From: a bacterium
Lineage (GTDB): Bacteria > Myxococcota_A > Bradymonadia > UBA7976 > UBA1532
DNA: 64,000 bases
NCBI GenBank assembly: GCA_030426085.1
Contig: JAUHYW010000018.1
Span: forward strand, 62,001-126,000
Direction: 5' to 3'
The notes under the pieces were generated by a model that saw only the letters and a program-made list of their open reading frames with translations, searched no databases and was not told the DNA's origin. Shown here in pieces: positions 1 through 64,000 of this stretch. The translations under genes and the position numbers were made by a program. The stretch's first letter is position 1. Every line of letters starts with the position of its first letter.

Positions 1-3000
1 CCTCGATGGCCAGGGGCCAGGTGATCTCGAAGATGTCGTCGTCGAGCCGGCTCGTCGGCTGGAGCGCCGCGTCGGCGTCGCTGGCGACCACGACCACCGC
101 CGGATCACCCCCCGGGCCGTCGTCGGTCACCCACCAGTCGTCCCCGTCGCCGATCACCCCGTCGCCCGAGCTGTCGGCGGTGACCGCGGTGTCTTCGTCC
201 GAACCCAGGTTGCCGGCCAGGGCGACCGAGAGGTCGAGCGGGGCGCCGCCTGGGTTCTCGAACAGATCCACGTAGCGGATCCAGCCGGCGTCGTCGGGCA
301 CGAAGATGTGCCGGGTGATGCGCACCGGGCCCTCGAGGGTCGCCAGCTCGACCGGCCCCGCGATCAGCGTGCGCCCGCCGACGATACGCGCCTGATCGGG
401 CCCGGCGAAGAACACGTCGCCGTCCAGCCGGAAGGCGGTGTCGAACGCGTCCTGGGTGCCCTCGGCGACCGCGCCGGTGGGCTGCACGTCCCATTCGAAG
501 CCGGCCCCGTCGACCAGGGTCAGCGGCAGATCGACGAAGGCCAGATCATCGCCCCCGTCGAGCGGGTCGGTGCCGTCGGCCCGCACCTCGTCGAAGTCGC
601 TGCGCCCGCCGCCGTCGCTGTCGCCGACGGTGGGATCGGTCCCGATGGCCACCTCTTCCCCGTCGCGCAGCCCGTCCCCGTCGGTGTCGAAGACCCGGGG
701 ATCGCTGCCCGCCGCGAACTCGCCGGCGTTGGGCAGATCGTCGGCGTCGGGGTCGGCCGCGCCGTCGGCCGGGTCGTTGGGGTCGAAGCCCTCGGCGAAC
801 TCGTAGCCGTCGGGCATCGTGTCGCCGTCGGTGTCGGGATCGGCCGGATCGGTCCCCAGCGCCAGCACCTCGTCGCCGTCGTCCAGCCCGTCGCCGTCGC
901 TGTCGAGCGCGGTGGGATCGCTGCCGTGGATCAAGACCTCGTCGCCGTCGCCCAGCCCGTCGAGATCGGTGTCCATCGAGCGGGGGTCGCTGCCGATGTC
1001 GAGCACCTCGTCGCCGTCTTCGAGCCCGTCGCCGTCGGTGTCCGGGGCCCCGGGATCGGTGCCCGCCGCCTGCTCGCCGAGGTTGTCCAGCCCGTCGCCG
1101 TCGGGGTCCAGGCCCTGCTCGCCCGCCGTGAGCGGGTCGAAGCCCGCGTCGACCTCGAAGCCATCGAGCAAGCCATCCCCGTCGGTATCGGGCAGGTCGG
1201 GGCGGGTGCCGATGGCCAGCTCGTCGTCGTCGGCCAGCCCGTCGCCGTCCGCGTCGGGCCGGGCGGCGAAGTTCACGATGGCCGCCCGCTCGGCGGCGGT
1301 CAGCCCGGCCAGCGCGGCCTCGGGCAGCGTCGCCAGCCGGGCCGCCTGAGCCAGCGCCTCGGCGCGGGTCGCGCTCTGGGCCGCGAAGTGCATCACGATG
1401 CGCCGCTCGCCGGGCGGGATGACCAGCGGGAACTCGACGCGCCAGGTGTCGGCCACCTGCTGCACGCTGTCGGGGCGCAGCGCGGCGCCGGGGCCGGCGA
1501 AGACCAGCGTCACCGGCGGATCGCCGCCCAGCGCGGCGCCGTCGTCGGTGGCGAACCAGTCATCGGTGGCATCCACGATGCCATCGGCGATGGCGCTGCC
1601 GATCACCGTCGTCTCGTCGTCGCTGCCGTAATTGCCCGCCAGCCGCACCCGCACCGCGCGCGGCTCGGGGTGGGGGTTGTCGATGATGGCCAGCAGCCGG
1701 GCGAAGCGGTCGTCGTCGGGCACGTAGATCTTGCGCCGCACGTTGACACCGGCCAGCGCGGCGGGCCCCAACCTCAACTGGCGCCCGCCGAGCTGCGGGG
1801 TCAGCAGCCCCAGCTCAGGGTAGCGCGCGCCGTCGACGAACACGTCGAAAGCGTCGTCGAACGCGTCATCGGTGCCCCGCTCGATGTGCCCGTCGCCCTG
1901 CACGTCCCAGTCGAAGTCGCCGCCGTCGGTCAGCGTGATCGGGGCCGCCGCCCGGGGCAGATCGTCGCCCGCGGCGCTGGGATCGGTACCGTCGTCGCGC
2001 ACCTCGTCGCCGTCCGAGATGCCCCCGCCGTCGGTGTCGACCCGGGTCGGATCGCTGCCCACGTCGATGACCTCGACCCCGTCGCCCAAGCCGTCCCCGT
2101 CGCTGTCGATCAGGCCCGGATCGCTGCCCGCGGCCTGCTCGCCGAGGTTGTCGAGGCCGTCGCCGTCGGGGTCGTCGGCGCCCTCGTCGCCCGCGATGGG
2201 ATCGAAGCCGGCGGCGACTTCGAAGCCATCCAGCAAGCCATCGCCGTCGGTGTCCGCCACGCCGGGCGCGGTGCCCGCGGCCAGCTCGTCGCCGTCGTCG
2301 AGGCCATCGCCGTCGCTGTCGGCGCTGCGCGGGTCGAGCCCCTGCGCCAACTCGTCGGCGTCGGTCAGGCCGTCGCCGTCGTTGTCCAGCGCGAAGTCGA
2401 GCACCGCCGAGATCCGCCCGCCGGCCTCGACGGTGATGCCCGCGGTGGCGCCGGCCGGCACCTGCACGATCAGCTCGGTCTTGGTGGCCGCGGTGGCCGC
2501 GCCCTCCACCGCGCCGAAGCGCACGGTGTTGCCGGCCCGGGTCGGGTCGAAGAAACGCCCGGTGATCCGCACCGCGTCGCCCTCGGCGGCCACCGGGGGA
2601 TCGACCGCGATGGGCACCGGCGCGGTGTCCGCCGGCCGCAGCGTCAGCGGGATCGGGTCGAGGGGCGTGACGTTGTCGCCGTAGTCCTCGACCGCACCGG
2701 CCAGGGTCACGGCGACCGGGCCGTCGAGCGGGGGCAGGCTCACGATGCTGTTGTAGGGGGCGGCCTCGTCGACCACGGCCTCGTCCAGCGGGCCGCCGGT
2801 GACGGTCAGGGTCAGGCGGTGCACGGCGACGTCGTCCGCGGCCTCGGCGGTGACCACCAGGACGTCGGCGCCGAAGAGCGCGACCCGGGTCAGGCCGGCC
2901 AGATCGACCGCCTCGCCGACGAGGGTGAAGGCGCCCCCGGTGGCGTCGGCGATCTGGCGCAGCGCGGCGTCGTCGGCCAGGGCGACCGGGTTGACCACGG

Positions 3001-6000
3001 CGCCGGCGTCGACCGCCCGGGCGACCGCGTCGGCGGGGAAGGCCCCGCCGCCGGCCGAGAACAGGAAGATCACCGGCGCCGCCGCCCGCCGGGCGGGGGA
3101 TCGGGCCAGCCGGCGCAGCGCCTCGTCGATGGCCGCGCCGTGGTCCGGGATGCCTTCGGCGGGGCGCCCGAGGTAGTCATCCAGCGCCGCGTCGATGGCA
3201 GAGAAGTCATCGGTCAGCGCTTGCCACGTCGTCGCGTCGTCGGTGTAGTCGAGCAGCCCGGCCCGGGTCACCGCGGGGTCGAAGAGCGCGACGAGCCGCC
3301 GCGCGATACCGGCGAGCGCCTCGACGCCGGTGTCGGCCTGCCCGTCCTCGTCGAGATCGAGCGCGGTCTGTCCGGCGGCCCCCGCGTCGCGGGCGAAGGC
3401 CAGCATGACATCCGACGGGCCCACGGTGAGCGTCGCGCCCGCGGGCGGGGAGGTGATCGCGCCGGTGGGCGGGGTGTCGTCGTCCTCCCGGATCACGTCC
3501 CGGGTCACCGCCGCGGTCTGGCCGGCGGTGTCGACCGCCTCGACCCGGATCGTCACCGCCTCGCCGCCCGCGCCGCCGGGCAGGCGGGTCTGGGCGGTGT
3601 AGGGCGGGGCCTGCCGGGTCGCGATCAGGGTGCCGCCCGCGAAGAACCGGACCTCGGCGACTCCGACCTCGTCGACGGCGCTGGCCTCGACGCTCACGAT
3701 CGAGCCTTCGGTGATCCGCGCGCCGGGGGCGGGGGATTCGATGGCGACGTCGGGTGGGGTGTCGGCGATGACCTCCAACTCGACGACGGCCTCGGCGGTC
3801 TGCCCCCGGGCGTCGCGGGCCCGCAGGGTCACCGGGGTGGGCTCGGCGGCGGCCGGGGGCGCGGTCAGATCGAAGCGATAGGGCGCCCGGGGCCGGGTCT
3901 GGGCGACGCGGCCGTCGATCACGAGGTCGACGGTGGCCCCGACGTCGTCGGTGGCCCGGGCGGTGAGCCGCACCGCGCTGCCCTCGACGACCGGGCCGTC
4001 GGGGGCCTCGATGACCTCGATCGTGGGCGGCTGGTCGGCGACGACCTGGATGATCAGCTCGGCCTCGGCCCGGTTGCCGGCCCGATCGGTCACCGCGGCG
4101 GTCACGACGAGCGGCGCCGGCTGGGCGTCGGCGAGGCCGAGCGGCGCGGCGAACTGCGCGTCGAACGGCGGCTCTTCGATGACCGCGATGGGATCTTCAC
4201 CGGCGAACAGCTCGACCCGGGCGACGCCCACGTCGTCGGCGGCGGCGAGGCGGATGTCGACCGGGGTGCCCTCGATGAACGCGGCGCCCTCGAACGGCGC
4301 GAGGAAGCGGATGGTCGGGATCTGGTCGTCGTCCCGCCGCAGCAGCGAGACCGGCTCGGAGATCGTCCGGTTCTGGCCCCCGTCGACCGCGACCGCGGTG
4401 AGCGTGACCGCGCCCCCGTCGCCCTGGGGCATGACATAGTCGGCGGTGTAGGGCGGCGATGTGTCCGATCCGATCGCGATGCCATCGGCGAAGAACTCCA
4501 CCCGGCGCACGCCGAGGTCGTCGATGGCTTCGGCCACGATCTGCGTGACGGTGCCTTCGAGCGCTTCGTCGCCGGTGTCCGGCTCCCGGATGAGCACCTG
4601 CGGCGGCTGGTCGACCGGCACCACCAGCGGCACCAGCACGACCTGCCCGTGGCGCTCGATCCGGCCGTCGGCCTCGACCGCGATCTCGTCGTTGACCGGG
4701 CTGAAGGCCCGCACGGTGAAGTCGCCCTGCGGCACGATGGGCAGGTCGAGCACGCCCCCCGGCCCGGTGCGGCCGGCGGCCCGGAAGAAGTCGCCGAGCG
4801 GCGCCCGGCGGATGTGGATCGGGGCGTCGACGGCCGGCGCGCCGTCGCTGTCGATGACGGTCACCCGCGCCGTGCCCAGCGGCACGAGGTCCAGGTCCCG
4901 CTCGGCGACCTCGCCGTCGAGTACCGCCACCAGCCGCTCGCTCCACAAGCCCGTCGCCGGCTCCTGCGCCCGAGCGGTGACGACCCCGGTGGGCACGTCG
5001 AGGAAGGCGTAGCGCCCGCCGGTGTCGCTGCGCCCGGCGCGCTCGAGCCCCTCGCCGAGGACCTCGACCGGGACCTCGATCGCCGGGTTGCCCCCGCCGT
5101 CGCGCACCGCGCCCACGAGCCCGCCGACCGGGTCGATGACGATCGCCACGTCCAGCGTCTCGCCGGCCCGCAGGTTGGCCCGGGCGCTGCCCCCGAGCGG
5201 GCTGCCGTCGGCGACGGGCACCCGGGCCTCGACGGTGTAGTCGCCGGGCGGTACGCCGGTGATCGCGAAGCGACCGTCGACCGCGATGTCGGCCCGGGGG
5301 TCGGCCCGGAAGTCGCCGCCCCGCAAGAAGACCTGCCCGGTGCTGACCACGTTGCCGTCGGCCCGGCGTACCACGCCGCCGATGAGCCCGGCGTTGCCGA
5401 ACCGCACGTCGCGGGCGGCGTCGCCCTCGGCGGGGAAGACGCCGGGGGTGATCGGCGAGCGGATCCCGGTGTTGGGGTGGGTCGCGGTGAGCTCGAAGTC
5501 GAAGCGGGGGATGGCGATGTTGTTGCCGTTGCCACCCAGCCGGGGCGCGATGGCATAGGTGCCATCGTCCCGGGCGGTGATGCCATGCCGCCGGCCGAAC
5601 AGCGGGTGGCCGCTCTGCCAGACGAGCCGGGCCCGGGGCACGGTGGTCTCGCCGTCGCCTTCGAAGACCACCCCCGAGACCGCGCCGTCGCGGGCGGGCA
5701 GGGGGTCGACGGCACCGGCGAGGCGGGGGAAGTTGAGCAGGCCGTTCAGGTCGAGCGCGTCGATGCCTTCGAAGGCTTCGGGTGGGGCCTCGGCCAGCCG
5801 CTCGGCGGCGGTCAGCGCGGCGAAGCGGTCGAGCTGCTGCACCCCGAAGTGCATGATCACCGCCCGGCCGCCGGGCGGCACGGTGACCGCCTGCCACACG
5901 CTCTCCAGGCGGGCGAAGGCCTGCCCGTTCAGGTCGAACGACGCCCCGCTCGCCGCCCGCAGGCCGCCCGCGCCGTCGAAGACGTGGGCCACCGCCGGCG

Positions 6001-9000
6001 CGTTGCGCTGCACGAAGGGGTCGGCGTCGACGGTGTCGTCGATCACCGCCCAGCGATCGGCGGCCGGCCCCAGCTCGGGCCCGGCGAGCACGAAGCCGTC
6101 GCCGCTGCTGCTGTCGACGAGCTGCGGCGGATCGGTGAACGTGAAGCCGCCCCGGGCCTCGGTGGTGAAGCCGAAGTGGGTGCGGATCCGCAGGTCGACG
6201 GTGATCGGGGCCCCGGTGGGGTTGCGCAGCACCTCGAGGTAGCGCACGAAGTAGCCGTCCCGGGGCACGAAGACCCGCCGGGTGACCTCGAGGCCGCCCG
6301 GGCCGTCGCCGGGCAGCGAGAGCTGGCGCCCGCCGAGGTCGAGCTGTCCCCCGCGGCCGACGAAGGGCGCGAAGTCGTCGCCCTCGCCCCGCAGCTCGAG
6401 CAGGAACCCGCCGCTGCCCAGGCCGCCGTCGCCCCGAAAGACGCTCTGGGTGCCGTTGCGGATGGAGCCGTCCTGGTGGATGGCGTGCTCGAGGTTGTTG
6501 GCGTCGAACAGCCGGGCCACCCGGGGGTTCTGCAGCGACGGGGGCACCGCGCCGCCGCCCCCACCGCCGCCCGGCTGGGGGATGACGTCCCGGGCGGTGG
6601 CCACGTCGACCTCGATGATCTCGCCGTCGAGCTGGATCTCGCCGGCGGCCTGCCCCGCCAGCCGGCCCGCGCGCAGGCTGGCCGAGACGGTGAAGCGGCC
6701 TTCGGGGATGCGATCGAGGAGGTAGACCCCCGCGGGATCGGTCGTCGTGAACCGCCGCGGCGCGCCGTCGACCGCGCTGTCGATCGTGATCGCGGCCCCG
6801 GCCACCGGGACGCCCTCGGGATCGGTCACCAGCCCGGTGACGAGCCCGGTCCCCCCGAGCTGGATCACCCGGTCGAGCACCTCGCCGTGGTCGCGCAGCT
6901 CGAGGCCCTCGGCCCGCCCCCGGCGGGTGCCGGTGCCGTCGATGGCGTCGATCCGGAACGGCCCGTTGGCCACCGGCACGAGGTCGAAGCGGAAGCGCCC
7001 CGCGGCGTCGGTGAACGCCCGCCGGCCGCCGGGCTCGAGCACCATCAGGATGCCCCGCACCGGGGTCAGGCCGTCGGCGGCGACCGCGGTCCCGGTGATG
7101 ACGCCCGCGCTCTCCAGGCGCAGCTCGAGCGGCAGCACCTCGTCGGCGAGCACGTTGCTGTCCACCGCGCCGGTCAGGCCGCTCAAGGGCTCGACCGCGG
7201 CCAGCGAGAAGCCCCCGGCGAGGATGTCATCGAAGCGGGCGATGCCATCCCCGTCGGTGACACCCACCTGCGTCTGGGGGAAGGGTGTGCGACCGGTCAG
7301 GGTGACCCGGGTGTTGGGTGAGATGGCACCGCCCGCGTCGCGCACGGTGACCTCGACCGCGCCCAGGCCGCGCAGCGTGACCGTCGCCCGCACGTCGACG
7401 TCGGGGTCGAGCAGGTCGACCTCGATGCGGCCCCGATCGGGCGTCTCGGGGTCGACCGCGGTGACGGTGTAGCGGCCCAGCGGCAGGCCCTCGACCCGCA
7501 CCTGCCCCGCCGCGTCGGCCTCGAGCTGCCGCCCGCCGGGGTCGATGGTCACCCGGGCCCCGGGCAGCGGCGTCTCCTCGTCGCTCTGCAAGACGGTGGC
7601 GACGATGTTGCCCGCGCTGCGCAGGGTCAGCGTCACCCGGGCGGTGTCGCCTTCGAACCGCACCTGCCCGCTCGCCGTGGCGGCGAGGCCGGTCAGCGGG
7701 TCGCGGGCGGTGATGTCGAACGGCCCGATGAAGACATCGTCGATGACAAAGGTGCCTTGGGCATCACTCACCGCCGAGGCCCGCCCGCCGAACGGCCCGT
7801 CGCCCACCAGCTCGACCTGCGCCCCGGCGACGAGCGCGCCGCCGCCGGTCTCGACGACGCCGGTGACCCGCCCCCGGCCGAGGAAGGTGACGTCGGCCTG
7901 CACCGTCTGGTTGGTGCCGTTGATGGCCGCCGTCGTGCGCCCCCGGTCGCCGTCGGCGTCGAACGCCTCGACCGTGTAGACCCCCAGCGGGATGAAGTCG
8001 AACTGGAAGCGGCTGAAGGCGTCGGTCGTCGTCTCCAACGTCACCGGGCCCCGCAGGACCACCGGGATCCCTTCGCCCACCGCCGCTCGGCCGCGGCCAT
8101 AGACCGTGCCCCGGATCGTGCCCGAGGCGGTCAGCGCGACGTCGACGGTCACCGAGGCGTCGGGGATCAGCTCACCGACGCTGCGCCCCCGCAGGCCGGT
8201 GGTCGGATCGGTGGCGACCACCGTCACCGGGCCCTCGTCGAACCGCTGCAAGAGGTACTGCCCGGCGGCGTTGGCGTTGATCGCCCGGTCGTCGTCGCCC
8301 ACGGTCACGAAGACCCGGGCCCCGGGCACCGGCGCGCCGCGGGGGCCGACGATGGTCCCCCCGACCGCGCCCCGCACCGCCCGCAGCCGCAGCTCGCCGA
8401 CGTCGGTGACGCCGGCGGGCACCGGCGCGACCCGGATCTTGCCGTCGAGCACGGCGCCCCGCTCGATGAAGCGGGCCTTGACCTGGATCCGCGGCGCCTC
8501 GACGACCACGCCCGGGATCTCGAAGGCCCCGGCGGCGTTGGTGATGGCCTGAAACCGCTCGTCCACCAGCACCACGGCCCCGGCGACGGCGGCGCCCTCG
8601 GTCGTGACCGCCCGGCCGACGACGGTGGTCGTCTCGTCGGGCGACAGCGGGTCGAGGCCGAAGTCGACCTCGGCCCCGTCCTCGATGCCGTCGCCGTCCG
8701 AGTCGGCCGCGTTGGGGTCGGTGCCGATGCGCAGCTCCTCGCCGTCGAGCAGCCGATCGCCGTCGGAGTCGGCCCGGCGGGGGTCCAGATCGCGGTCGAC
8801 CTCGTCGCCGTCGAGCAGGCTGTCGCCGTCGCTGTCGGGCAGGTCGGGCGCGGTGCCCGCGGCGAACTCCTGCACGTTGTCCAGGCCGTCGAGGTCGGTG
8901 TCGAGCAGCGCGTCGCCCGGGTCGTCGGGGTCGAGGCCGTTGGCCACCTCGTACTCATCGGGCAGGCCGTCCCCGTCGCGATCGTTCGGGATGTCGACCC

Positions 9001-9643
9001 GGATCCGCAGCGACGACGACAGCCCCTCGATCTGAGCCCGGATGATCACCTCGCCCCGGCGCAGCGGGGTGACGATGCCGTCGACGTCGACGGTGGCCAC
9101 GGTGGGATCGGACGAGGTCCACACGGTGCCCGCGGTGGGCGACGAGACGAAGATCTGCCGCCCGTCGGGGTGCTCGCCGAGGGCGATGATGGGCAGCGTC
9201 GCCTCGGGGTCGGTGATGGTCGGGTCGCCCCCGGCGGGGAAGAGCTGCACCCGGCGCACGAGCGGCTGGTAGTCGTCGAAGAAGATGTGGACCGGCTGGC
9301 GATCGTCCTCGAGGTCGAGCAGCCGCGACGAGCCGTAGAGCAGCCGCCCGTTCCGGTTGCAGACGGCCCGCACCCGGGAGCGCACGCCGGCTTCGAACGG
9401 CACGTTGGGGATGGCGAAGTCGCCGTCGGCCCCGACCTGCGCGGTGCGGTTGCCGATGTTGACCACGCACCGATCGTCGAGCTCGACCGGCTCGCCGCCG
9501 ATGTAGATCCGGGGCGAGGCCTCGCGCACGATCTGAGCCTCGGCCGGGGGCAGGCCGAGCACGAAGGGCGCGAGCAGCAGCGCCCGGATGGCATGGGATG
9601 CCACCCGCCGATGCCACCCGCGGGGGAGGGGAGAGGGGCTCAT
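1..9643 (-). CDS. Giant secreted TSP3/carboxypeptidase-regulatory/VWA repeat protein, partial (C-terminus outside window)
   Basis: At least 3214 residues are present with no stop before the window edge. The start is ATG at 9643, whose ATGA overlaps the stop of the upstream gene. A signal peptide runs to about residue 36 (ends AEAQ). Then come a Big_2-like domain (about 120-200), TSP3 Asp-rich repeats (213-331), a run of carboxypeptidase-regulatory-like (SdrD_B-type) beta domains (334-1028), a Gly/Pro linker, a 'R' domain of about 250 residues (1044-1300), more regulatory-like domains, Ig-like domains with conserved DD(V/L)GV motifs (1674-2061), a VWA-like domain (about 2068-2281), an IPT-like domain, and alternating TSP3 blocks and R domains to the cut end. 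The architecture matches the protein at 27897-40199 almost domain for domain, so the two are paralogues. In the VWA domain the metal site (FARDAGAAG) is lost. TSP3 repeats bind calcium in known families; an extracellular structural or adhesive role is inference. Confidence 0.9.
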   Translation of the reverse strand, partial: MSPSPLPRGWHRRVASHAIRALLLAPFVLGLPPAEAQIVREASPRIYIGGEPVELDDRCVVNIGNRTAQVGADGDFAIPNVPFEAGVRSRVRAVCNRNGRLLYGSSRLLDLEDDRQPVHIFFDDYQPLVRRVQLFPAGGDPTITDPEATLPIIALGEHPDGRQIFVSSPTAGTVWTSSDPTVATVDVDGIVTPLRRGEVIIRAQIEGLSSSLRIRVDIPNDRDGDGLPDEYEVANGLDPDDPGDALLDTDLDGLDNVQEFAAGTAPDLPDSDGDSLLDGDEVDRDLDPRRADSDGDRLLDGEELRIGTDPNAADSDGDGIEDGAEVDFGLDPLSPDETTTVVGRAVTTEGAAVAGAVVLVDERFQAITNAAGAFEIPGVVVEAPRIQVKARFIERGAVLDGKIRVAPVPAGVTDVGELRLRAVRGAVGGTIVGPRGAPVPGARVFVTVGDDDRAINANAAGQYLLQRFDEGPVTVVATDPTTGLRGRSVGELIPDASVTVDVALTASGTIRGTVYGRGRAAVGEGIPVVLRGPVTLETTTDAFSRFQFDFIPLGVYTVEAFDADGDRGRTTAAINGTNQTVQADVTFLGRGRVTGVVETGGGALVAGAQVELVGDGPFGGRASAVSDAQGTFVIDDVFIGPFDITARDPLTGLAATASGQVRFEGDTARVTLTLRSAGNIVATVLQSDEETPLPGARVTIDPGGRQLEADAAGQVRVEGLPLGRYTVTAVDPETPDRGRIEVDLLDPDVDVRATVTLRGLGAVEVTVRDAGGAISPNTRVTLTGRTPFPQTQVGVTDGDGIARFDDILAGGFSLAAVEPLSGLTGAVDSNVLADEVLPLELRLESAGVITGTAVAADGLTPVRGILMVLEPGGRRAFTDAAGRFRFDLVPVANGPFRIDAIDGTGTRRGRAEGLELRDHGEVLDRVIQLGGTGLVTGLVTDPEGVPVAGAAITIDSAVDGAPRRFTTTDPAGVYLLDRIPEGRFTVSASLRAGRLAGQAAGEIQLDGEIIEVDVATARDVIPQPGGGGGGGAVPPSLQNPRVARLFDANNLEHAIHQDGSIRNGTQSVFRGDGGLGSGGFLLELRGEGDDFAPFVGRGGQLDLGGRQLSLPGDGPGGLEVTRRVFVPRDGYFVRYLEVLRNPTGAPITVDLRIRTHFGFTTEARGGFTFTDPPQLVDSSSGDGFVLAGPELGPAADRWAVIDDTVDADPFVQRNAPAVAHVFDGAGGLRAASGASFDLNGQAFARLESVWQAVTVPPGGRAVIMHFGVQQLDRFAALTAAERLAEAPPEAFEGIDALDLNGLLNFPRLAGAVDPLPARDGAVSGVVFEGDGETTVPRARLVWQSGHPLFGRRHGITARDDGTYAIAPRLGGNGNNIAIPRFDFELTATHPNTGIRSPITPGVFPAEGDAARDVRFGNAGLIGGVVRRADGNVVSTGQVFLRGGDFRADPRADIAVDGRFAITGVPPGDYTVEARVPVADGSPLGGSARANLRAGETLDVAIVIDPVGGLVGAVRDGGGNPAIEVPVEVLGEGLERAGRSDTGGRYAFLDVPTGVVTARAQEPATGLWSERLVAVLDGEVAERDLDLVPLGTARVTVIDSDGAPAVDAPIHIRRAPLGDFFRAAGRTGPGGVLDLPIVPQGDFTVRAFSPVNDEIAVEADGRIERHGQVVLVPLVVPVDQPPQVLIREPDTGDEALEGTVTQIVAEAIDDLGVRRVEFFADGIAIGSDTSPPYTADYVMPQGDGGAVTLTAVAVDGGQNRTISEPVSLLRRDDDQIPTIRFLAPFEGAAFIEGTPVDIRLAAADDVGVARVELFAGEDPIAVIEEPPFDAQFAAPLGLADAQPAPLVVTAAVTDRAGNRAEAELIIQVVADQPPTIEVIEAPDGPVVEGSAVRLTARATDDVGATVDLVIDGRVAQTRPRAPYRFDLTAPPAAAEPTPVTLRARDARGQTAEAVVELEVIADTPPDVAIESPAPGARITEGSIVSVEASAVDEVGVAEVRFFAGGTLIATRQAPPYTAQTRLPGGAGGEAVTIRVEAVDTAGQTAAVTRDVIREDDDTPPTGAITSPPAGATLTVGPSDVMLAFARDAGAAGQTALDLDEDGQADTGVEALAGIARRLVALFDPAVTRAGLLDYTDDATTWQALTDDFSAIDAALDDYLGRPAEGIPDHGAAIDEALRRLARSPARRAAAPVIFLFSAGGGAFPADAVARAVDAGAVVNPVALADDAALRQIADATGGAFTLVGEAVDLAGLTRVALFGADVLVVTAEAADDVAVHRLTLTVTGGPLDEAVVDEAAPYNSIVSLPPLDGPVAVTLAGAVEDYGDNVTPLDPIPLTLRPADTAPVPIAVDPPVAAEGDAVRITGRFFDPTRAGNTVRFGAVEGAATAATKTELIVQVPAGATAGITVEAGGRISAVLDFALDNDGDGLTDADELAQGLDPRSADSDGDGLDDGDELAAGTAPGVADTDGDGLLDGFEVAAGFDPIAGDEGADDPDGDGLDNLGEQAAGSDPGLIDSDGDGLGDGVEVIDVGSDPTRVDTDGGGISDGDEVRDDGTDPSAAGDDLPRAAAPITLTDGGDFDWDVQGDGHIERGTDDAFDDAFDVFVDGARYPELGLLTPQLGGRQLRLGPAALAGVNVRRKIYVPDDDRFARLLAIIDNPHPEPRAVRVRLAGNYGSDDETTVIGSAIADGIVDATDDWFATDDGAALGGDPPVTLVFAGPGAALRPDSVQQVADTWRVEFPLVIPPGERRIVMHFAAQSATRAEALAQAARLATLPEAALAGLTAAERAAIVNFAARPDADGDGLADDDELAIGTRPDLPDTDGDGLLDGFEVDAGFDPLTAGEQGLDPDGDGLDNLGEQAAGTDPGAPDTDGDGLEDGDEVLDIGSDPRSMDTDLDGLGDGDEVLIHGSDPTALDSDGDGLDDGDEVLALGTDPADPDTDGDTMPDGYEFAEGFDPNDPADGAADPDADDLPNAGEFAAGSDPRVFDTDGDGLRDGEEVAIGTDPTVGDSDGGGRSDFDEVRADGTDPLDGGDDLAFVDLPLTLVDGAGFEWDVQPTGAVAEGTQDAFDTAFRLDGDVFFAGPDQARIVGGRTLIAGPVELATLEGPVRITRHIFVPDDAGWIRYVDLFENPGGAPLDLSVALAGNLGSDEDTAVTADSSGDGVIGDGDDWWVTDDGPGGDPAVVVVASDADAALQPTSRLDDDIFEITWPLAIE

Positions 9644-10746
9644 GGCGTCTTGCCTCCCCGCCGGCGCGAATCGAGCAGGGCCTCGAACGGCGCGGCGTAC
9701 TTCGGCCAGGTCGGCGCCCGCATGAGCGTGCGGCCGAGGGCGTAGGTCCGGAAGAAGTTGGTCAGCTTCCACCCGCCGTCGACCCGCTGCACGAACTGGG
9801 TGCGCAGCGCCCGCTTGCCGTCGATGTTGCCCTGGGCGTAGAGGATGATGACCCCCGGCGGGCCCAGATCCATCTCGAACCGCACCTCGACCGCGTTGGA
9901 CAGGATGGGCCCCGAGTCCTCGTGGGTGCCCGGATCCTGGGCGGCGACGCCGGCCCGGATCTTCTGCGCGCTGAGCGGGGTGTAGAGCGCGGCGTAGTCG
10001 TCCCACGCGCTGCGGGCGAGCAGCCGCATGCCTTGCTGGAAGAGCGCCTGGGCCGCGGTCTTCGGGGCGCCGTCGGCGGCGTCGAATCGATCCCGGCGGC
10101 CGTCGAACTCGAGGAAGACGGTGGCCTCGGTGTCGAGCGGCACGGCGTAGGCCGCCGCCGCGGCGGTGAGCGCCCGGAAGCCGCTCGGCGCCCGCGCGGC
10201 GTGGGTCAGCGCGTCGTTGATGAGCGAGAGCGCCGGATCCATGCCGGTGACGACCCGGCCCTGCCAGCGACCCATGTACTGGCCGAACGCCAGCGAGCGG
10301 ACCCACGGCCCCTCGGATGAGTTCACCCGGAAGACGAAGACCTCTTCGCCCCCGTGGCGCAGGCGGGCGAGCATGTGCACCGCGCGCAGGTCTTCCCAGC
10401 CTTTGCGCAGGAAGTCGACCACCCACGCCGGGGTCGCGTCGCCGGTGTGGCGGGGGTCGAGCAGCGGCCGGGCGGCGTGCACGTCGTCGGCCTTCAGCGC
10501 CCGGATCAGGCCGGTGAAGGCCCGGGCGGCGCCGTCCTTCGTGCCGCCGTCCCGGGCCCAGGCGTCGAACGGGGCGTCGTAGCGCTCGGCGGTGAAGCGC
10601 ACGTAGACCGCCGCCTCGTGCAGCGCGTCGTCGAGCATGACCCCGATCGGGTGGCTGCGGGTGACGGGCGCCGCGGCCGCCGCGCCGACGAGGCCGGCCA
10701 GCCCGATGACACAGAGCGCGATGCGGATGGGATGTCGGCCAGTCAT
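9640..10746 (-). CDS. Secreted protein of unknown family, paired with upstream lipoprotein (copy 2)
   Basis: This 368-aa protein has an N-terminal signal peptide (hydrophobic to about residue 26, Ala-rich cleavage region) followed by VTRSHPIGV. I do not recognise the family. It is a paralogue of the 367-aa protein at 15058-16161: both share VTRSHP near the mature N-terminus, a VFVFR segment, a VPL(D)xxEA(T/V) segment, FEMDLGP, YAQG, and the ending LMR(A/S)PxWPK. The C-terminal half has the strand and aromatic pattern of an NTF2-like fold, but that is only a guess. The start (ATG at 10746) overlaps the stop of the lipoprotein upstream by four bases, and its stop overlaps the start of the giant gene downstream, which implies translational coupling on both sides. 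Its strict position after each multidomain lipoprotein suggests it is an accessory or assembly partner of that lipoprotein. Confidence 0.9.
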   Translation of the reverse strand: MTGRHPIRIALCVIGLAGLVGAAAAAPVTRSHPIGVMLDDALHEAAVYVRFTAERYDAPFDAWARDGGTKDGAARAFTGLIRALKADDVHAARPLLDPRHTGDATPAWVVDFLRKGWEDLRAVHMLARLRHGGEEVFVFRVNSSEGPWVRSLAFGQYMGRWQGRVVTGMDPALSLINDALTHAARAPSGFRALTAAAAAYAVPLDTEATVFLEFDGRRDRFDAADGAPKTAAQALFQQGMRLLARSAWDDYAALYTPLSAQKIRAGVAAQDPGTHEDSGPILSNAVEVRFEMDLGPPGVIILYAQGNIDGKRALRTQFVQRVDGGWKLTNFFRTYALGRTLMRAPTWPKYAAPFEALLDSRRRGGKTP

Positions 10747-13700
10747 AGCGGTATCCGGAAGCCTTCGAAGAGCACTCTCTCGTATCTGAACTGAGTCAGC
10801 ACGAGGTTCAGGATCGAGACGAACTTGACCTCGCCGATCACCACTTCTCCCGTCGTGCCCGGGTTGGCGCAGCCGTCGCCCCGGTTGGTGACGCTGCCCC
10901 CGATGCGGGCTTGCAGGCGGGCCGGCTCGATCTGCACGTTGGGGCAGATCGAGATGAAGCGGCCGGCCTCGACGCAGGCCCGGATGAAGATGCCGAGGCG
11001 CAGCGCGCCGCCGAGGTTGAGCGATCCCCGGCTGAGGATGCACAGGTCCTGCTCGAGGCACTCGTCCTTCTCGGCGCCGACGTCGCCCGAGAGGGTCAGT
11101 GTCACGTCGAAGGTCACCCCGACCTCGATCTGCATGCGCACGCTCGCCCCGCCGATGTCCTCGTCGAAGTCCTCGACGAAGCCGAGGCCGGGCACCGGCG
11201 CGGTCAGCCGGGCGCCGACGTTGAAGAAGGCGTTGCCGTTGACCTTGCCCCGCTCGATGAAGGTGCCGTCGTCCTTGTTGCAGCAGTCGGCCTCCTGCCC
11301 CCGGGCGCCGACGTCGCCCCCGAGGCGGAACTTGAACGGCGCGAACCGCCGCACGGCGGCCTCGACCCGATCGGCGAGGCCCTTGATGCGGATGGCGAAG
11401 TTGAGCGAGGGCGAGCGCAGCTCGTACTGGTTGATCGGCCGGTCGTCGCCCTTGCACTCGCCCTGCTGGCACTGGTCGTCTTCGGTGCACTCGTTCTCGT
11501 CGTCGCACTCGTCGCCGTCGGTGCTGCCGTCGACCGGCTCGCACTCCCCCTCCTGGCAGGTGTACTGCCCGCACTGCTCGTCGCCCTCGGCCGAGTCGCC
11601 GCACGCCTCGCCCTCCGAGACGGGGTTGTCGACGCAGTCGCCCTCCTCGCAGACGCTCTCGGTGCACTCGTTCTCGTCCTGCTCGCACTCCTTCTCGATC
11701 GGCGCGCAGTTGCCGCCCTGGCACTCGAAGCTCTCGATGCAGGCGTCGCCCCCGTCGTCCCCCTCGCACGACGCGCCGTCGGCCTTGGGGTCGTTCTGGC
11801 ACCCGGCGGCGGGGTCGCACGAGTCCTCGGTGCACTCGACGCCGTCGTCGCAGTCGAGGGGATCACTGCCCTGGCACGACCCGCCCTGGCACTCCGACGA
11901 CTGGGTGCACTCGTCGGAGTCATCACACTCGGTGCCGTCCTCCTCCATGCTCTGGAAGACGCACGACCCGCCCTGGCAGACCGCCTCGCCGCAGCCCGAT
12001 CCGTCGTCGCACTTGGTGCCGTCGGCCTTGGGCTCGTAGACGCAGGCCCCGTCCTCGCAGCTCCCGGTCTGGCACGGGTTGCCGTTGTCGCAGTTCGAGG
12101 GGCACTTGGGCGGCGGCGGCGGCGGCGGGGCGGCGTGCCAGCCCGACTTGTGCAGCCCGAAGCCGTCGTCGGAGCAGATCTGCTCGCCGTCGGCGGTCAC
12201 CGTGCCGGTGCCCAGGCCGACCCAGTCGCCCAGGTCGTGGTCGTAGGCGAACATCTCCTGCTGATAGCCCGGGGGGTTGCCCCGGTTGGGGATGCACAGC
12301 CGGGCCGGCGGGTCGAAGCGCACCCCCGGCGGCTGGAGGGTGGCCACCATGTCGGCCGCCGATCCCATCGGGATGGGATCGGGCACCCGCTCGCCGCGCA
12401 CCTGGGACCAGATGATGCGGCAGGTGGGCCCGCCGTCGAGGCAGGTCGCCGAGCCGGCGAAGACGGTCAGCTCGGCGCCCTCGACCCCGCTCAGCCGCAG
12501 CGTCACGTCCGCGTCGCCGCCGACGACGGCCGCGGCGTCGGGGTCGAGCCGGGGCAGGTAGATCGGGCTGCCGATGCCATTGTCGGCGCCGGCCACCGTG
12601 ATGAGATCGTAGGTCAGCCGGGGCCACTCGCCCTCGGGCGCGGCGGTGGTGCCGTCGACCACGAGGTGCACCGCGCCCACCGGCACGTCGTCGATGGCGA
12701 ACCGGCCCTCAGCGTCGGTGGGATCGCTGATGATCGGCCCCGCCTCGAGCCGGATCCACGCGGTCACGCCGGGGATGGGCTGGTCCTGGTTGTCGAGCAC
12801 CTGGCCGATGACCCGGGTCCGGGCCCGGTCGCCGGGCTGCAACGCCTCGGCCCGGAAGGCGGCGCCCTGGGCCCCCGGATCCTGCAACGCCTCGATGGTC
12901 GCCAGGAAGACGTTGGCCCCCGGGTCCGGGCCCAGCGTCGGCGTCGCCCGGGCGAGGCCGTCGCCGTCGCTGGTGACCGTGATCGACGCCTGGTCTTCGA
13001 GGCTGCCGCCCCCGCGCACGACGGTGAACGTCACCTCGACGTCGCGCACCGGGTTGCCGGCGGCGTCGGTGACCAGCGCGGCGAGCGGCTCGGGCAGCGC
13101 CGAGCCGGTCCGGGCCGACTGGAGGTCGCCCGAGATCGTGAGCACCTGCGCCGGATCGGCGGGGTGGATCGAGGTGCAGAACTCGACCTCGCCCACGTAG
13201 CCCGCGGCGGTGGCCCGCACCCGCTGGCTGCCGGCGCCGGTGCGCCCGCCGGGTACGAAGCCGACCGCGGCCAGCCCGTTGTCGTCGGTGGTCACCGTCA
13301 GCGCCCGCCCGCTCTCGGGGAAGGCCTCCAGCGTGCCGTCGCCCCGGCTGACCTCGAACTGTACGTCGGCTCCGGGCACCGGGTTGCCGGCGGCGTCGAG
13401 CAGCGAGACGGTCAGCGGATCGCGCAGCGGCTCGCCCGAGCGGGCGCCCTGGGACTGCCCCGAGATGAGCACCAGCCGCTGGCCGGCCTCGGGGTCCACC
13501 GTCACCTCGATCTGGCGCGTCGAGCGGTTGCCGGCGCGGTCCTCGGCCTCGACGGTGATGACGTTGGGGCCCCGCTGCAGCAGCAGGTCGGGCAGGGTGA
13601 AGGTGCGGTTGAGCACCAGCGCCGGCTGCCCGTTGACCCACACCCGCAGGTCCTCCTCGTCGACCGTGATGCCGGTGATCAAGTCGTTGCTGACCCCGGC

Positions 13701-15038
13701 GACGTCGATCTGGGTCGTGTTCAGCACCGCGCCGGCCCGGGGGGTCTCGATGTGGATGGTCGGCGGGGTGCCGTCCCGGATGACCGCCACCTGGGCCAGC
13801 CCGACGTTGCCCGCGGCGTCGACGACCGCGGCGGTGATGACCGTGCGCCCGTCCTGGAGGGGCACGCCCTCCCGGATCCAGGTCCCGTCGGGCGCGACGG
13901 GCACCTCGACGCCGTCCACCTCGAGCCGGTCGACGTCATCGCCCTCGACCCGGCCGCGCACGGTGATCGTGTCTTCGCCGGTGAACAGGCCGTCCTCCGG
14001 CGCGGTGATCACGACGGCGGCCGGCTCGCTGTCGACGGTGATCTCGACGGTGTCCCGGCCGACGTTGCCCGCGGGGTCGGTGGCGACGGCCTCGATGGTG
14101 TTGGGGCCCTCGTCGAGCGGCACGCCGCGGGCGATCCAGTTCTGCCCGGCGACCTCGGCCTCGACGGCGCCCACCCGCACGGTGGCCGGCTCGTCGACGA
14201 CGCCGGTGACGTCGATCCGCCGCACGAGCACGGTCTGGCCGTCGTTGGGGGCGGTGATGCGCACGACCGGCGGGCGGTCGTCGGCGACGAGGGTCACCGC
14301 GACCCGGGCCTCGGCCTCTTCGTCGCCGAGGGTCGCCCGGGCGATGACGGTGTTGAGGCCCGGTTCGAGGGGCACGTCGACGGCGAAGGCGTCGCCGTCG
14401 GGGGCCACCGCGACCCCGTTCACGGTCAGCGCGGCGCCCTCGGTGACGGTGCCCGAGACCTCGATCGGGCTGGCCTGCACCTCGGCGCCGTCGAGCGGCT
14501 GGAGGATGCGGAGCTGGAGGACGCCTTCGCCGGCGTCGGGCACCGGAGGCACCTCGGCGTCGATCGGAGGGACCTCGGCGTCGATGGGCGGGACCTCGGC
14601 GTCGATCGGAGGGACCTCGGCGTCGATGGGCGGGACCTCGCCGTCGACCGGAGGCACCTCGGCGTCGACGGGCGGGACCTCGGCGTCGACCGGCGACATG
14701 TCTTCGGGCGGCGGGCCGATGTCTTCGGGCGGCGGGCCGATGTCTTCGACCGGCGGGCCCATGTCGTCCCCCGGGGCCATGTCATCCCCCGGGGCCATGT
14801 CATCCGCCGGCGCTTGATCCGGCGCCATGTCATCCGCCGGGGCCATGTCATCCGCCGGGGCCTGATCCGGCGCCATGTCGGCGGCCTCGCCGTCGGGGCC
14901 GCCGAAGTCGAGCGCGGCGTCGACCGGCCCGGCCTCCATCGCCCGGGCGTCGGTCGCGCCGTCGGCGGCCGGCGGGTCGTTCGGCTGGTCATCGCACCCG
15001 AGGGCGAGCAACGCCAGGATGAGCCAGATGCGCCTCAT
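10743..15038 (-). CDS. Multidomain cysteine-rich lipoprotein (copy 2, 4 Ig-like units)
   Basis: This is a 1431-aa lipoprotein; ATG at 15038 is preceded by GGAGGAGGT, while an upstream in-frame ATG (15095) lacks such a site. The lipobox is LALG-C near residue 15, followed by DDQ. A low-complexity acidic tether follows (repeats of DDMAP, then VDAEVPPI-type octapeptides). Next are four Ig-like units with the motif PP(x)V(x)ITAP(x)DG, two Big_1/invasin-like domains (DAAGNPVPGA, DAAGNPVRDV), a regulatory-like domain, a Pro7 linker, a cysteine-rich section of about 350 residues built of short CDD..C...C units, and a conserved C-terminal domain of about 230 residues (EADCCN, ICPNVQIEPARL, ending FRYERVLFEGF). 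It is a paralogue of the protein at 16175-21604, differing mainly in Ig-unit number and tether. A cell-surface anchor role is inferred from the lipobox and tether; no enzymatic motif is visible. Confidence 0.93.
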   Translation of the reverse strand: MRRIWLILALLALGCDDQPNDPPAADGATDARAMEAGPVDAALDFGGPDGEAADMAPDQAPADDMAPADDMAPDQAPADDMAPGDDMAPGDDMGPPVEDIGPPPEDIGPPPEDMSPVDAEVPPVDAEVPPVDGEVPPIDAEVPPIDAEVPPIDAEVPPIDAEVPPVPDAGEGVLQLRILQPLDGAEVQASPIEVSGTVTEGAALTVNGVAVAPDGDAFAVDVPLEPGLNTVIARATLGDEEAEARVAVTLVADDRPPVVRITAPNDGQTVLVRRIDVTGVVDEPATVRVGAVEAEVAGQNWIARGVPLDEGPNTIEAVATDPAGNVGRDTVEITVDSEPAAVVITAPEDGLFTGEDTITVRGRVEGDDVDRLEVDGVEVPVAPDGTWIREGVPLQDGRTVITAAVVDAAGNVGLAQVAVIRDGTPPTIHIETPRAGAVLNTTQIDVAGVSNDLITGITVDEEDLRVWVNGQPALVLNRTFTLPDLLLQRGPNVITVEAEDRAGNRSTRQIEVTVDPEAGQRLVLISGQSQGARSGEPLRDPLTVSLLDAAGNPVPGADVQFEVSRGDGTLEAFPESGRALTVTTDDNGLAAVGFVPGGRTGAGSQRVRATAAGYVGEVEFCTSIHPADPAQVLTISGDLQSARTGSALPEPLAALVTDAAGNPVRDVEVTFTVVRGGGSLEDQASITVTSDGDGLARATPTLGPDPGANVFLATIEALQDPGAQGAAFRAEALQPGDRARTRVIGQVLDNQDQPIPGVTAWIRLEAGPIISDPTDAEGRFAIDDVPVGAVHLVVDGTTAAPEGEWPRLTYDLITVAGADNGIGSPIYLPRLDPDAAAVVGGDADVTLRLSGVEGAELTVFAGSATCLDGGPTCRIIWSQVRGERVPDPIPMGSAADMVATLQPPGVRFDPPARLCIPNRGNPPGYQQEMFAYDHDLGDWVGLGTGTVTADGEQICSDDGFGLHKSGWHAAPPPPPPPKCPSNCDNGNPCQTGSCEDGACVYEPKADGTKCDDGSGCGEAVCQGGSCVFQSMEEDGTECDDSDECTQSSECQGGSCQGSDPLDCDDGVECTEDSCDPAAGCQNDPKADGASCEGDDGGDACIESFECQGGNCAPIEKECEQDENECTESVCEEGDCVDNPVSEGEACGDSAEGDEQCGQYTCQEGECEPVDGSTDGDECDDENECTEDDQCQQGECKGDDRPINQYELRSPSLNFAIRIKGLADRVEAAVRRFAPFKFRLGGDVGARGQEADCCNKDDGTFIERGKVNGNAFFNVGARLTAPVPGLGFVEDFDEDIGGASVRMQIEVGVTFDVTLTLSGDVGAEKDECLEQDLCILSRGSLNLGGALRLGIFIRACVEAGRFISICPNVQIEPARLQARIGGSVTNRGDGCANPGTTGEVVIGEVKFVSILNLVLTQFRYERVLFEGFRIPL
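14549..14700 (-). repeat. 24-bp tandem repeat encoding the VDAEVPPI octapeptide tether
   Basis: About seven consecutive copies of a 24-bp unit (CCGTCGATGCCGAGG-type on the minus strand) encode VDAEVPPV / IDAEVPPI in the lipoprotein at 10743-15038. Immediately upstream in the gene (14700-14880) are further 27-30-bp repeats encoding DDMAP and EDIGPPP. They form the acidic spacer between lipid anchor and first Ig-like unit, so length variation would change reach without changing fold. Confidence 0.8.
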
Positions 15039-15057
15039 GGCACCTCCTCCGGGGCGG

Positions 15058-16161
15058 TCAGCGCTTGCTGCGCTCGAGCAGGGCCTTGAAGTCACCGGCC
15101 CGCTTCGGCCAGCGGGGCGAGCGCATGAGCGTCAGCCCGAACTGGGCGGTCATGAAGTAGCTCGTCAGCCGCAGCCCCTGGAGCGTGCGGGCGACCTTGA
15201 CGTGCTTCAGCGGCTGCTCGGCGGGCGTGGTCTGGTCGCCCTGGGCGTAGAACAGCGCGGCGCCGGCCGGCCCCAGGTCCATCTCGAAGACCACCCGGGT
15301 GCCCTCGGCGATGAGCGCCGCGGCCGTCCGCCGGGCCCGGGGGTCGCGGCCCTCGTTCTGCAGCCAGCCCTCGATCTTGCCCTTGCTGCCGTCGGTGTGC
15401 AGCGCGGCGAAGGCCGGCCAGTCGATCCGGGCTAGGGCCAGCATCGCCTGCTGATACAGCGCGGTGGCGTCGCTGGTCGGGGCCGCGCTCGGCGCGAGCG
15501 GAGCGAAGTCGACCACCTGCCCGTCGAACTCGAGCCACACCGCCTCGTCCTGGCTCAGCGGGATGGCATAGCCGGTGCGGGTCGTCGGCAGCGGCGCGAA
15601 GAGGCTGGGGTCGCGGGCCTGGTTGCGGAAGGCGTCGACGACCAGCGAGCGGGCCGGCTCCTGGCTCGTCATGACCCGCCCCTTCCAGGCGCCGCCGACC
15701 GCGTCGAACGCCATGCCCCCGGTGGCCGGGCCGTCCGCTCGCTGCGATCGGAAGACGAAGACGTGGCTGCCATCGACGACGAACCGGGCCACGATGTGCG
15801 CGTCCCGCCAGCCGCCGGCCATGCCCCCGATGTAGCCCAGCGCGACCTCGGTGGTCGCCCGCCCGGTGTGTCTCAGGTCGAGCACCGGCCGCCCCGCGGC
15901 CACGTCCCCGGCGACGGCGGCCTTCACCAGCCGCGCGAAGGCCCGCGCCGGCGGGTCGAGGTCGCCCCGGGCGCTCCAGGTGGTGAACGCCTGATCGATG
16001 GGGGTCGAGGTGAAGCGCACGAAGACGTGCGTCGGCGTCGGGGCGCCGTCGAACTTGACCGCGACCGGGTGGCTGCGGGTGACCTGCTGGCGGGCGTCGG
16101 CCGATGCCATCAGCCCGACGCTCAACAGGGCGCCGACGACGATCGAATGGATGACTCGCAT
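15058..16161 (-). CDS. Secreted protein of unknown family, paired with upstream lipoprotein (copy 1)
   Basis: This 367-aa protein has a signal peptide (MRVIHSIVVGALLSVGLMAS, cleavage likely at ADA-RQQ). The mature part starts VTRSHPVAVKFDG, and the end is LMRSPRWPK..LLERSKR. It is the paralogue of the protein at 9640-10746, and I recognise no family. It starts 13 bp after the stop of the lipoprotein gene at 16175 and ends 19 bp before the start of the lipoprotein gene at 15038, so it lies inside the same transcription unit. Conserved segments between the two copies (VFVFR, FEMDLGP, YAQG, Thr/Ser-Tyr/Phe-Phe then an LMR motif) cluster in the C-terminal half and probably mark the functional fold. 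No catalytic motif was identified. Confidence 0.9.
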   Translation of the reverse strand: MRVIHSIVVGALLSVGLMASADARQQVTRSHPVAVKFDGAPTPTHVFVRFTSTPIDQAFTTWSARGDLDPPARAFARLVKAAVAGDVAAGRPVLDLRHTGRATTEVALGYIGGMAGGWRDAHIVARFVVDGSHVFVFRSQRADGPATGGMAFDAVGGAWKGRVMTSQEPARSLVVDAFRNQARDPSLFAPLPTTRTGYAIPLSQDEAVWLEFDGQVVDFAPLAPSAAPTSDATALYQQAMLALARIDWPAFAALHTDGSKGKIEGWLQNEGRDPRARRTAAALIAEGTRVVFEMDLGPAGAALFYAQGDQTTPAEQPLKHVKVARTLQGLRLTSYFMTAQFGLTLMRSPRWPKRAGDFKALLERSKR

Positions 16162-16174
16162 GCTGTGCTCCCGA

Positions 16175-19100
16175 TCAGCCGGCGTAGAGGACGCGTTCGT
16201 AGGTGAAGGCGCCGAACAAGTAGCTGACTTCCATCACGAATTTGAGCTCTCCGAACTGGAACGAGCACGGGTCGCCGCCGCCGCACTCGCCGAACTGCAA
16301 GTAGCACGAACCGCGGGCGGTGGCGATGAGCCGGGCGGGGGTCGCGTTGACCCCCGGGCAGACCTCGACGCTGAAGAAGCCGATCTCGACGCAGGCCTGC
16401 ACCACGACCGAGGCCCGCAGGCCGCCGCTGAGCTCGATCTTGCCCCCGACCTCGGTGCAGCTCCCTTCGCCGACGCACTGGTTCTCGCTGTTCTTGACCT
16501 CGCCGGTCAGCCCGATGCCGAGGTCGGCGAGGATGCCCACCTGGATGGTGAAGGAGACCGAGTTGTCCCCGATCTCCTCCTCGAAGTTCTGGAGGATGCC
16601 CAGGCCGGGCAGCGTGCCGACGATGGCCGCGTTGACCCCGAAGGACGCGGTGCCGGTGACCTTGCCGAATTCGACGAACTCGCCGGTGTCGCTGTTGCAG
16701 CAGTCCTCCTTGGACGCCTTGATGCCGAAGGCCCCGCCGGTGCCGAAGTTGGCTTGCAGGAAGGGCACCCGGTTGATCAGGCGCTCCATCGTGTCGGCGA
16801 TGCGATCCACCGGGCGGCTGAAGTCGATCTGCACCCCGCCCTCGACCTTCTCCAGATCGCGGGGGTCGCCCTTGCACTCGCCGTTCTGGCAGCGGTCCTC
16901 CTCGGTGCACTCGTCCTCGTCGTCGCACTCCTGGCCCTCGGTGTCGCCCTGGCCGTCGTCCGGCGCGCACTCACCCTCGGTGCAGACGTACTGCCCGCAC
17001 TGCTCGTCGCCCTCCGCCGAGTCGCCGCAGGCGTCGCCCTCGTTGACCGGCTCGGGCGTGCAGCGGGTCCCCGGGCCCCGGCCGGGCGGGCGCCCGGTCT
17101 CTTCGCAGCGGTGCTCGGTGCACGGGTTGTCGTCCTGCTCGCACTCGACCTCCTTGGGATTGCACGCGCCGCCCTGGCAGGTGTAGTCCTCGACGCAGCG
17201 GCTGTCGTCTCGCCCGCCGGACGGCTCGCAGCTCGCGCCCTCGGCCTTGGGCTGGTTGAGGCAGCCTTGAAGCGGATCGCAGGAGTCTTCGGTGCAGTCC
17301 TCCTCGTCGTCGCACTCGAGGGGGTCGGCGCCCTCGCAGGCGCCGTTCTGGCACGTCGAGGACTGGGTGCACTCGTCGTTGTCGTCGCACTCGGTGCCGT
17401 TCTCCTCCTTGCTCTGGAAGACGCACGCGCCGTTCGCGTCGCAGGTCGCCTCGCCGCAGCCCGACCCGTCGTCGCAGCGGGTGCCTTCGCCCTTGGGCTC
17501 GTAGACGCACTGGCCGTCCTTGCAGCTCCCGGTCTCGCACGGGTTGCCGTTGTCGCAGTTCGAGGGGCACTTGGGCGGGGGCGGCGGGGGCGGCGTGCCG
17601 TGCCACCCCGACTTGTGCAGCCCGAAGCCGCTGTCGGAGCAGATCTGCTGCCCGTCGGGGGTCACCGTGCCGGTGCCGATGCCGACCCAGTCGCCCAGGT
17701 CGTGGTCGTAGGCGAACATCTCCTGCTGGTAGCCGGCGGGGTTGCCCCGGTTGGGCACGCACAGCCGGGCCGGCGGGTCGAAGCGCACCCCCGGCGGCTG
17801 GAGGGTCGCCACCATGTCGAAGGTCGATCCCATCGGCGCCGGATCGGGCACCCGCTCGCCGCGCACCTGGGACCATGTGATCGCGCACTCCGAGCTGCCG
17901 TCGAGGCAGGTGACGGAGTTCGCGAACACGGTCAGCGTGGCGCCCTCGACCCCGTCCATCGCGATGGTCACGTCGGCGTCGCCGCCGACCTCGGCGGTGT
18001 TCTCCGGGGCCAGCTCGGGCAGGTAGATCGGGCCGCCGATGTCGTTGTCGACGCCGGCCACGGTGATGATGTCGTAGGTCAGCCGGGGCCAGGTGCCGTC
18101 CCGCAGCGCGGTCTCGCCCTCGATGACGAGGTGCACCGCGCCGATGGGGGCGTCCGCGATGGCGAAGCGGCCCTGCTCGTCGGCGATGTCGCTGATGATC
18201 GGGCCGTCGTCCAGCCGGATCCAGGCGGTCACCCCCGGGATGGGCGTATCCTGGTTGTCGAGCACCTGCCCCACGACCCGGGTCGCCGCCCGCTCGCCGG
18301 GGGGGAAGGCGTCGGCGTGGAAGGTCGCCGCCTGCTCGGCGGGATCCTCGAGGGCCTCGATGGTGGCCTGCGCCGCGTTGCGGCCGCCGGCGGGGCCCAG
18401 GGTCAGCGCGGCCCGGGCGAGCCCGTCGCGGTCGGTCTCGACGACCACCGATCCCTCGCCGGCGAACGCGCCGCCGCCGTCGAGCGCGGTGAAGGTCACC
18501 GGGGTGAACGGCACCGGGTTGCCGGCGGCGTCGGTGACCAGGGCGACGAACGCCTCGGGCAGCGCGGCCCCGGTCTGGCCCATCTGGTTCTCGCCAGCCA
18601 CCGCCACCACCTGCACCGCGTCGTCGGGGTAGACCGAAGTGCAGAACTCGACCCGCCCCAGGAAGCCGGGCGCGGTCGCGACCACCCGGTGGCTGCCGGC
18701 GCCGGCCCGCCCGCCGGGGGTGAAGTTGACCGCGGCGAGGCCGTTGTCGTCGGTCTGCACCACCAGCTCGCGGCCGGTCTCGGGGAAGGCGTCCAGCGCG
18801 CCGTCGCCCCGGACCACGGTGAAGGTCACCGGGCTCTCGGGCACCGGGTTGCCGTTCTCGTCGAGCAGCGACACCACCAGCGGATCCTGCACCGGGTCGC
18901 CCTGGCGGGCGCCCTGGCTCTGGCCCGAGATGAGCACCAGCCGCTGCCCGGCCTCGTCGACCACCGTCACCTCGATGCTCTTCGACGAGCGGTTGCCCGC
19001 CCGGTCCTCGGCCTCGACGGTGATGGTGTTCGGGCCCCGCTGCAGCAGCAGGTCGGACAGGGTGAAGGTGCGGTTGAGCACGACCGCCGGCTGGCCGTTG

Positions 19101-21604
19101 ACCCAGATGTCGAGGTCGTCCTCGCTGACCGTGATGCCGGTGATGTAGTCGTTGGTGATGCCCGCCACGTCGATCTGGGTGGTGGTGAGCACCGCCCCGT
19201 CGGCCGGGGTCTCGATGTGGATGACCGGGGCCCCCGCGTCGCGGATGACCTCGACCCGGGCGAGGCCCACGTTGCCGAAGGTATCGGTGACGACGGCGGT
19301 GATGACGTTGAGCCCCTCTTCGAGCGAGACGCCGTCCACCGCGAAGGCGCCGTCGACGACCTCGACCTCGACCCCGTTGACCTCGACCCGCTCGACGTCG
19401 GCCCCTTCGACCCGGCCCCGCACGTCGACCTGCGCGTCGCCGGTGTTCAGGCCGTCCTCCGGGGCGTCGATGAAGATGCCCGCCGGGGTGCTGTCGACGA
19501 AGACCTCGACGGTGGCCCGGCCCACGTTGCCCACCCCGTCGGTGGCCACCGCCTCGACCGTGTTGGCCCCCTCCTCGAGCTCGATGTCGGCCACCCAGGC
19601 GTTGCCCTCGACCGTGGCCTCGACCCCGGCGACGACCACCGTGGCCTCGCGGTCGTTGACCGATCCGGTGGCCCGCACCGTGCGCCGGATGAGGTTCGAC
19701 CCGTCGGCCGGCACGGTGATGAGCACGACCGGCGGGGTCGAGTCGCGCATGACCGTGATGGCGGCGACGGACACGTTGCCGGCGACGTCGGTGGCGGTCG
19801 CGGCGACGCCGTTGTTGCCTTCGGCCAGGGGCACGTCGACCGCGAAGGCGCCGTCGGCGACCGGGGCCGGGATGCCGTTGACCTCGACGGTGGCGTCGGG
19901 GTCGTCGACGGTGCCTTCGACCCGGATGACATCCGACCCGACGACCGCGCCGTCGGCCGGGGCGGTGATGGCCACCGCCGGCGGCGTCAGATCGCGGGTG
20001 ACCGTGATCCGGGCCTCGGCGGCGTTGCCCACCGCGTCGGTGGCGGTGGCGATGATGGCGTTGTCGCCCTCGGCGAGCGGCACGGTGGCGGTGAAGGCGA
20101 GCCCGTCCAGCGCGGCGGCGACCCCGTTGACCGTCACCGTGGCGTCGGGGTCGTCGACGGTGCCCTGCACCTCGACCGCGTCGGCCCGGGTCCGCAGCCC
20201 GTCGGCCGGCGCGGTGATGGCGACCGCCGGCGGGCCCGAGTCGCGGGTCACGGTGATCTGCGCGGTGGCTTCGTTGCCCAGCGCGTCGGCGGCGGTGGCG
20301 GTGATCGGGTTGTCCCCGTCGGCCAGGGGCACGGTCGCGGCCCAGGTGCCGTTGGCCAGCACCGGCGCGGGCACCCCGTTCACGCTCACCGTCGCCGCTC
20401 TGTCGTCCACCGTGCCCCGGATCTCGACCTCGAGCGCGGCGATGACCGCGCCGTCGGCGGGGGATGTGATGGCGACCGTCGGCGGGGTGCCATCCCGGAT
20501 GACATCGACCCGGGCGCTGCTCTGGTTGCCGTTGGCGTCGGTGGCGGTGGCCACGATGGCGTTGTCGCCCTCGGCGAGCGGCACGGTCGCGGTGAACCCG
20601 CCGTCGGCGACCGCCGCCTCGACGCCGTTCACGCTGACCGTCGCCGCCGGATCGTCGATGGTGCCGACGACCTCGATCGTCGCGTCGGCGGTGACCGCGC
20701 CGCCCTCGGGGGCGGTGATGGCGATGGCCGGGGCGTCGGCGTCCCGGGTGATCGTGACGCTGTCGCTGGCCGCGTTGCGCGCCGGATCGCGGGCGGTGGC
20801 GGTGATGACGTTCTCCCCGTCGGCCAGGGCGACGACGAGACTGAACCCGCCGTCGGCCACCGCGGCGGCGACGCCGTTGACGACGACCACCGCGGTCGGA
20901 TCGTCCACCGTGCCCCGGACCTCGATCTGCGCGTCGCGCACCGAGGCCCCGTCGGGCGGATCGGTGATGGCGACGACCGGCGGGGTGCTGTCGAGGGTCA
21001 CGGTGATCCGGGCCTCGGCCACGTCTTCGCCGCGGGTGGCGATCGCGGCGATCGCGTTCGGGCCTTCTTCGAGCGGCACGTCCGCTGCGAAGGTGCCATC
21101 GGGGGCCGGCTCGATCGCTTCGCCAGCGACGGTCAGCCCGTCGACCGGCAGCGCGACCCGGCCGGTCACCGGCAGCGGGCTCGTCGAGACGAGCGCCCCG
21201 TCCGCCGGCTGGAGGATCACGACCGCCAGCTCGGGCAGGGCCATGTCGACCACGGCGTCGATCTCGGCGTCGACCGCCGCGTCGACGGTCACATCGGGCG
21301 CCGCGTCGGGGATGGCATCCGGCGCGGCGTCGGGGATGGCATCGGGCTCAGCGTCGGCGATGGCGTCCGGCGCGGCGTCGGCGGTAGCGTCGGCGGTGGC
21401 GTCGGGCGCGGCGTCGATGTCGGCGTCGGGCGCGGCGTCGGGGGCTCCGTCGGGCTCGACTTCGAAGTCCCCCGATCCGTCGAGCCGGTCGGCGTCGATC
21501 ACCGCGTCGGCCGCGCCGTCGGCCGGCGGCGGCTCGTCGGGCTGATCGTCGCAGGCGAAGGCCAGGCAGGCGATCAGCAGCCATGCGCGCTTCGGACCCT
21601 TCAT
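16175..21604 (-). CDS. Multidomain cysteine-rich lipoprotein (copy 1, 9 Ig-like units)
   Basis: This is a 1809-aa lipoprotein. Two adjacent ATGs (21607, 21604) follow a GGGGGAC ribosome-binding site; 21604 has the better spacing. The lipobox is LAFA-C, then DDQ, then a DAAPDA/DAIPDA low-complexity tether. Nine Ig-like units follow, each with a (P)PxVAIT(A/S)PADG opening, VNGV centre and A(x)DAxGN close. After them come two Big_1-like domains, a regulatory-like domain, a Pro-rich linker, a cysteine-rich section (CDNGNPCETGSC type units) and the same C-terminal domain as its paralogue (CCNSDTGEF, VCPGVNATPARL, ending FTYERVLYAG). Ig units 2-6 (about 19745-20990) have no counterpart in the 10743-15038 copy, so this copy expanded, or the other shrank, by five units. 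No enzymatic residues are seen; a surface scaffold role is inference. Confidence 0.93.
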   Translation of the reverse strand: MKGPKRAWLLIACLAFACDDQPDEPPPADGAADAVIDADRLDGSGDFEVEPDGAPDAAPDADIDAAPDATADATADAAPDAIADAEPDAIPDAAPDAIPDAAPDVTVDAAVDAEIDAVVDMALPELAVVILQPADGALVSTSPLPVTGRVALPVDGLTVAGEAIEPAPDGTFAADVPLEEGPNAIAAIATRGEDVAEARITVTLDSTPPVVAITDPPDGASVRDAQIEVRGTVDDPTAVVVVNGVAAAVADGGFSLVVALADGENVITATARDPARNAASDSVTITRDADAPAIAITAPEGGAVTADATIEVVGTIDDPAATVSVNGVEAAVADGGFTATVPLAEGDNAIVATATDANGNQSSARVDVIRDGTPPTVAITSPADGAVIAALEVEIRGTVDDRAATVSVNGVPAPVLANGTWAATVPLADGDNPITATAADALGNEATAQITVTRDSGPPAVAITAPADGLRTRADAVEVQGTVDDPDATVTVNGVAAALDGLAFTATVPLAEGDNAIIATATDAVGNAAEARITVTRDLTPPAVAITAPADGAVVGSDVIRVEGTVDDPDATVEVNGIPAPVADGAFAVDVPLAEGNNGVAATATDVAGNVSVAAITVMRDSTPPVVLITVPADGSNLIRRTVRATGSVNDREATVVVAGVEATVEGNAWVADIELEEGANTVEAVATDGVGNVGRATVEVFVDSTPAGIFIDAPEDGLNTGDAQVDVRGRVEGADVERVEVNGVEVEVVDGAFAVDGVSLEEGLNVITAVVTDTFGNVGLARVEVIRDAGAPVIHIETPADGAVLTTTQIDVAGITNDYITGITVSEDDLDIWVNGQPAVVLNRTFTLSDLLLQRGPNTITVEAEDRAGNRSSKSIEVTVVDEAGQRLVLISGQSQGARQGDPVQDPLVVSLLDENGNPVPESPVTFTVVRGDGALDAFPETGRELVVQTDDNGLAAVNFTPGGRAGAGSHRVVATAPGFLGRVEFCTSVYPDDAVQVVAVAGENQMGQTGAALPEAFVALVTDAAGNPVPFTPVTFTALDGGGAFAGEGSVVVETDRDGLARAALTLGPAGGRNAAQATIEALEDPAEQAATFHADAFPPGERAATRVVGQVLDNQDTPIPGVTAWIRLDDGPIISDIADEQGRFAIADAPIGAVHLVIEGETALRDGTWPRLTYDIITVAGVDNDIGGPIYLPELAPENTAEVGGDADVTIAMDGVEGATLTVFANSVTCLDGSSECAITWSQVRGERVPDPAPMGSTFDMVATLQPPGVRFDPPARLCVPNRGNPAGYQQEMFAYDHDLGDWVGIGTGTVTPDGQQICSDSGFGLHKSGWHGTPPPPPPPKCPSNCDNGNPCETGSCKDGQCVYEPKGEGTRCDDGSGCGEATCDANGACVFQSKEENGTECDDNDECTQSSTCQNGACEGADPLECDDEEDCTEDSCDPLQGCLNQPKAEGASCEPSGGRDDSRCVEDYTCQGGACNPKEVECEQDDNPCTEHRCEETGRPPGRGPGTRCTPEPVNEGDACGDSAEGDEQCGQYVCTEGECAPDDGQGDTEGQECDDEDECTEEDRCQNGECKGDPRDLEKVEGGVQIDFSRPVDRIADTMERLINRVPFLQANFGTGGAFGIKASKEDCCNSDTGEFVEFGKVTGTASFGVNAAIVGTLPGLGILQNFEEEIGDNSVSFTIQVGILADLGIGLTGEVKNSENQCVGEGSCTEVGGKIELSGGLRASVVVQACVEIGFFSVEVCPGVNATPARLIATARGSCYLQFGECGGGDPCSFQFGELKFVMEVSYLFGAFTYERVLYAG
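19745..20990 (-). repeat. Five tandem ~249-bp Ig-like units unique to one lipoprotein copy
   Basis: Five head-to-tail units of about 83 codons, each beginning with the PP(A/T/V)VAIT motif and ending in a VTRD-like strand, lie inside the gene at 16175-21604. The flanking units have direct equivalents in the paralogue at 10743-15038, but these five do not, which marks the array as the site of expansion or loss. Confidence 0.8.
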
Positions 21605-21642
21605 CATCGTCCCCCGCGGGTTCGTATCCATCGATCGCCTCA

Positions 21643-24600
21643 TCACTCGACCCCGATCGGGCCGTCGGGAAAGCCCGGGTCGTCGTCTTCGATCGGCTCG
21701 CGTCTGATCTCGACCGTCGAGGTGCCGGTGCGGCCGGAGTAGCCCTCGATGAAGAGATAATACGTGCCCGGCTCCAGCGCCCGGGTGATCCGGGACAGGA
21801 GCCCGTTGCCGCCGTCGTCGTCGCACGCGACCGTCACGTCGAACAGCTCGCCGTCGCACGGCTGGCGGAGGTACATCTTCGTGTCGTGGTCGGCCGCGAC
21901 GATCTCGATGTCGATCTGGGTCGGCTGGTCGACGTCGAAGGCGATGATCCGCTCGGGGCCGGTGGAGCTGCCGCAGGTGCTGTCGTAGACGTCGGGCAGG
22001 CCCCGGTTGTCGATCTGGAATCGGGTGACCGCGCCCCCCGGATCGAGGATCAGGTCGTCGCGCAGCTCGCAGACGGCCGGGCGGCGGCAGCGCCCCTCGC
22101 GCACGTTCAGCACCGCCTCGCCGGCGCCCGATCCCACCCCGTCGAGGATGACGTAGTAGGTCTCACCGGCCCGGGCGGCGAGGCTGACCGCGCTGTCAAA
22201 CGGCGACGACAGGTCGATGTCGTTGTCGTCGGCGCAGGTGAGGGGGGCCGCCTCGCCGCAGGGCGAGCCGGTGACCGACAGCACCGCGTCGAAGGCCGAC
22301 CCCTCGGTGGTCAGGCACAGCTCGCTGTCTTCGGCCGGGGTCAGGCTGAACACCGCCTCGGGGCCGCTGTCGGCCGGCACGCAGATCGGCTCGAAGCGGG
22401 CCGGGGCGCCGGCGGTGTCGGCGAAGTACTGGCCCACGGCGGCCTCGATGGGGATGGGATCGGCGCAGGTGCCCGACACCGGGGCCGACTCGCAGCCCCC
22501 GGCCACGCAGCGCTCGCCGGCCCGGCACTCGCCGTCGTCGGCGCAGGCCACCGCGCAGCCGCCGGCCACGCAGGTCTCGCCGAGGCCGCAGTCGGCGTTC
22601 TCTTCGCACGGCGGGCGGCAGGGGCCGTCGCTGACGGTGAGGGTGTAGGCCCCCCGGGCGAAGCCGAAGCCGTCGACGAAGACGTAGTAGTCCTGCCCGG
22701 CCACCGCCTGCACCGTCGCCGCCGAGGCCACCCCCGCGGCGAGGCCCGGCGCGTCGTCGTTGCACGCCACCTGGGCGCTGCCCGAGGTGCAGATCCCGGC
22801 CCGGACGTGCAGCACGGTGTCGTGCAGCGTGCCGTCGAGGTTGAAGCACACCGGCCCCGACGTCTCGGGGCGGAAGACGTAGACGTCCTCGACGCTGGCC
22901 GCCCCCCCGCCGCAGACGGCGCCGAAGACGGCCTCTCCGTTCTGGCGGGTGTTGCCTTCGATGATACCGAAGTCATCGATGGGCATGGGATCGGCGCAGC
23001 CACCCAGATCGGGGGCCTCGACGCACGCCTTGGCGATGCACCGGGTGCCTTCGGGGCAGTCATCGTCGGCGTAGCACGCGCCCTCGCCGAAGTCGCACGG
23101 GCCCTCGCTCATCGCCAGCGCGATGTCGCCGGTCCCGCCCTGAGTGCCGTCGACGAGCACGTAGTAGGTCTCCCCGGCGGCCGCGTCGAGCTCGACCCGC
23201 GACTGGCGGCGGTTGCTCGACGCGTCGTCGTCGTTGCACGCCACCTCGGACAGCAGATCGTCGCACAGCCCGCGCCGCACCGAGAGCACCGTGTCGAAGT
23301 TCGACGCCAGCGTGTCGAGGCAGATCGGGCCGTCCACCTCGGGGGTCACCGCGAAGATGCGCTCGGGGCCGTCGAGGTCGAGGCCGCAGCCCGCGGTGTG
23401 CAGGGCGAGCGCGTCCCGGTTGCTGGCCTCGTAGACCCCCGGCTCGTCGAGCATCGTCGGCGTGGCGCAGGGGTCGACGATGCACACGCCGTCGAGGCAC
23501 AGCTCGTCGTCGAGGCAGTCGGCGTCGAAGTCGCAGGTCGGCGGCTCACCGCACACCCCGCGGGAGACCGTCAGTTCGAACCCGCCAGCGTCGCCGGGGA
23601 AGAAGCTGTCGACCAGCACGAAGTAGGTCGCGCCCTGCACCGCGTCGAACGACGCCTCGGGCGACCCCTCGACGCCCTCCGCGCACACCAGGGTGGTCTC
23701 GTCGTCGGCGCAGACCGCGCGCACCGAGACCGTGGGGGCGAAGTCCGCGTCGATCACCGCCGCGCAGTGGGGGCCGTCCCGCTGCGCCACGTAGGCGAAG
23801 ACCTGCTCCGGGCTGTCGCCCCCGAGCCCGCACGCCGGCTGGTGCTCGGCGTCGGCGAAGATGGTGGTGCCGAGCACCGGATCGCGGTCGATGGGCAGCG
23901 GCTCGGCGCAGGTGCCGATGGGCACGTCGGGGATGCACCGCAGGTTGCGGCAGACGAGCCCGCCGCCGATCTCGCCCTCGCCGCCGAAGTCGCAGTCGGC
24001 GTCCTCGAAGCACTCGGGCACGATGCAGGTGTTGTCCTGGCAGACGGCGCCCTCGAAGCAGTCGCCGTCGACCACGCACTCCGGCTCGCGGCAGGCGCCG
24101 AACTCGCAGACGTCGCCCGCGGGGCAGTCGCCGTCCACGTCGCACTCGGCGGGCCCGCACAGACCGTCGAAGCAGGCCAGCCCCGGCGGGCAGTCGAACG
24201 GCCCCTCGCAGAAGAACTCCTGGCCGCACTCGCCGAAGTCGACGCGCATGTCGAAGGTGCCCACGTCCTCGGCTTCGAGCCCCTCGACGTAGATGAAGTA
24301 CCGCTCGGGGGATCCGCCCTCGCCGAAGATCGGCAAGATCGTCAGATCGGAGAGCAGGCCGCCGGCGACCTCGCCGTCGTCGTTGCAGTCCAGCGTCGAC
24401 TCGAGCTCCCCGCACTCGACGAGCACCGACAGCGTCGTGTCGAAGTCGGCCCGGGTGATCTGCACGCAGTACGGGGCGGGGAAGGGGGGCTCGAAGACAT
24501 AGACCGACTCCGGACCCGCGCCGCCGCAGAAGCCCTCCACCTCGCTCGGGGCGCCGATGAGCGTGCCCCGCACCTCGGCGCCCGGCTCGATGAGCACCGG

Positions 24601-27600
24601 AGACTCACACACGCCGATCTCGCCGCCGCCCTCGACGCAGCGCCCGCCGATGCAGGCCAGCCCCTCGGCGCAGGGGAGCGCGTCGCCGTCGCACTCCGGC
24701 GGGCCGCAGACGTTGTCGACGCAGATGCCGCCCTCGCAGTCCAGGTCCTCGCGGCAGTCGCCCTCGACGCACGCCCCGTCGACGCACAGGTCGCCCTCGG
24801 GGCACTGCTCGTCGAAGCGGCAGCCGTCGGGATCACACCGGTTCCCGGTGCAGATGCCTGCCGGGCAGTCGCCGTCGGCCCGGCAGCCATCGGCGAGGCA
24901 GCGGTCGCCGATGCACAGACCCTCGGCGCAGTCTTCGTCGGCCCGGCAGCCATCGGCGAGGCAGCGATTGCCGATGCACAGGCCCTCGGCGCAGTCTTCG
25001 TCGGCCCGGCAGCCATCGGCGAGGCACACGGTGTCGATGCACAGGCCCTCGGGGCAGTCGTCGTCGGCCCGGCAGCGGCCGAGCTGGCAGGCGTTCTCGA
25101 AGCACAGCCCCTCGTCGCAGTCGGCGTCCTCCCGGCAGTCGGCCTCGACACAGCGCTGTTCGAGGCACAGCTCGGTCGCCGCGCAGTCGCCGTCGGCGGC
25201 GCACTGGGGCGGGGCGCAGCGGCCGGCGAGGCAGATGCGGCCTTCGGGACAGGCGGGGTCGGCGGCGCAGGCCGGCGCCGGGCGGCACAGGCCATCGAGG
25301 CACAGCTCGCCCGCGGCGCAGGCATCGTCGGCGGCGCAGGGGTCGGGGCAGGGGCCGTCGACGAGGCTCAGGGTGAAGCGGCCCTCCGAGCCGGCCGGGG
25401 CGTCGACGAAGACGAACCAGTCGGCGCCCGCCGGGCCGTCGAGCGTCAGGCCGGTGCCGGCCGGCGGACGGTCGGCGCAGGCGGCCTCGGTCGCGCCGTC
25501 GCCGCAGTCGGCGCGGGCGTGCAGGATCAGCGGGCCGTCGGCCTCGACCAGCCGCAGGCACTGCGGGCCGTCGGCCAGGGTGCGCGCGTAGACCTGCTCG
25601 GCGCCGTCGCCGCCGCACGAGCCCGCCTGGACCGCCGGCCCGCCGCGCAGGTCGCCTCGCAGGATGCCATCGGCGGGGAAGAGCGCCGCCGCCCGGCAGC
25701 TCGCCAGCGCCGGGTCGGGCACGCAGCGGTTGTCTTCGCACAGCTCGCCCGCCGCGCAGTCGGCGACCACCCGGCAGTCGGCCGCGGTGCAGGCGTTGGC
25801 CAGGCACAGCTCGCCGGCCGCGCAGTCGCCGTCGATCCGGCAGTCGGCCGCGGTGCAGGCGTTGGCCAGGCACAGCTCGTCGTCGGCGCACTCGCCGTCG
25901 ACCCGGCAGTCGCCGGGGGTGCAGGTGTTGCCCAGGCACAGCGCGCCGGCGCCGCAGTCGCCGTCGTCGAGGCAGTCACCGTCGACGCAGGTGTTGCGCA
26001 CGCAGTTCTCGTCGCCGGGGCAGTCGGCGGTGATCCGGCAGTCGGCGGGGGTGCAGTTGTTCGACAGGCACAGCTCGCCGTCGGCGCACTCGCCGTCGTC
26101 CCGGCAGTCGCCCGAGATGCAGGCCCGCGCGAGGCAGATCTGGCCCACCCGGCAGCCCGCGTCGTCCCGGCACTCGGCCTCTTCGCAGCGCTGGTCGAAG
26201 CACAGCGATCCGAAGCCGCAGTCGTCGTCGCCCCGGCAGCCGCCCGGCGTACAGTCATTGCCCAGGCACAGCACGCCGTCGGCGCAGTCGAGGTCTTCGA
26301 GGCAGTCGCCGTCGACGCAGGTGTTGCGGATGCAGCCCTCGCCGGGGGCGCAGTCGACGTCGATCCGGCAGTCGGCGACGGTGCAGGTCTGGTCGAGGCA
26401 CAGCTCGCCGTCGGCGCAGTCGGGGTCGACGAGGCAGTCGCCGTCGATGCAGGCGTTGCGGATGCAGGTCTGCCCGTCGTCGCAGTCGGCGGTGATCCGG
26501 CAGTCGGCGGGCGTGCACTGGTTGTCGAAGCACAGCGCGCCGTCGGGGCAGTCGGCGTCGGCCCGGCAGTCGGCGACGGTGCAGGTCTGGTCGAGGCACA
26601 GCTCGCCGTCGGCGCAGTCGGGGTCGGCGAGGCAGTCGCCGTCGACGCAGGCGTTGCGGATGCAGCTCTGCCCCGGGTCGCAGTCGGTCGCGTCGAGGCA
26701 GTCGCCCACCACGCAGGTGTTGCGGATGCACGACTCGCTCGCGCCGCACTCGGCGTCGCCCCGGCAGTCGGCCTCGACGCAGCGGTTCTCCAGGCACAGC
26801 GCGCCCGGCGGGCACTCGCCGTCCTGGCGGCAGTCGGCGGGGGCGCAGCTCAGGTCGAAGCACAGCTCGCCGTCGGGGCAGGCGGCGTCGTCCCGGCAGT
26901 CGCCGGGCACGCAGGCGTTGGCCTCGCACAGCGCGCCGGCCCCGCAGTCGGCGTCGGCCCGGCAGTCACCGGCGACGCAGCGATCGTCGAGGCACAGCGA
27001 TCCGGCGGGGCAGTCGGCGTCGGCCCGGCAGTCGGCCGGGGTGCAGGTATTGTCCAGACACAGCGATCCCGGATCACACTGCTCGTCGACCCGGCAGTCG
27101 CCCGGCGCGCAGCGGTTGTCCTCGCACAGCCCGCTGGGGCCGCAGTCGCCGTCGTCGAGGCAGTCGCCGACGAGGCAGGTGTTGCGCAGGCAGCGTTCGC
27201 CCGGGCCGCAGTCGAAGGCGTCCCGGCAGTCGGCCACCGCGCAGCGGCCGGCGAGGCACAGCGACCCGTCGCCGCAGGCGCCGTCGTCGGCGCAGGTGAT
27301 CCGGGCGCAGGCCCCGTCGATACACGGGCGATCGGCGGGGCAGGGGGTCTCGGCGTCGCAGGCGGCGGCCCGCAGGCAGACGCCGTCGCCGCACAGCCGC
27401 CCGGGGACGCAGTCGAAGTCCACCAGGCAGCCGGGGGCCGGTACGCAGGCGCCCTCGACGCAGATCTCGAAGTCGGCGCACTCGCCGTCGGCGACGCACG
27501 GGGGCGGGCCCCGGTCGACCTCGGCGTCGATGGCCGCGTCGGGCTCGGCGTCGATGGCCGCGTCGGGGCTGGCGTCCGGGGCCGCGTCGGGCCCGGCGTC

Positions 27601-27873
27601 GATGATGGCATCGACGGTGGCATCGGACATGGCATCCGGCGCGGCGTCCACGGTGACATCCGGCGCGGCGTCCACGGTGACATCCGGTGTGGCGTCGGGC
27701 ATGGGATCGGGCGCCATGTCGGGCGCCGCGTCCGGGCCGCCGTCGATCGCGCCGTCGACCGCCGCGTCGACCGTCGGCAGAGCCGCGTCGCCGCCGCCCC
27801 CGTCGTCGTCGCAGCCCCCCAGCGCCAGCGCCATCGCGACGATGAGCGGCGCTCCCCCGCGCAGCCTGATCAT
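21643..27873 (-). CDS. Cysteine-repeat lipoprotein with PPC-like domains
   Basis: This 2076-aa protein starts at ATG 27873, behind a GGGGGGAGG site. An alternative ATG at 27900 would overlap the upstream stop and add nine residues. The lipobox is ALGG-C, then DDD, then a DAAPDA-type acidic tether to about residue 120. Twenty-seven tandem units of about 21 residues follow (pattern CRxDxDCxxGxLCLxxxCxxxD), then a beta domain, then about eleven more such units, then a series of domains of about 130 residues resembling bacterial pre-peptidase C-terminal (PPC) domains, separated by further cysteine units. Their conserved features are (F)DTVLSV, CNDD, and G(E/Q)xYYVxVDG. The terminal PPC-like domain ends near EDDDPGFPDGPIGVE. 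Each 21-residue unit carries an even number of cysteines, consistent with disulfide-stapled rods. It lies 38 bp upstream of the 9-Ig-unit lipoprotein gene. Confidence 0.92.
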   Translation of the reverse strand: MIRLRGGAPLIVAMALALGGCDDDGGGGDAALPTVDAAVDGAIDGGPDAAPDMAPDPMPDATPDVTVDAAPDVTVDAAPDAMSDATVDAIIDAGPDAAPDASPDAAIDAEPDAAIDAEVDRGPPPCVADGECADFEICVEGACVPAPGCLVDFDCVPGRLCGDGVCLRAAACDAETPCPADRPCIDGACARITCADDGACGDGSLCLAGRCAVADCRDAFDCGPGERCLRNTCLVGDCLDDGDCGPSGLCEDNRCAPGDCRVDEQCDPGSLCLDNTCTPADCRADADCPAGSLCLDDRCVAGDCRADADCGAGALCEANACVPGDCRDDAACPDGELCFDLSCAPADCRQDGECPPGALCLENRCVEADCRGDAECGASESCIRNTCVVGDCLDATDCDPGQSCIRNACVDGDCLADPDCADGELCLDQTCTVADCRADADCPDGALCFDNQCTPADCRITADCDDGQTCIRNACIDGDCLVDPDCADGELCLDQTCTVADCRIDVDCAPGEGCIRNTCVDGDCLEDLDCADGVLCLGNDCTPGGCRGDDDCGFGSLCFDQRCEEAECRDDAGCRVGQICLARACISGDCRDDGECADGELCLSNNCTPADCRITADCPGDENCVRNTCVDGDCLDDGDCGAGALCLGNTCTPGDCRVDGECADDELCLANACTAADCRIDGDCAAGELCLANACTAADCRVVADCAAGELCEDNRCVPDPALASCRAAALFPADGILRGDLRGGPAVQAGSCGGDGAEQVYARTLADGPQCLRLVEADGPLILHARADCGDGATEAACADRPPAGTGLTLDGPAGADWFVFVDAPAGSEGRFTLSLVDGPCPDPCAADDACAAGELCLDGLCRPAPACAADPACPEGRICLAGRCAPPQCAADGDCAATELCLEQRCVEADCREDADCDEGLCFENACQLGRCRADDDCPEGLCIDTVCLADGCRADEDCAEGLCIGNRCLADGCRADEDCAEGLCIGDRCLADGCRADGDCPAGICTGNRCDPDGCRFDEQCPEGDLCVDGACVEGDCREDLDCEGGICVDNVCGPPECDGDALPCAEGLACIGGRCVEGGGEIGVCESPVLIEPGAEVRGTLIGAPSEVEGFCGGAGPESVYVFEPPFPAPYCVQITRADFDTTLSVLVECGELESTLDCNDDGEVAGGLLSDLTILPIFGEGGSPERYFIYVEGLEAEDVGTFDMRVDFGECGQEFFCEGPFDCPPGLACFDGLCGPAECDVDGDCPAGDVCEFGACREPECVVDGDCFEGAVCQDNTCIVPECFEDADCDFGGEGEIGGGLVCRNLRCIPDVPIGTCAEPLPIDRDPVLGTTIFADAEHQPACGLGGDSPEQVFAYVAQRDGPHCAAVIDADFAPTVSVRAVCADDETTLVCAEGVEGSPEASFDAVQGATYFVLVDSFFPGDAGGFELTVSRGVCGEPPTCDFDADCLDDELCLDGVCIVDPCATPTMLDEPGVYEASNRDALALHTAGCGLDLDGPERIFAVTPEVDGPICLDTLASNFDTVLSVRRGLCDDLLSEVACNDDDASSNRRQSRVELDAAAGETYYVLVDGTQGGTGDIALAMSEGPCDFGEGACYADDDCPEGTRCIAKACVEAPDLGGCADPMPIDDFGIIEGNTRQNGEAVFGAVCGGGAASVEDVYVFRPETSGPVCFNLDGTLHDTVLHVRAGICTSGSAQVACNDDAPGLAAGVASAATVQAVAGQDYYVFVDGFGFARGAYTLTVSDGPCRPPCEENADCGLGETCVAGGCAVACADDGECRAGERCVAGGCESAPVSGTCADPIPIEAAVGQYFADTAGAPARFEPICVPADSGPEAVFSLTPAEDSELCLTTEGSAFDAVLSVTGSPCGEAAPLTCADDNDIDLSSPFDSAVSLAARAGETYYVILDGVGSGAGEAVLNVREGRCRRPAVCELRDDLILDPGGAVTRFQIDNRGLPDVYDSTCGSSTGPERIIAFDVDQPTQIDIEIVAADHDTKMYLRQPCDGELFDVTVACDDDGGNGLLSRITRALEPGTYYLFIEGYSGRTGTSTVEIRREPIEDDDPGFPDGPIGVE
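24640..25350 (-). repeat. Second block of ~11 cysteine-rich coding repeats
   Basis: A second run of the same cysteine motif. The units around 24890-25020 (encoding CLADGCRADEDCAEGLCIG) repeat almost base for base with a period of about 63 bp, so this block too is recently amplified. Confidence 0.8.
25710..27490 (-). repeat. 27 tandem ~63-bp cysteine-rich coding repeats
   Basis: Units of about 63 bp encode the 21-residue cysteine motif in the gene at 21643-27873. I counted 27 consecutive units by their CxxxxxC openings. Two stretches of about 90 bp around 26360-26460 and 26570-26660 are nearly identical at the DNA level, pointing to recent duplication by unequal recombination. Confidence 0.85.
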
Positions 27874-27896
27874 CCTGGCCTCCCCCCGTGCGCCCA

Positions 27897-30800
27897 TCAT
27901 CGCCGGTTCAACATCATGTGGCGCATCATCTGGCGCGTCGGCTCGAACGTCGCCCCGCTGGCCTCGGTGTCCTGCCAGTCGATGTCGAGCAGCCACAGCC
28001 GGCCGTTGCCGATGTCGAAGTAGGCCAGCGAGACGTTGTCCGCGTCCCAGCCGCCGAGCGGCACGACCCCCGGGAACTCGCCCACGTCGAAGCCGCAGCC
28101 GGTGCTGTTGTTGGGCGCGATGTCGGCGTTGGCCAGCCAGAACGGGTCGCCCTCGTTGAAGCGCACCGGCGGATCGGCCCGGTCCCGGCAGTCGCCGTTG
28201 CGGGCGCCCTGGGCGACGCCGACCCCGGTCACCGCCCCGTAGACGTCGTCGCTGATGCTGTACTCGGTGATGATGATCCCGCCCTCTTCGAGGTAGAGCC
28301 GCCACGTCGGGCCGTCGATCGAGCCCAGGCCGTTGCGCGAGACCAGCATCACCTGGGTCTCGTCGTCGGGCGTGCAGTTGGACTGCACCGCGAGCGGCAC
28401 GAAGGGATCATCGGGGTCGAGCAGGGTGTCGAGGTCGCGGCCCGAGTTGCCGCAGCGGGCGACGACGTCCCGGATCACGATGGGATAGGCATAGCGCCGC
28501 CCGTCGCTGCGGATGGTCACGGTGTCGAGCAGCGCGTCGTCGTCGGCCCCCCGCACCCGCCACTGGTGGTCGATGAAGGTGTCGAGGGTGATCTCTTCGC
28601 CGGGGGCGAGCACCGCGACGACCTGCTCGGCGCACAGGTAGTCGTAGAACGCGATGACCAGCGTCCGGTCGGCGAACTCGTTGGCGAAGGTCGCCGTCAC
28701 CTGACGGGCGCTGGGCTTGGAGCAGACCAGCCGGCCGCAGTGCTCGCCCTCGCAGGGCGGGTTCAGGTCGTCGGCCGGGTCGAGCGGATCGGTGAGGTCG
28801 ATGTAGACCTCGACCGCGTCGGGGATGCCGCCCCCGTCGCTGTCGGGGGCCAGCGGGTCGGTGGCGTACAGCGTCAGCTCGTCGCCGTCGAGCAGGTCGT
28901 CGTCGTCCGAGTCGGGGTCGAACGGGTTGGTGCCCGCCGCCCGCTCGGCGCCGTCGCCGAGGCCGTCCCGGTCGCCGTCGGCGACGTCGATCGGGGTCCC
29001 GCCGACGAACTCTTCGCCGTCGCTCAGGCCGTCGCCGTCGCTGTCGGCGGCGCCGTCAGCCGGGTCGAGCGGGTCGTAGCCCTCCTCGATCTCGAAACCG
29101 TCGGGCAAACCGTCGTCGTCGGTGTCGGGGTCGGCGGGATCGGTCCCGATCTCGACCTCGTCGAGGTTGTCGAGCCCGTCGAAGTCGTCGTCGGGCACCG
29201 CGGTCAGGTTGAAGACCGCGCGCACGACGTCCTGGCTCAGCCCCCGGCTCACCCGATCCCGCTCGTCGAGCAGGGTCGCGGCCAGATCGAGCATGTCGGC
29301 CTGCAACGTGCGCTGGGCCCCGAAGTGCACCGCCGACGCGACCCCGCCCGCGGGCACCGTGACGCGCCAGGTGACGTCGATGTCGTCGAAATCGAGGGCG
29401 ACGGACTCCGGCTCGACCGGAGCGGTGGCGTCGGAGAACAGGTGCAGCACCACCGGGTCGCCGACGCCGTCGCCGTCGTCGGTCACGAGCCAGTCGTCGG
29501 CGACGGTGAAGCCGCCGTCGTCGGCGCTGGTGGCGACCTCTTCGGTGCCGTCGTCCGAGCCGAGGTTGGTGTAGAGCACCACCGACAGGTCGATGTCTTC
29601 GGCGCCCGGGTTGACGATGATGTCCACGAAGCGGGCATAGGCCTCGCCAGCGGGCACGCCGATCCGCCGATAGGCGACCAGGCCCCCGGGCAGCGCCATC
29701 GGGCCGATGGCGACCTCGCGCCCGCCGTCGAGCAGCGCGGCGGGGTCGGGCCCGAAGAAGCCGTCGCCGTCGATCAGCAGCTCGTGCCCGCCGTCGTAGG
29801 CGTCGTCGCTCCCGTCGCTGATCTCGCCGCTCGATTGGATGTCCCAGCGGAAGTCGAGCGCGTCGAAGAGGTCGAAGCTCAGATCCTGGGGCGGCGCGTC
29901 GTCCCCGACGAGCAGCGGGTCGGTGTGATCGATGACCACCTCTTCGAAGTCGGTGCGCCCCGCGCCGTCGCTGTCGACCGCGAGCGGGTTGGTCAGCGTG
30001 CCGAGCACCTCCCGCCCGTCGGGCAGCAGGTCGCCGTCGGTGTCGGGGTCGAGCGGGTCGCTGCCCGCGACCTGCTCCGCCGGATCATCGAGGCCGTCGC
30101 CGTCCGCGTCGGCCTCGATCGGGCTGCTGCCGAAGTCCTGTTCGGCGAGGTTGTCCAGGCCGTCGCCGTCGGGATCGAGCGGCCCGTCGCCGCCGACGAG
30201 CGGGTCGAGGCCGTAGAGGATCTCGAAGCCGTCGAGCAGGCCATCGCCGTCGGTGTCGGGCACCCCGGGGTCGGTGCCGGCGGCGGCCTCGGCGTCGTCG
30301 TCGGCCCCGTCGCCGTCGGTGTCGGGGTAGGCCCGGATGTTGACGACCCGCGCCCGATCGTCGGGGGTCAGGCCGACGAGGGCCGCGCCGCCGAGGCGCT
30401 CGATGGCCGTCACGTTGGCCCGGGCGTCGGCCGCGTCGCTGGTCTGGGCGCTGAAGTGCATCACCATGACCCGCTCGCCGGGCGGGATCGTCACCGGGAT
30501 GGTCCACTCGAGGTCGTCGCTGGCGAAGCTGGCCCGGCTCGGTTGGGCCGGGCTCACCCGATCGGACCAGAGGTGGGTGACCGCCGCGTTGCCGGGGCTG
30601 TTCTGGTTGATGATCCAGTCGTCCTCGGCCCCGAGCTGGGTGTCGCCGTCGCTCGTCTCGGCCACCTGAAGCGGGTTGCCGAGGTTGTAGTACATGCGCA
30701 CGTCGACCGTGCGCGGCGCGTCGCCCCGGTTCTCGAAGACCTCGACGTGGCGGGCGAAGATGGCGTCCTCGGGCACGAAGACGCGCCGCCAGACGAGCAG

Positions 30801-33800
30801 CCCGTCCCGCTCGCCGTCCCGCAGGTAGGGCCCGATCTCGATCTCGCGGCCGTCCTGAAGCGCGCGGGCCTGGGCGAAGCTGGGGAAGCCGAAGCCGTCG
30901 ACGTCGAGCCGGTGGGCGGTGTCGTAGGGGTTGGCCGAGCCGTCGATGATCCGCCCCAGCGCGTCGATGTCCCACTGGAAGGCGCCCCCGTCGAACAGCT
31001 CGTAGGTGAAGGTCACGAACGGCACGTCATCGGCCGGGTCGAGGCCGTCGGTCAGATCCCACAGCAGCTCGTCGTAGTCGCTGCGCCCGCCCCCGTCGGT
31101 GTCGACCACCGTGGGGTCGAGCCCGGCGTCGACCTCCTCGCCGTCGAGGAGCTGGTCGTTGTCCGAGTCGGCGTCGAACGGGTTGCTGCCCGCCGCGCTC
31201 TCGCCGGCGTTGCTCAAGCCGTCGCCGTCGGGGTCGAGCGCCCCGTCGGCCGGGTCGATCGGGTCGAAGCCGAACTCGAACTCGAAGCCGTCGAGCGCGC
31301 CGTCCTCGTCGGTGTCGGCCACCAGCGGATCGGTGGGCAGCTCTTCGAGCTCGAGCCGATCGTCGAGGCCGTCGCCGTCGGTGTCGGCCAGCGCCGGATC
31401 GGTGCCGCTGTCGTTCACCTCGAAGCCGTCGTCGAGGCCATCGCCGTCGGTGTCGACGAGGGTCGGATCGGACCCCAGGTCGTTGACTTCGACCCCGTCG
31501 GGCAGGCCGTCGCCGTCGGTGTCGGGGTCGTTGGGATCGCTGCCGGCGGCGTTCTCTTCGGCGGTCGTCAGTCCGTCTTCGTCGGGGTCCAGATCCTGCT
31601 CGCCGGGCACCAGCGGGTTCAGGCCGTTCTCCACCTCGAAGAGATCGTCGAGGCCGTCGCCGTCGGTGTCGACGAGGTCGGGATCGGTGCCCAGGTCGGC
31701 CTCGACGTCGTCGGGCAGTCCGTCCTTGTCGGCGTCGGCGTAGGCGAAGAAGTTCACCACCGCCGCCTGCTCGGCGGGGCTCATCCGGGCGACCGCGGCC
31801 GCCGGCACGTCGACGAGGGCCAGCGCGCTCTCGAGGCCGTCGGCCCGGCTGCCGTTCTGGCTGGCGAAGTGCATGATGATGACCGTCTCGCCGGGGGGCA
31901 CGGTCACGTCGTAGAAGTACTCCCAGTCGTCGGTCGAGAACTGGCGGGCGTTCGACGGCTCGACGCGGGCCCGGAAGCCCGAGATGACGTGGGCCATCGT
32001 CGGGGTGCCGCCGACGTCGGTGAAGTCGTCGACGACGTACCAGTCGTCCTCGGGGCCGAAGACCCCGTCCTCGCTGGAGTCGCCGACGAAGAAGCGGCCG
32101 CCGCTCGAGCCGTAGTTGCCGTAGATCCGCACGCTGGCGGTGATGGCTTCGTCTTCGGGGTTCGACAAGACCTCCAGGTAGCGCACGAACCGGGCGTCGT
32201 CGGGCACGTAGATGTCCCGCTCGACGACGAGGCGGTTCATGTTCGCCGGCCCCAGCCGCAGGGTGCGATCGTCTTCGAGCAGGCGGAGCTGGTCCTGGGC
32301 CGGGAACTCGCTGCCGTCGACGAAGAGCCGGAAGGCGGTGTCGAACGCGTTGTTGCTGCCGTTGGGGATCGACCCCCGGCTCGAGACCTCCCACCGGAAG
32401 TCGTCGCCGTCGCGCATCTCGAAGGTCGGGTTCACCCGGCGCACGTCGTCCGCCGGATCGGTGGGATCGGTGAAGTCGACCCGGATCTCCTGGCCGTCGC
32501 TGGCCCCGCCGCCGTCGGTGTCGACCACCAGCGGGTCGCTGCCGTAGAGGTCGAACTCCTCGCCGTCGAGCGCGCCGTCGCCGTCGGTGTCGGGGTTGCC
32601 CGCCTCGGTGCCGAGCAGGAACTCCACGACGTTCTTCAGGCCGTCGTTGTCCGGGTCGAGCCGGCCGTCGTCGGTGGCCACCGGCTCGAGGCCGTTGTCG
32701 ACCTCGAAGCCGTCGGGCAGGCCGTCGCCGTCGGTGTCCTCGTCCCGGGGGTCGGTGCCGATGGCCTTCACCTCGACCCCGTCGAGCAGGCCGTCGCCGT
32801 CGGTGTCGGGGTCGGCGGGGTCGGTGCCCGCGGCGACCTCTTCGGGATCGGCGAGGCCGTCGCGGTCGGTGTCGATCAGGAACGGGATCGGCTCGGCCGG
32901 CTCGCCCCCGGCGACGAAGGTCAACGGGCCGCTGACCGCGCCCTCGGGGATGGTCACCCGCACCCGGACCTTGGTGGCGTCGATCACCCCCGCGAGCACC
33001 CCGCCGAAGCGCACCACGTCGCGGGCGTCGACCGGGTCGAAGAAGCGGCCGGTCAGGGTGACCGCATCACCCGGCGATCCGTAGGCCGGGGGCACCTCGA
33101 CGCCCAGGTCGCGGAAGACCTCGACGATCGGGCGCCCGCCGGGGCCGTCGGTGGTGCTCAGGGCGTCGACGATGGGCGCGGTGTCGGCCGGCAGCACGGT
33201 CACCGTGATGGGATCGGCCGGCACCACGTTGCCCCCGAAGTCCTCGATCTGCGCGGTGATGGTGACGTCGACCTGCTCTTCGAGCGCCGGCAGGCCGAAG
33301 ACGGCGTTGTACGGGGCCTGCTCGTCGATCTCTTCGTCGACGATGGCGCCGTCGCCCGAGTCCACGCCGACGGTGACCCGGCGCACGGCGACGTCGTCGG
33401 CGGCGTCGACCCCCACGATCAGCGCGTCGCTGCCGAAGAGCACCGAGGCGCCCAGCTCGGCGAGGTCGCTCGCCTCGTCGACGATCGCGAAGCTGCCCCC
33501 GGTGTCGGCCGGCATCTGGCGCAGCGCGAAGTCGTTGTCGTCGGGCCCGACCCGGATGGCGTTGACCACCGATCCCTCGGCGACGAGCTGGTCGATCTGG
33601 CTCTGGGGGTAGCCGTCGGTGCCGTCCGACAGGAAGTAGACCACCGGCGTCGCGCCCCGCTGGGCGTCGTCGCCGATGAGCTGCTCCCGGGCGCTGTTCA
33701 GCGCGAGGTCGAAGCGCAGGCCGTTGTTGATGGTGGCCTCGTCGCCCACCTGCTCCAGCGCGGCGTCGACCGCGGCGAAGTCGGCGGTGAGCGGCTGGAT

Positions 33801-36800
33801 GACCTCGACGTTGCCCGCGAAGCGCACGACGGCGACCCGGGTGGTCTCGGGGTCGAGGAAGCCCAGCAGCGCCCGGGCCACCTGCACCTCGGCCTGCAAG
33901 CGGGTCTCGGCCTGTCCGTCGCCCTCGAAGTCGATGCCGCTGGTGATGCCGGTGCTCGACTCGCGGTCGATGAGGAAGACGACGTCGCTGGCGCCCACCG
34001 AGACCAGCGCGTCGGGCGCGGGGGTCGTGATCGCGCCGGTGGGCGGCACCGCGTCGTCGAGCCGGCGCACGTCGCGGGTGGCGTCGCCGCTCTGGCCGGC
34101 GGTGTCGATCGCCTCGACCCGGATCGAGATGGCGTCGTCGGCCGCGCCGGGGCTCATCTGCACCGCGACGGTGTACGGGGGCACCAGCCGGGTCGCCTGG
34201 AGCTGGTCGTCGACGTAGAACCGCACCGCGTCGACCCCCAGGTCGTCCTCGGCGGTGGCCTCGACCTGCACCACGCTGCCCTCGACCGCCTCGGCGCCCT
34301 CGGCCGGGGCGATGATCTGCACCGTGGGCGGCAGGTCGATGGTCACGTCGAAGGTCGACACCGCGTCGGCGGTCTGGCCAATGGTGTCCCGGGCCCGCAG
34401 GATCACGCTGAACGGGTTCTCGACGGCGGCCGCCGCCGGGGCGACCCAGTCGAAGCGGAACGGCGCCTGGTTGCGGGTCTGGAGCACCTGCCCGTCGACG
34501 ACGAGGTCCACCGAGACGCCCAGATCGTCCTGGGCGATGGCCTCGAAGCGCACGGTGGTGCCCTCGACGACGGTGCCCCCGTCGGCCGGGGCCCGGGTGA
34601 GGCGGATGGTGGGCGGCGCGTCGGGCACGATCTGCACGACCCGGCTGGCCTCGGCGACGTTGCCCGCCCGGTCGGTGGCCACGGCCCGCACCGTGACGTC
34701 CACCTCGCCGGCGGGGGCGGCGTCGCCCGGGACCGGCCAGCTCACGCTGTAGGGCAGGGTCGAGTCGACGCCGATGGAGACGTCGTCGGCGAAGAACTCC
34801 ACCCGGTCGACCGCGACGTCGTCATTGGCCAGCGCGCTGACCCCGATCGCGGTGCCTTCGATGATGCGCACCCCGACGAACGGCGCGGTGAGCTGCACCT
34901 CGGGCGGCTGCTCGTCGTCCAGGCGGACGATGGTGATCGGCGCGGATGGGGTCTGGTTGGGCCCGTTGTCGTGGGCCACCGCCACCACCGGCAGCTCGGC
35001 CCGGCCGTCGCCCGCGGGCAGCCGCCAGGCGAAGACGTAGGGCGCGTTCGAGTCGCTGCCGACCACCTCGCCCCCGACCAGGAAGTCGACCCGCCGCACG
35101 CCCAGGTCGTCGTTGGCCTCGGCGGTGAAAGTGACCGAGGTGCCCTCGGGGAACTCGGCCCCGTCGAGCGGGTTGGTCAGCACCACCTGGGGCGGCTCGT
35201 CGATCGGGACCTCGACCTCGAGCGCCACGATCTGATCGTGCTCGACGATCTCGCCCGCGGTCTCGACGACGATCTGCCCGTTCTGGGGGCTGATCACCCG
35301 CACCCGGAAGCCGCCTTCGGGCACGAAGCGCAGCGTGCGGCGGCCGATGGCGTCGGTGCGCCCGGCCCCGGCGAAGAAGGCCCCCAGCGCGTCCCGCTGG
35401 ATCTGCACCGCGGCGTCGGCCACCGGGCGGCCGTCGCTGTAGGTGACGACCATCTGCACCTCGCCCAGCGGGATGAGCTGGAGGTCCTGCTCGGTGACCT
35501 CGAACGCCTCGACGCTGACGTCGGCGCTGCTCCAGATGCCGGTGTTGGGCTCGCGGGCCCGCACCGAGAAGTCGCCCAGCGGCATGTCGAAGAAGGTGTA
35601 GCGCCCGCCGGTGTCGCTGCGCCCGCGGCGGTCGGTGCCGTCGCCGACGATGCGGGTCTCGACCTCGACCGCCGGCTGGCCGCCGCCGGTGAGCACGTTG
35701 CCCGCCACGCCGCCGGTGGGGATGATCTCCAGCTCGGCCTCGGCGACCTCGCCGGCGACCACGTTGACGAAGCCCTCGCCGGTCAGCGGGGTGCCGCCGG
35801 GGATGGGCACGGTCGCCACGAGCCGGTAGTTGCCCGGGGGCACGCCGGTGAAGACGAAGCGCCCGTCGACGGCGATGTTCGCGTTGGCGGTGCCGGCCAG
35901 CGGCCCCCCGGACATGCCCACCGCGCCGGTGCTGACGACGTTGCCGTCCGGCCGGCGCACCACGCCGACGACCAGCCCGGTGTTGTTGAAGACGATGTCC
36001 TGCTCGGCGGTGGCGGTCGCCTCGGGGAAGGCGCCCACGAACAGCGGCGAGTCGATGGCGGTGACCGGGTGGCGGGCGAAGACCTCGAAGTCGGCCGCCG
36101 GCACCGGCACGTTGTTGCCGTTGCCTCCGAGCCGGGCGTTGATCCGATAGACCCCGTCGTCGCCGCCGGTGAAGGCGAACGTGCGCCCGAAGATCGGGTG
36201 TCGGCTCTTCCACGTCACCCGGCTGCGGGGGATGGTCGTCTCGCCGTCGCCCTCGAACACCGCGCCGCTGACGCTCGCGTCGAGCGGGGGCAGGGGGTCG
36301 ACGAAGCCGGCGCCGCCCAGGTCGAAGTTGGCGATGCTCAGGCGATCTTCGTCGGTCAGCCCGACGAGGGCCTCGGGGGCCGGCTGCTCGAGGCGCTCGG
36401 CGGCGGCCCGGGCCCCGAGGGCGTCGAGCTGCTGCACGCCGAAGTGCATCAGCGACACCGTCTGCCCCGGCTGGAGCGTCACCCGGGTCCAGGTCGTGGC
36501 GAGCTGCCCGTAGGTGCTGGCCCCGTCGAGCACGAAGCCGCCCTCACCGGCGCCGATGGCCCCGCCGAGGCCGTCGAAGACCACCGCCGCGGTCGGCTGG
36601 TTGCCCGACACGAAGGGGTCGAGGTCCACCCGGTCGTCGATCACCACCCACCGGTCGGCGTCGTCGCCCGCGTCGGGGCCCACCGAGATGAAGGCGTCGC
36701 CGCTGCTGCTCAGGTTGAGCTGCGGGGGATCGGTGAAGGTGAACCCGCCCTCGGTGCGGGTGGTGAACTGGAAGTGGGTCCGGATCTGCACGTCGACCTC

Positions 36801-39800
36801 GACCACGTCGGCGGTCGGGTTGCGCAGCACCTCGACGAAGCGCACGAAGTAGCCGTCGCCCGGCACGTACACCCGGCGGGTGACCTGGAGCCCGTCGGGC
36901 CCGCTGCCCGGCAGCGAGAGCTGCCGCCCGTCCAGCTCGATGCGGCCGCCCTGGCCGGCGAACGCCTCGTAGTCCTGGGGCCCGTCCGACGGCCGCATGT
37001 AGAGCAGGAACCCGCCGCTGTTCAGCCCGCCGTCGCCCCGGAACACGTTGCGGGTGCCGTTGCGGATCGAGCCGTCCTGGTGGATGGCGAAGTCGAAGTT
37101 GTTGGCGTCGTACACCCGGGTCAGCCGGGGGTTGGTGTTGGACGGCGGCCCGCCGCCCGGCCCCGGCGGAGGCGGCGGGATGAAGTTCTCGTCCATCTGG
37201 ATATCGAGGGTGACCACCTCGCCGTCGGCCAGGATCTCGCCCGCCGCGGCGCCCGCCTGGCGCAGATCGCGCAGGCTGGCGTTGACCGTGAACCGCCCCT
37301 CGGGCACCCCGTCGATCAGGTACGTGCCGTCGGCCTCGGTGTTGGCGAAGCGCCGCGGGGCCCCGGGCACCACGCTGTCCAGCGTCACCGCCGCCCCGCT
37401 CGCCGGCGTGCCGTCGGCCTCGAGCACCGTGCCCCGCACCGCGCCGGTGCCGATGATCACGATGTCCCGCTCGACGACCTCGGCGTGCGCGGCCAGCGCG
37501 ATGTCGGCCTCCTGGCCCCGGCGGGCGCCGGTGGCGTCGAACGCTTCGAGGGTGAACGGCCCGTTGGCCACCGGCACCAGATCGAAGCGGAAGCGGCCCA
37601 CCGCGTCGGTCGTGCTCTCCCGCCCGCTGGGCGACAGCCGCACCCGGATGCCGCGCACCGCGGTCACCCCGTCCGGTCGCAGCACGCGCCCGGTGATGCT
37701 GCCCGCGCTCTCCAGCCGCAGCTCGAGGGCCACCTCTTCGCCGGCCAGCACGTTGGACTCGATGGCCCCCGCCAGCCCCGACAGCGGCTCGACCGCCGAC
37801 AGCGCGAACGGCCCGGCCAGCACCTCTTCGAAGAGCACCTGCCCCGCCTCGTCGGCGATGGCCTCGAACCGCTGGTCGAAGTCGCCCCGGGCGTCGAGGG
37901 TCACCCGGGCCCCGGGCGCCGGCGCGCCGCCCGCGTCGAGCACCGTCACCCGCACCGTGCCCAGCCCGAGCAGCGTCACGTCGGCCTGCACCTCGGCGTC
38001 GGGCTCGACGAGGTTGACCACCCGCTGCCCGCGATCGGGCGTCTCGGGGTGGGCCGCGGTGAGCGTGTAGCGCCCCAGCGGCAGCCCGTCGAAGCGGAAG
38101 ATCCCGTCCCCGTCGGCCTCGACCGTGCGCCCCCCGGGGCTGACCGTCACCCGGGCCCCGGGCACCGGCGTCTCGGCGTCCGACTCGAGCACCGCGCCCA
38201 CGATGCGCCCCGCGCCGCGCAGGGTCACCGTGACCCGGGCCACGTCGCCCTCGAAGTCCACGTTGCCCTGAGCCACGCCGGCCAGCCCGGTCACCGGATC
38301 GACCGCGGTCAGCTCGAACGGCCCCACGAAGATGCCCGGGATCGAGAAGCCGCCCCCGTTGTCGGTGACCACCTCGGCCGATCCGCCGAACGGGCTCTGG
38401 CTGCGCAGCGTGACCCGGGCGCCGGGTACCAGCGCCCCGCCGCCCGTCTCGACGATGCCCGCCACCCGGCCTTTGCCGAGGAAGCTCACGTCCGCCGGCA
38501 CGACCTGGTTGGTGCCGGTGATCGCCGCCGTCGTGCGCCCCCGGTTGCCCGCGCCGTCGAACGCCTCGACGGTGTAGACCCCCAGCGGGATGAAGTCGAA
38601 GCGGAAGCGGCTGAAGTCGTCGGTCGTCGCCTCGAGCCGCACCGGCCCCCGCAGGATCACCGAGACCCCCGGACCGACCGGCCCCCCGTCCCGCCCGAAG
38701 ACCGATCCCTGGATCGTGCCCGAGGCCGACAGCCGCACGTCGATCTGCACCGAGTCGTCCTCGGCGAGCTGCCCGAACGCCCGGCCGCGCAGGCCGGTGC
38801 GGGGGTCGGTGGCGATGACGGTGATCGCGCCCTCGTCGAAGCGCTGGAAGAGATACTGCCCGGCGGCGTTGGCGTTGACCCCCCGCTCGTCCTCGCCGAC
38901 GGTCACCACCACCCGGGCCCCGGGCACCGGCTCGCCTCGCGGGGAGAGGATCGTGCCGCCCACCGCGCCCCGCACCGCCCGCAGCCGGACCGTGCCCACG
39001 TCGGTGACGCCGCCCGGCACCGGCTCGACCCGCCGCGACTTGCCGTCGAGCACGACCCCGTCCCGCAGCAGGCGCACATTGGCCCGCAGCGGGCCGCCGT
39101 CGACGACGACCCCGGGGATCGCGAAGGCGCCGGTCACGTCGGTGAAGCCCTGGAAGCGATCTTCGACGAGCACCACCGCGCCCTCGACCGCCGCGCCGTC
39201 GGGATCGATGACCTGCCCGCCCACCGTGGTCGTCTCGTCGGGCGACAGCGGATCCAGATCGAAGTCGATCTCCGCTCCGTCGCCGATGCCGTCGCCGTCG
39301 CTGTCGAACGCCGCCGGATCAGTCCCGATGCGCAGCTCCTCGCCGTCGAGCAGCCCGTCGCCGTCGCTGTCGGCGTCGCGGGGGTCGAGGCCCCGGTTCA
39401 CCTCGTCGCCGTCGAGCAGCCCGTCGCCGTCGCTGTCGGCGATGCCCGGCGCGGTCGCCGCGGCGAACTCCTGCACGTTGTCCAGCCCATCCAGATCGCC
39501 GTCGAGCAGCGCGTCGGTGGGGTCGTCGGGGTCGAGCCCGTTGGCCAGTTCGAAGTCATCGGGCAGGCCGTCGCCGTCGCGGTCGTTGGGGATGCGGATG
39601 CGCAGCCGCAGGCTGCCGCTGATGCCCTCGTTCTGGGCCCGGATGATCACGTCGCCCCGGCGCAGCGGCGTCACCAGCCCCTGGGGGGAGACGGTGGCGA
39701 TCCGGGTGTCGGACGAGGTCCAGACCGTGCCCGAGGACGCGCTGCTCAGGTCGACCAGCCGCCCGTTGGGCATCTCGGCGATGGCCATCATCGAGCGGGG

Positions 39801-40199
39801 CGTATCGGGGTCGACCAGGGTGGTCTCGTCCAGCTCGGCGTAGACCCGGATGCGGGCCGGCAGGGGCACGAACTGGTCGAAGAAGATGGGCACCTTCTCC
39901 GGCTCGACCGCCAGATCGAGCAGGGGCGAGGCGCCGAGCAGCAGCCGGCCCTCGCGGGTGCAGACCGCCCGGATGCGGGAGCGGATGCCCGCCTCGAACG
40001 GCACGTTGGGGATGGCGAAGCTGCCGTCGGGGTTCACCCGGGCGGTGCGGTTGGCCATGTTGACCGTGCACCGCCCGTCGAGCCCGACGACCTCACCATC
40101 GATCCGGATCCCGTCTGCGGAGGGCGGGTTGACGATCTGCGCTCCGGCCGTCGAGGCCACCAGCAGGCCGCCGAGCCACCACCCGATCATCCGACGCAT
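27897..40199 (-). CDS. 4100-aa secreted TSP3/carboxypeptidase-regulatory/VWA repeat protein
   Basis: The signal peptide is [20 protein letters not shown], with the start at 40199 behind GGGGGAG. Domains in order: Big_2-like (about 140-197), TSP3 (203-320; [12 protein letters not shown] units), carboxypeptidase-regulatory-like array (323-1003), Pro/Gly linker, R domain 1 (1023-1290), more regulatory-like domains (1300-1666), Ig-like domains with NDD(L/V)GV motifs (1666-2046), VWA (2063-2280; metal site DRESS, altered from DxSxS), IPT-like (2360-2433), then TSP3 / R2 (2590-2820) / TSP3 / R3 (3063-3290) / TSP3 / R4 (3436-3670) / TSP3, and a C-terminal domain of about 285 residues with several cysteines ([13 protein letters not shown] onwards). 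No sortase, autotransporter or T9SS sorting signal was recognised. It is the first gene of the proposed operon and paralogous to the partial gene at 1-9643. A calcium-stiffened extracellular fibre or adhesin is the likeliest role, by inference. Confidence 0.95.
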
Positions 40200-40215
40200 G
40201 TGCGACTCCCCCAGT

Positions 40216-40260
40216 CGGCTTGCAGCCGGCGCGAGGGCCGGCCCGCGGTCTCCACCGCGG
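40216..40260 (-). promoter_or_regulatory. Structured 5' leader of the 40-kb operon (adjacent hairpins)
   Basis: Two perfect inverted repeats abut each other: CCGCGGT-ctcc-ACCGCGG at 40243-40260 and GCCGGC-gcgagg-GCCGGC at 40225-40242. A further alternative pairing (CGGCT/AGCCG) covers 40216-40228. They lie between the candidate -10 element and the start codon at 40199, so the mRNA would begin in a stack of GC hairpins. Such 5' stems are known to protect long mRNAs from decay; this role here is inference. Confidence 0.45.
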
Positions 40261-40264
40261 TCGC

Positions 40265-40293
40265 ATTATGCTCCACTAGGAATGTTACATCCA
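40265..40293 (-). promoter_or_regulatory. Candidate promoter for the minus-strand operon
   Basis: On the minus strand, CATAAT (40265-40270) matches a -10 box with one mismatch. A 17-bp spacer separates it from TGGATG (40288-40293), a weak -35. This lies in the only AT-richer island near the start of the 4100-aa gene. The predicted start of transcription falls at about 40258, at the edge of the leader hairpins. Confidence 0.35.
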
Positions 40294-40503
40294 GTCACTC
40301 TGGGCGTGCCTGGGCGGTTGATGTTCGATGCGCACATTGTCTTACATATCGCATATTTGGCGAGAGCCGGGCCCCGACGAGCGCGCCTCGGGCCCGCGCG
40401 CGGAGCGGCCGGGTCGCCAGGGCGGGGAAAACCATTGCAACAACCGGGTTTCAGTGGGTTTTCAGCTCCGCGGACGCGCGCGGGCAACCCGAGGTGGTCA
40501 ATC
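40294..40503. other. Divergent intergenic region with AT-richer island
   Basis: No gene is supported here. An island at about 40318-40360 (TTGATG, TTACATA, GCATATTTGG) is much richer in A/T than its surroundings and may hold promoters for either direction. A bulged inverted repeat (GGGCCCCGA ... TCGGGCCC, about 40370-40393) follows, and GGGTTTCAG / GGGTTTTCAG occurs as a direct repeat near 40446-40465. Confidence 0.35.
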
Positions 40504-40713
40504 ATGACGGATGAGTCTGGTCTGGCGCCGGGTCAGGCTATCGACCGGCTCTATGGCAGTTATCGGCAGCGCCCGGGGTCCGGGGCCGCCCCCGGCGCAG
40601 CCGGTCAAGGCGACCTCCGGCGGAGTCAGGAGCCCCCCGACGCCCGGCGCGCCGATGGCCGCCCCATGCGCTCTGCGGCGCGCCGGGCGGCCGTCGGGGT
40701 CGAACCCGATTGA
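40504..40713 (+). CDS. Possible small protein, 69 aa
   Basis: ATG at 40504 is preceded by GAGGTGG eight bases upstream, a good ribosome-binding site. The frame runs 69 codons to TGA and would encode MTDESGLAPGQAIDRLYGSY followed by a Pro/Arg/Ala-rich, probably disordered tail. It resembles no family known to me. It lies 61 bp upstream of the SDR gene, same strand. The composition of the tail is what any GC-rich frame would give, so it may be chance; the only positive evidence is the start site. Confidence 0.25.
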   Translation: MTDESGLAPGQAIDRLYGSYRQRPGSGAAPGAAGQGDLRRSQEPPDARRADGRPMRSAARRAAVGVEPD

Positions 40714-40774
40714 CACGGGGGGGCCGCACGCGGTGGACTCGTGCGCGAGGGGACTGCGTCAGGGGAGCGTCGCA

Positions 40775-41626
40775 ATGGCGACGAAGACCGTGCTTTTCAC
40801 CGGTGCCTCCAGCGGCATCGGGCGCGCGACATCTTTGCATCTGGCTCGAAGTGGTTGGCGGGTCTACGCCGGTGTGCGCAAGGACGCCGACGCCGACTCA
40901 CTCGCCGCCGACGCCGACAGCACCGGGGGCCATCTGATCCCGGTGAAGCTCGACGTCACGAAGCCGGACCACATCGAGGCGGCGATCGATCGGATCGGCG
41001 GCGAGGCCGATCACCTCGACGCCCTCGTGAACAACGCCGGCATCTTCGCCGAGGTCCCGCTCGAGGTGCTGCCCCTCGACGAGCTGCGCAAGCTGTTCGA
41101 CGTCAACGTCTTCGGGGCGATGGCGGTGACCCAGGCAGCCCTGCCCCTGCTGCGGGCCGGCCCGGGGCGGGTGGTGATGGTCAGCTCGATGGCCGGCCGG
41201 GTGTCGTTCCCCATCGCCGGGGGCTACTGCGCCAGCAAGTTCGCCCTCGAGGCGCTCAGCGCCGCCCTGCGCATGGAGATCGCCGGCCAGGGCATCGCGG
41301 TGAGCGTCATCAACGTCGGGACCTACGCCACCGCCGCGTGGCGCAAGGGGGCCGACGTGGGCTCCGAAGTGCTCGAGCTGCTCGACGAGCACCAGAAGGA
41401 CCTCTACGCCGACATGATCGTCGAGGCCCGGCGCATCAACGGCGACTTCCTGCAGCAGGCCAACCCCATGGATCGGGTGGTGAGCACCATCGAGCGGGCC
41501 CTGAGCGACGCCAGCCCTCGGCGGCGCTACGTCGCCGGCGCCGACGCCCGCCGGGTCGAGCTGGCCCGGCTGCTGCCCGACGGCCTGCGCGAGCGGCTGG
41601 TGATGAAGCAGCTCGGGCTGGGCTGA
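40775..41626 (+). CDS. Short-chain dehydrogenase/reductase (SDR)
   Basis: This 283-aa classical SDR binds NAD(P) and oxidises or reduces a carbonyl/alcohol substrate that cannot be named from sequence. Visible motifs: TGASSGIG (9-16) for the dinucleotide, NNAG near residue 85, catalytic Ser138, Tyr151 and Lys155 (YCASK). The start ATG at 40775 follows AGGGGAG. The C-terminal part (about 230-283) is extended relative to minimal SDRs and ends GLRERLVMKQLGLG, as in the group of SDRs annotated as cell-envelope or lipid related. The next gene, a lipoprotein, starts 29 bp downstream, so co-transcription is likely. Confidence 0.93.
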   Translation: MATKTVLFTGASSGIGRATSLHLARSGWRVYAGVRKDADADSLAADADSTGGHLIPVKLDVTKPDHIEAAIDRIGGEADHLDALVNNAGIFAEVPLEVLPLDELRKLFDVNVFGAMAVTQAALPLLRAGPGRVVMVSSMAGRVSFPIAGGYCASKFALEALSAALRMEIAGQGIAVSVINVGTYATAAWRKGADVGSEVLELLDEHQKDLYADMIVEARRINGDFLQQANPMDRVVSTIERALSDASPRRRYVAGADARRVELARLLPDGLRERLVMKQLGLG

Positions 41627-41655
41627 GCGCCGACCCGCCGACGACCGGAGGCCGT

Positions 41656-44340
41656 ATGCACCGCCGGCTGCGCCGTCCGCTGGCCCCCCTCTCGCTGATC
41701 GGCCTGGCGCTGCTCGCGGCCGGCTGCGACGACGGCGACGCGCAGCCCGACCCCATCGCCGACGCCGCGCCCGATGCGATCCTCGACGCCATGTCCGACG
41801 CGCTCGACGCGGCCCCCGACGGCGACGGCCCCCCGGGGGACGCCGCCCCCGACGCGATCCCCGACGCCGCGCTGCCCCCGTGCCCGGCTCCGGTGCCGCC
41901 GGAGGAGGCCACCCGCCGGGTCGGCCCGCTCGACGACGGGGGCTACCTGACCCCCGGCGGCCGCGTCGCCCGCAGCCTGGGGCCCGACACCCGCATCGAG
42001 GGCTTCCCCACCGATCTGCTCGTCGATCCCCGGGGCCGGGTGGCCTGGGTCACCAGCGCCAGCCGCGACGACCGGACCCTGGTCGTCGTCGACCTGCTCA
42101 CCCTCGAGATCCGCCAGCGCGTGGTCCGCGACGAGTCGCATTACGGGCTGGCCGTCGATCCCGAGGCGACCGTGCTCTACGCCTCGGCCGGCGACACCGA
42201 GCGGGTCGACCGCTTCCCCATCGCCGAGGACGGCGCCGTCGGCGAGCCCGAGGGCCTCGACGTCGGCGGCTACCCCGCCGGGCTGGCGCTCTCGGCCGAC
42301 GGCGCCCGGCTGTGGGTCGCGCTCTTCGACGGCGGCGAGCTGGTCGAGGTCGACACCGCCGCCTGGCAGGTCACCCGGCGCCTCGAGATGCCCGGCGCCT
42401 TGTGGGACGTCGTCCGCATCCCCCGCCTCGGCCTGATCTACGTCAGCGATCTGGCCGGCGAGACGCTGCGGGTCGTCGACCCCGAGGTCTGGGCCATCGT
42501 CGACGAGATCGCCGCGCCCACCTCGCCGGCCGGCCTCGCGGTGCACCCCGACGGCAGCCGCCTGTGGGCCGCCGTCTCGGGGGCCGACGCGGTGCTCACC
42601 GTCGACCCCACCGACGCCTCGGTCATCGGCTGGACCCCCGCCGCGGGCGACGACTGGACCGACGCCGACGGCCAGCCGCTGCCCAACTCCAACGTCAACG
42701 CGCTGGCCTACGACCCCGCCACCGACCGCCTCTACGCCAGCCGGGGCGCCGACAACGCCATCTCGGTCTTCGCCGCCGACGACATGGCTCTGCTCGGCGC
42801 GCTGCCCACCCCGTGGTACCCGACCGACGTGGCGCTGATCCCCGGCGGGGGCACGCTGTTGAGCCTCGAGGGCAAGGGCCGCGGCGCCGGGCCCAACGAA
42901 GGGCAGGGGGTCAAGGACCGCCTCGCCGGCAGCATCTCGGCCATCGCGCTCGATGACGTCGATCTGGCCGAGGCCACCGCCATCGCCCGCGAGGGCTACG
43001 CCCGCCCGGCGACCGTCTTCCCCTACGCCTGCGACGAAGGCCGCTTCCCGATCCCGACCCGGCCCGGCATGCGCTCGCCCATCGAGCACGTCATCCTCAT
43101 CGTCAAAGAGAACAAGACCTTCGACTGCGTCTTCGGCGACCTCGACGACCTCGACGTGACCACCGACCCGGCCAACCTGCGCTGGGGCGAGGCCTTCACC
43201 CCCAACGCCCACGCCATCGCCCGCGAGTTCTGCATCGTCGACAACTTCTACACCGAGGTCGCCAACTCCGATCAGGGCCACATCTTCCTCACCTCAGCCC
43301 ACATGACCGAGTACGTCGAGCGCATCTGGACCGAGAAGACCCGCACCGATCGCTTCGGCGGCTTCCAGGTCCTCGACCCGGCCATCCCCGACAAGGGCAA
43401 CGTCTTCAGCCACCTCGCCGACAACGGGATCGACATCCGGATCTTCGGTGAGATCGTGGGCATGTTCGCCCCGCTCGCCGCCGGCGGGCGGGTCGTGCTG
43501 CTCAGCGATCTGGGGTGGCCCGGGGGCCCGGTCACCAACTACAGCGTCACCGATGAGGCCAAGGCCCGGCACTTCATCGCCCAGACGATCGAGGCCGGGC
43601 GGCTGCCCGCGTTCAGCTACGTCCTGCTGCCCAACGACCACACCAACGGCACCGACCCCGGCCGGCCGACGCCGGAGTCGATGGTCGCCGACAACGACTA
43701 CGCGATGGGGCTGATCGTCGAGGCGCTCGCCGCCTCGGACTATTGGCGCAAGTCAGTGGTCATCGCGGTCTACGACGACACCCAGAGCTGCGAGGATCAC
43801 ATCGACGGCCACCGCTCGGGCCTGCTCGTCGCCGGCCCCTGGGTCCGCCGGGGGCACGTCAGCCACGTGCACGGCTCCTTCCTGTCGATCATCACCACCG
43901 TCAACCGCATCCTGGGGGTCCCGCCCATCGGCCGCCCCGACGCCAGCGCGCTGCCGCTGTGGGACTGCTTCACCGGCGAGCCCGACCCGACGCCCTACAC
44001 CGCGCGGCCGCGCAGCGTCCCCCCCGAGGTCAACCCCGACGACGCGCCGGGGGCCGAGCAGTCGGCCCGTATGGACTGGCGCAGCCCCGACCGCAACCCG
44101 GGGCTGGGGGTCATCCTCGACAGCTACCGGCTGTACAAGATGGGGCGCATCACCAAGGCCGAGGCCCAGCGGCGCATCGACCTCGGGCCGGGGGACGCCG
44201 AAGACTGGGACGACGCGATCGAAGAGTCGAAGGCAGAGACCACCGCCTTCGACGCCGACCTCGCCCGCTATCAGCGGTGGCGCGCCGATCGTGGCCTGCC
44301 GCCCATCGAGCTGTTCGGGGCGAAGCCACCTCCACCCTGA
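41656..44340 (+). CDS. Lipoprotein with YncE-like beta-propeller and phosphoesterase domain
   Basis: This 894-aa protein starts at 41656 behind GGAGG. Its signal has the lipobox LLAAG-C followed by DDGD and a DAAPDA-type tether, like the lipoproteins of the minus-strand operon. Residues about 90-440 form repeated beta-propeller blades (DPRGRVAWV, DPEATVLYAS, ADGARLWVA, HPDGSRLWAA). From residue 476 a PF04185-type phosphoesterase (phospholipase C/acid phosphatase family) domain starts with IEHVILIVKENKTFD and contains PNDHTNGT and YDDTQ metal or catalytic segments. The combination of propeller plus phosphoesterase is known in other bacteria; the substrate is unknown. It is probably periplasmic or surface-exposed. 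Confidence 0.92.
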   Translation: MHRRLRRPLAPLSLIGLALLAAGCDDGDAQPDPIADAAPDAILDAMSDALDAAPDGDGPPGDAAPDAIPDAALPPCPAPVPPEEATRRVGPLDDGGYLTPGGRVARSLGPDTRIEGFPTDLLVDPRGRVAWVTSASRDDRTLVVVDLLTLEIRQRVVRDESHYGLAVDPEATVLYASAGDTERVDRFPIAEDGAVGEPEGLDVGGYPAGLALSADGARLWVALFDGGELVEVDTAAWQVTRRLEMPGALWDVVRIPRLGLIYVSDLAGETLRVVDPEVWAIVDEIAAPTSPAGLAVHPDGSRLWAAVSGADAVLTVDPTDASVIGWTPAAGDDWTDADGQPLPNSNVNALAYDPATDRLYASRGADNAISVFAADDMALLGALPTPWYPTDVALIPGGGTLLSLEGKGRGAGPNEGQGVKDRLAGSISAIALDDVDLAEATAIAREGYARPATVFPYACDEGRFPIPTRPGMRSPIEHVILIVKENKTFDCVFGDLDDLDVTTDPANLRWGEAFTPNAHAIAREFCIVDNFYTEVANSDQGHIFLTSAHMTEYVERIWTEKTRTDRFGGFQVLDPAIPDKGNVFSHLADNGIDIRIFGEIVGMFAPLAAGGRVVLLSDLGWPGGPVTNYSVTDEAKARHFIAQTIEAGRLPAFSYVLLPNDHTNGTDPGRPTPESMVADNDYAMGLIVEALAASDYWRKSVVIAVYDDTQSCEDHIDGHRSGLLVAGPWVRRGHVSHVHGSFLSIITTVNRILGVPPIGRPDASALPLWDCFTGEPDPTPYTARPRSVPPEVNPDDAPGAEQSARMDWRSPDRNPGLGVILDSYRLYKMGRITKAEAQRRIDLGPGDAEDWDDAIEESKAETTAFDADLARYQRWRADRGLPPIELFGAKPPPP

Positions 44341-44405
44341 CCCGCCGAGCCGCGCCGGATCGCGCCCCCGGCCGCGGCTTCACCCTCCGGGCGCGGGAGT
44401 CACCC

Positions 44406-45158
44406 ATGGCATCCGGTGCGTTCCCTTCGGTCTCACCCCACGGCGATCTGGAGCCGATATTCGACGACATCTGGCGGGTGCAGGGCTCGGTGAGCCTGTC
44501 CCCCCCGCCGATGCGCTTCAGCCGCAACATGTTCGTGGTGCGCCACGACGGCGCGCTGACCTTGATCAACACCGTCCGCCTCGACGACCGCCGGCTGGCC
44601 GACCTCGACGCGCTCGGCGAGGTGAAGCACATCATCCGCATCGCCGGCTTCCACGGCATGGACGATCCCTTCTACAAGCACCGCTATCAGGCGACGGTGT
44701 GGTGCGTGAAGGGCATGGCCTACGCCAAGGGCTTCGACGCCACCAAGACCGCCCCCGACGACGGCTACTTCCACCCCGACGAGATCGTGGAGGCCGGCGC
44801 CGAGCTGCCGCTGCCCGGGGCTGCGCTGCACGTCATCGGGGGCAAGGTGCCCGAGGGCGTGCTGCGCCTCGACCGGGAGGGCGGCGTCCTGATCACCGGC
44901 GACGCCCTCCAGAACTGGGATCGCACCGACGAAGGCTTCAACTGGCCGGCCCGCATCGTGATGCGGCTCATGGGCTTCATCAAACCGCACAACGTCGGCC
45001 CCGGCTGGCTCAAGGGGGCCGGCCCCGATCGGGCCGCGCTGCGGGCGCTGCTCGACCTCGACTTCGAACACGTCCTGCCGGGTCACGGCACCCCGGTGAT
45101 CGGCGGCGCCCGCGAGAAGTACCGCCCGGTCATCGAGCGCGTCACCGGGACGACATGA
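44406..45158 (+). CDS. Metallo-beta-lactamase-fold protein with degenerate metal motif
   Basis: This 250-aa protein starts at ATG 44406. The pattern WRVQGSVSL...NMFVVRHDGALTLINT, then GGVLITGDALQNW, then HVLPGHGTPV is that of MBL-fold hydrolases. However the usual HxHxDH is represented by HGMDDP: only the first His and the Asp remain in register. Later GD and PGHG motifs are intact, so one zinc site may persist or the protein may be non-catalytic. It has no signal peptide and is probably cytoplasmic. The methyltransferase gene begins 10 bp after its stop, so the two are almost certainly co-transcribed. Confidence 0.8.
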   Translation: MASGAFPSVSPHGDLEPIFDDIWRVQGSVSLSPPPMRFSRNMFVVRHDGALTLINTVRLDDRRLADLDALGEVKHIIRIAGFHGMDDPFYKHRYQATVWCVKGMAYAKGFDATKTAPDDGYFHPDEIVEAGAELPLPGAALHVIGGKVPEGVLRLDREGGVLITGDALQNWDRTDEGFNWPARIVMRLMGFIKPHNVGPGWLKGAGPDRAALRALLDLDFEHVLPGHGTPVIGGAREKYRPVIERVTGTT

Positions 45159-45168
45159 GAGGCATGAC

Positions 45169-45927
45169 ATGAAAACGCCCGAGGGACAGACCTCGTTCTA
45201 CGATGACTACGCCGACTGGTGGCTGCTGCTGTCACCGGTCGAAGACTACGCCGACGAGGCGGCGAGCTACCTCGAGCTGCTGCGACGCCACGGGCCGGTG
45301 AAGAGCGTCCTCGAGCTGGGCAGCGGTGGGGGCAACGTGGCGTGGTACCTCAAGCGCCACGCCGACCTCACCCTGGTCGACCTGTCGCCGGCGATGCTCG
45401 CCGAGAGCCGAAAGCTCAACCCCGAGTGTGAACACATCGCCGGCGACATGCGCGACCTGCGCCTCGATCGCACCTTCGACGCGGTCTTCGTGCACGACGC
45501 CATCGGCTTCATGACATCCCGGGCCGACCTCGAAGCGGCGATGCGCACCGCCTTCGTGCACCTGAAGCCGGGCGGCGCGGCCGTCTTCTGCCCCGACTTC
45601 GTCGAAGACGACTTCGTGCCCTACACCGACTGCGGCGGCGAGGACGGCGCCGACGGGCGGGCGCTGCGCTACCTCGAGTGGGTCGACGACCCGACGCCGG
45701 GCGATGGCAAGGTCCGGTGGGTCTTCCAGTTCGTCATGCGCCACGCCGACGGCCGGATCGAGACGCTGCTCGACGACGGGGAGGGGGGCCTGTTCTCCGA
45801 GGCGCAGTGGCTCGACGCGCTGCGCGCGGTGGGGTTCGAGGCCGACATCCACCGCAACCCCGCGCCCGAGAATACGCCGGGGGAGGGGCCGCCGGGGCAG
45901 GTGCAGTTCGTGGCCCGCAAGCCCTGA
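45169..45927 (+). CDS. Class I SAM-dependent methyltransferase
   Basis: This 252-aa protein has the SAM-binding signature VLELGSGGGN (motif I, residues about 47-56), an acidic end of strand 2 (LVDLSPAML), and FDAVFVHDAIGFM as the motif IV region, followed by LKPGGAAVF. These are the ordered motifs of a Rossmann-fold methyltransferase. The substrate cannot be inferred. The start ATG 45169 lies 10 bp after the MBL-fold gene. Downstream is the operator of the ArsR-type gene, which may mark the end of this unit. Confidence 0.9.
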   Translation: MKTPEGQTSFYDDYADWWLLLSPVEDYADEAASYLELLRRHGPVKSVLELGSGGGNVAWYLKRHADLTLVDLSPAMLAESRKLNPECEHIAGDMRDLRLDRTFDAVFVHDAIGFMTSRADLEAAMRTAFVHLKPGGAAVFCPDFVEDDFVPYTDCGGEDGADGRALRYLEWVDDPTPGDGKVRWVFQFVMRHADGRIETLLDDGEGGLFSEAQWLDALRAVGFEADIHRNPAPENTPGEGPPGQVQFVARKP

Positions 45928-45950
45928 GCGGGCCGCCGGGCAGAAACCTC

Positions 45951-45980
45951 TTGCGCCGGACTTCGATGTTCATCTAATTA
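45951..45980 (+). promoter_or_regulatory. Candidate promoter of the ArsR-DUF2087 gene
   Basis: TTGCGC (45951-45956), an 18-bp spacer and TAATTA (45975-45980) form a plausible sigma-70-type promoter. The -10 box sits inside the operator palindrome, so a repressor bound there would block RNA polymerase. Confidence 0.45.
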
Positions 45981-46010
45981 GATGCCCGTCTGATTAGACG
46001 AACATCGAAG
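45961..46010. promoter_or_regulatory. Nested palindromic operator
   Basis: Outer arms CTTCGATGTTC (45961-45971) and GAACATCGAAG (46000-46010) are a perfect 11-bp inverted repeat. Inside lie two 12-bp palindromes, ATCTAATTAGAT (45972-45983) and GTCTGATTAGAC (45988-45999), separated by GCCC. The block directly precedes the ribosome-binding site of the ArsR-type gene. Autoregulation by that protein is the obvious inference. Confidence 0.8.
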
Positions 46011-46020
46011 GAGGTGCCCC

Positions 46021-46611
46021 ATGCCCGCCGAGATCGCCACCCTGGTCGCGTTCTTCAAGGTCCTCGCCGACGCCACCCGCCTGCGCATCGTCGGCCTGCT
46101 CGCCGTCGAGGAGCGCAGCGTCGACGAGCTGGCCACGCTGGTCGAGGTCCGCCCGCCGACCGTGTCCCATCACCTGTCCAAGCTCAAGAAGCTGGGCCTC
46201 GTCTCGGTGCGCAGCGAGGGCAGCACCCGCTGGTATCGGCTCGAGATCGAGGCCGTCGAGCGCCTCGCCCGCGAGGTGCTCGCCGGTGAGGGCCTGACGA
46301 GCATCGGCGACGAGGTCGAGGCCGCCGCCGAGGACGCCTACGCGCTCAAGGTGATGCAGACCTTCATGGAGGGTGATCGCATCACCCAACTCCCCCGGCA
46401 GTGGCGCAAGAAGATGGTGCTCGTGCGCTACGTGGCTCAGCAGTTCGAGCCCGATCGGACCTACACCGAGCCCGAGGTCAAGGCGGTCATCGCCCCGATC
46501 CACGCCGATCACGTCACCCTGCGTCGGCTGCTCGTCGACGTGGGTTGGATGGTGCGGGACAAGGCCGGCCGCGAGTACCGGCTGAACCCCGAGCGGGTGG
46601 CGGAGTTGTAG
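46021..46611 (+). CDS. ArsR-family HTH regulator with C-terminal DUF2087
   Basis: This 196-aa protein has an N-terminal winged helix typical of ArsR/SmtB (FKVLADATRLRIVGLL, then the recognition helix region RPPTVSHHLSKLKKLGLV). The C-terminal part (about 125-193) has the DUF2087 pattern (PRQWRKKMVLVRYVAQQFEP, then TEPEVKAVI, then LRRLLVDVGWMVR..GREYRL). No cysteine pair typical of metal sensors is seen in the HTH, so the signal is probably not metal. The start follows AAGGAGGTG, a near-perfect Shine-Dalgarno sequence. The nested operator upstream suggests it represses its own transcription. It converges on the graspetide export operon. Confidence 0.93.
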   Translation: MPAEIATLVAFFKVLADATRLRIVGLLAVEERSVDELATLVEVRPPTVSHHLSKLKKLGLVSVRSEGSTRWYRLEIEAVERLAREVLAGEGLTSIGDEVEAAAEDAYALKVMQTFMEGDRITQLPRQWRKKMVLVRYVAQQFEPDRTYTEPEVKAVIAPIHADHVTLRRLLVDVGWMVRDKAGREYRLNPERVAEL

Positions 46612-46666
46612 TCGATGCCATCGCCGAGCCATCGCTGAGCCATCGCCCATCCGATCGCGCACCGCG
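46612..46666. other. Convergent intergenic spacer with short direct repeats
   Basis: The gap between two convergent genes holds GATGCCATC (46614-46622) and two copies of GAGCCATCGC (46626-46635, 46637-46646). No T-tract terminator is seen. Confidence 0.4.
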
Positions 46667-48748
46667 TCAGGGGTGGGCGATGACCATCAGGCTCGGCGCC
46701 CGGTCGAGCGCGCAGCGCAGGCAGTCGTCCACCGTCATGGGATCGAGCGCGGCGAAGCTCTCGTCGAGCACGACCAGATCCGATCGCTGCAACAGCGCCC
46801 GGGCCAGGAAGACCCGGCTGCGCTCCCCGTGGCTGAGCTGCCACCCCGTCTCGCCCACCTGCTGCCGCAGGCCGCCCGGCATGCGATCGATCAGCGGCCC
46901 CAGCCCCAGCCCCCGGGCGGTCTCTTCGGCCTCGGCCAGATCGGCCGGGCTCGGGGGCCACGCCCGGCCGAGCAGCAGGTTGAACGCCAGCGACCCCCCG
47001 AAGACGTGGTTGTCGTGGAACTGCGGCGCCGCCGCGATGCGCCGCCGCCAGCCGCGGGGGCCCAGCGTGCGGTGATCGTAGCCGTCGAGCAGCACCAGCC
47101 CCGACTGGGGCTGGCGCAGGCCGGTGAGCACCGCCGCCAGCGTCGACTTGCCCCCGCCCGACGGCCCCTGGATCAAGAGCCGGGCGCCCCGCCGGATCGA
47201 GACATCGCACCCGTCGAGCACCGCCGGGCCGTCGGGGCGGTAGCGATAGCTCAGGTCGCGGGCGTCGAGCAGGGTGGGGGACTCACGCCTCCCATCTCGG
47301 CCCAGCGCCAGCGGGTCGCCCGCCGGCTGCGTGCGCCGGGCAGCCCGGAAGAGCGGCCCCACGACTCGCCACGCGATGACCGCCCGGCCGATGCGATCGA
47401 GCCCCATGCCCAGCGTCGCCAGGGCCCCACCCGCCAGCAGCACCCCGCCCACCGACACCGCGACCGCCGCCGACGAGGCCCCCGCCACGAAGGCCGGGGC
47501 CAGCGCGGCGATGCCCACCGCGAGCCACGCTCGACCCATCACCCCCAATGGCACCGCCATGGCATCCAGCCGGCGGGCGTCGGCCAGATAGGCCGCCAGC
47601 GCCCGGTCCTCCTCGCCGTGCAGATCGGTCGCCTGCATCAGCCGGGTGCGGTGCCCCACCATCCGGGCCACCAGATCGTCGACCAGCGCCAGCCGGGCCG
47701 TGGTCCACCGCGCTTGCCGTCGGTAGTGCACGACCGCCAGGATCACGACGACCCCGGCGAAGACCCCCAGCGCGGCGACGTGCGCCGCGCCGCCCGCGCC
47801 CAGGCTCAGGACCACCCCGGCGAAGACCAGATCGACCACCGCCATCACCGATCCGAAGGCCAGCCCCAGGGCGCCGGCCTCGATGGTGTCCGACTCGAAC
47901 ACCTGGGCCATCAGCCCGCCGACGCCCTTGCCCCGCATCGCGTCGGGGTCGACCCGCAGCGCGCCGAGCAGCAGCCGCTTCTTGAGCAGCACCCCCACGC
48001 CGGTCGACAGCCGGGCCCGGGCCCACTGCGCGCGCAGCGAGAGCGGCACCATCGTCAGCAGCATCAGCACCCACGCCGCGACGGCCGCCATGCCCAGGCG
48101 CCCGTCGAGCGCGCCGTCGCCGATGAGGACCCAGCCGACCAGCCCGATCGTCAGGTGCGCCAGGTGGGCCAGCCCGAAGGCCAGCGCGTGGCGGCCGAGG
48201 CGGGCGTCCCGGGCCTGACGGATCAGCGGCGCGTCGGGCGCGGCCCGCACGAGCCACGCCTCGCCCACCGGCGCGTCGTGGAAGGCCCGGCGCACGATGG
48301 CCCGCTCGGCCCGCGCCCGCCGCCGCCCGCGCAGCCCGACCCCGTCGAGCAGCGCCACGAAGCCCGGCGCGCCCAGCGTCAGCACCCGTCGGCGCAGGCG
48401 GGCGGTCAGGGCGGCTCGCGGGACCCGGCGCACCCGGCGGTCGGGGGTCAGCAGGCGCAGCCGCGACCCGCCGGCCCCCACGATCGCGAAGACCCCGTCG
48501 GCGCAGCGCACCAGCGCCGGGCCGCCGCGGGCCAGCAGCCCGTCGACGTCGCCGAAGCCGGCGTCGACCGGCTCGACCTCGACCCCCAGCGGCTCGGACA
48601 GCGCGTCGAGCCACGGCCCGTCGGGCACGCCGGATGGGCGGGTGGGGGCCGCCGCGGGCGCCGCCAGCTTCGTGATCGCCGCGAGCGCGTGCAGCGCGTC
48701 GCCCAGATCGGCCGGATCCCAGGCCAGCGTCGAGAGATCGAGCGCCAT
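46667..48748 (-). CDS. ABC exporter, second subunit, with degenerate C39-like N-terminus
   Basis: This 693-aa protein starts at ATG 48748, overlapping the upstream stop as ATGA. Residues 1 to about 150 resemble a C39-peptidase-like domain without catalytic Cys (segments PALVRCADGVFAIVGAGG, LRLLTPDRRVRRVPR). Transmembrane helices follow (about 190-480, including GWVLIGDGAL and AAVAAWVLMLLTMVPLSL). The NBD has Walker A GPSGGGKST, Q-loop APQFHD, signature LSHGERSRV, Walker B LVVLDESFAALD and H-loop IAHP. The protein stops one residue after the H-loop His (His692), which is unusually short. It is probably the partner half-transporter of the C39 ABC protein, together exporting the graspetide; homodimer function cannot be excluded. 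Confidence 0.92.
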   Translation of the reverse strand: MALDLSTLAWDPADLGDALHALAAITKLAAPAAAPTRPSGVPDGPWLDALSEPLGVEVEPVDAGFGDVDGLLARGGPALVRCADGVFAIVGAGGSRLRLLTPDRRVRRVPRAALTARLRRRVLTLGAPGFVALLDGVGLRGRRRARAERAIVRRAFHDAPVGEAWLVRAAPDAPLIRQARDARLGRHALAFGLAHLAHLTIGLVGWVLIGDGALDGRLGMAAVAAWVLMLLTMVPLSLRAQWARARLSTGVGVLLKKRLLLGALRVDPDAMRGKGVGGLMAQVFESDTIEAGALGLAFGSVMAVVDLVFAGVVLSLGAGGAAHVAALGVFAGVVVILAVVHYRRQARWTTARLALVDDLVARMVGHRTRLMQATDLHGEEDRALAAYLADARRLDAMAVPLGVMGRAWLAVGIAALAPAFVAGASSAAVAVSVGGVLLAGGALATLGMGLDRIGRAVIAWRVVGPLFRAARRTQPAGDPLALGRDGRRESPTLLDARDLSYRYRPDGPAVLDGCDVSIRRGARLLIQGPSGGGKSTLAAVLTGLRQPQSGLVLLDGYDHRTLGPRGWRRRIAAAPQFHDNHVFGGSLAFNLLLGRAWPPSPADLAEAEETARGLGLGPLIDRMPGGLRQQVGETGWQLSHGERSRVFLARALLQRSDLVVLDESFAALDPMTVDDCLRCALDRAPSLMVIAHP

Positions 48749-51435
48749 CACGCCGCCTCCCGGGCATCGCCCGGCGCCCGCAGCCGGCCGCCTTCGAGCC
48801 ACCGATGCTGCCAGCGGTCGTCGCCCCAGATGGCCCGGTTGCGGGCCTCGGCCGCGATCAGCTCGGCGTAGCGCCCGCCCCGCTGCGCGAGCGTCGCCGG
48901 CGGGCCGTCCTCGACCACCCGCCCGCCGTCGAGCACGATCACCCGGTCGAAGTCGGCCGTCTCGGCCAGATCATGGGTCACGCACAGCAGCGTCGCCCCG
49001 GCCCAGTGCTCGCGGGCCCGTCGCATCAGCCGCGCCCGCCGGGGCCGGTCGAGCCCCCGGAACGGCTCGTCGAGCAGCGCCAGCCCCGCGTCGGGCCGCC
49101 CCAGCGCCCGGGCCAGCCGCACCCGCTGCCCCTCGCCGCCCGACAGCAGCCCGCCGCCCTCGCCCAGCGGGCTCTGCAAGCCCGCCGGCAGCCGCCCCAG
49201 CAGCGGGCGCAGCTCGGCCGCGTCGAGCACCGCGCCGGGCGAGGCCGCCTCGGCCCCATAGCGCAGGTTGTCCAGCAGGCTGCGGTTCCAGATGTACGTC
49301 GCCGGATCGACCCACGCCGTGCGGGCCCGCAGCGCCCCGACGCCCGCGGACAGCGGCGCGCCGTCCACCCGGATCTCACCCGCCGCCGGCCGGCGCAGCC
49401 CCGCGATCAGCCCCACGAGGCTCGACTTGCCGGCCCCCGAGCGCCCCACCAGCGCGACGTGCTGCCCGGCGGGGATCGCGAGGTCGACGCCATCCAGGAT
49501 GGTCGCGCTGCCCGCCTTGAGGGTCACCCCCGCCAGCTCGATCGCGACCGGCCCCGTCGCCTGCGCGCCCTCGGCGATACCCGCCGAGTCGCTCTCGGGC
49601 GCGTCCAGCGGCTCGATGATGCGCAGCGCCTGATTGCGCACGCCGGGCCACGCCTGGAGCGCGTCGACCAGCGCCCGGGCTCGCCCGGGCAGCGCCAGCC
49701 CCCACCACACCAGCAGCAGCACGCCCCGGGTGTCGGTCGCCCGCGACAGGTGATCCCACAGCAGCCAGCCGACGACCCCCGCCCCGGCGACCCCCAGGAC
49801 GCCCTCGACCACCAGCGCCAGCCGCTCCCGGCTCAGCGCGGCGTCGGCCCACTCGGTCAGCAGCCCCTCGTGCCGCCGGCGCATCGCCCGCTGCCCGCCG
49901 TGGGTCCGGATCGCCGAGAGCCCCAGCAGCGCGTCGAGGCTGTAGCGGGTCAGCGCGCCGGCGTGGGTCCGCAGGCGCAGGTCGCGCTCGGCGAGCACCG
50001 GGACCGAGGCCAGCGGCAGCAGCAGGCCCACCGCGACCGTCGCGCAGACCACCGGCCACAGCCCGGGGTCGAGCCAGATCACCGCCGCCGCCGTGAAGAG
50101 CAGCCCCGCCGCCGACCGGATCACCTGCGCGCCCAGACCGGGCAGCGTGCGCAGCGCGTCGATGCCGTGGGCCCGCTCGGCCAGATCGGAGAGCGGGCGG
50201 CTGTCGAGGTAGCGCAGCGTCAGCCGGGGCAGCTTGGCCCGGAACGCCACCCGGACCCGCATCTCGACCCGCCGCCCCATGCGCAGCAAGCCCACCGTCA
50301 GCGGGAGCTCGAGGGCCAGAGCGGCGGCGAAGAAGGCGATGAGCGCCCCCAGCGCCGCCAGCCGCTGCTCGGCGGGGCCGACGACGTCGAGGATGTCGAC
50401 CAGCCCCCGCAGCAGCGTCGCCTCGCCCACGGTGACCGCCGCGCTGACGAGCAGGCCCAGGCCCACCATGACCGGAGTCAGCGCGCCCTCGGCCCACATC
50501 TGGCCCACGATCGCGCGCAGCGGCCGGGGGGTGGGGGCGCTCAGCGTGTCGGCCAGCGCCTGGCGGGCCTCGGGGTCGTCGATGCCATCGCCCGACGTGT
50601 CTGCTTCGTCCGGGGTGGGAGCCGGCGTGGTATCCGAGCCATTCGGGATGCCATCTGACATGCCATCGGAATTGCCATGGGCGTCGGTCCGCAGCCCCCG
50701 GGCCCGCACCAGCACCGCCCCCCGCATCTGGATCCGGCCGCCGTCCAGCGGCAGCGCCGACCACATCTCCAGCGGCACCGTGACCCGGCCCTCGCTCAGC
50801 CCCTCGGCCAGCGCCCGGATGGCCTGCTCGGCCTCCGACCCCCGCCGCAGCGCGCCGTCGCCCACCAACTGGCCCACCATGCGGGTCGCCGCGTCGAGCG
50901 CCGCCCAGCGCCCGGGCCCCGGATCCCCGTCGGCCCACGCGAGCACATCGCCCGCCGCCTCCAGCTCAGCCAGCCGCCCGGCCAGCGCGCGCCGGCCCCC
51001 GGGCCCCGCCGCGTAGGCCCGCCAGGCGTCCCCCGGCGCCGGCATGTCGTGCACGTACAGCCAGCGTCGCACCGCCTCGGCCCGCATCCACCGCCGGCCG
51101 ACCGCCGGATCCATCACCTGCACCCGGTCGCCCACCCGGCGCCACAGCACCACGAAGTGCCGGGCCCCGTCGGGCTGCACGACCACCGCAATACACGGCA
51201 GCCCCTCGCGCAGCACCCGATCGGGGGCCATCAGCGTCTGCTCGACCGCCAGCCCCAGCGCCCGGGCGACGTCCTCGACCCGGTCGATCGAGGTGCCGTC
51301 CACGTCGGTCTGGCACGCCGCCCGCAGCCGATCCACGCCGGCCCGCAGGCCGAAGCCGCCCAGCAGCGAGGCCAGCGCCGCCGGACCGCAGTCCATGGCC
51401 GAGGTGCCCACCGTCTCCGGGATCCGCCGGCGCAT
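48748..51435 (-). CDS. C39-peptidase ABC exporter (peptidase-containing ABC transporter)
   Basis: This 895-aa protein starts at 51435, overlapping the upstream HlyD-like gene's stop. The N-terminal C39 domain has Cys16 (SAMDCGPAAL), His93 (ARHFVVLW) and Asp109 (VQVMDPAVG), the catalytic triad of double-glycine leader peptidases. The oxyanion Gln expected six residues before Cys is Gly10. An atypical spacer of about 160 residues follows, with an Asp/Gly/Ser/Thr-rich stretch (NSDGMSDGIPNGSD). Then come six transmembrane helices and an NBD: Walker A GRSGAGKSS, signature LSGGEGQRV, Walker B LALLDEPFRGLD, H-loop CVTHD. In the family the enzyme cleaves after Gly-Gly while exporting the peptide. The precursor at 52851 has such a Gly-Gly. 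Confidence 0.94.
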   Translation of the reverse strand: MRRRIPETVGTSAMDCGPAALASLLGGFGLRAGVDRLRAACQTDVDGTSIDRVEDVARALGLAVEQTLMAPDRVLREGLPCIAVVVQPDGARHFVVLWRRVGDRVQVMDPAVGRRWMRAEAVRRWLYVHDMPAPGDAWRAYAAGPGGRRALAGRLAELEAAGDVLAWADGDPGPGRWAALDAATRMVGQLVGDGALRRGSEAEQAIRALAEGLSEGRVTVPLEMWSALPLDGGRIQMRGAVLVRARGLRTDAHGNSDGMSDGIPNGSDTTPAPTPDEADTSGDGIDDPEARQALADTLSAPTPRPLRAIVGQMWAEGALTPVMVGLGLLVSAAVTVGEATLLRGLVDILDVVGPAEQRLAALGALIAFFAAALALELPLTVGLLRMGRRVEMRVRVAFRAKLPRLTLRYLDSRPLSDLAERAHGIDALRTLPGLGAQVIRSAAGLLFTAAAVIWLDPGLWPVVCATVAVGLLLPLASVPVLAERDLRLRTHAGALTRYSLDALLGLSAIRTHGGQRAMRRRHEGLLTEWADAALSRERLALVVEGVLGVAGAGVVGWLLWDHLSRATDTRGVLLLVWWGLALPGRARALVDALQAWPGVRNQALRIIEPLDAPESDSAGIAEGAQATGPVAIELAGVTLKAGSATILDGVDLAIPAGQHVALVGRSGAGKSSLVGLIAGLRRPAAGEIRVDGAPLSAGVGALRARTAWVDPATYIWNRSLLDNLRYGAEAASPGAVLDAAELRPLLGRLPAGLQSPLGEGGGLLSGGEGQRVRLARALGRPDAGLALLDEPFRGLDRPRRARLMRRAREHWAGATLLCVTHDLAETADFDRVIVLDGGRVVEDGPPATLAQRGGRYAELIAAEARNRAIWGDDRWQHRWLEGGRLRAPGDAREAA

Positions 51436-52619
51436 CAGCGGCCCCCTCCGTCGCCCGCGTCGACCGCGGCCGCCTCGGGCTGCACCGCCCGCCCCAGCGC
51501 CGCCAGCAGCATCTCGAGCGGCGCGATCTGCTCGACCTCGATCTCGAGCTGCCCGGTCAGCCCGTGCTGCAGCGGCACGTCGTGGGCCTCGCCGGGGGCC
51601 AGCTCGACCCGCAGCCAGCCGTCGGACGCCTCGGCGGCGACCCCGGTGACCGTGGCCTCGACCACCCCGTAGCGGGTCCAGGGGAAGCCGTCGACCCGCA
51701 GCCGGGCCCGCTGCCCGACCCGCACCCGGCCCAGGGCCCGGGCCGCCGGGACGCGGGCGACGATCCGCAGATCGCCCGGGCCGACGATCGTGCCCAGCCG
51801 CGCGCCGGGGGCCAGCACCGCGCCGACGCCCCGGGGGTCGACCGCCGCGATCCGCCCCGCGGCCGGCGCGCGCACGGTGGTTGCCTCCAGATCGCCCCGC
51901 AGCCGGGCCAGGCGGGCTTCGGCCTGCTCGATCTCGGCGTCCAGCGTCGCCTGCTCGGCGTCCATGCCCGCCAGCGCCGCGTCGCGCTCGGCCGCCGATC
52001 GGGTCCGCTCGGCCCGCAGGCGGCTCACCTGCTCGGCCTGCTCCCGGGCCTCGGCCCGCGCCCGCCGCTCGGCCGCCCGCAGCCGCTCGACCTCGGCCGA
52101 CGACGCCACCGCTCGCGCCGCCAGCTCGGCCGCCCGATCGGCCTCGGCCCGGGCCAGCCGATGGGCCGCGCGGGCCGCGTCCAGGCGGGCGCGGGCCTCG
52201 GCGATGCCCGCCGCGTCGGCCGCCGCTGCCGGCTCCAGCGCCGCCGCCCGGGCCGCCCGCTCGCGGATCCGGGTCACCCGGCGGGCCCGCAGCCCGGTCA
52301 GCGCCGCCTCGGCCTCGGCCAGCGACAGGCGCAGCGGCCCGTCGTCCAGCCGCACCAGCACCTCGCCCGCCGCGACCGGTCGATCCAGCGCCAGCCGGCT
52401 CTCGACCAGCCGCCCGCCGACCTCGACCTCGATCGGCAAGCTCGGCCGATCCAGCTCGACCCGGGCCAGCGCGCCGGGCACGAAGACCGCCACCCGGGCC
52501 TCGGCGAACCACGCGCCCCACCCGCCGAGCGCCAGGGCGCCCACCAGCGCGCCGGCGATCAGCCAGCGGCGGCCGCCGGCGTCCAGGGCCCGGGTGGTCT
52601 GATGAAAGGGGGTCGGCAT
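51435..52619 (-). CDS. HlyD-family membrane fusion protein
   Basis: This 394-aa protein starts at ATG 52619 behind GAGGAG. A single N-terminal transmembrane segment (about 19-37, WLIAGALVGALALGGWG) is followed by a first lipoyl half (VLVRLDDGPLRL), a long Ala/Arg/Glu-rich coiled-coil hairpin (about 97-220), a second lipoyl half (VRAPAAGRIAAVDPRGVG) and a beta-barrel domain. It would bridge the ABC exporter to the periplasm or an outer-membrane channel; no TolC gene is in the window. It is the first gene of the three-gene export operon, with one-base stop/start overlaps to the next. Confidence 0.93.
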   Translation of the reverse strand: MPTPFHQTTRALDAGGRRWLIAGALVGALALGGWGAWFAEARVAVFVPGALARVELDRPSLPIEVEVGGRLVESRLALDRPVAAGEVLVRLDDGPLRLSLAEAEAALTGLRARRVTRIRERAARAAALEPAAAADAAGIAEARARLDAARAAHRLARAEADRAAELAARAVASSAEVERLRAAERRARAEAREQAEQVSRLRAERTRSAAERDAALAGMDAEQATLDAEIEQAEARLARLRGDLEATTVRAPAAGRIAAVDPRGVGAVLAPGARLGTIVGPGDLRIVARVPAARALGRVRVGQRARLRVDGFPWTRYGVVEATVTGVAAEASDGWLRVELAPGEAHDVPLQHGLTGQLEIEVEQIAPLEMLLAALGRAVQPEAAAVDAGDGGGR

Positions 52620-52850
52620 GGGGCTCCTCGGGGGCGTTCGAAGAGCAGTTGCACGCTCGCCGGGCCGGCTTTTTCCACCGAGCGCGAAAACGCCCCTGCC
52701 GAAAAAATCCGACGAGCCAGAAAAAGAGCGGCGCCCCCGCCGTGCAGGACACCGACAGAGGCCGACGCTGGCACGCATCGTCCTCCGGCCCCCGCCGGCA
52801 ATCCGGTCGGTCAAGGGGTGTGAACCCAGAGCCATATGGAGGGAAAACCC
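52620..52850. promoter_or_regulatory. Divergent control region of the graspetide cluster
   Basis: This 231-bp region separates the export operon from the precursor gene. It contains runs CTTTTTCC, CGAAAACG, CCGAAAAAATCC and AGAAAAAGAG (about 52668-52730), markedly A/T-richer than flanking DNA, and is the only plausible site for both promoters. A heptamer TGGCACG occurs near 52768, but the -12 part of a sigma-54 promoter is missing. The ribosome-binding sites are GAGGAG for the minus-strand gene and GGAGGGA (52838-52844) for the precursor. Confidence 0.5.
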
Positions 52851-53042
52851 ATGGCCAAGCAGAACGTGCCGTTCTTCGCCCGCTTCCTCGAGACCCAGAC
52901 CCCGCAGGTGCGGACCGGTGTGAAGGCCGGCGCCGAGGGGGGTCGGGAGCGCGAACGGACCCAGAAGGCGCCGTCCGACTTCGACGAGATGGTCACCATG
53001 AAGTACCCGTCGGACGACGACGAGTATCGCTGGGAGTACTGA
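52851..53042 (+). CDS. Microviridin-type graspetide precursor with two tandem cores
   Basis: This 63-aa precursor starts at ATG 52851, because GGAGGGA lies 6-7 bases upstream; the in-frame ATG at 52836 overlaps that site and lacks its own. The leader has PFFARFLE (7-14), the conserved helix that microviridin ATP-grasp ligases recognise. A Gly-Gly (30-31) could be the C39 cleavage point, followed by RERER. Two cores follow: TQKAPSDFDE (37-46) and TMKYPSDDDE (49-58), both with T-x-K-x-P-S-D-x-D-E spacing, then the tail YRWEY. By homology, Thr would esterify Asp at +6, Ser the acidic residue at +8, and Lys form an amide with Glu at +9. The +8 residue is Asp in both cores, where classical microviridins usually have Glu. 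The likely product is a bicore cage peptide protease inhibitor. Confidence 0.95.
   Translation: MAKQNVPFFARFLETQTPQVRTGVKAGAEGGRERERTQKAPSDFDEMVTMKYPSDDDEYRWEY
52938..52943 (+). other. Candidate double-glycine leader cleavage site in the precursor
   Basis: Codons 30-31 of the precursor encode Gly-Gly in the context KAGAEGG-RERER. The neighbouring C39 exporter would be expected to cut after the second Gly, releasing a 32-residue peptide with both cores. The typical hydrophobic pattern at -4, -7 and -12 of double-glycine leaders is poor here. Confidence 0.5.
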
Positions 53043-53053
53043 GCGGGTGCTCT

Positions 53054-53082
53054 CGGCCGGCCGACGTCCTGTCGGCCGGCCG
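53054..53082 (+). terminator. Strong intra-operon hairpin after the precursor gene
   Basis: CGGCCGGCCGAC (53054-53065), loop GTCCT, and GTCGGCCGGCCG (53071-53082) form a perfect 12-bp GC-rich stem 11 bp after the precursor stop and 60 bp before the first ligase. No T-run follows, so it is more likely an attenuator, processing point or 3' stabiliser than a full terminator. Comparable elements after RiPP precursor genes raise precursor over enzyme expression. Confidence 0.7.
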
Positions 53083-53141
53083 GCCCGTCCGGTCGCCCCC
53101 CGAGCCATCAGACAGTCATCCCGAGCCTGCCCGGAGCCATC

Positions 53142-54122
53142 ATGTCGATCCTCGTCGTCACCCACAGCGGCGACCACCGCTACGTCGCGGCGGTCGCCGA
53201 CCGCCTGCGCGAGCGGGGCCGGGATGTCATCCGGCTCGACACCGACCGCTTCCCCACCGAGATCGGCCTGTGCCTGGGATCACGACCCACCCTCAGCGCC
53301 GACGGGCAGACCCACGACCTGCGGGCGGTGGACGCCATCTGGTACCGCCGCCTGCGCCCCCCGCGGCTGCCCGAAGGCATGCCCGACGACTTCCGGGCCG
53401 TCGCCGCCGCCGAGTCCCGGGCGACGCTGCTCGGCCTCGTCAACAGCCTGCCCGCCTTCCGCCTCGACCCGTGGGATCGCATCCGCCACGCCGATCACAA
53501 GCTGCGCCAGATGCAGCTCGCCGAGGCGGTCGGGCTGACGGTGCCCCCGACCCTGATCACCAACGAGCCGGGCGCGGTGCGCGACTTCGCCGCCCGCTGC
53601 CCCGACGGCGTGGTCACCAAGATGCTCTCGGCCTTCGCCCTCGACCGCCCCGGCGGGGAGCAGGTCGTCTTCACCAACGCGCTGAGCGACGCCGATCTGG
53701 CCCACCTCGCCGGACTGCGCCTGTGCCCGATGGTCTTCCAGGCCCGCGTCCCCCGGGTGCGCGAGCTGCGGTGCACGGTCGTCGGGCACCACGTCTTCTG
53801 CGGCGCGCTCGAGGCCGAAGACAGCGCCGACGCCGCCGACGACTGGCGCCGACGGGGCGACGCGCTCGCCGCGAAGTGGCGCCCCCACCGCCTGCCGGAC
53901 GACGTCGCCGACAAGCTGCGCCGGCTCGCCACCCGGCAGGGCCTCAACTACGGCGCCGCCGATCTGCTGGTCGACGCCGACGGCACCCATCACTTCCTCG
54001 AGATGAACCCCGCCGGCGAGTGGGGCTGGATGCAGCGGGCCTGCGATCTGCCCATCGGCGAAGCCATCGCCGAGGTGCTCGCCGATCCGAAGGCCCGCCG
54101 GGTCACGGAGTGGATCCCATGA
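53142..54122 (+). CDS. ATP-grasp graspetide ligase 1 (MvdC/MvdD-like)
   Basis: This 326-aa protein starts at ATG 53142 behind GGAG. The N-terminal pre-ATP-grasp part has VVTHSGDHRYVAAVADRL and IWYRRLRPP. ATP-grasp features follow: DHKLRQMQLAEAVGLTVPPT, the nucleotide-contacting Lys in VTKML, MVFQARVPRVRELRCTVVG, and the metal-binding end YGAADLLVDADG..FLEMNPAGEW. Length and motifs fit the microviridin ligases that form side-chain ester or amide cross-links using ATP. Whether it makes lactones (MdnC role) or lactams (MdnB role) cannot be told from these motifs. Its stop overlaps the start of ligase 2 as ATGA. Confidence 0.95.
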   Translation: MSILVVTHSGDHRYVAAVADRLRERGRDVIRLDTDRFPTEIGLCLGSRPTLSADGQTHDLRAVDAIWYRRLRPPRLPEGMPDDFRAVAAAESRATLLGLVNSLPAFRLDPWDRIRHADHKLRQMQLAEAVGLTVPPTLITNEPGAVRDFAARCPDGVVTKMLSAFALDRPGGEQVVFTNALSDADLAHLAGLRLCPMVFQARVPRVRELRCTVVGHHVFCGALEAEDSADAADDWRRRGDALAAKWRPHRLPDDVADKLRRLATRQGLNYGAADLLVDADGTHHFLEMNPAGEWGWMQRACDLPIGEAIAEVLADPKARRVTEWIP

Positions 54123-55129
54123 GCCAGTCACCCCGGGTCGCCCTGCTGCTGACCCACACCCGCGATCACTACACCATCGACCGGGTCGCCGAAGAGGTCG
54201 CCGCCCGGGGGGTCGAGCCCGTCCGGGTCGACGTCGACACCTACCCCGCGACCGTGGGGCTCGACGCGTTCATCGATCCCGACGGCGTCCGCCCGGCGCT
54301 GACCCTCGGCGATCGGATCATCGAGCCCGAGGCGGTGGTCGGCGTCTGGCGGCGCAAGCTGTGGCCCGCGCCGCCGCCCGAAGGCATGGATCCCCAGATG
54401 GCCGCCGCCTGCGCCCGGGAGGCGATCTCGGCCCGCGATCTATGGCTCGCCGGCTTCGAGGCGCGGGGCCTGCCGATGATCAACGACCCCTCCGCCGAGT
54501 ACGCCGCCGAGAACAAGGGGCGCCAGCTCGCCGCCGCCCGGACCTGCGGGCTGGCCGTGCCCCCGACGCTGGTCACCAACCGCCCCGCGGCGGCCCGCGC
54601 CTTCTGGCGGCGCCACGGGGGCGACGTCGTCGCCAAGATGCTGACCCCGTACAGCATGAGCATGAACGCCGACACGCCCTTCGTGTACACCAACCGCATC
54701 ACCGAGGCCGACCTCGACGGGCTCGACGGCCTGCGGGTCAGCCCGATGGTCTTCCAGCGCTGCGTGCCCAAGGCCCACGAGCTGCGGATCATCGTCGTCG
54801 GCGACCGGGCCTTCGCCGGGCGCATCGACGCCGCCGACAGCGCCCGGGGGGCCACCGACTGGCGCCGGGCCGCGGTCGGCGAGGTGCAGTGGAAGCCGGC
54901 GACCCTCGATCCGGAGCTCGCCCGCCGCCTGTGCGCCGTCGTGCGCCGGCTGGGGCTGGTCTATGGCGCGGCCGACGTCATCGTCACCCCCGACGGGGCC
55001 CCGGTCTTCCTCGAGGTGAACCCGGCCGGCGAGTGGGGCATGATCGAACACCGCCTCGGCGCGCCCATCGCCGCCGCCCTGGCCGACGCGCTGGTGGGGG
55101 CCGGCCCCCGCCCGAAGGAGCACCGATGA
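54119..55129 (+). CDS. ATP-grasp graspetide ligase 2 (MvdC/MvdD-like)
   Basis: This 336-aa protein overlaps ligase 1 by four bases. Motifs: LLLTHTRDHYTIDRVAEEV at the N-terminus, VVGVWRRKLWP, ENKGRQLAAARTCGLAVPPT, VAKML, PMVFQRCVPKAHELRIIVVG, and YGAADVIVTPDG..FLEVNPAGEWGMI. Metal and nucleotide residues appear intact. It differs from ligases 1 and 3 in the VWRRK element and in the AKMLTPYSMSMN loop, where the others have aromatic or charged residues. Its exact bond specificity is unknown. Its stop overlaps the start of ligase 3. Confidence 0.95.
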   Translation: MSQSPRVALLLTHTRDHYTIDRVAEEVAARGVEPVRVDVDTYPATVGLDAFIDPDGVRPALTLGDRIIEPEAVVGVWRRKLWPAPPPEGMDPQMAAACAREAISARDLWLAGFEARGLPMINDPSAEYAAENKGRQLAAARTCGLAVPPTLVTNRPAAARAFWRRHGGDVVAKMLTPYSMSMNADTPFVYTNRITEADLDGLDGLRVSPMVFQRCVPKAHELRIIVVGDRAFAGRIDAADSARGATDWRRAAVGEVQWKPATLDPELARRLCAVVRRLGLVYGAADVIVTPDGAPVFLEVNPAGEWGMIEHRLGAPIAAALADALVGAGPRPKEHR

Positions 55130-56100
55130 CCATCCTGCTGGTGACCCGCTCGGCGGACGCCCACTGCACGCCCCGGGTGCACGACATCCTGAAGGCCCGG
55201 GGCCTCGACGTGGCCCGCTTCGACACCGACCTCTTCCCCGGGCCGGCGCGGCTGGTGACCGCCGAGACCGGCCCCGCCCGGGGGCGGCTCATCCTGCCCG
55301 ACCGGGCGGTCGACCTCGAGGCGATCACCGCCGTCTGGCACCGGCGCATGTCGCTCGGCGGGGCCCTGCCGGCCACGATGGATCCGGCCATGCGCCACGC
55401 CGCGATCGTCGAGTCGCGGGCCCTGCTCGACGAGGTCTTCGAGCACCTGCCGGCCTTCGCCCTCGACCCCATCGCGGCCCACCGCTCAGCCGCCGGCAAG
55501 CAGCGCCAGCTCGCCGTCGCCGCCGAGGTCGGCCTGCGGGTGCCGCGGACCCGATTCACCAACGACCCCGACGCGGTGCGGGCGCTGGTCGAGGCGTGCC
55601 CCGGGGGGGTCGTCACCAAGATGATGCACCGCTTCGACCTGCCCACCGACGGCGGCTCGGCGACGCTCTACACCAGCGTGCTCGACGACGACGACATCGC
55701 CGCCCTCGACGACGGCCTCGAGCTGTGCCCGATGACCTTCCAGGAGCACATCCCCAAGGCCCGCGAGCTGCGGGTGGTCGCCGTCGGCCCCCGCCTGTGG
55801 ACCGGGGCCATCGAGTCGCCGAAGCACGCCGGAGCCGAGGTCGACTGGCGCCGGGAAGGGGCCGAGCTGATCGACGCCTGGGCCCCCGTCGAGCTGCCCC
55901 GCGTCGTCGGCGAGCGCATCCGGCGCCTGATGGGCCAGCTCGGGCTGATCTACGGGGCGATCGACCTCATCGTGACCCCCGAGGGGGAGCACGTCTTCCT
56001 CGAGGTCAACCCGGGGGGCGAGTACTTCTGGCTCGAAGATCACTGCGGCTTCGAGATCTCGGCGGCGATCGCCGACCGCCTGCAACGGGGCGTTGGCTGA
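55126..56100 (+). CDS. ATP-grasp graspetide ligase 3 (MvdC/MvdD-like)
   Basis: This 324-aa protein starts at ATG 55126, overlapping the ligase 2 stop as ATGA. Motifs: VTRSADAHCTPRVHDIL, VWHRRMSLG, AGKQRQLAVAAEVGLRVPRT, VTKMMHRF, PMTFQEHIPKARELRVVAVG, and YGAIDLIVTPEG..FLEVNPGGEYFWLEDHCG. The C-terminal active-site end (GGEYFWLE) deviates from the AGEWG(W/M) of the other two, and the loop after TKM is basic (MHRF). Catalytic residues look intact. Two ligases suffice in classical microviridin pathways, so this third is the distinctive enzyme of the cluster. Confidence 0.95.
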   Translation: MTILLVTRSADAHCTPRVHDILKARGLDVARFDTDLFPGPARLVTAETGPARGRLILPDRAVDLEAITAVWHRRMSLGGALPATMDPAMRHAAIVESRALLDEVFEHLPAFALDPIAAHRSAAGKQRQLAVAAEVGLRVPRTRFTNDPDAVRALVEACPGGVVTKMMHRFDLPTDGGSATLYTSVLDDDDIAALDDGLELCPMTFQEHIPKARELRVVAVGPRLWTGAIESPKHAGAEVDWRREGAELIDAWAPVELPRVVGERIRRLMGQLGLIYGAIDLIVTPEGEHVFLEVNPGGEYFWLEDHCGFEISAAIADRLQRGVG

Positions 56101-56143
56101 GCCCTACGGCGATGGCGGGCGGCGAAGCGTCGCGACGCGTGTT

Positions 56144-56175
56144 TCGCCGGCCGGCCGTTGATATCCTGCCCGTCG
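56144..56175 (+). promoter_or_regulatory. Candidate promoter with leaderless GTG start for the kinase gene
   Basis: TTGATATCCTGCC (about 56157-56169) holds a TATCCT -10-like hexamer about 8 bp before the GTG at 56175. No ribosome-binding site is visible before either candidate start, which would fit a leaderless transcript. This is weak, motif-only evidence. Confidence 0.25.
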
Positions 56176-59100
56176 TGTCGAGACGCCGGACCATTCCGCT
56201 GGGCCCGTTCGACCTCGTGCAGCCCGCCGGACGGGGGGCGATGGCCGAGGTGTGGCGCGCGGTGCATCGCAGCCGCTCGGTGCCGGTCGCGGTCAAGATC
56301 GTCACCGCGCCCGCCGGCCGGGCCGAGCGCTACCGGCGCATGTTCGCCGACGAGGTGCGCTCGACCGCCCGCCTCGACCACCCGGCGGTCATCCGGCTGC
56401 ACGACCACGGCGAGGTGCCGCCCGACGTCGCCGAGCTGACCGGCGGCCGCCTGCCCCGGGGCGCTCCGTATCTGGTCATGGAGTGGGTCGGCGCCGGCAC
56501 CCTGCGCAGCCGCAAGGGCCGCATGGTGTGGGCCGGCCTGCGCTCGACGCTGCTGACCCTGCTCGACGCCCTGGCCCACGCCCACGCCCGGGGGGTCATC
56601 CACCGCGACCTCAAGGCGGCCAACGTGCTCATCGGCGAGCGGGGGCCGGTGCTGACCGACTTCGGGCTGGCCTTCGACCGGGAGCACATCGACGCCGACC
56701 TCGAGAGCTCGGCCCGCCTCGGCACCCCCAACTTCATGGCCCCCGAGCAGGTCGCCGGCGACTGGCGGGTGCTCGGCCCGTGGACCGACCTCTACGCGCT
56801 CGGCTGCCTGGCCTACGCCCTCGCGAGCGGGCAGGCCCCGTTCGCCGGCCGCGGCGCCCGGCGCATCATGCGGGCCCACCTCGACGAAGACCCGCCCCCG
56901 CTGCGCCCCACCAGCCCGATGCCCGCCGGGTTCGAAGGCTGGATCCGGCGCCTGATGGCCAAGAGCCCCGGCGACCGCTACCGCTTCGCCGCCGACGCCG
57001 CCGTGGCGCTGCTCGGCATGGAGGAGCCGGCGCTGCCCGACCCCGACAGCGGCGGCCTCGACACCAACCCCGAGCTGCCGGCCCTCGACCTCGACGGGGA
57101 GGACATCACCCTCGTCTCGCCCCCGGTCTTCCTGCCGCTGGACGACGTGAGCTGGAGCACCGGGTCGAGCCACCCCGACGGCCGCCCGCCGGTGCCCCGC
57201 TCGTGGCACGGCCCGCCGCCCCCGCCCGCCGAGCCGCCGCTGCCCGGGGTCGGCCGGGCGCTCTTCGGCCTGCGCGAGACCGCGTTCGTGGGGCGGGGCG
57301 ACGCCCGCGACCGCCTGTGGACCCACCTCCGGGGGGCGACCGGCGGCGGCGGGGCCCGGATGGTGATCATCGAGGGCCCCTCGGGGCAGGGCAAGAGCCA
57401 CCTCGCCGGCTGGGCCTGCCAGCGGGCCCACGAGCTGGGCGTCGCCGATCACATGCGCGCGCTGCACGACGAGCTGCACGGGCCGGGCAGCGGCCTGGGG
57501 CCCATGCTCGAGCAGTACCTGCGCTGCGGCGACACCCCGCCCGACGAGCGGCTCGAGCGCATCCGCTCGGCGCTGGGCGGGGGCCCGGCCGACGACGATC
57601 TGCCCGCCGCGCTCGCCGCGACGATGGACGCCAGCGGCCGCTTCGACGACGCCGCCACCGCCGTCAAGCTCGGCTCCGACCGCGAGCGCTACGAGACGCT
57701 CTCCCGGGGGCTGGCGCTGATGGTGCTGCGCCGCCCGCTCATCCTGTGGTTCGACGACGTGCAGTGGGGCCTCGACGCGCTGCGCTTCGCCGACGACCTG
57801 CTCACCCGCCACGCCTACCTGCCGGTCATGCTCATCGCCACCGCGCGGGAGGACGCCCTGCGCCCGGGATCGGCCGAGGCGGCCGTGCTCGAGCGGCTGG
57901 TGCACAAGCGCACCGTCGAGGTGCTGCGCATCGGGCCGCTCGACGCCGAGACGCTCACCCGCATGGTGCGGGCCCGGCTGCCCATCGGGCGGGGGGTCGC
58001 CGAGCTGCTCGCCCGGCGCACCGCCGGCAGCCCGCTCTTCGCCGAGCAGCTCGTGCGCCACTGGATCCGGACCGGCGCGCTGACCGACGGCCCCGACGGC
58101 TTCCGGCTGCGCGCGGGGGCCGAGGCCGCGCTGCCCGGCGACCTCGCCGCGGTGTGGAGGGCCCGCCTCGACGACGCCCTGGCCGACGCCGGCGACGCCC
58201 ACTGGCTGGCCCTCGAAGGCGCCGCGGTGCTCGGCTTGATGGTCGAGGCCGACGAATGGCGCGACCTGTGCGCCCGCAGCGGGCTGCCCACCCCCGGCCC
58301 GGCCTTCGAACGGCTGCTCGACGAGCGGCTGGTGCGGGCCGAAGACGGCGGCCGGTGGGCCTTCGCCCACGCCATGCTGCGCGAGACCCTGCTCAAGCGG
58401 GCCCGGGACGGCGCGCGGTGGGTCGAGTGGAACGCCCGCTGCGCCGCCACCCTCGCCGAGCGGGACGACCCCGATCCGGCCCGGCTGGCGAGCCATCAGG
58501 TGGCCGCCGGAGACCACGCCGCTGCCCTCGCCCCGCTGTTGCGCGGCGTGCGCCGGGCGCTCGGGCGGGGGGACTACGCCGCCATGCGCCGCCTGCTGCT
58601 GATGCGGGCCCGGGCCCTGCGCGCCGCCCGCCGCCCGCTGTCCGATCCGGCGTGGATCGAGAACCGCATCTACTGGGCCCGGCTGGACGTCGTCACCGAG
58701 CGCCTGCGCCCCGCCCGCCGCCGGGCCCGCCGGGCCGCCGAAGCCGCCCGGGGCCTGGGCGACCCCCGCCTGCTGGCCCTGGCGCTCATCGAGCTGGGCC
58801 GGGTCGAGCAGATCAGCGACCCCCAGCGGGGCGCGGGCATATTGCTCGACGCCCGCGACGCCGCCTGCCGCAGCGGCGACCCCCTGCTCGAAGCCGAGGC
58901 CCTGCGCCGGGCCGGCTGGTGTCTGGCCCAGGGCGGCAAGTTCGAAGAGGCCGAGGCGCTGCACGACGAAGCCCTCGACCGACTGCGGGGGGTCGACGAC
59001 CCGTTCACCGAGGGCGGCATCCTGCACACCCGGATCATCGTCGCCTGGAAGCAGGGCCGCCTCGACCGGGCCGCCCGCCACGGCGCGCGGGCCATGGCGC

Positions 59101-59819
59101 TCTTCACCCGCAGCGGCGACCGCTACGGGCTGGGCAACGTCTCCAACTCGCTGGGCGACGTCGCCCGCTACCGGGGCGATCTGGCCGAGGCCGAGCGCTG
59201 GTATCGTCAGGCCCTGCGCCTCAAGAACGCCGTCGCCAGCCAGGCCGACGACACCGAGCTCAACCTCGCGCTGACCCTCGTCGAGCTGGGCCGCTACCCC
59301 GAGGCCCGGGCCCGCATCGAGCAGGTCGTCGAGCGGGCCCGGGTGGTCAACAACGCCGTCATCCTGGCCTTCGGGGCGGTGGTGATGCTGCCCTGCGACG
59401 CCTACACCGCCGACTGGTTCTCGTGGGACGCCCGGTGGCACGACATGCGGCTGTTCACCGAAGGCAAGCTGGCCGAGCCCGACGCCGTGCGCGCCCTGCG
59501 CCTCGCCAGCGACCTCGCCGCGACCGCCGGCGAGCTCGAGCGCGCCGAGCAGGCCGAAGACCTCGCCCGCCTGCAAGAAGAAGCGCTGGGCCGGGCCGAG
59601 TCCCCCTCGACCGCGCCGCCGGCGGCCGCGGTCACCGTCGACGACGGCGCCACCGTCGACACCGAAGCCCCCCGCGCGCTGCCCCCGCCCGCCGACACCG
59701 CCGATGACGACCCGGGCGCCGACGACCCGGCGGCTGACGACATGGCGGCCGACTTCGACACCGGCCCGCCCACCGCCGTCGCCCCGCTCACCATCGACCC
59801 CCCCGACGACGAGGGCTGA
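56175..59819 (+). CDS. Ser/Thr protein kinase fused to AAA ATPase and TPR region
   Basis: This is a 1214-aa protein from GTG 56175; an in-frame ATG at 56112 would add 21 residues before the conserved kinase start and has no better signal. The kinase domain (PknB type) has glycine loop AGRGAMAEV (18-26), Lys41, Glu60, HRDLKAAN (143-150), DFG (162-164) and the APE motif in FMAPEQ. A Pro/Asp-rich linker leads to an AAA ATPase: Walker A GPSGQGKSH (from 401) and Walker B ILWFDDVQW (Asp527-Asp528). A helical TPR-like region (about 820-1130) and an acidic Pro/Thr tail follow. Kinase-AAA-TPR fusions are common in Myxococcota as signalling hubs. It follows the last ligase by 74 bp, but a link to the graspetide is not shown. 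Confidence 0.92.
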   Translation: MSRRRTIPLGPFDLVQPAGRGAMAEVWRAVHRSRSVPVAVKIVTAPAGRAERYRRMFADEVRSTARLDHPAVIRLHDHGEVPPDVAELTGGRLPRGAPYLVMEWVGAGTLRSRKGRMVWAGLRSTLLTLLDALAHAHARGVIHRDLKAANVLIGERGPVLTDFGLAFDREHIDADLESSARLGTPNFMAPEQVAGDWRVLGPWTDLYALGCLAYALASGQAPFAGRGARRIMRAHLDEDPPPLRPTSPMPAGFEGWIRRLMAKSPGDRYRFAADAAVALLGMEEPALPDPDSGGLDTNPELPALDLDGEDITLVSPPVFLPLDDVSWSTGSSHPDGRPPVPRSWHGPPPPPAEPPLPGVGRALFGLRETAFVGRGDARDRLWTHLRGATGGGGARMVIIEGPSGQGKSHLAGWACQRAHELGVADHMRALHDELHGPGSGLGPMLEQYLRCGDTPPDERLERIRSALGGGPADDDLPAALAATMDASGRFDDAATAVKLGSDRERYETLSRGLALMVLRRPLILWFDDVQWGLDALRFADDLLTRHAYLPVMLIATAREDALRPGSAEAAVLERLVHKRTVEVLRIGPLDAETLTRMVRARLPIGRGVAELLARRTAGSPLFAEQLVRHWIRTGALTDGPDGFRLRAGAEAALPGDLAAVWRARLDDALADAGDAHWLALEGAAVLGLMVEADEWRDLCARSGLPTPGPAFERLLDERLVRAEDGGRWAFAHAMLRETLLKRARDGARWVEWNARCAATLAERDDPDPARLASHQVAAGDHAAALAPLLRGVRRALGRGDYAAMRRLLLMRARALRAARRPLSDPAWIENRIYWARLDVVTERLRPARRRARRAAEAARGLGDPRLLALALIELGRVEQISDPQRGAGILLDARDAACRSGDPLLEAEALRRAGWCLAQGGKFEEAEALHDEALDRLRGVDDPFTEGGILHTRIIVAWKQGRLDRAARHGARAMALFTRSGDRYGLGNVSNSLGDVARYRGDLAEAERWYRQALRLKNAVASQADDTELNLALTLVELGRYPEARARIEQVVERARVVNNAVILAFGAVVMLPCDAYTADWFSWDARWHDMRLFTEGKLAEPDAVRALRLASDLAATAGELERAEQAEDLARLQEEALGRAESPSTAPPAAAVTVDDGATVDTEAPRALPPPADTADDDPGADDPAADDMAADFDTGPPTAVAPLTIDPPDDEG

Positions 59820-59955
59820 GAGCCCGCGTTCGACCCACCGCCCTCGGTGAACCATCGTCCCCGCCGACGTGCGATCCTGCCCCTGCGACCAGGGTGAACC
59901 ACACGGCCGGGCGCGCGGCGCGACGCCGCCCCGGCCGCCGCCACAGGAGAGAGAC
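59820..59955. other. Intergenic gap before the small exported protein
   Basis: No gene is seen. GGTGAACCA occurs twice (about 59848 and 59892), and GCGATCCTGCCCC near 59871 resembles the sequence in front of the kinase gene. Possible promoter; nothing firm. Confidence 0.3.
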
Positions 59956-60468
59956 GTGTCCATTCGACCTGCCCTCGCGGCCCTGCGCCGAAGCGCGCTC
60001 GTATATCTCGTCGCCGCCGGCCTCACCCCGATCGCGTCCGCCGCCCCGCCCGACGCCATCTCTGGCCGTGTCACCCTGCGGCCGCTGCCGCCCGACGCCC
60101 CGCTCGACCTGCCCTACTGGCCGTTCACCCCCGGAGAGGGCGAGCTCACCGACGGCCTCGACGCCATCGTCATCGACGCCCGGATGCCCGACGCCGGCTG
60201 CGGCGCGCTCACCTGGAGCCGCCACCCGGTGCCCGGCGGCGGGCCCGACGAACGGTACTGCGTGGCTCTGCTCGAAGGCCTGCCCCGCCCGCTGCTCGTC
60301 GTCGGCCGCCCGGGGCACGGGCCCTACGTCATCACCCCCACGCGCCACCGGACCGAGATCCACGACGGCGCCCGCCTCATCATGGTCGAGCCCCCGCCGC
60401 CCGCCTCGCCGGCCATGGTCGCCGCCGTGCGCCGCTGGGCCGCCGACCCCGAGGCCCGCCGGCGGTGA
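59956..60468 (+). CDS. Small exported protein of unknown function
   Basis: This 170-aa protein starts at GTG 59956, chosen because CAGGAGAGAG lies just upstream and the resulting N-terminus is a good signal peptide (LRRSALVYLVAAGLTPIASA-A). The mature part begins PPDAISGRVTLRPLPPD and has two cysteines (GCGALTW and RYCVALL) that could pair. I recognise no family and no catalytic motif. It is in the same direction as the kinase, 136 bp after it, and converges on the AraC-type gene. Confidence 0.8.
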   Translation: MSIRPALAALRRSALVYLVAAGLTPIASAAPPDAISGRVTLRPLPPDAPLDLPYWPFTPGEGELTDGLDAIVIDARMPDAGCGALTWSRHPVPGGGPDERYCVALLEGLPRPLLVVGRPGHGPYVITPTRHRTEIHDGARLIMVEPPPPASPAMVAAVRRWAADPEARRR

Positions 60469-60469
60469 T

Positions 60470-60487
60470 CGACGCCCGCGCGCGTCG
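60470..60487. terminator. Hairpin between convergent genes
   Basis: CGACGC (60470-60475), loop CCGCGC and GCGTCG (60482-60487) form a 6-bp stem just after the stop of the small exported protein, in the 36-bp gap before the AraC gene's stop. There is no T-run, so it is a weak terminator candidate. Confidence 0.25.
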
Positions 60488-60504
60488 CGCACCCGCCCGA
60501 CGCC

Positions 60505-61458
60505 TCACCCCGCCCGGCGGCGCACCGCCCCCGGCGTCTCGCCGGTCACCCGCTTGAACGCCCGCCCGAACGCCGCCTCCGACCCATAACCCAGGGACCA
60601 CGCCACCTCGCCCACCGTCGCCCCCGGCGCCTCCAGGCGATCGCGGGCGATGGACATCCGCACCTCGTCGACATACGCCATCGGCGCCCGACCCACCCGC
60701 TCTTTGAAGCGCGCGGCGAACACCGAGCGCGACACCCCGACCGTCGACGCCAGCGCCGCCACCGTCCACCGCCGCCCCGGATCGCGGTGCACCGCCGCCA
60801 TCGCCCGCCCCACCTGGGGATCACGCAGCGCGCCCAACCAGCCGCCGCCCGCGTCCGCCCGCTGCTCGAGCCACGCCCGGATGGCCTGCACCACCAGCAC
60901 GTCGGCCAGGCGGGTGACCACCGTCTCGCCGCCCAGCAGCATGCCCCGCGACTCGGCCGCCATCAGGCGGATGCTCGCCTGCATCCACTCCGCTTGCAGC
61001 GCCGACAGCCCGTGCAGGTGCATCACCGGCGGCAGGGCCGCCAGCAGCCCCCCGGCCGCGTGGTGATCCAGCCGCAGCGCGCCGCAGACCAGCGTCGTCT
61101 TCGGCCCACCGCCCCCATGGCGCAGCAGGGCGTAGCGCCCGTCGTCGTACTCGTGCGGCAGCCGCTCGACCGCGGGGCAGGGAGCCTCGGGCACATCGTA
61201 CAGCCGGTGCCCGACCCCCCGGGTCACCAGCACGAAGCCCCCCGCCGTCAGCTCGGCCGGCGGGTGACCCTCCACGTCGATCACGCAGCGCCCCTGCAAG
61301 CCGACGTGGAACCACATGTCCCCCGGCATCGGCGGCATCGTCACCCCCCACGGCGCCGTCAGCTCCGAGCGGCAGTAGAACGTGCCCTTCACCCGCAGCG
61401 CGTGCAGCACCTCACCCAGCGGATCGGGCGTCGCCCGCCCCTCCATCGCGTCGGCCAT
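60505..61458 (-). CDS. AraC-family transcriptional regulator with cupin-type sensor
   Basis: This 317-aa protein starts at ATG 61458 behind GGAGGAGG; longer frames upstream lack a site. The N-terminal AraC-binding (cupin_6-like) domain has TFYCRSELTAPWGV, then FHVGLQGRCVIDVEG and GGFVLVTRGVGHRL. The C-terminal double helix-turn-helix (about 225-310) shows WTVAALASTVGVSRSVFAARFKE, then ATVGEVAWSLGYGSEAAFGRAF, the usual AraC/XylS signature. It is divergent from the NAD(P)-binding protein gene 172 bp away, so control of that gene and itself is likely; related regulators next to such reductases sense small organic molecules. Confidence 0.93.
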   Translation of the reverse strand: MADAMEGRATPDPLGEVLHALRVKGTFYCRSELTAPWGVTMPPMPGDMWFHVGLQGRCVIDVEGHPPAELTAGGFVLVTRGVGHRLYDVPEAPCPAVERLPHEYDDGRYALLRHGGGGPKTTLVCGALRLDHHAAGGLLAALPPVMHLHGLSALQAEWMQASIRLMAAESRGMLLGGETVVTRLADVLVVQAIRAWLEQRADAGGGWLGALRDPQVGRAMAAVHRDPGRRWTVAALASTVGVSRSVFAARFKERVGRAPMAYVDEVRMSIARDRLEAPGATVGEVAWSLGYGSEAAFGRAFKRVTGETPGAVRRRAG

Positions 61459-61630
61459 CCCCCGCCTCCTCCCGATAGAGCCACCCGTCCGGCCCGCCGG
61501 ACGATCAGTCAATGATTCGAGACCATGTGCCATTCATCATCCCGCGCGATTCCAGCACTCTGGAGCCGTGAGCACAAGGGAGCCGCACCCCGGCCCCCAC
61601 GAACCCGGTGCTCGAACAACGGAGGATCCC
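61459..61630. promoter_or_regulatory. Divergent promoter region between AraC and NAD(P)-binding genes
   Basis: The region includes an A/T-richer segment (61501-61543) and an inverted repeat TCCAG-cact-CTGGA (61551-61564), a possible binding site. GGAGG (61621-61625) serves the rightward gene and GGAGGAGG the leftward one. Confidence 0.45.
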
Positions 61631-62299
61631 ATGCGAGTCATCGTCTTCGGCGCCACCGGCGCCACCGGCAGCGAAGCCGTCCGCAGCCTGCGCGCCGCGG
61701 GCCATGTCGTCACCGCCTTCACCCGGCGCCCCGACCCGACCGAGATCCCGGCCGACGTACCCCGCGTCGTCGGCGACGTGCTCGATCCGGCCGCCGTCGA
61801 GCGGGCCGTCGCCGGGCACGACGCGGTCGTCGTCGCGCTCGGCATCAAAGAGAACCCCCTGCGGGTCCGCCTGCGCGGCGCGGCGGGCACCGCCACCGCC
61901 GTGCGCTCGAAGGGCACCGCCCACATCGTGGCCGCTATGCAGACCCACGGCGTGCGGCGGCTGGTCGTGCTCTCGACCTTCGGCGTCGGCGCCACCCGCC
62001 GCCGCCTGTCCCTCGGCTGGCGCCTGCTCTTCTGGCTGCTGCTGCGGCCCCAGATCGCCGACACCGAGGTCCAGGAGGCCATCGTCCGCCAGAGCGGCCT
62101 CGACTGGACCATCGCCCGCCCGGTCAGCCTCGTCGACACCAACGACCGGGATGACACCGATGACACCCATGATATCCTGGCTTCGCCCGACGGCGAGGCC
62201 CGCAGCATGCGGGTGCCCCGGCGGGCCGTCGCCCGGTTCCTGGCCGACGCCGCCACCTCGACCACCTGGCTCGAGCGCAGCGTCGCGCTCTCGGCCTGA
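61631..62299 (+). CDS. NAD(P)-binding protein (atypical SDR/NmrA-like)
   Basis: This 222-aa protein starts at ATG 61631, preceded by CGGAGGATCCC. The N-terminus MRVIVFGATGATGSEAV is the GxxGxxG Rossmann motif. Further features are a VVGDVLDPAAVERAVAGHDAVVVALG segment, VRRLVVLSTFGVG, and SGLDWTIARPVSL, typical of the NAD(P)H-binding (PF13460) group of flavin reductase-like or isoflavone-reductase-like proteins. There is no YxxxK, so it is not a classical SDR. A short Asp/Thr-rich loop (DDTDDTHDI) near residue 178 interrupts the domain. It is probably controlled by the divergent AraC protein. Confidence 0.9.
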   Translation: MRVIVFGATGATGSEAVRSLRAAGHVVTAFTRRPDPTEIPADVPRVVGDVLDPAAVERAVAGHDAVVVALGIKENPLRVRLRGAAGTATAVRSKGTAHIVAAMQTHGVRRLVVLSTFGVGATRRRLSLGWRLLFWLLLRPQIADTEVQEAIVRQSGLDWTIARPVSLVDTNDRDDTDDTHDILASPDGEARSMRVPRRAVARFLADAATSTTWLERSVALSA

Positions 62300-62426
62300 A
62301 ACGAATCCCGACCCGCGTCGTACCCGAAGCCGAACCCGAGACGGGCTCTCGCCGGGGCTGAAGCCCCGAGCCGAAGCCACACCCGAAGCCACATCCGAGT
62401 CACACCCGAACCCATCGGAGGATCCC
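62300..62426 (+). other. Intergenic spacer with hairpin and short repeats
   Basis: The spacer has a hairpin CGGGGC-TGAA-GCCCCG (62353-62368) without T-run and several copies of a CCGAAGCC / ACCCGAAGCC motif (62322-62331, 62371, 62381-62390, with a variant at 62404). No coding sequence is supported. Confidence 0.4.
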
Positions 62427-63755
62427 ATGAATCCGCGACCCATCGCTGCGCCCGTCCCCGGGCCCATCACCGGCCTCGTCCCCAGCGCCCTGCTGACTCT
62501 GCTCGCCGCGCTCACCCTGCTCGCGCCCATCACCGCCCCCGGCGCGGCCCACGCCCAGGCCCCGGCCCACGCCACCGCCTGGGCCGAGCGCGGCCGGCTC
62601 GTCACGTACCAGCACGTCCGCACGCTCAGCCGGCGGGCCGTGCGCCGAGCCGCCTTCGACCTGCCCTTCGCCGACAGCTACGCCAGCTTCGACCTGGACG
62701 ACTTCTTCGACTTCTACACCCCGGCCGACGTGCGCCGCGTCACCCGCCACCCGATCGACGTCTACCGGGTCATCTACGAGACCATCGACCCCCAGGGCGC
62801 CCCGATCGTGGCCTCCGGCGCCGCGCTCGTGCCCCGGACCGGCCCCCGGGCCCCCGCGCTGTGGGGCCTCATGCGGGGCACCATCTTCTACGACGCCGAC
62901 GCCCCGTCCCACGGCGACATGCCCGACTGGGGCATCTGGCGCGGCCTGCTGCCCGCCGCCGCCGGCTACCTCGTCGCGATGCCCGACGTGCTCGGCTTCG
63001 GCGCCTCGCGCCACACCGCGCACACCTACCTGATGCCCGAACCCACCGCGACCGCCGCCGTCGACATGCTGCGGGCCACCCGCCACCTCGCCGCCGAGCT
63101 GGGCGTCGACCTGCGGGACGAGGTCTTCGTCAGCGGCCACTCCCAGGGGGGCCACGCCGCCCTCGCCACCCAGCGCCTCATCGAAGACCGCCACGCCGAC
63201 GAGTTCGACCTCACCGCCGTCGCCCCCGCCGCCGGCCCCTACTACACCTCGGCTGTCCTGCTCGCCCTGCTGAAGAGCGAAGCCCTCATCGTGCCCCAGG
63301 TCACCTCGCTCTACGTGCTCGCGCTCACCGCCACCCGCGACCTCGGCCGCCCGCTCTCGTACTACTTCCGGGCCCCCTACGACCGCGAGATCCTCGAGCT
63401 GCACGACAAGCAGCGCGACTTCGCCGCCATCCTCGCCGGGCTGCCCGCCGGGGCCACCGACGCCCTCTACGGCGCCGACTTCCTCGCCGACCTGCGCAGC
63501 GGCGCCGCCGCCGACTTCGAGGCCGCCGTCGCCGCCTCCGACGTGCACACCGGCTGGACCCCCCGGGCCCCGATCCGCCTGTACCACGGCGGCGCCGACA
63601 GCGTCGTGCCGCTGCTCCAGCCCCAGGCGGCCCTCGCCGGCCTCGCCGGCGCCGACATCGAGCTCATCGTCGTCGACGGCGCCGAGCACTTGCAGACCAT
63701 CATCCCCGCCACGCTGGGCACCATCCGCTGGTTCGACGGGCTGCTCGACCGATGA
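62427..63755 (+). CDS. Secreted alpha/beta hydrolase, lipase-like
   Basis: This 442-aa protein starts at ATG 62427 after CGGAGGATCCC, the same 14 bases (including ATG) as in front of the gene at 61631. The N-terminal hydrophobic stretch (about 12-42, ending AAHAQA) is a signal peptide. The nucleophile elbow is GHSQGG with Ser239, and plausible triad partners are Asp391 (GGADSVVP) and His421 (GAEHLQT). The overall pattern (ASGAALVP, GYLVAMPDVLGFG, then the elbow) fits the secretory lipase (LIP) family of alpha/beta hydrolases. The substrate is likely an ester, not further defined. It probably belongs to the same unit as the NAD(P)-binding protein. Confidence 0.92.
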   Translation: MNPRPIAAPVPGPITGLVPSALLTLLAALTLLAPITAPGAAHAQAPAHATAWAERGRLVTYQHVRTLSRRAVRRAAFDLPFADSYASFDLDDFFDFYTPADVRRVTRHPIDVYRVIYETIDPQGAPIVASGAALVPRTGPRAPALWGLMRGTIFYDADAPSHGDMPDWGIWRGLLPAAAGYLVAMPDVLGFGASRHTAHTYLMPEPTATAAVDMLRATRHLAAELGVDLRDEVFVSGHSQGGHAALATQRLIEDRHADEFDLTAVAPAAGPYYTSAVLLALLKSEALIVPQVTSLYVLALTATRDLGRPLSYYFRAPYDREILELHDKQRDFAAILAGLPAGATDALYGADFLADLRSGAAADFEAAVAASDVHTGWTPRAPIRLYHGGADSVVPLLQPQAALAGLAGADIELIVVDGAEHLQTIIPATLGTIRWFDGLLDR

Positions 63756-63849
63756 CACCCCGGCGGCAGGCATAGGGCTTGTCAGGAAATCGAGTGGCTG
63801 TGCCGGGGCGGGGCGTATGCGATGACCCGGCCTTGCCTGCACCTGTCCG
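63756..63849. other. Intergenic gap before the last partial gene
   Basis: No gene is seen. TTGTCA (63779-63784) and TATGCG (63816-63821) look promoter-like singly but are too far apart to form one promoter. Confidence 0.3.
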
Positions 63850-64000
63850 GTGTGGCAGCTTGGCACCCATGAAGGCGACGAGCCCGACGACATGGATCTG
63901 ACCGACCGGATCTTCGCCCGGGCGCTCGGCATGGGGCTGCGCAAGCAACTGCCCGAACTGAGCGGGCTCTCCCGGCAGCGCGTCGACGCGATCCAGCGTG
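63850..64000 (+). CDS. Partial gene of unknown function (N-terminus only)
   Basis: An open frame runs off the right edge. Candidate starts are GTG 63850 or ATG 63892; neither has a clear ribosome-binding site. From the ATG it reads MDLTDRIFARALGMG, then LRKQLPELSGLSRQRVDAIQ. It is too short to assign. It is included because the frame is open and codon use resembles its neighbours. Confidence 0.45.
   Translation, partial: MWQLGTHEGDEPDDMDLTDRIFARALGMGLRKQLPELSGLSRQRVDAIQR

Follow-up and report, generated by a model that had tools for sequence, protein, structure and literature searches.

The 64,000 nt stretch of contig JAUHYW010000018.1 analysed here (the window) contains a real and conserved microviridin-type cluster, and its notable points are an extra ATP-grasp ligase and an altered C39 peptidase domain. 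We consider it likely to belong to the class II microviridins (those with several cores and a double-glycine site), as a variant that would make a double-cage peptide. The genes for the precursor and three intact ATP-grasp ligases are on the forward strand, and divergent from them on the reverse strand are genes for an HlyD-type periplasmic adaptor, a C39 peptidase-ABC exporter (C39-ABC) and a further half of an ABC exporter (ABC2). All of these parts, and their divergent arrangement, were listed in the original prediction and were found where it had placed them. It had also noted the lack of a GNAT gene, and the region is indeed fully occupied by the genes named here.

Neighbouring ligase genes share 4 bases at each junction, base 51435 is common to the HlyD and C39-ABC genes, and the C39-ABC and ABC2 genes also overlap. 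These overlapping gene ends suggest that each side of the cluster is an operon. Directly downstream of the ligases is a gene for a large Ser/Thr kinase-AAA-TPR protein (56175–59819), which is present in a syntenic position in a genome of the same genus with approximately 80% identity. It was rejected as an operon member, as it is separated by a gap of approximately 74 bp and the genes on the other side of the cluster, encoding a metallo-hydrolase, a methyltransferase and ArsR, are also syntenic. The kinase gene is probably part of the flank.

The precursor and its two cores

The precursor gene lies within an ORF that opens at 52836 and would encode 68 aa. The ATG at 52851 is most likely the true start, because it is preceded by the purine-rich stretch GGAGGGAAAA and the homologues in the same-genus locus (L016) begin at an equivalent MA(K/S)xNVPFFARFL. 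Starting there and with its stop at 53042, the precursor is 63 aa. It exceeds the curated cut-offs of both PF12559 (E = 3.1e-13; 50.2 bits, cut-off 21) and NF033738 (E = 5.3e-14; 52.8 bits, cut-off 26), in agreement with the predicted PFFARFL leader and microviridin-like cores. The leader motif, PFFARFL (52869–52889), which corresponds to the ligase-binding helix, is the single exact match to this motif in the genome, and it is followed by a double-glycine leader site, AGAEGG (52938–52943), identified from the sequence and by alignment.

Two copies of the pattern T-x-K-x-P-S-D-x-(D/E)-(D/E) are present. Core 1, TQKAPSDFDEM (52959–52991; TQKAPSDFDE is residues 37–46), has all of the ring residues (T, K, S, D, D, E) in place, and core 2, TMKYPSDDDEY (52995–53027; TMKYPSDDDE is residues 49–58), is a canonical microviridin core that is variable after PSD. 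When the 23 residues preceding the last core were permuted 200,000 times, only 5 of the shuffles yielded another complete set of ring residues. An equivalent cluster, with two bicore precursors, was found in a second genome of the same genus (G209; L016, JAUHXC010000015.1), and a scan of the genome contigs found no further cluster beyond this same-genus locus. Both cores are retained in both of its precursors, where the leader sites are AGAESG and AGAETG, and core 1 is identical in the three precursors from the two species, with the DNA differences being synonymous. The bicore reading of the precursor is thus upheld by a second core with every ring residue, by its rarity in shuffles and by its conservation in a second species.

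Three ligases resembling MvdC and MvdD

Ligase 1 (53142–54122; TIGR04184, 339 bits) is a divergent MvdD/MdnC-like enzyme with the C-terminal motif EMNPAGEWGWMQ, ligase 2 (54119–55129; TIGR04185, 338 bits) is of the MvdC/MdnB type and ligase 3 (55126–56100; TIGR04184, 335 bits) is MvdD/MdnC-like, with EVNPGGEYFWLE as in MdnC. These are the only MvdD-type ligases in the whole genome. Against the MvdC/MvdD models all three reach E < 1e-99, with scores below the NCBIfam equivalog cut-offs of 475 for TIGR04184 (ligases 1 and 3) and 425 for TIGR04185 (ligase 2). The best PDB match was MdnC (5ig9) for ligases 1 and 3 and MdnB (5ig8) for ligase 2, and the predicted model of ligase 1 (pLDDT 84.6) has a TM-score of 0.83–0.90 to MdnC. 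The family-invariant residues (K, DWR and E.N.xGE) are retained in all three. Among the positions at which MdnC contacts the leader (PMC7823629), Asp192 is retained in all three ligases and Asn195 is substituted in all three, and the acidic residue at position 191 is found only in ligase 3, with Ala in ligases 1 and 2. We predict that ligase 2 forms lactams and that ligase 3 forms lactones.

The original prediction required the ligases to fall within the MvdC/MvdD clade. This held for ligase 2, which is within the MdnB/MvdC clade with support of 100/99, while in two trees ligases 1 and 3 are among the MvdC/MvdD-type enzymes and any grouping of them with MvdD/MdnC is not firm. Ligases 1 and 3 are 44% identical. 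In both trees, ligase 1 is apart from ligase 3 and MdnC and groups, with support of 85/89 and 87/82, with a ligase from a different genus of the family. A recent tandem duplication giving rise to ligases 1 and 3 was not supported by the trees, with an AU test not rejecting it (p = 0.058).

One possibility is that ligase 1 is of a separate microviridin ligase subtype and closes an extra link or one of another kind, e.g. between the cores or to the acidic aromatic tail. Its placement in the two trees is consistent with this, as is the GEWGW that follows the E.N motif, which is intermediate between GEWGM in MdnB and GEFFW in MdnC; a mixed signature of this type is also found in one ligase of another family in the phylum (G049). 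However, the deep nodes are weakly supported, the grouping of ligase 1 with ligase 3 was not rejected, and the precursor has no clear spare conserved nucleophile for another ring. We regard such a subtype as unlikely. A redundant duplicate heading for loss is quite unlikely. Between the two species the ligases are 72–79% identical, with a rough dN/dS of 0.3–0.5, and the lowest conservation is that of ligase 1 (72% identity, rough dN/dS 0.49). However, its dN/dS is still well under 1, it is open in both species with its active-site residues retained, and extra ligases recur in other families.

This recurrence emerged from 379 sampled genomes of the phylum, in which an Inhibitor_I10 precursor was found in 7 genomes and an MvdD-type ligase (E ≤ 1e-30) in 19. 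Two ligases are found beside a K-x-PSD precursor in four of them (G352, G340, G369 and G293), and three or four ligases recur in other families. In G049 (L046), four ligases in a row (8126–12010) are beside one single-core precursor, and G267 has one single-core precursor and at least three ligases, at a contig end. A search of the order that includes G049 and G267 found no additional multi-ligase genomes. The cluster in G049, which is in another family of the same phylum, shares with that in the window an MvdC-like and several MvdD-like ligases, HlyD, C39-ABC and ABC2, but differs in having four ligases, a single core and all genes on one strand.

Other arrangements were also seen in the phylum. 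At L053 (10173–11173) and L056 (7145–8489), three or four tandem single-core precursors are accompanied by one very divergent ligase, and the genomes that carry them have other ligases elsewhere. Two-ligase clusters near 11–11.5 kb in L050, L051 and L052, all from one genus with genomes of 10.8–13.3 Mb, have precursors in which Cys flanks the core on both sides (CTKKYPSDADDC..). A ligase in G104 was rejected as a small microviridin cluster because no precursor was found next to it.

The multi-ligase clusters bear on whether the ligases are core specific, with the invariant TQKAPSDFDEM lactonized by ligase 1 and the other core by ligase 3. Two MvdD-like ligases and two unlike cores do occur together in both species of the genus. 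However, G049 and G267 combine four and at least three ligases, respectively, with one core, and a general rule of one ligase per core is contradicted by such clusters. In addition, AMdnC, an MvdD-type enzyme, processes three cores alone (PMC5934393), and hence the second MvdD-like ligase is not explained by the presence of two cores alone. Division of the cores between ligases 1 and 3 is thus an improbable explanation.

A general export cassette with an altered C39 domain

The export genes encode HlyD (51435–52619; PF13437, 5.4e-12), C39-ABC (48748–51435; PF03412, 1.4e-18 and PF00005, 1.1e-20) and ABC2 (46667–48751; PF00005, 2.5e-21). The N-terminus of ABC2 matches C39 domains (hhalign probability 93, E = 2.9e-7), and this C39-like domain is degenerate and lacks the catalytic residues. 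The nucleotide-binding domain of ABC2 stops right after the H-loop (..VIAHP*), as it does in nearly all of the relatives read. Foldseek matched ABC2 to HlyB/PCAT1, a supportive result from a full-length model of low confidence (mean pLDDT 58). It is plausible that C39-ABC and ABC2 form a heterodimer.

Homologues of ABC2 were found in 26 of the 379 genomes, and C39-ABC and HlyD adjoin it at most of the loci read. The HlyD/C39-ABC/ABC2 cassette is present at about 20 other loci in the phylum (e.g. L046 and L104–L121), and most of the genomes that carry it have no MvdD-type ligases. The cassette therefore appears, from its distribution, to be a general one that was taken up by the microviridin cluster, and neither the dedicated export machine of the original prediction nor ABC2 as a dedicated graspetide exporter could be sustained. 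At one of the other loci (L109), a small ORF that adjoins the cassette (10280–10489) may encode a cargo peptide. The NHLM/NHLP export genes (TIGR03794, TIGR03796 and TIGR03797) likewise include HlyD, a C39-ABC and a second ABC protein, but the proteins in the window score 29.8/156, 193/853 and 109/709 bits, respectively, all far under the family cut-offs.

The Gln of the oxyanion hole is established for papain-like C39 peptidases. In alignments, the C39 domain in the window retains the Cys-His-Asp triad, but the Gln six residues before the Cys is replaced by Gly (codon 51406–51408). This Gly is confined to the genus of the cluster, where it is found in both species (the window and L016), while Gln is found in 6mpz and in 15 of the 15 other cassettes aligned. 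The G049 cluster has Gln at this position. Judged from the alignment, the missing oxyanion Gln may impair cleavage. This contrast with the other cassettes could mean that in this genus the C39 domain has ceased to cut and serves just to dock the leader, which would be removed by another protease. As the exporter retains the catalytic Cys, His and Asp and the precursor its GG-type site, such a loss of cleavage seems doubtful, though conceivable.

Relationship to known microviridins and predicted pathway

In the published definition, class II clusters combine a GG site, a C39-ABC protein and several cores. As many as five cores occur in their precursors, separated by GG sites or not, and a C39 membrane protein is normally encoded in the cluster, with a GNAT in only a subset and C39 plus HlyD able to substitute for mdnE (PMC7823629, PMC13039773). 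The C39-ABC and HlyD proteins rank with the most frequent neighbours of graspetide ligases, for which two per locus are mentioned (PMC8939145). Microviridins have been reported from Sorangium (PMC12766979). The cluster in the window has a PFFARFL-type leader, more than one core, a GG site, a C39 protein and an MvdC-type ligase, as in class II, and three ligases rather than the two that are typical, though not strictly defining, of the class. The composition had been predicted to be novel. However, multiple cores, a GG site with C39-ABC, HlyD and the lack of a GNAT are published class II traits, and it is the third ligase that is unusual. No three-ligase graspetide cluster was found described in the open-access literature, to which the search was confined, so that this absence is weak evidence. 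The three ligases, the paired exporter cassette and the Gly in the C39 domain are the less ordinary features of what is otherwise an ordinary microviridin cluster. Against the class II reading stand the ligase scores under the equivalog cut-offs, the loss of the oxyanion Gln, the processing of three cores by AMdnC alone and the pairing of four ligases with a single core in G049.

Comparison with known systems revealed partial likenesses. The AMdnA/B/C system of Anabaena sp. PCC 7120 shares the PFFARFL leader, several T-x-K-x-PSD cores and MvdC- and MvdD-like ligases, but in the window there are three ligases rather than two, a paired ABC exporter and a single residue (V) between the cores. A cluster in a plasmid of Nostoc sp. 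UHCC 0870 (L064) also has C39-ABC divergent from precursor-MvdC-MvdD, plus HlyD, but has two ligases, a GNAT nearby and no annotated second ABC protein. The mdnA-E and mvdA-E clusters of Microcystis and Planktothrix share the leader, core chemistry and ligase families, but have a single core, two ligases, a GNAT, an ABC protein without C39 and no HlyD. Chryseoviridin from Chryseobacterium is also a multi-core microviridin relative, and its ligase, CdnC, is only distantly related to those in the window.

In microviridin biosynthesis, MvdD forms the lactones first and MvdC forms the lactam after (PMC7823629). Under the class II reading, the PFFARFL helix of the precursor would bind the ligases, both cores would be lactonized at Thr-Asp and Ser-Asp by the MvdD-like ligases 1 and 3, and two Lys-Glu lactams would be formed by the MvdC-like ligase 2. 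Given two cores and the established microviridin chemistry, six ring closures are expected, i.e. six dehydrations (−108 Da). The C39 domain of the exporter would then cut after AGAEGG, and C39-ABC, with ABC2 as its likely partner half-transporter, would export the peptide together with HlyD. The product would be a single peptide of 32 residues that carries two cages in tandem and has a free N-terminus, and by analogy with known microviridins it probably inhibits serine proteases. The prediction of a bicore microviridin-type graspetide made without an N-acetyltransferase is supported by the precursor, the ligases and synteny. A more radical version, in which ligase 1 is a microviridin ligase of a third functional class and forms a linkage of neither the MvdC nor the MvdD kind, giving a fused double cage that is exported by paired ABC proteins with a peptidase lacking the oxyanion Gln, is very unlikely.

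Microviridins have been described with two ligases, one for the lactones and one for the lactam, and clusters with three or four pose the testable question of why more have been kept. For peptide engineering, such clusters may be a source of ligases whose selectivity is split or altered. With Gly in place of the oxyanion Gln, the C39 domain provides a natural experiment on the need for this residue in leader-cutting exporters.
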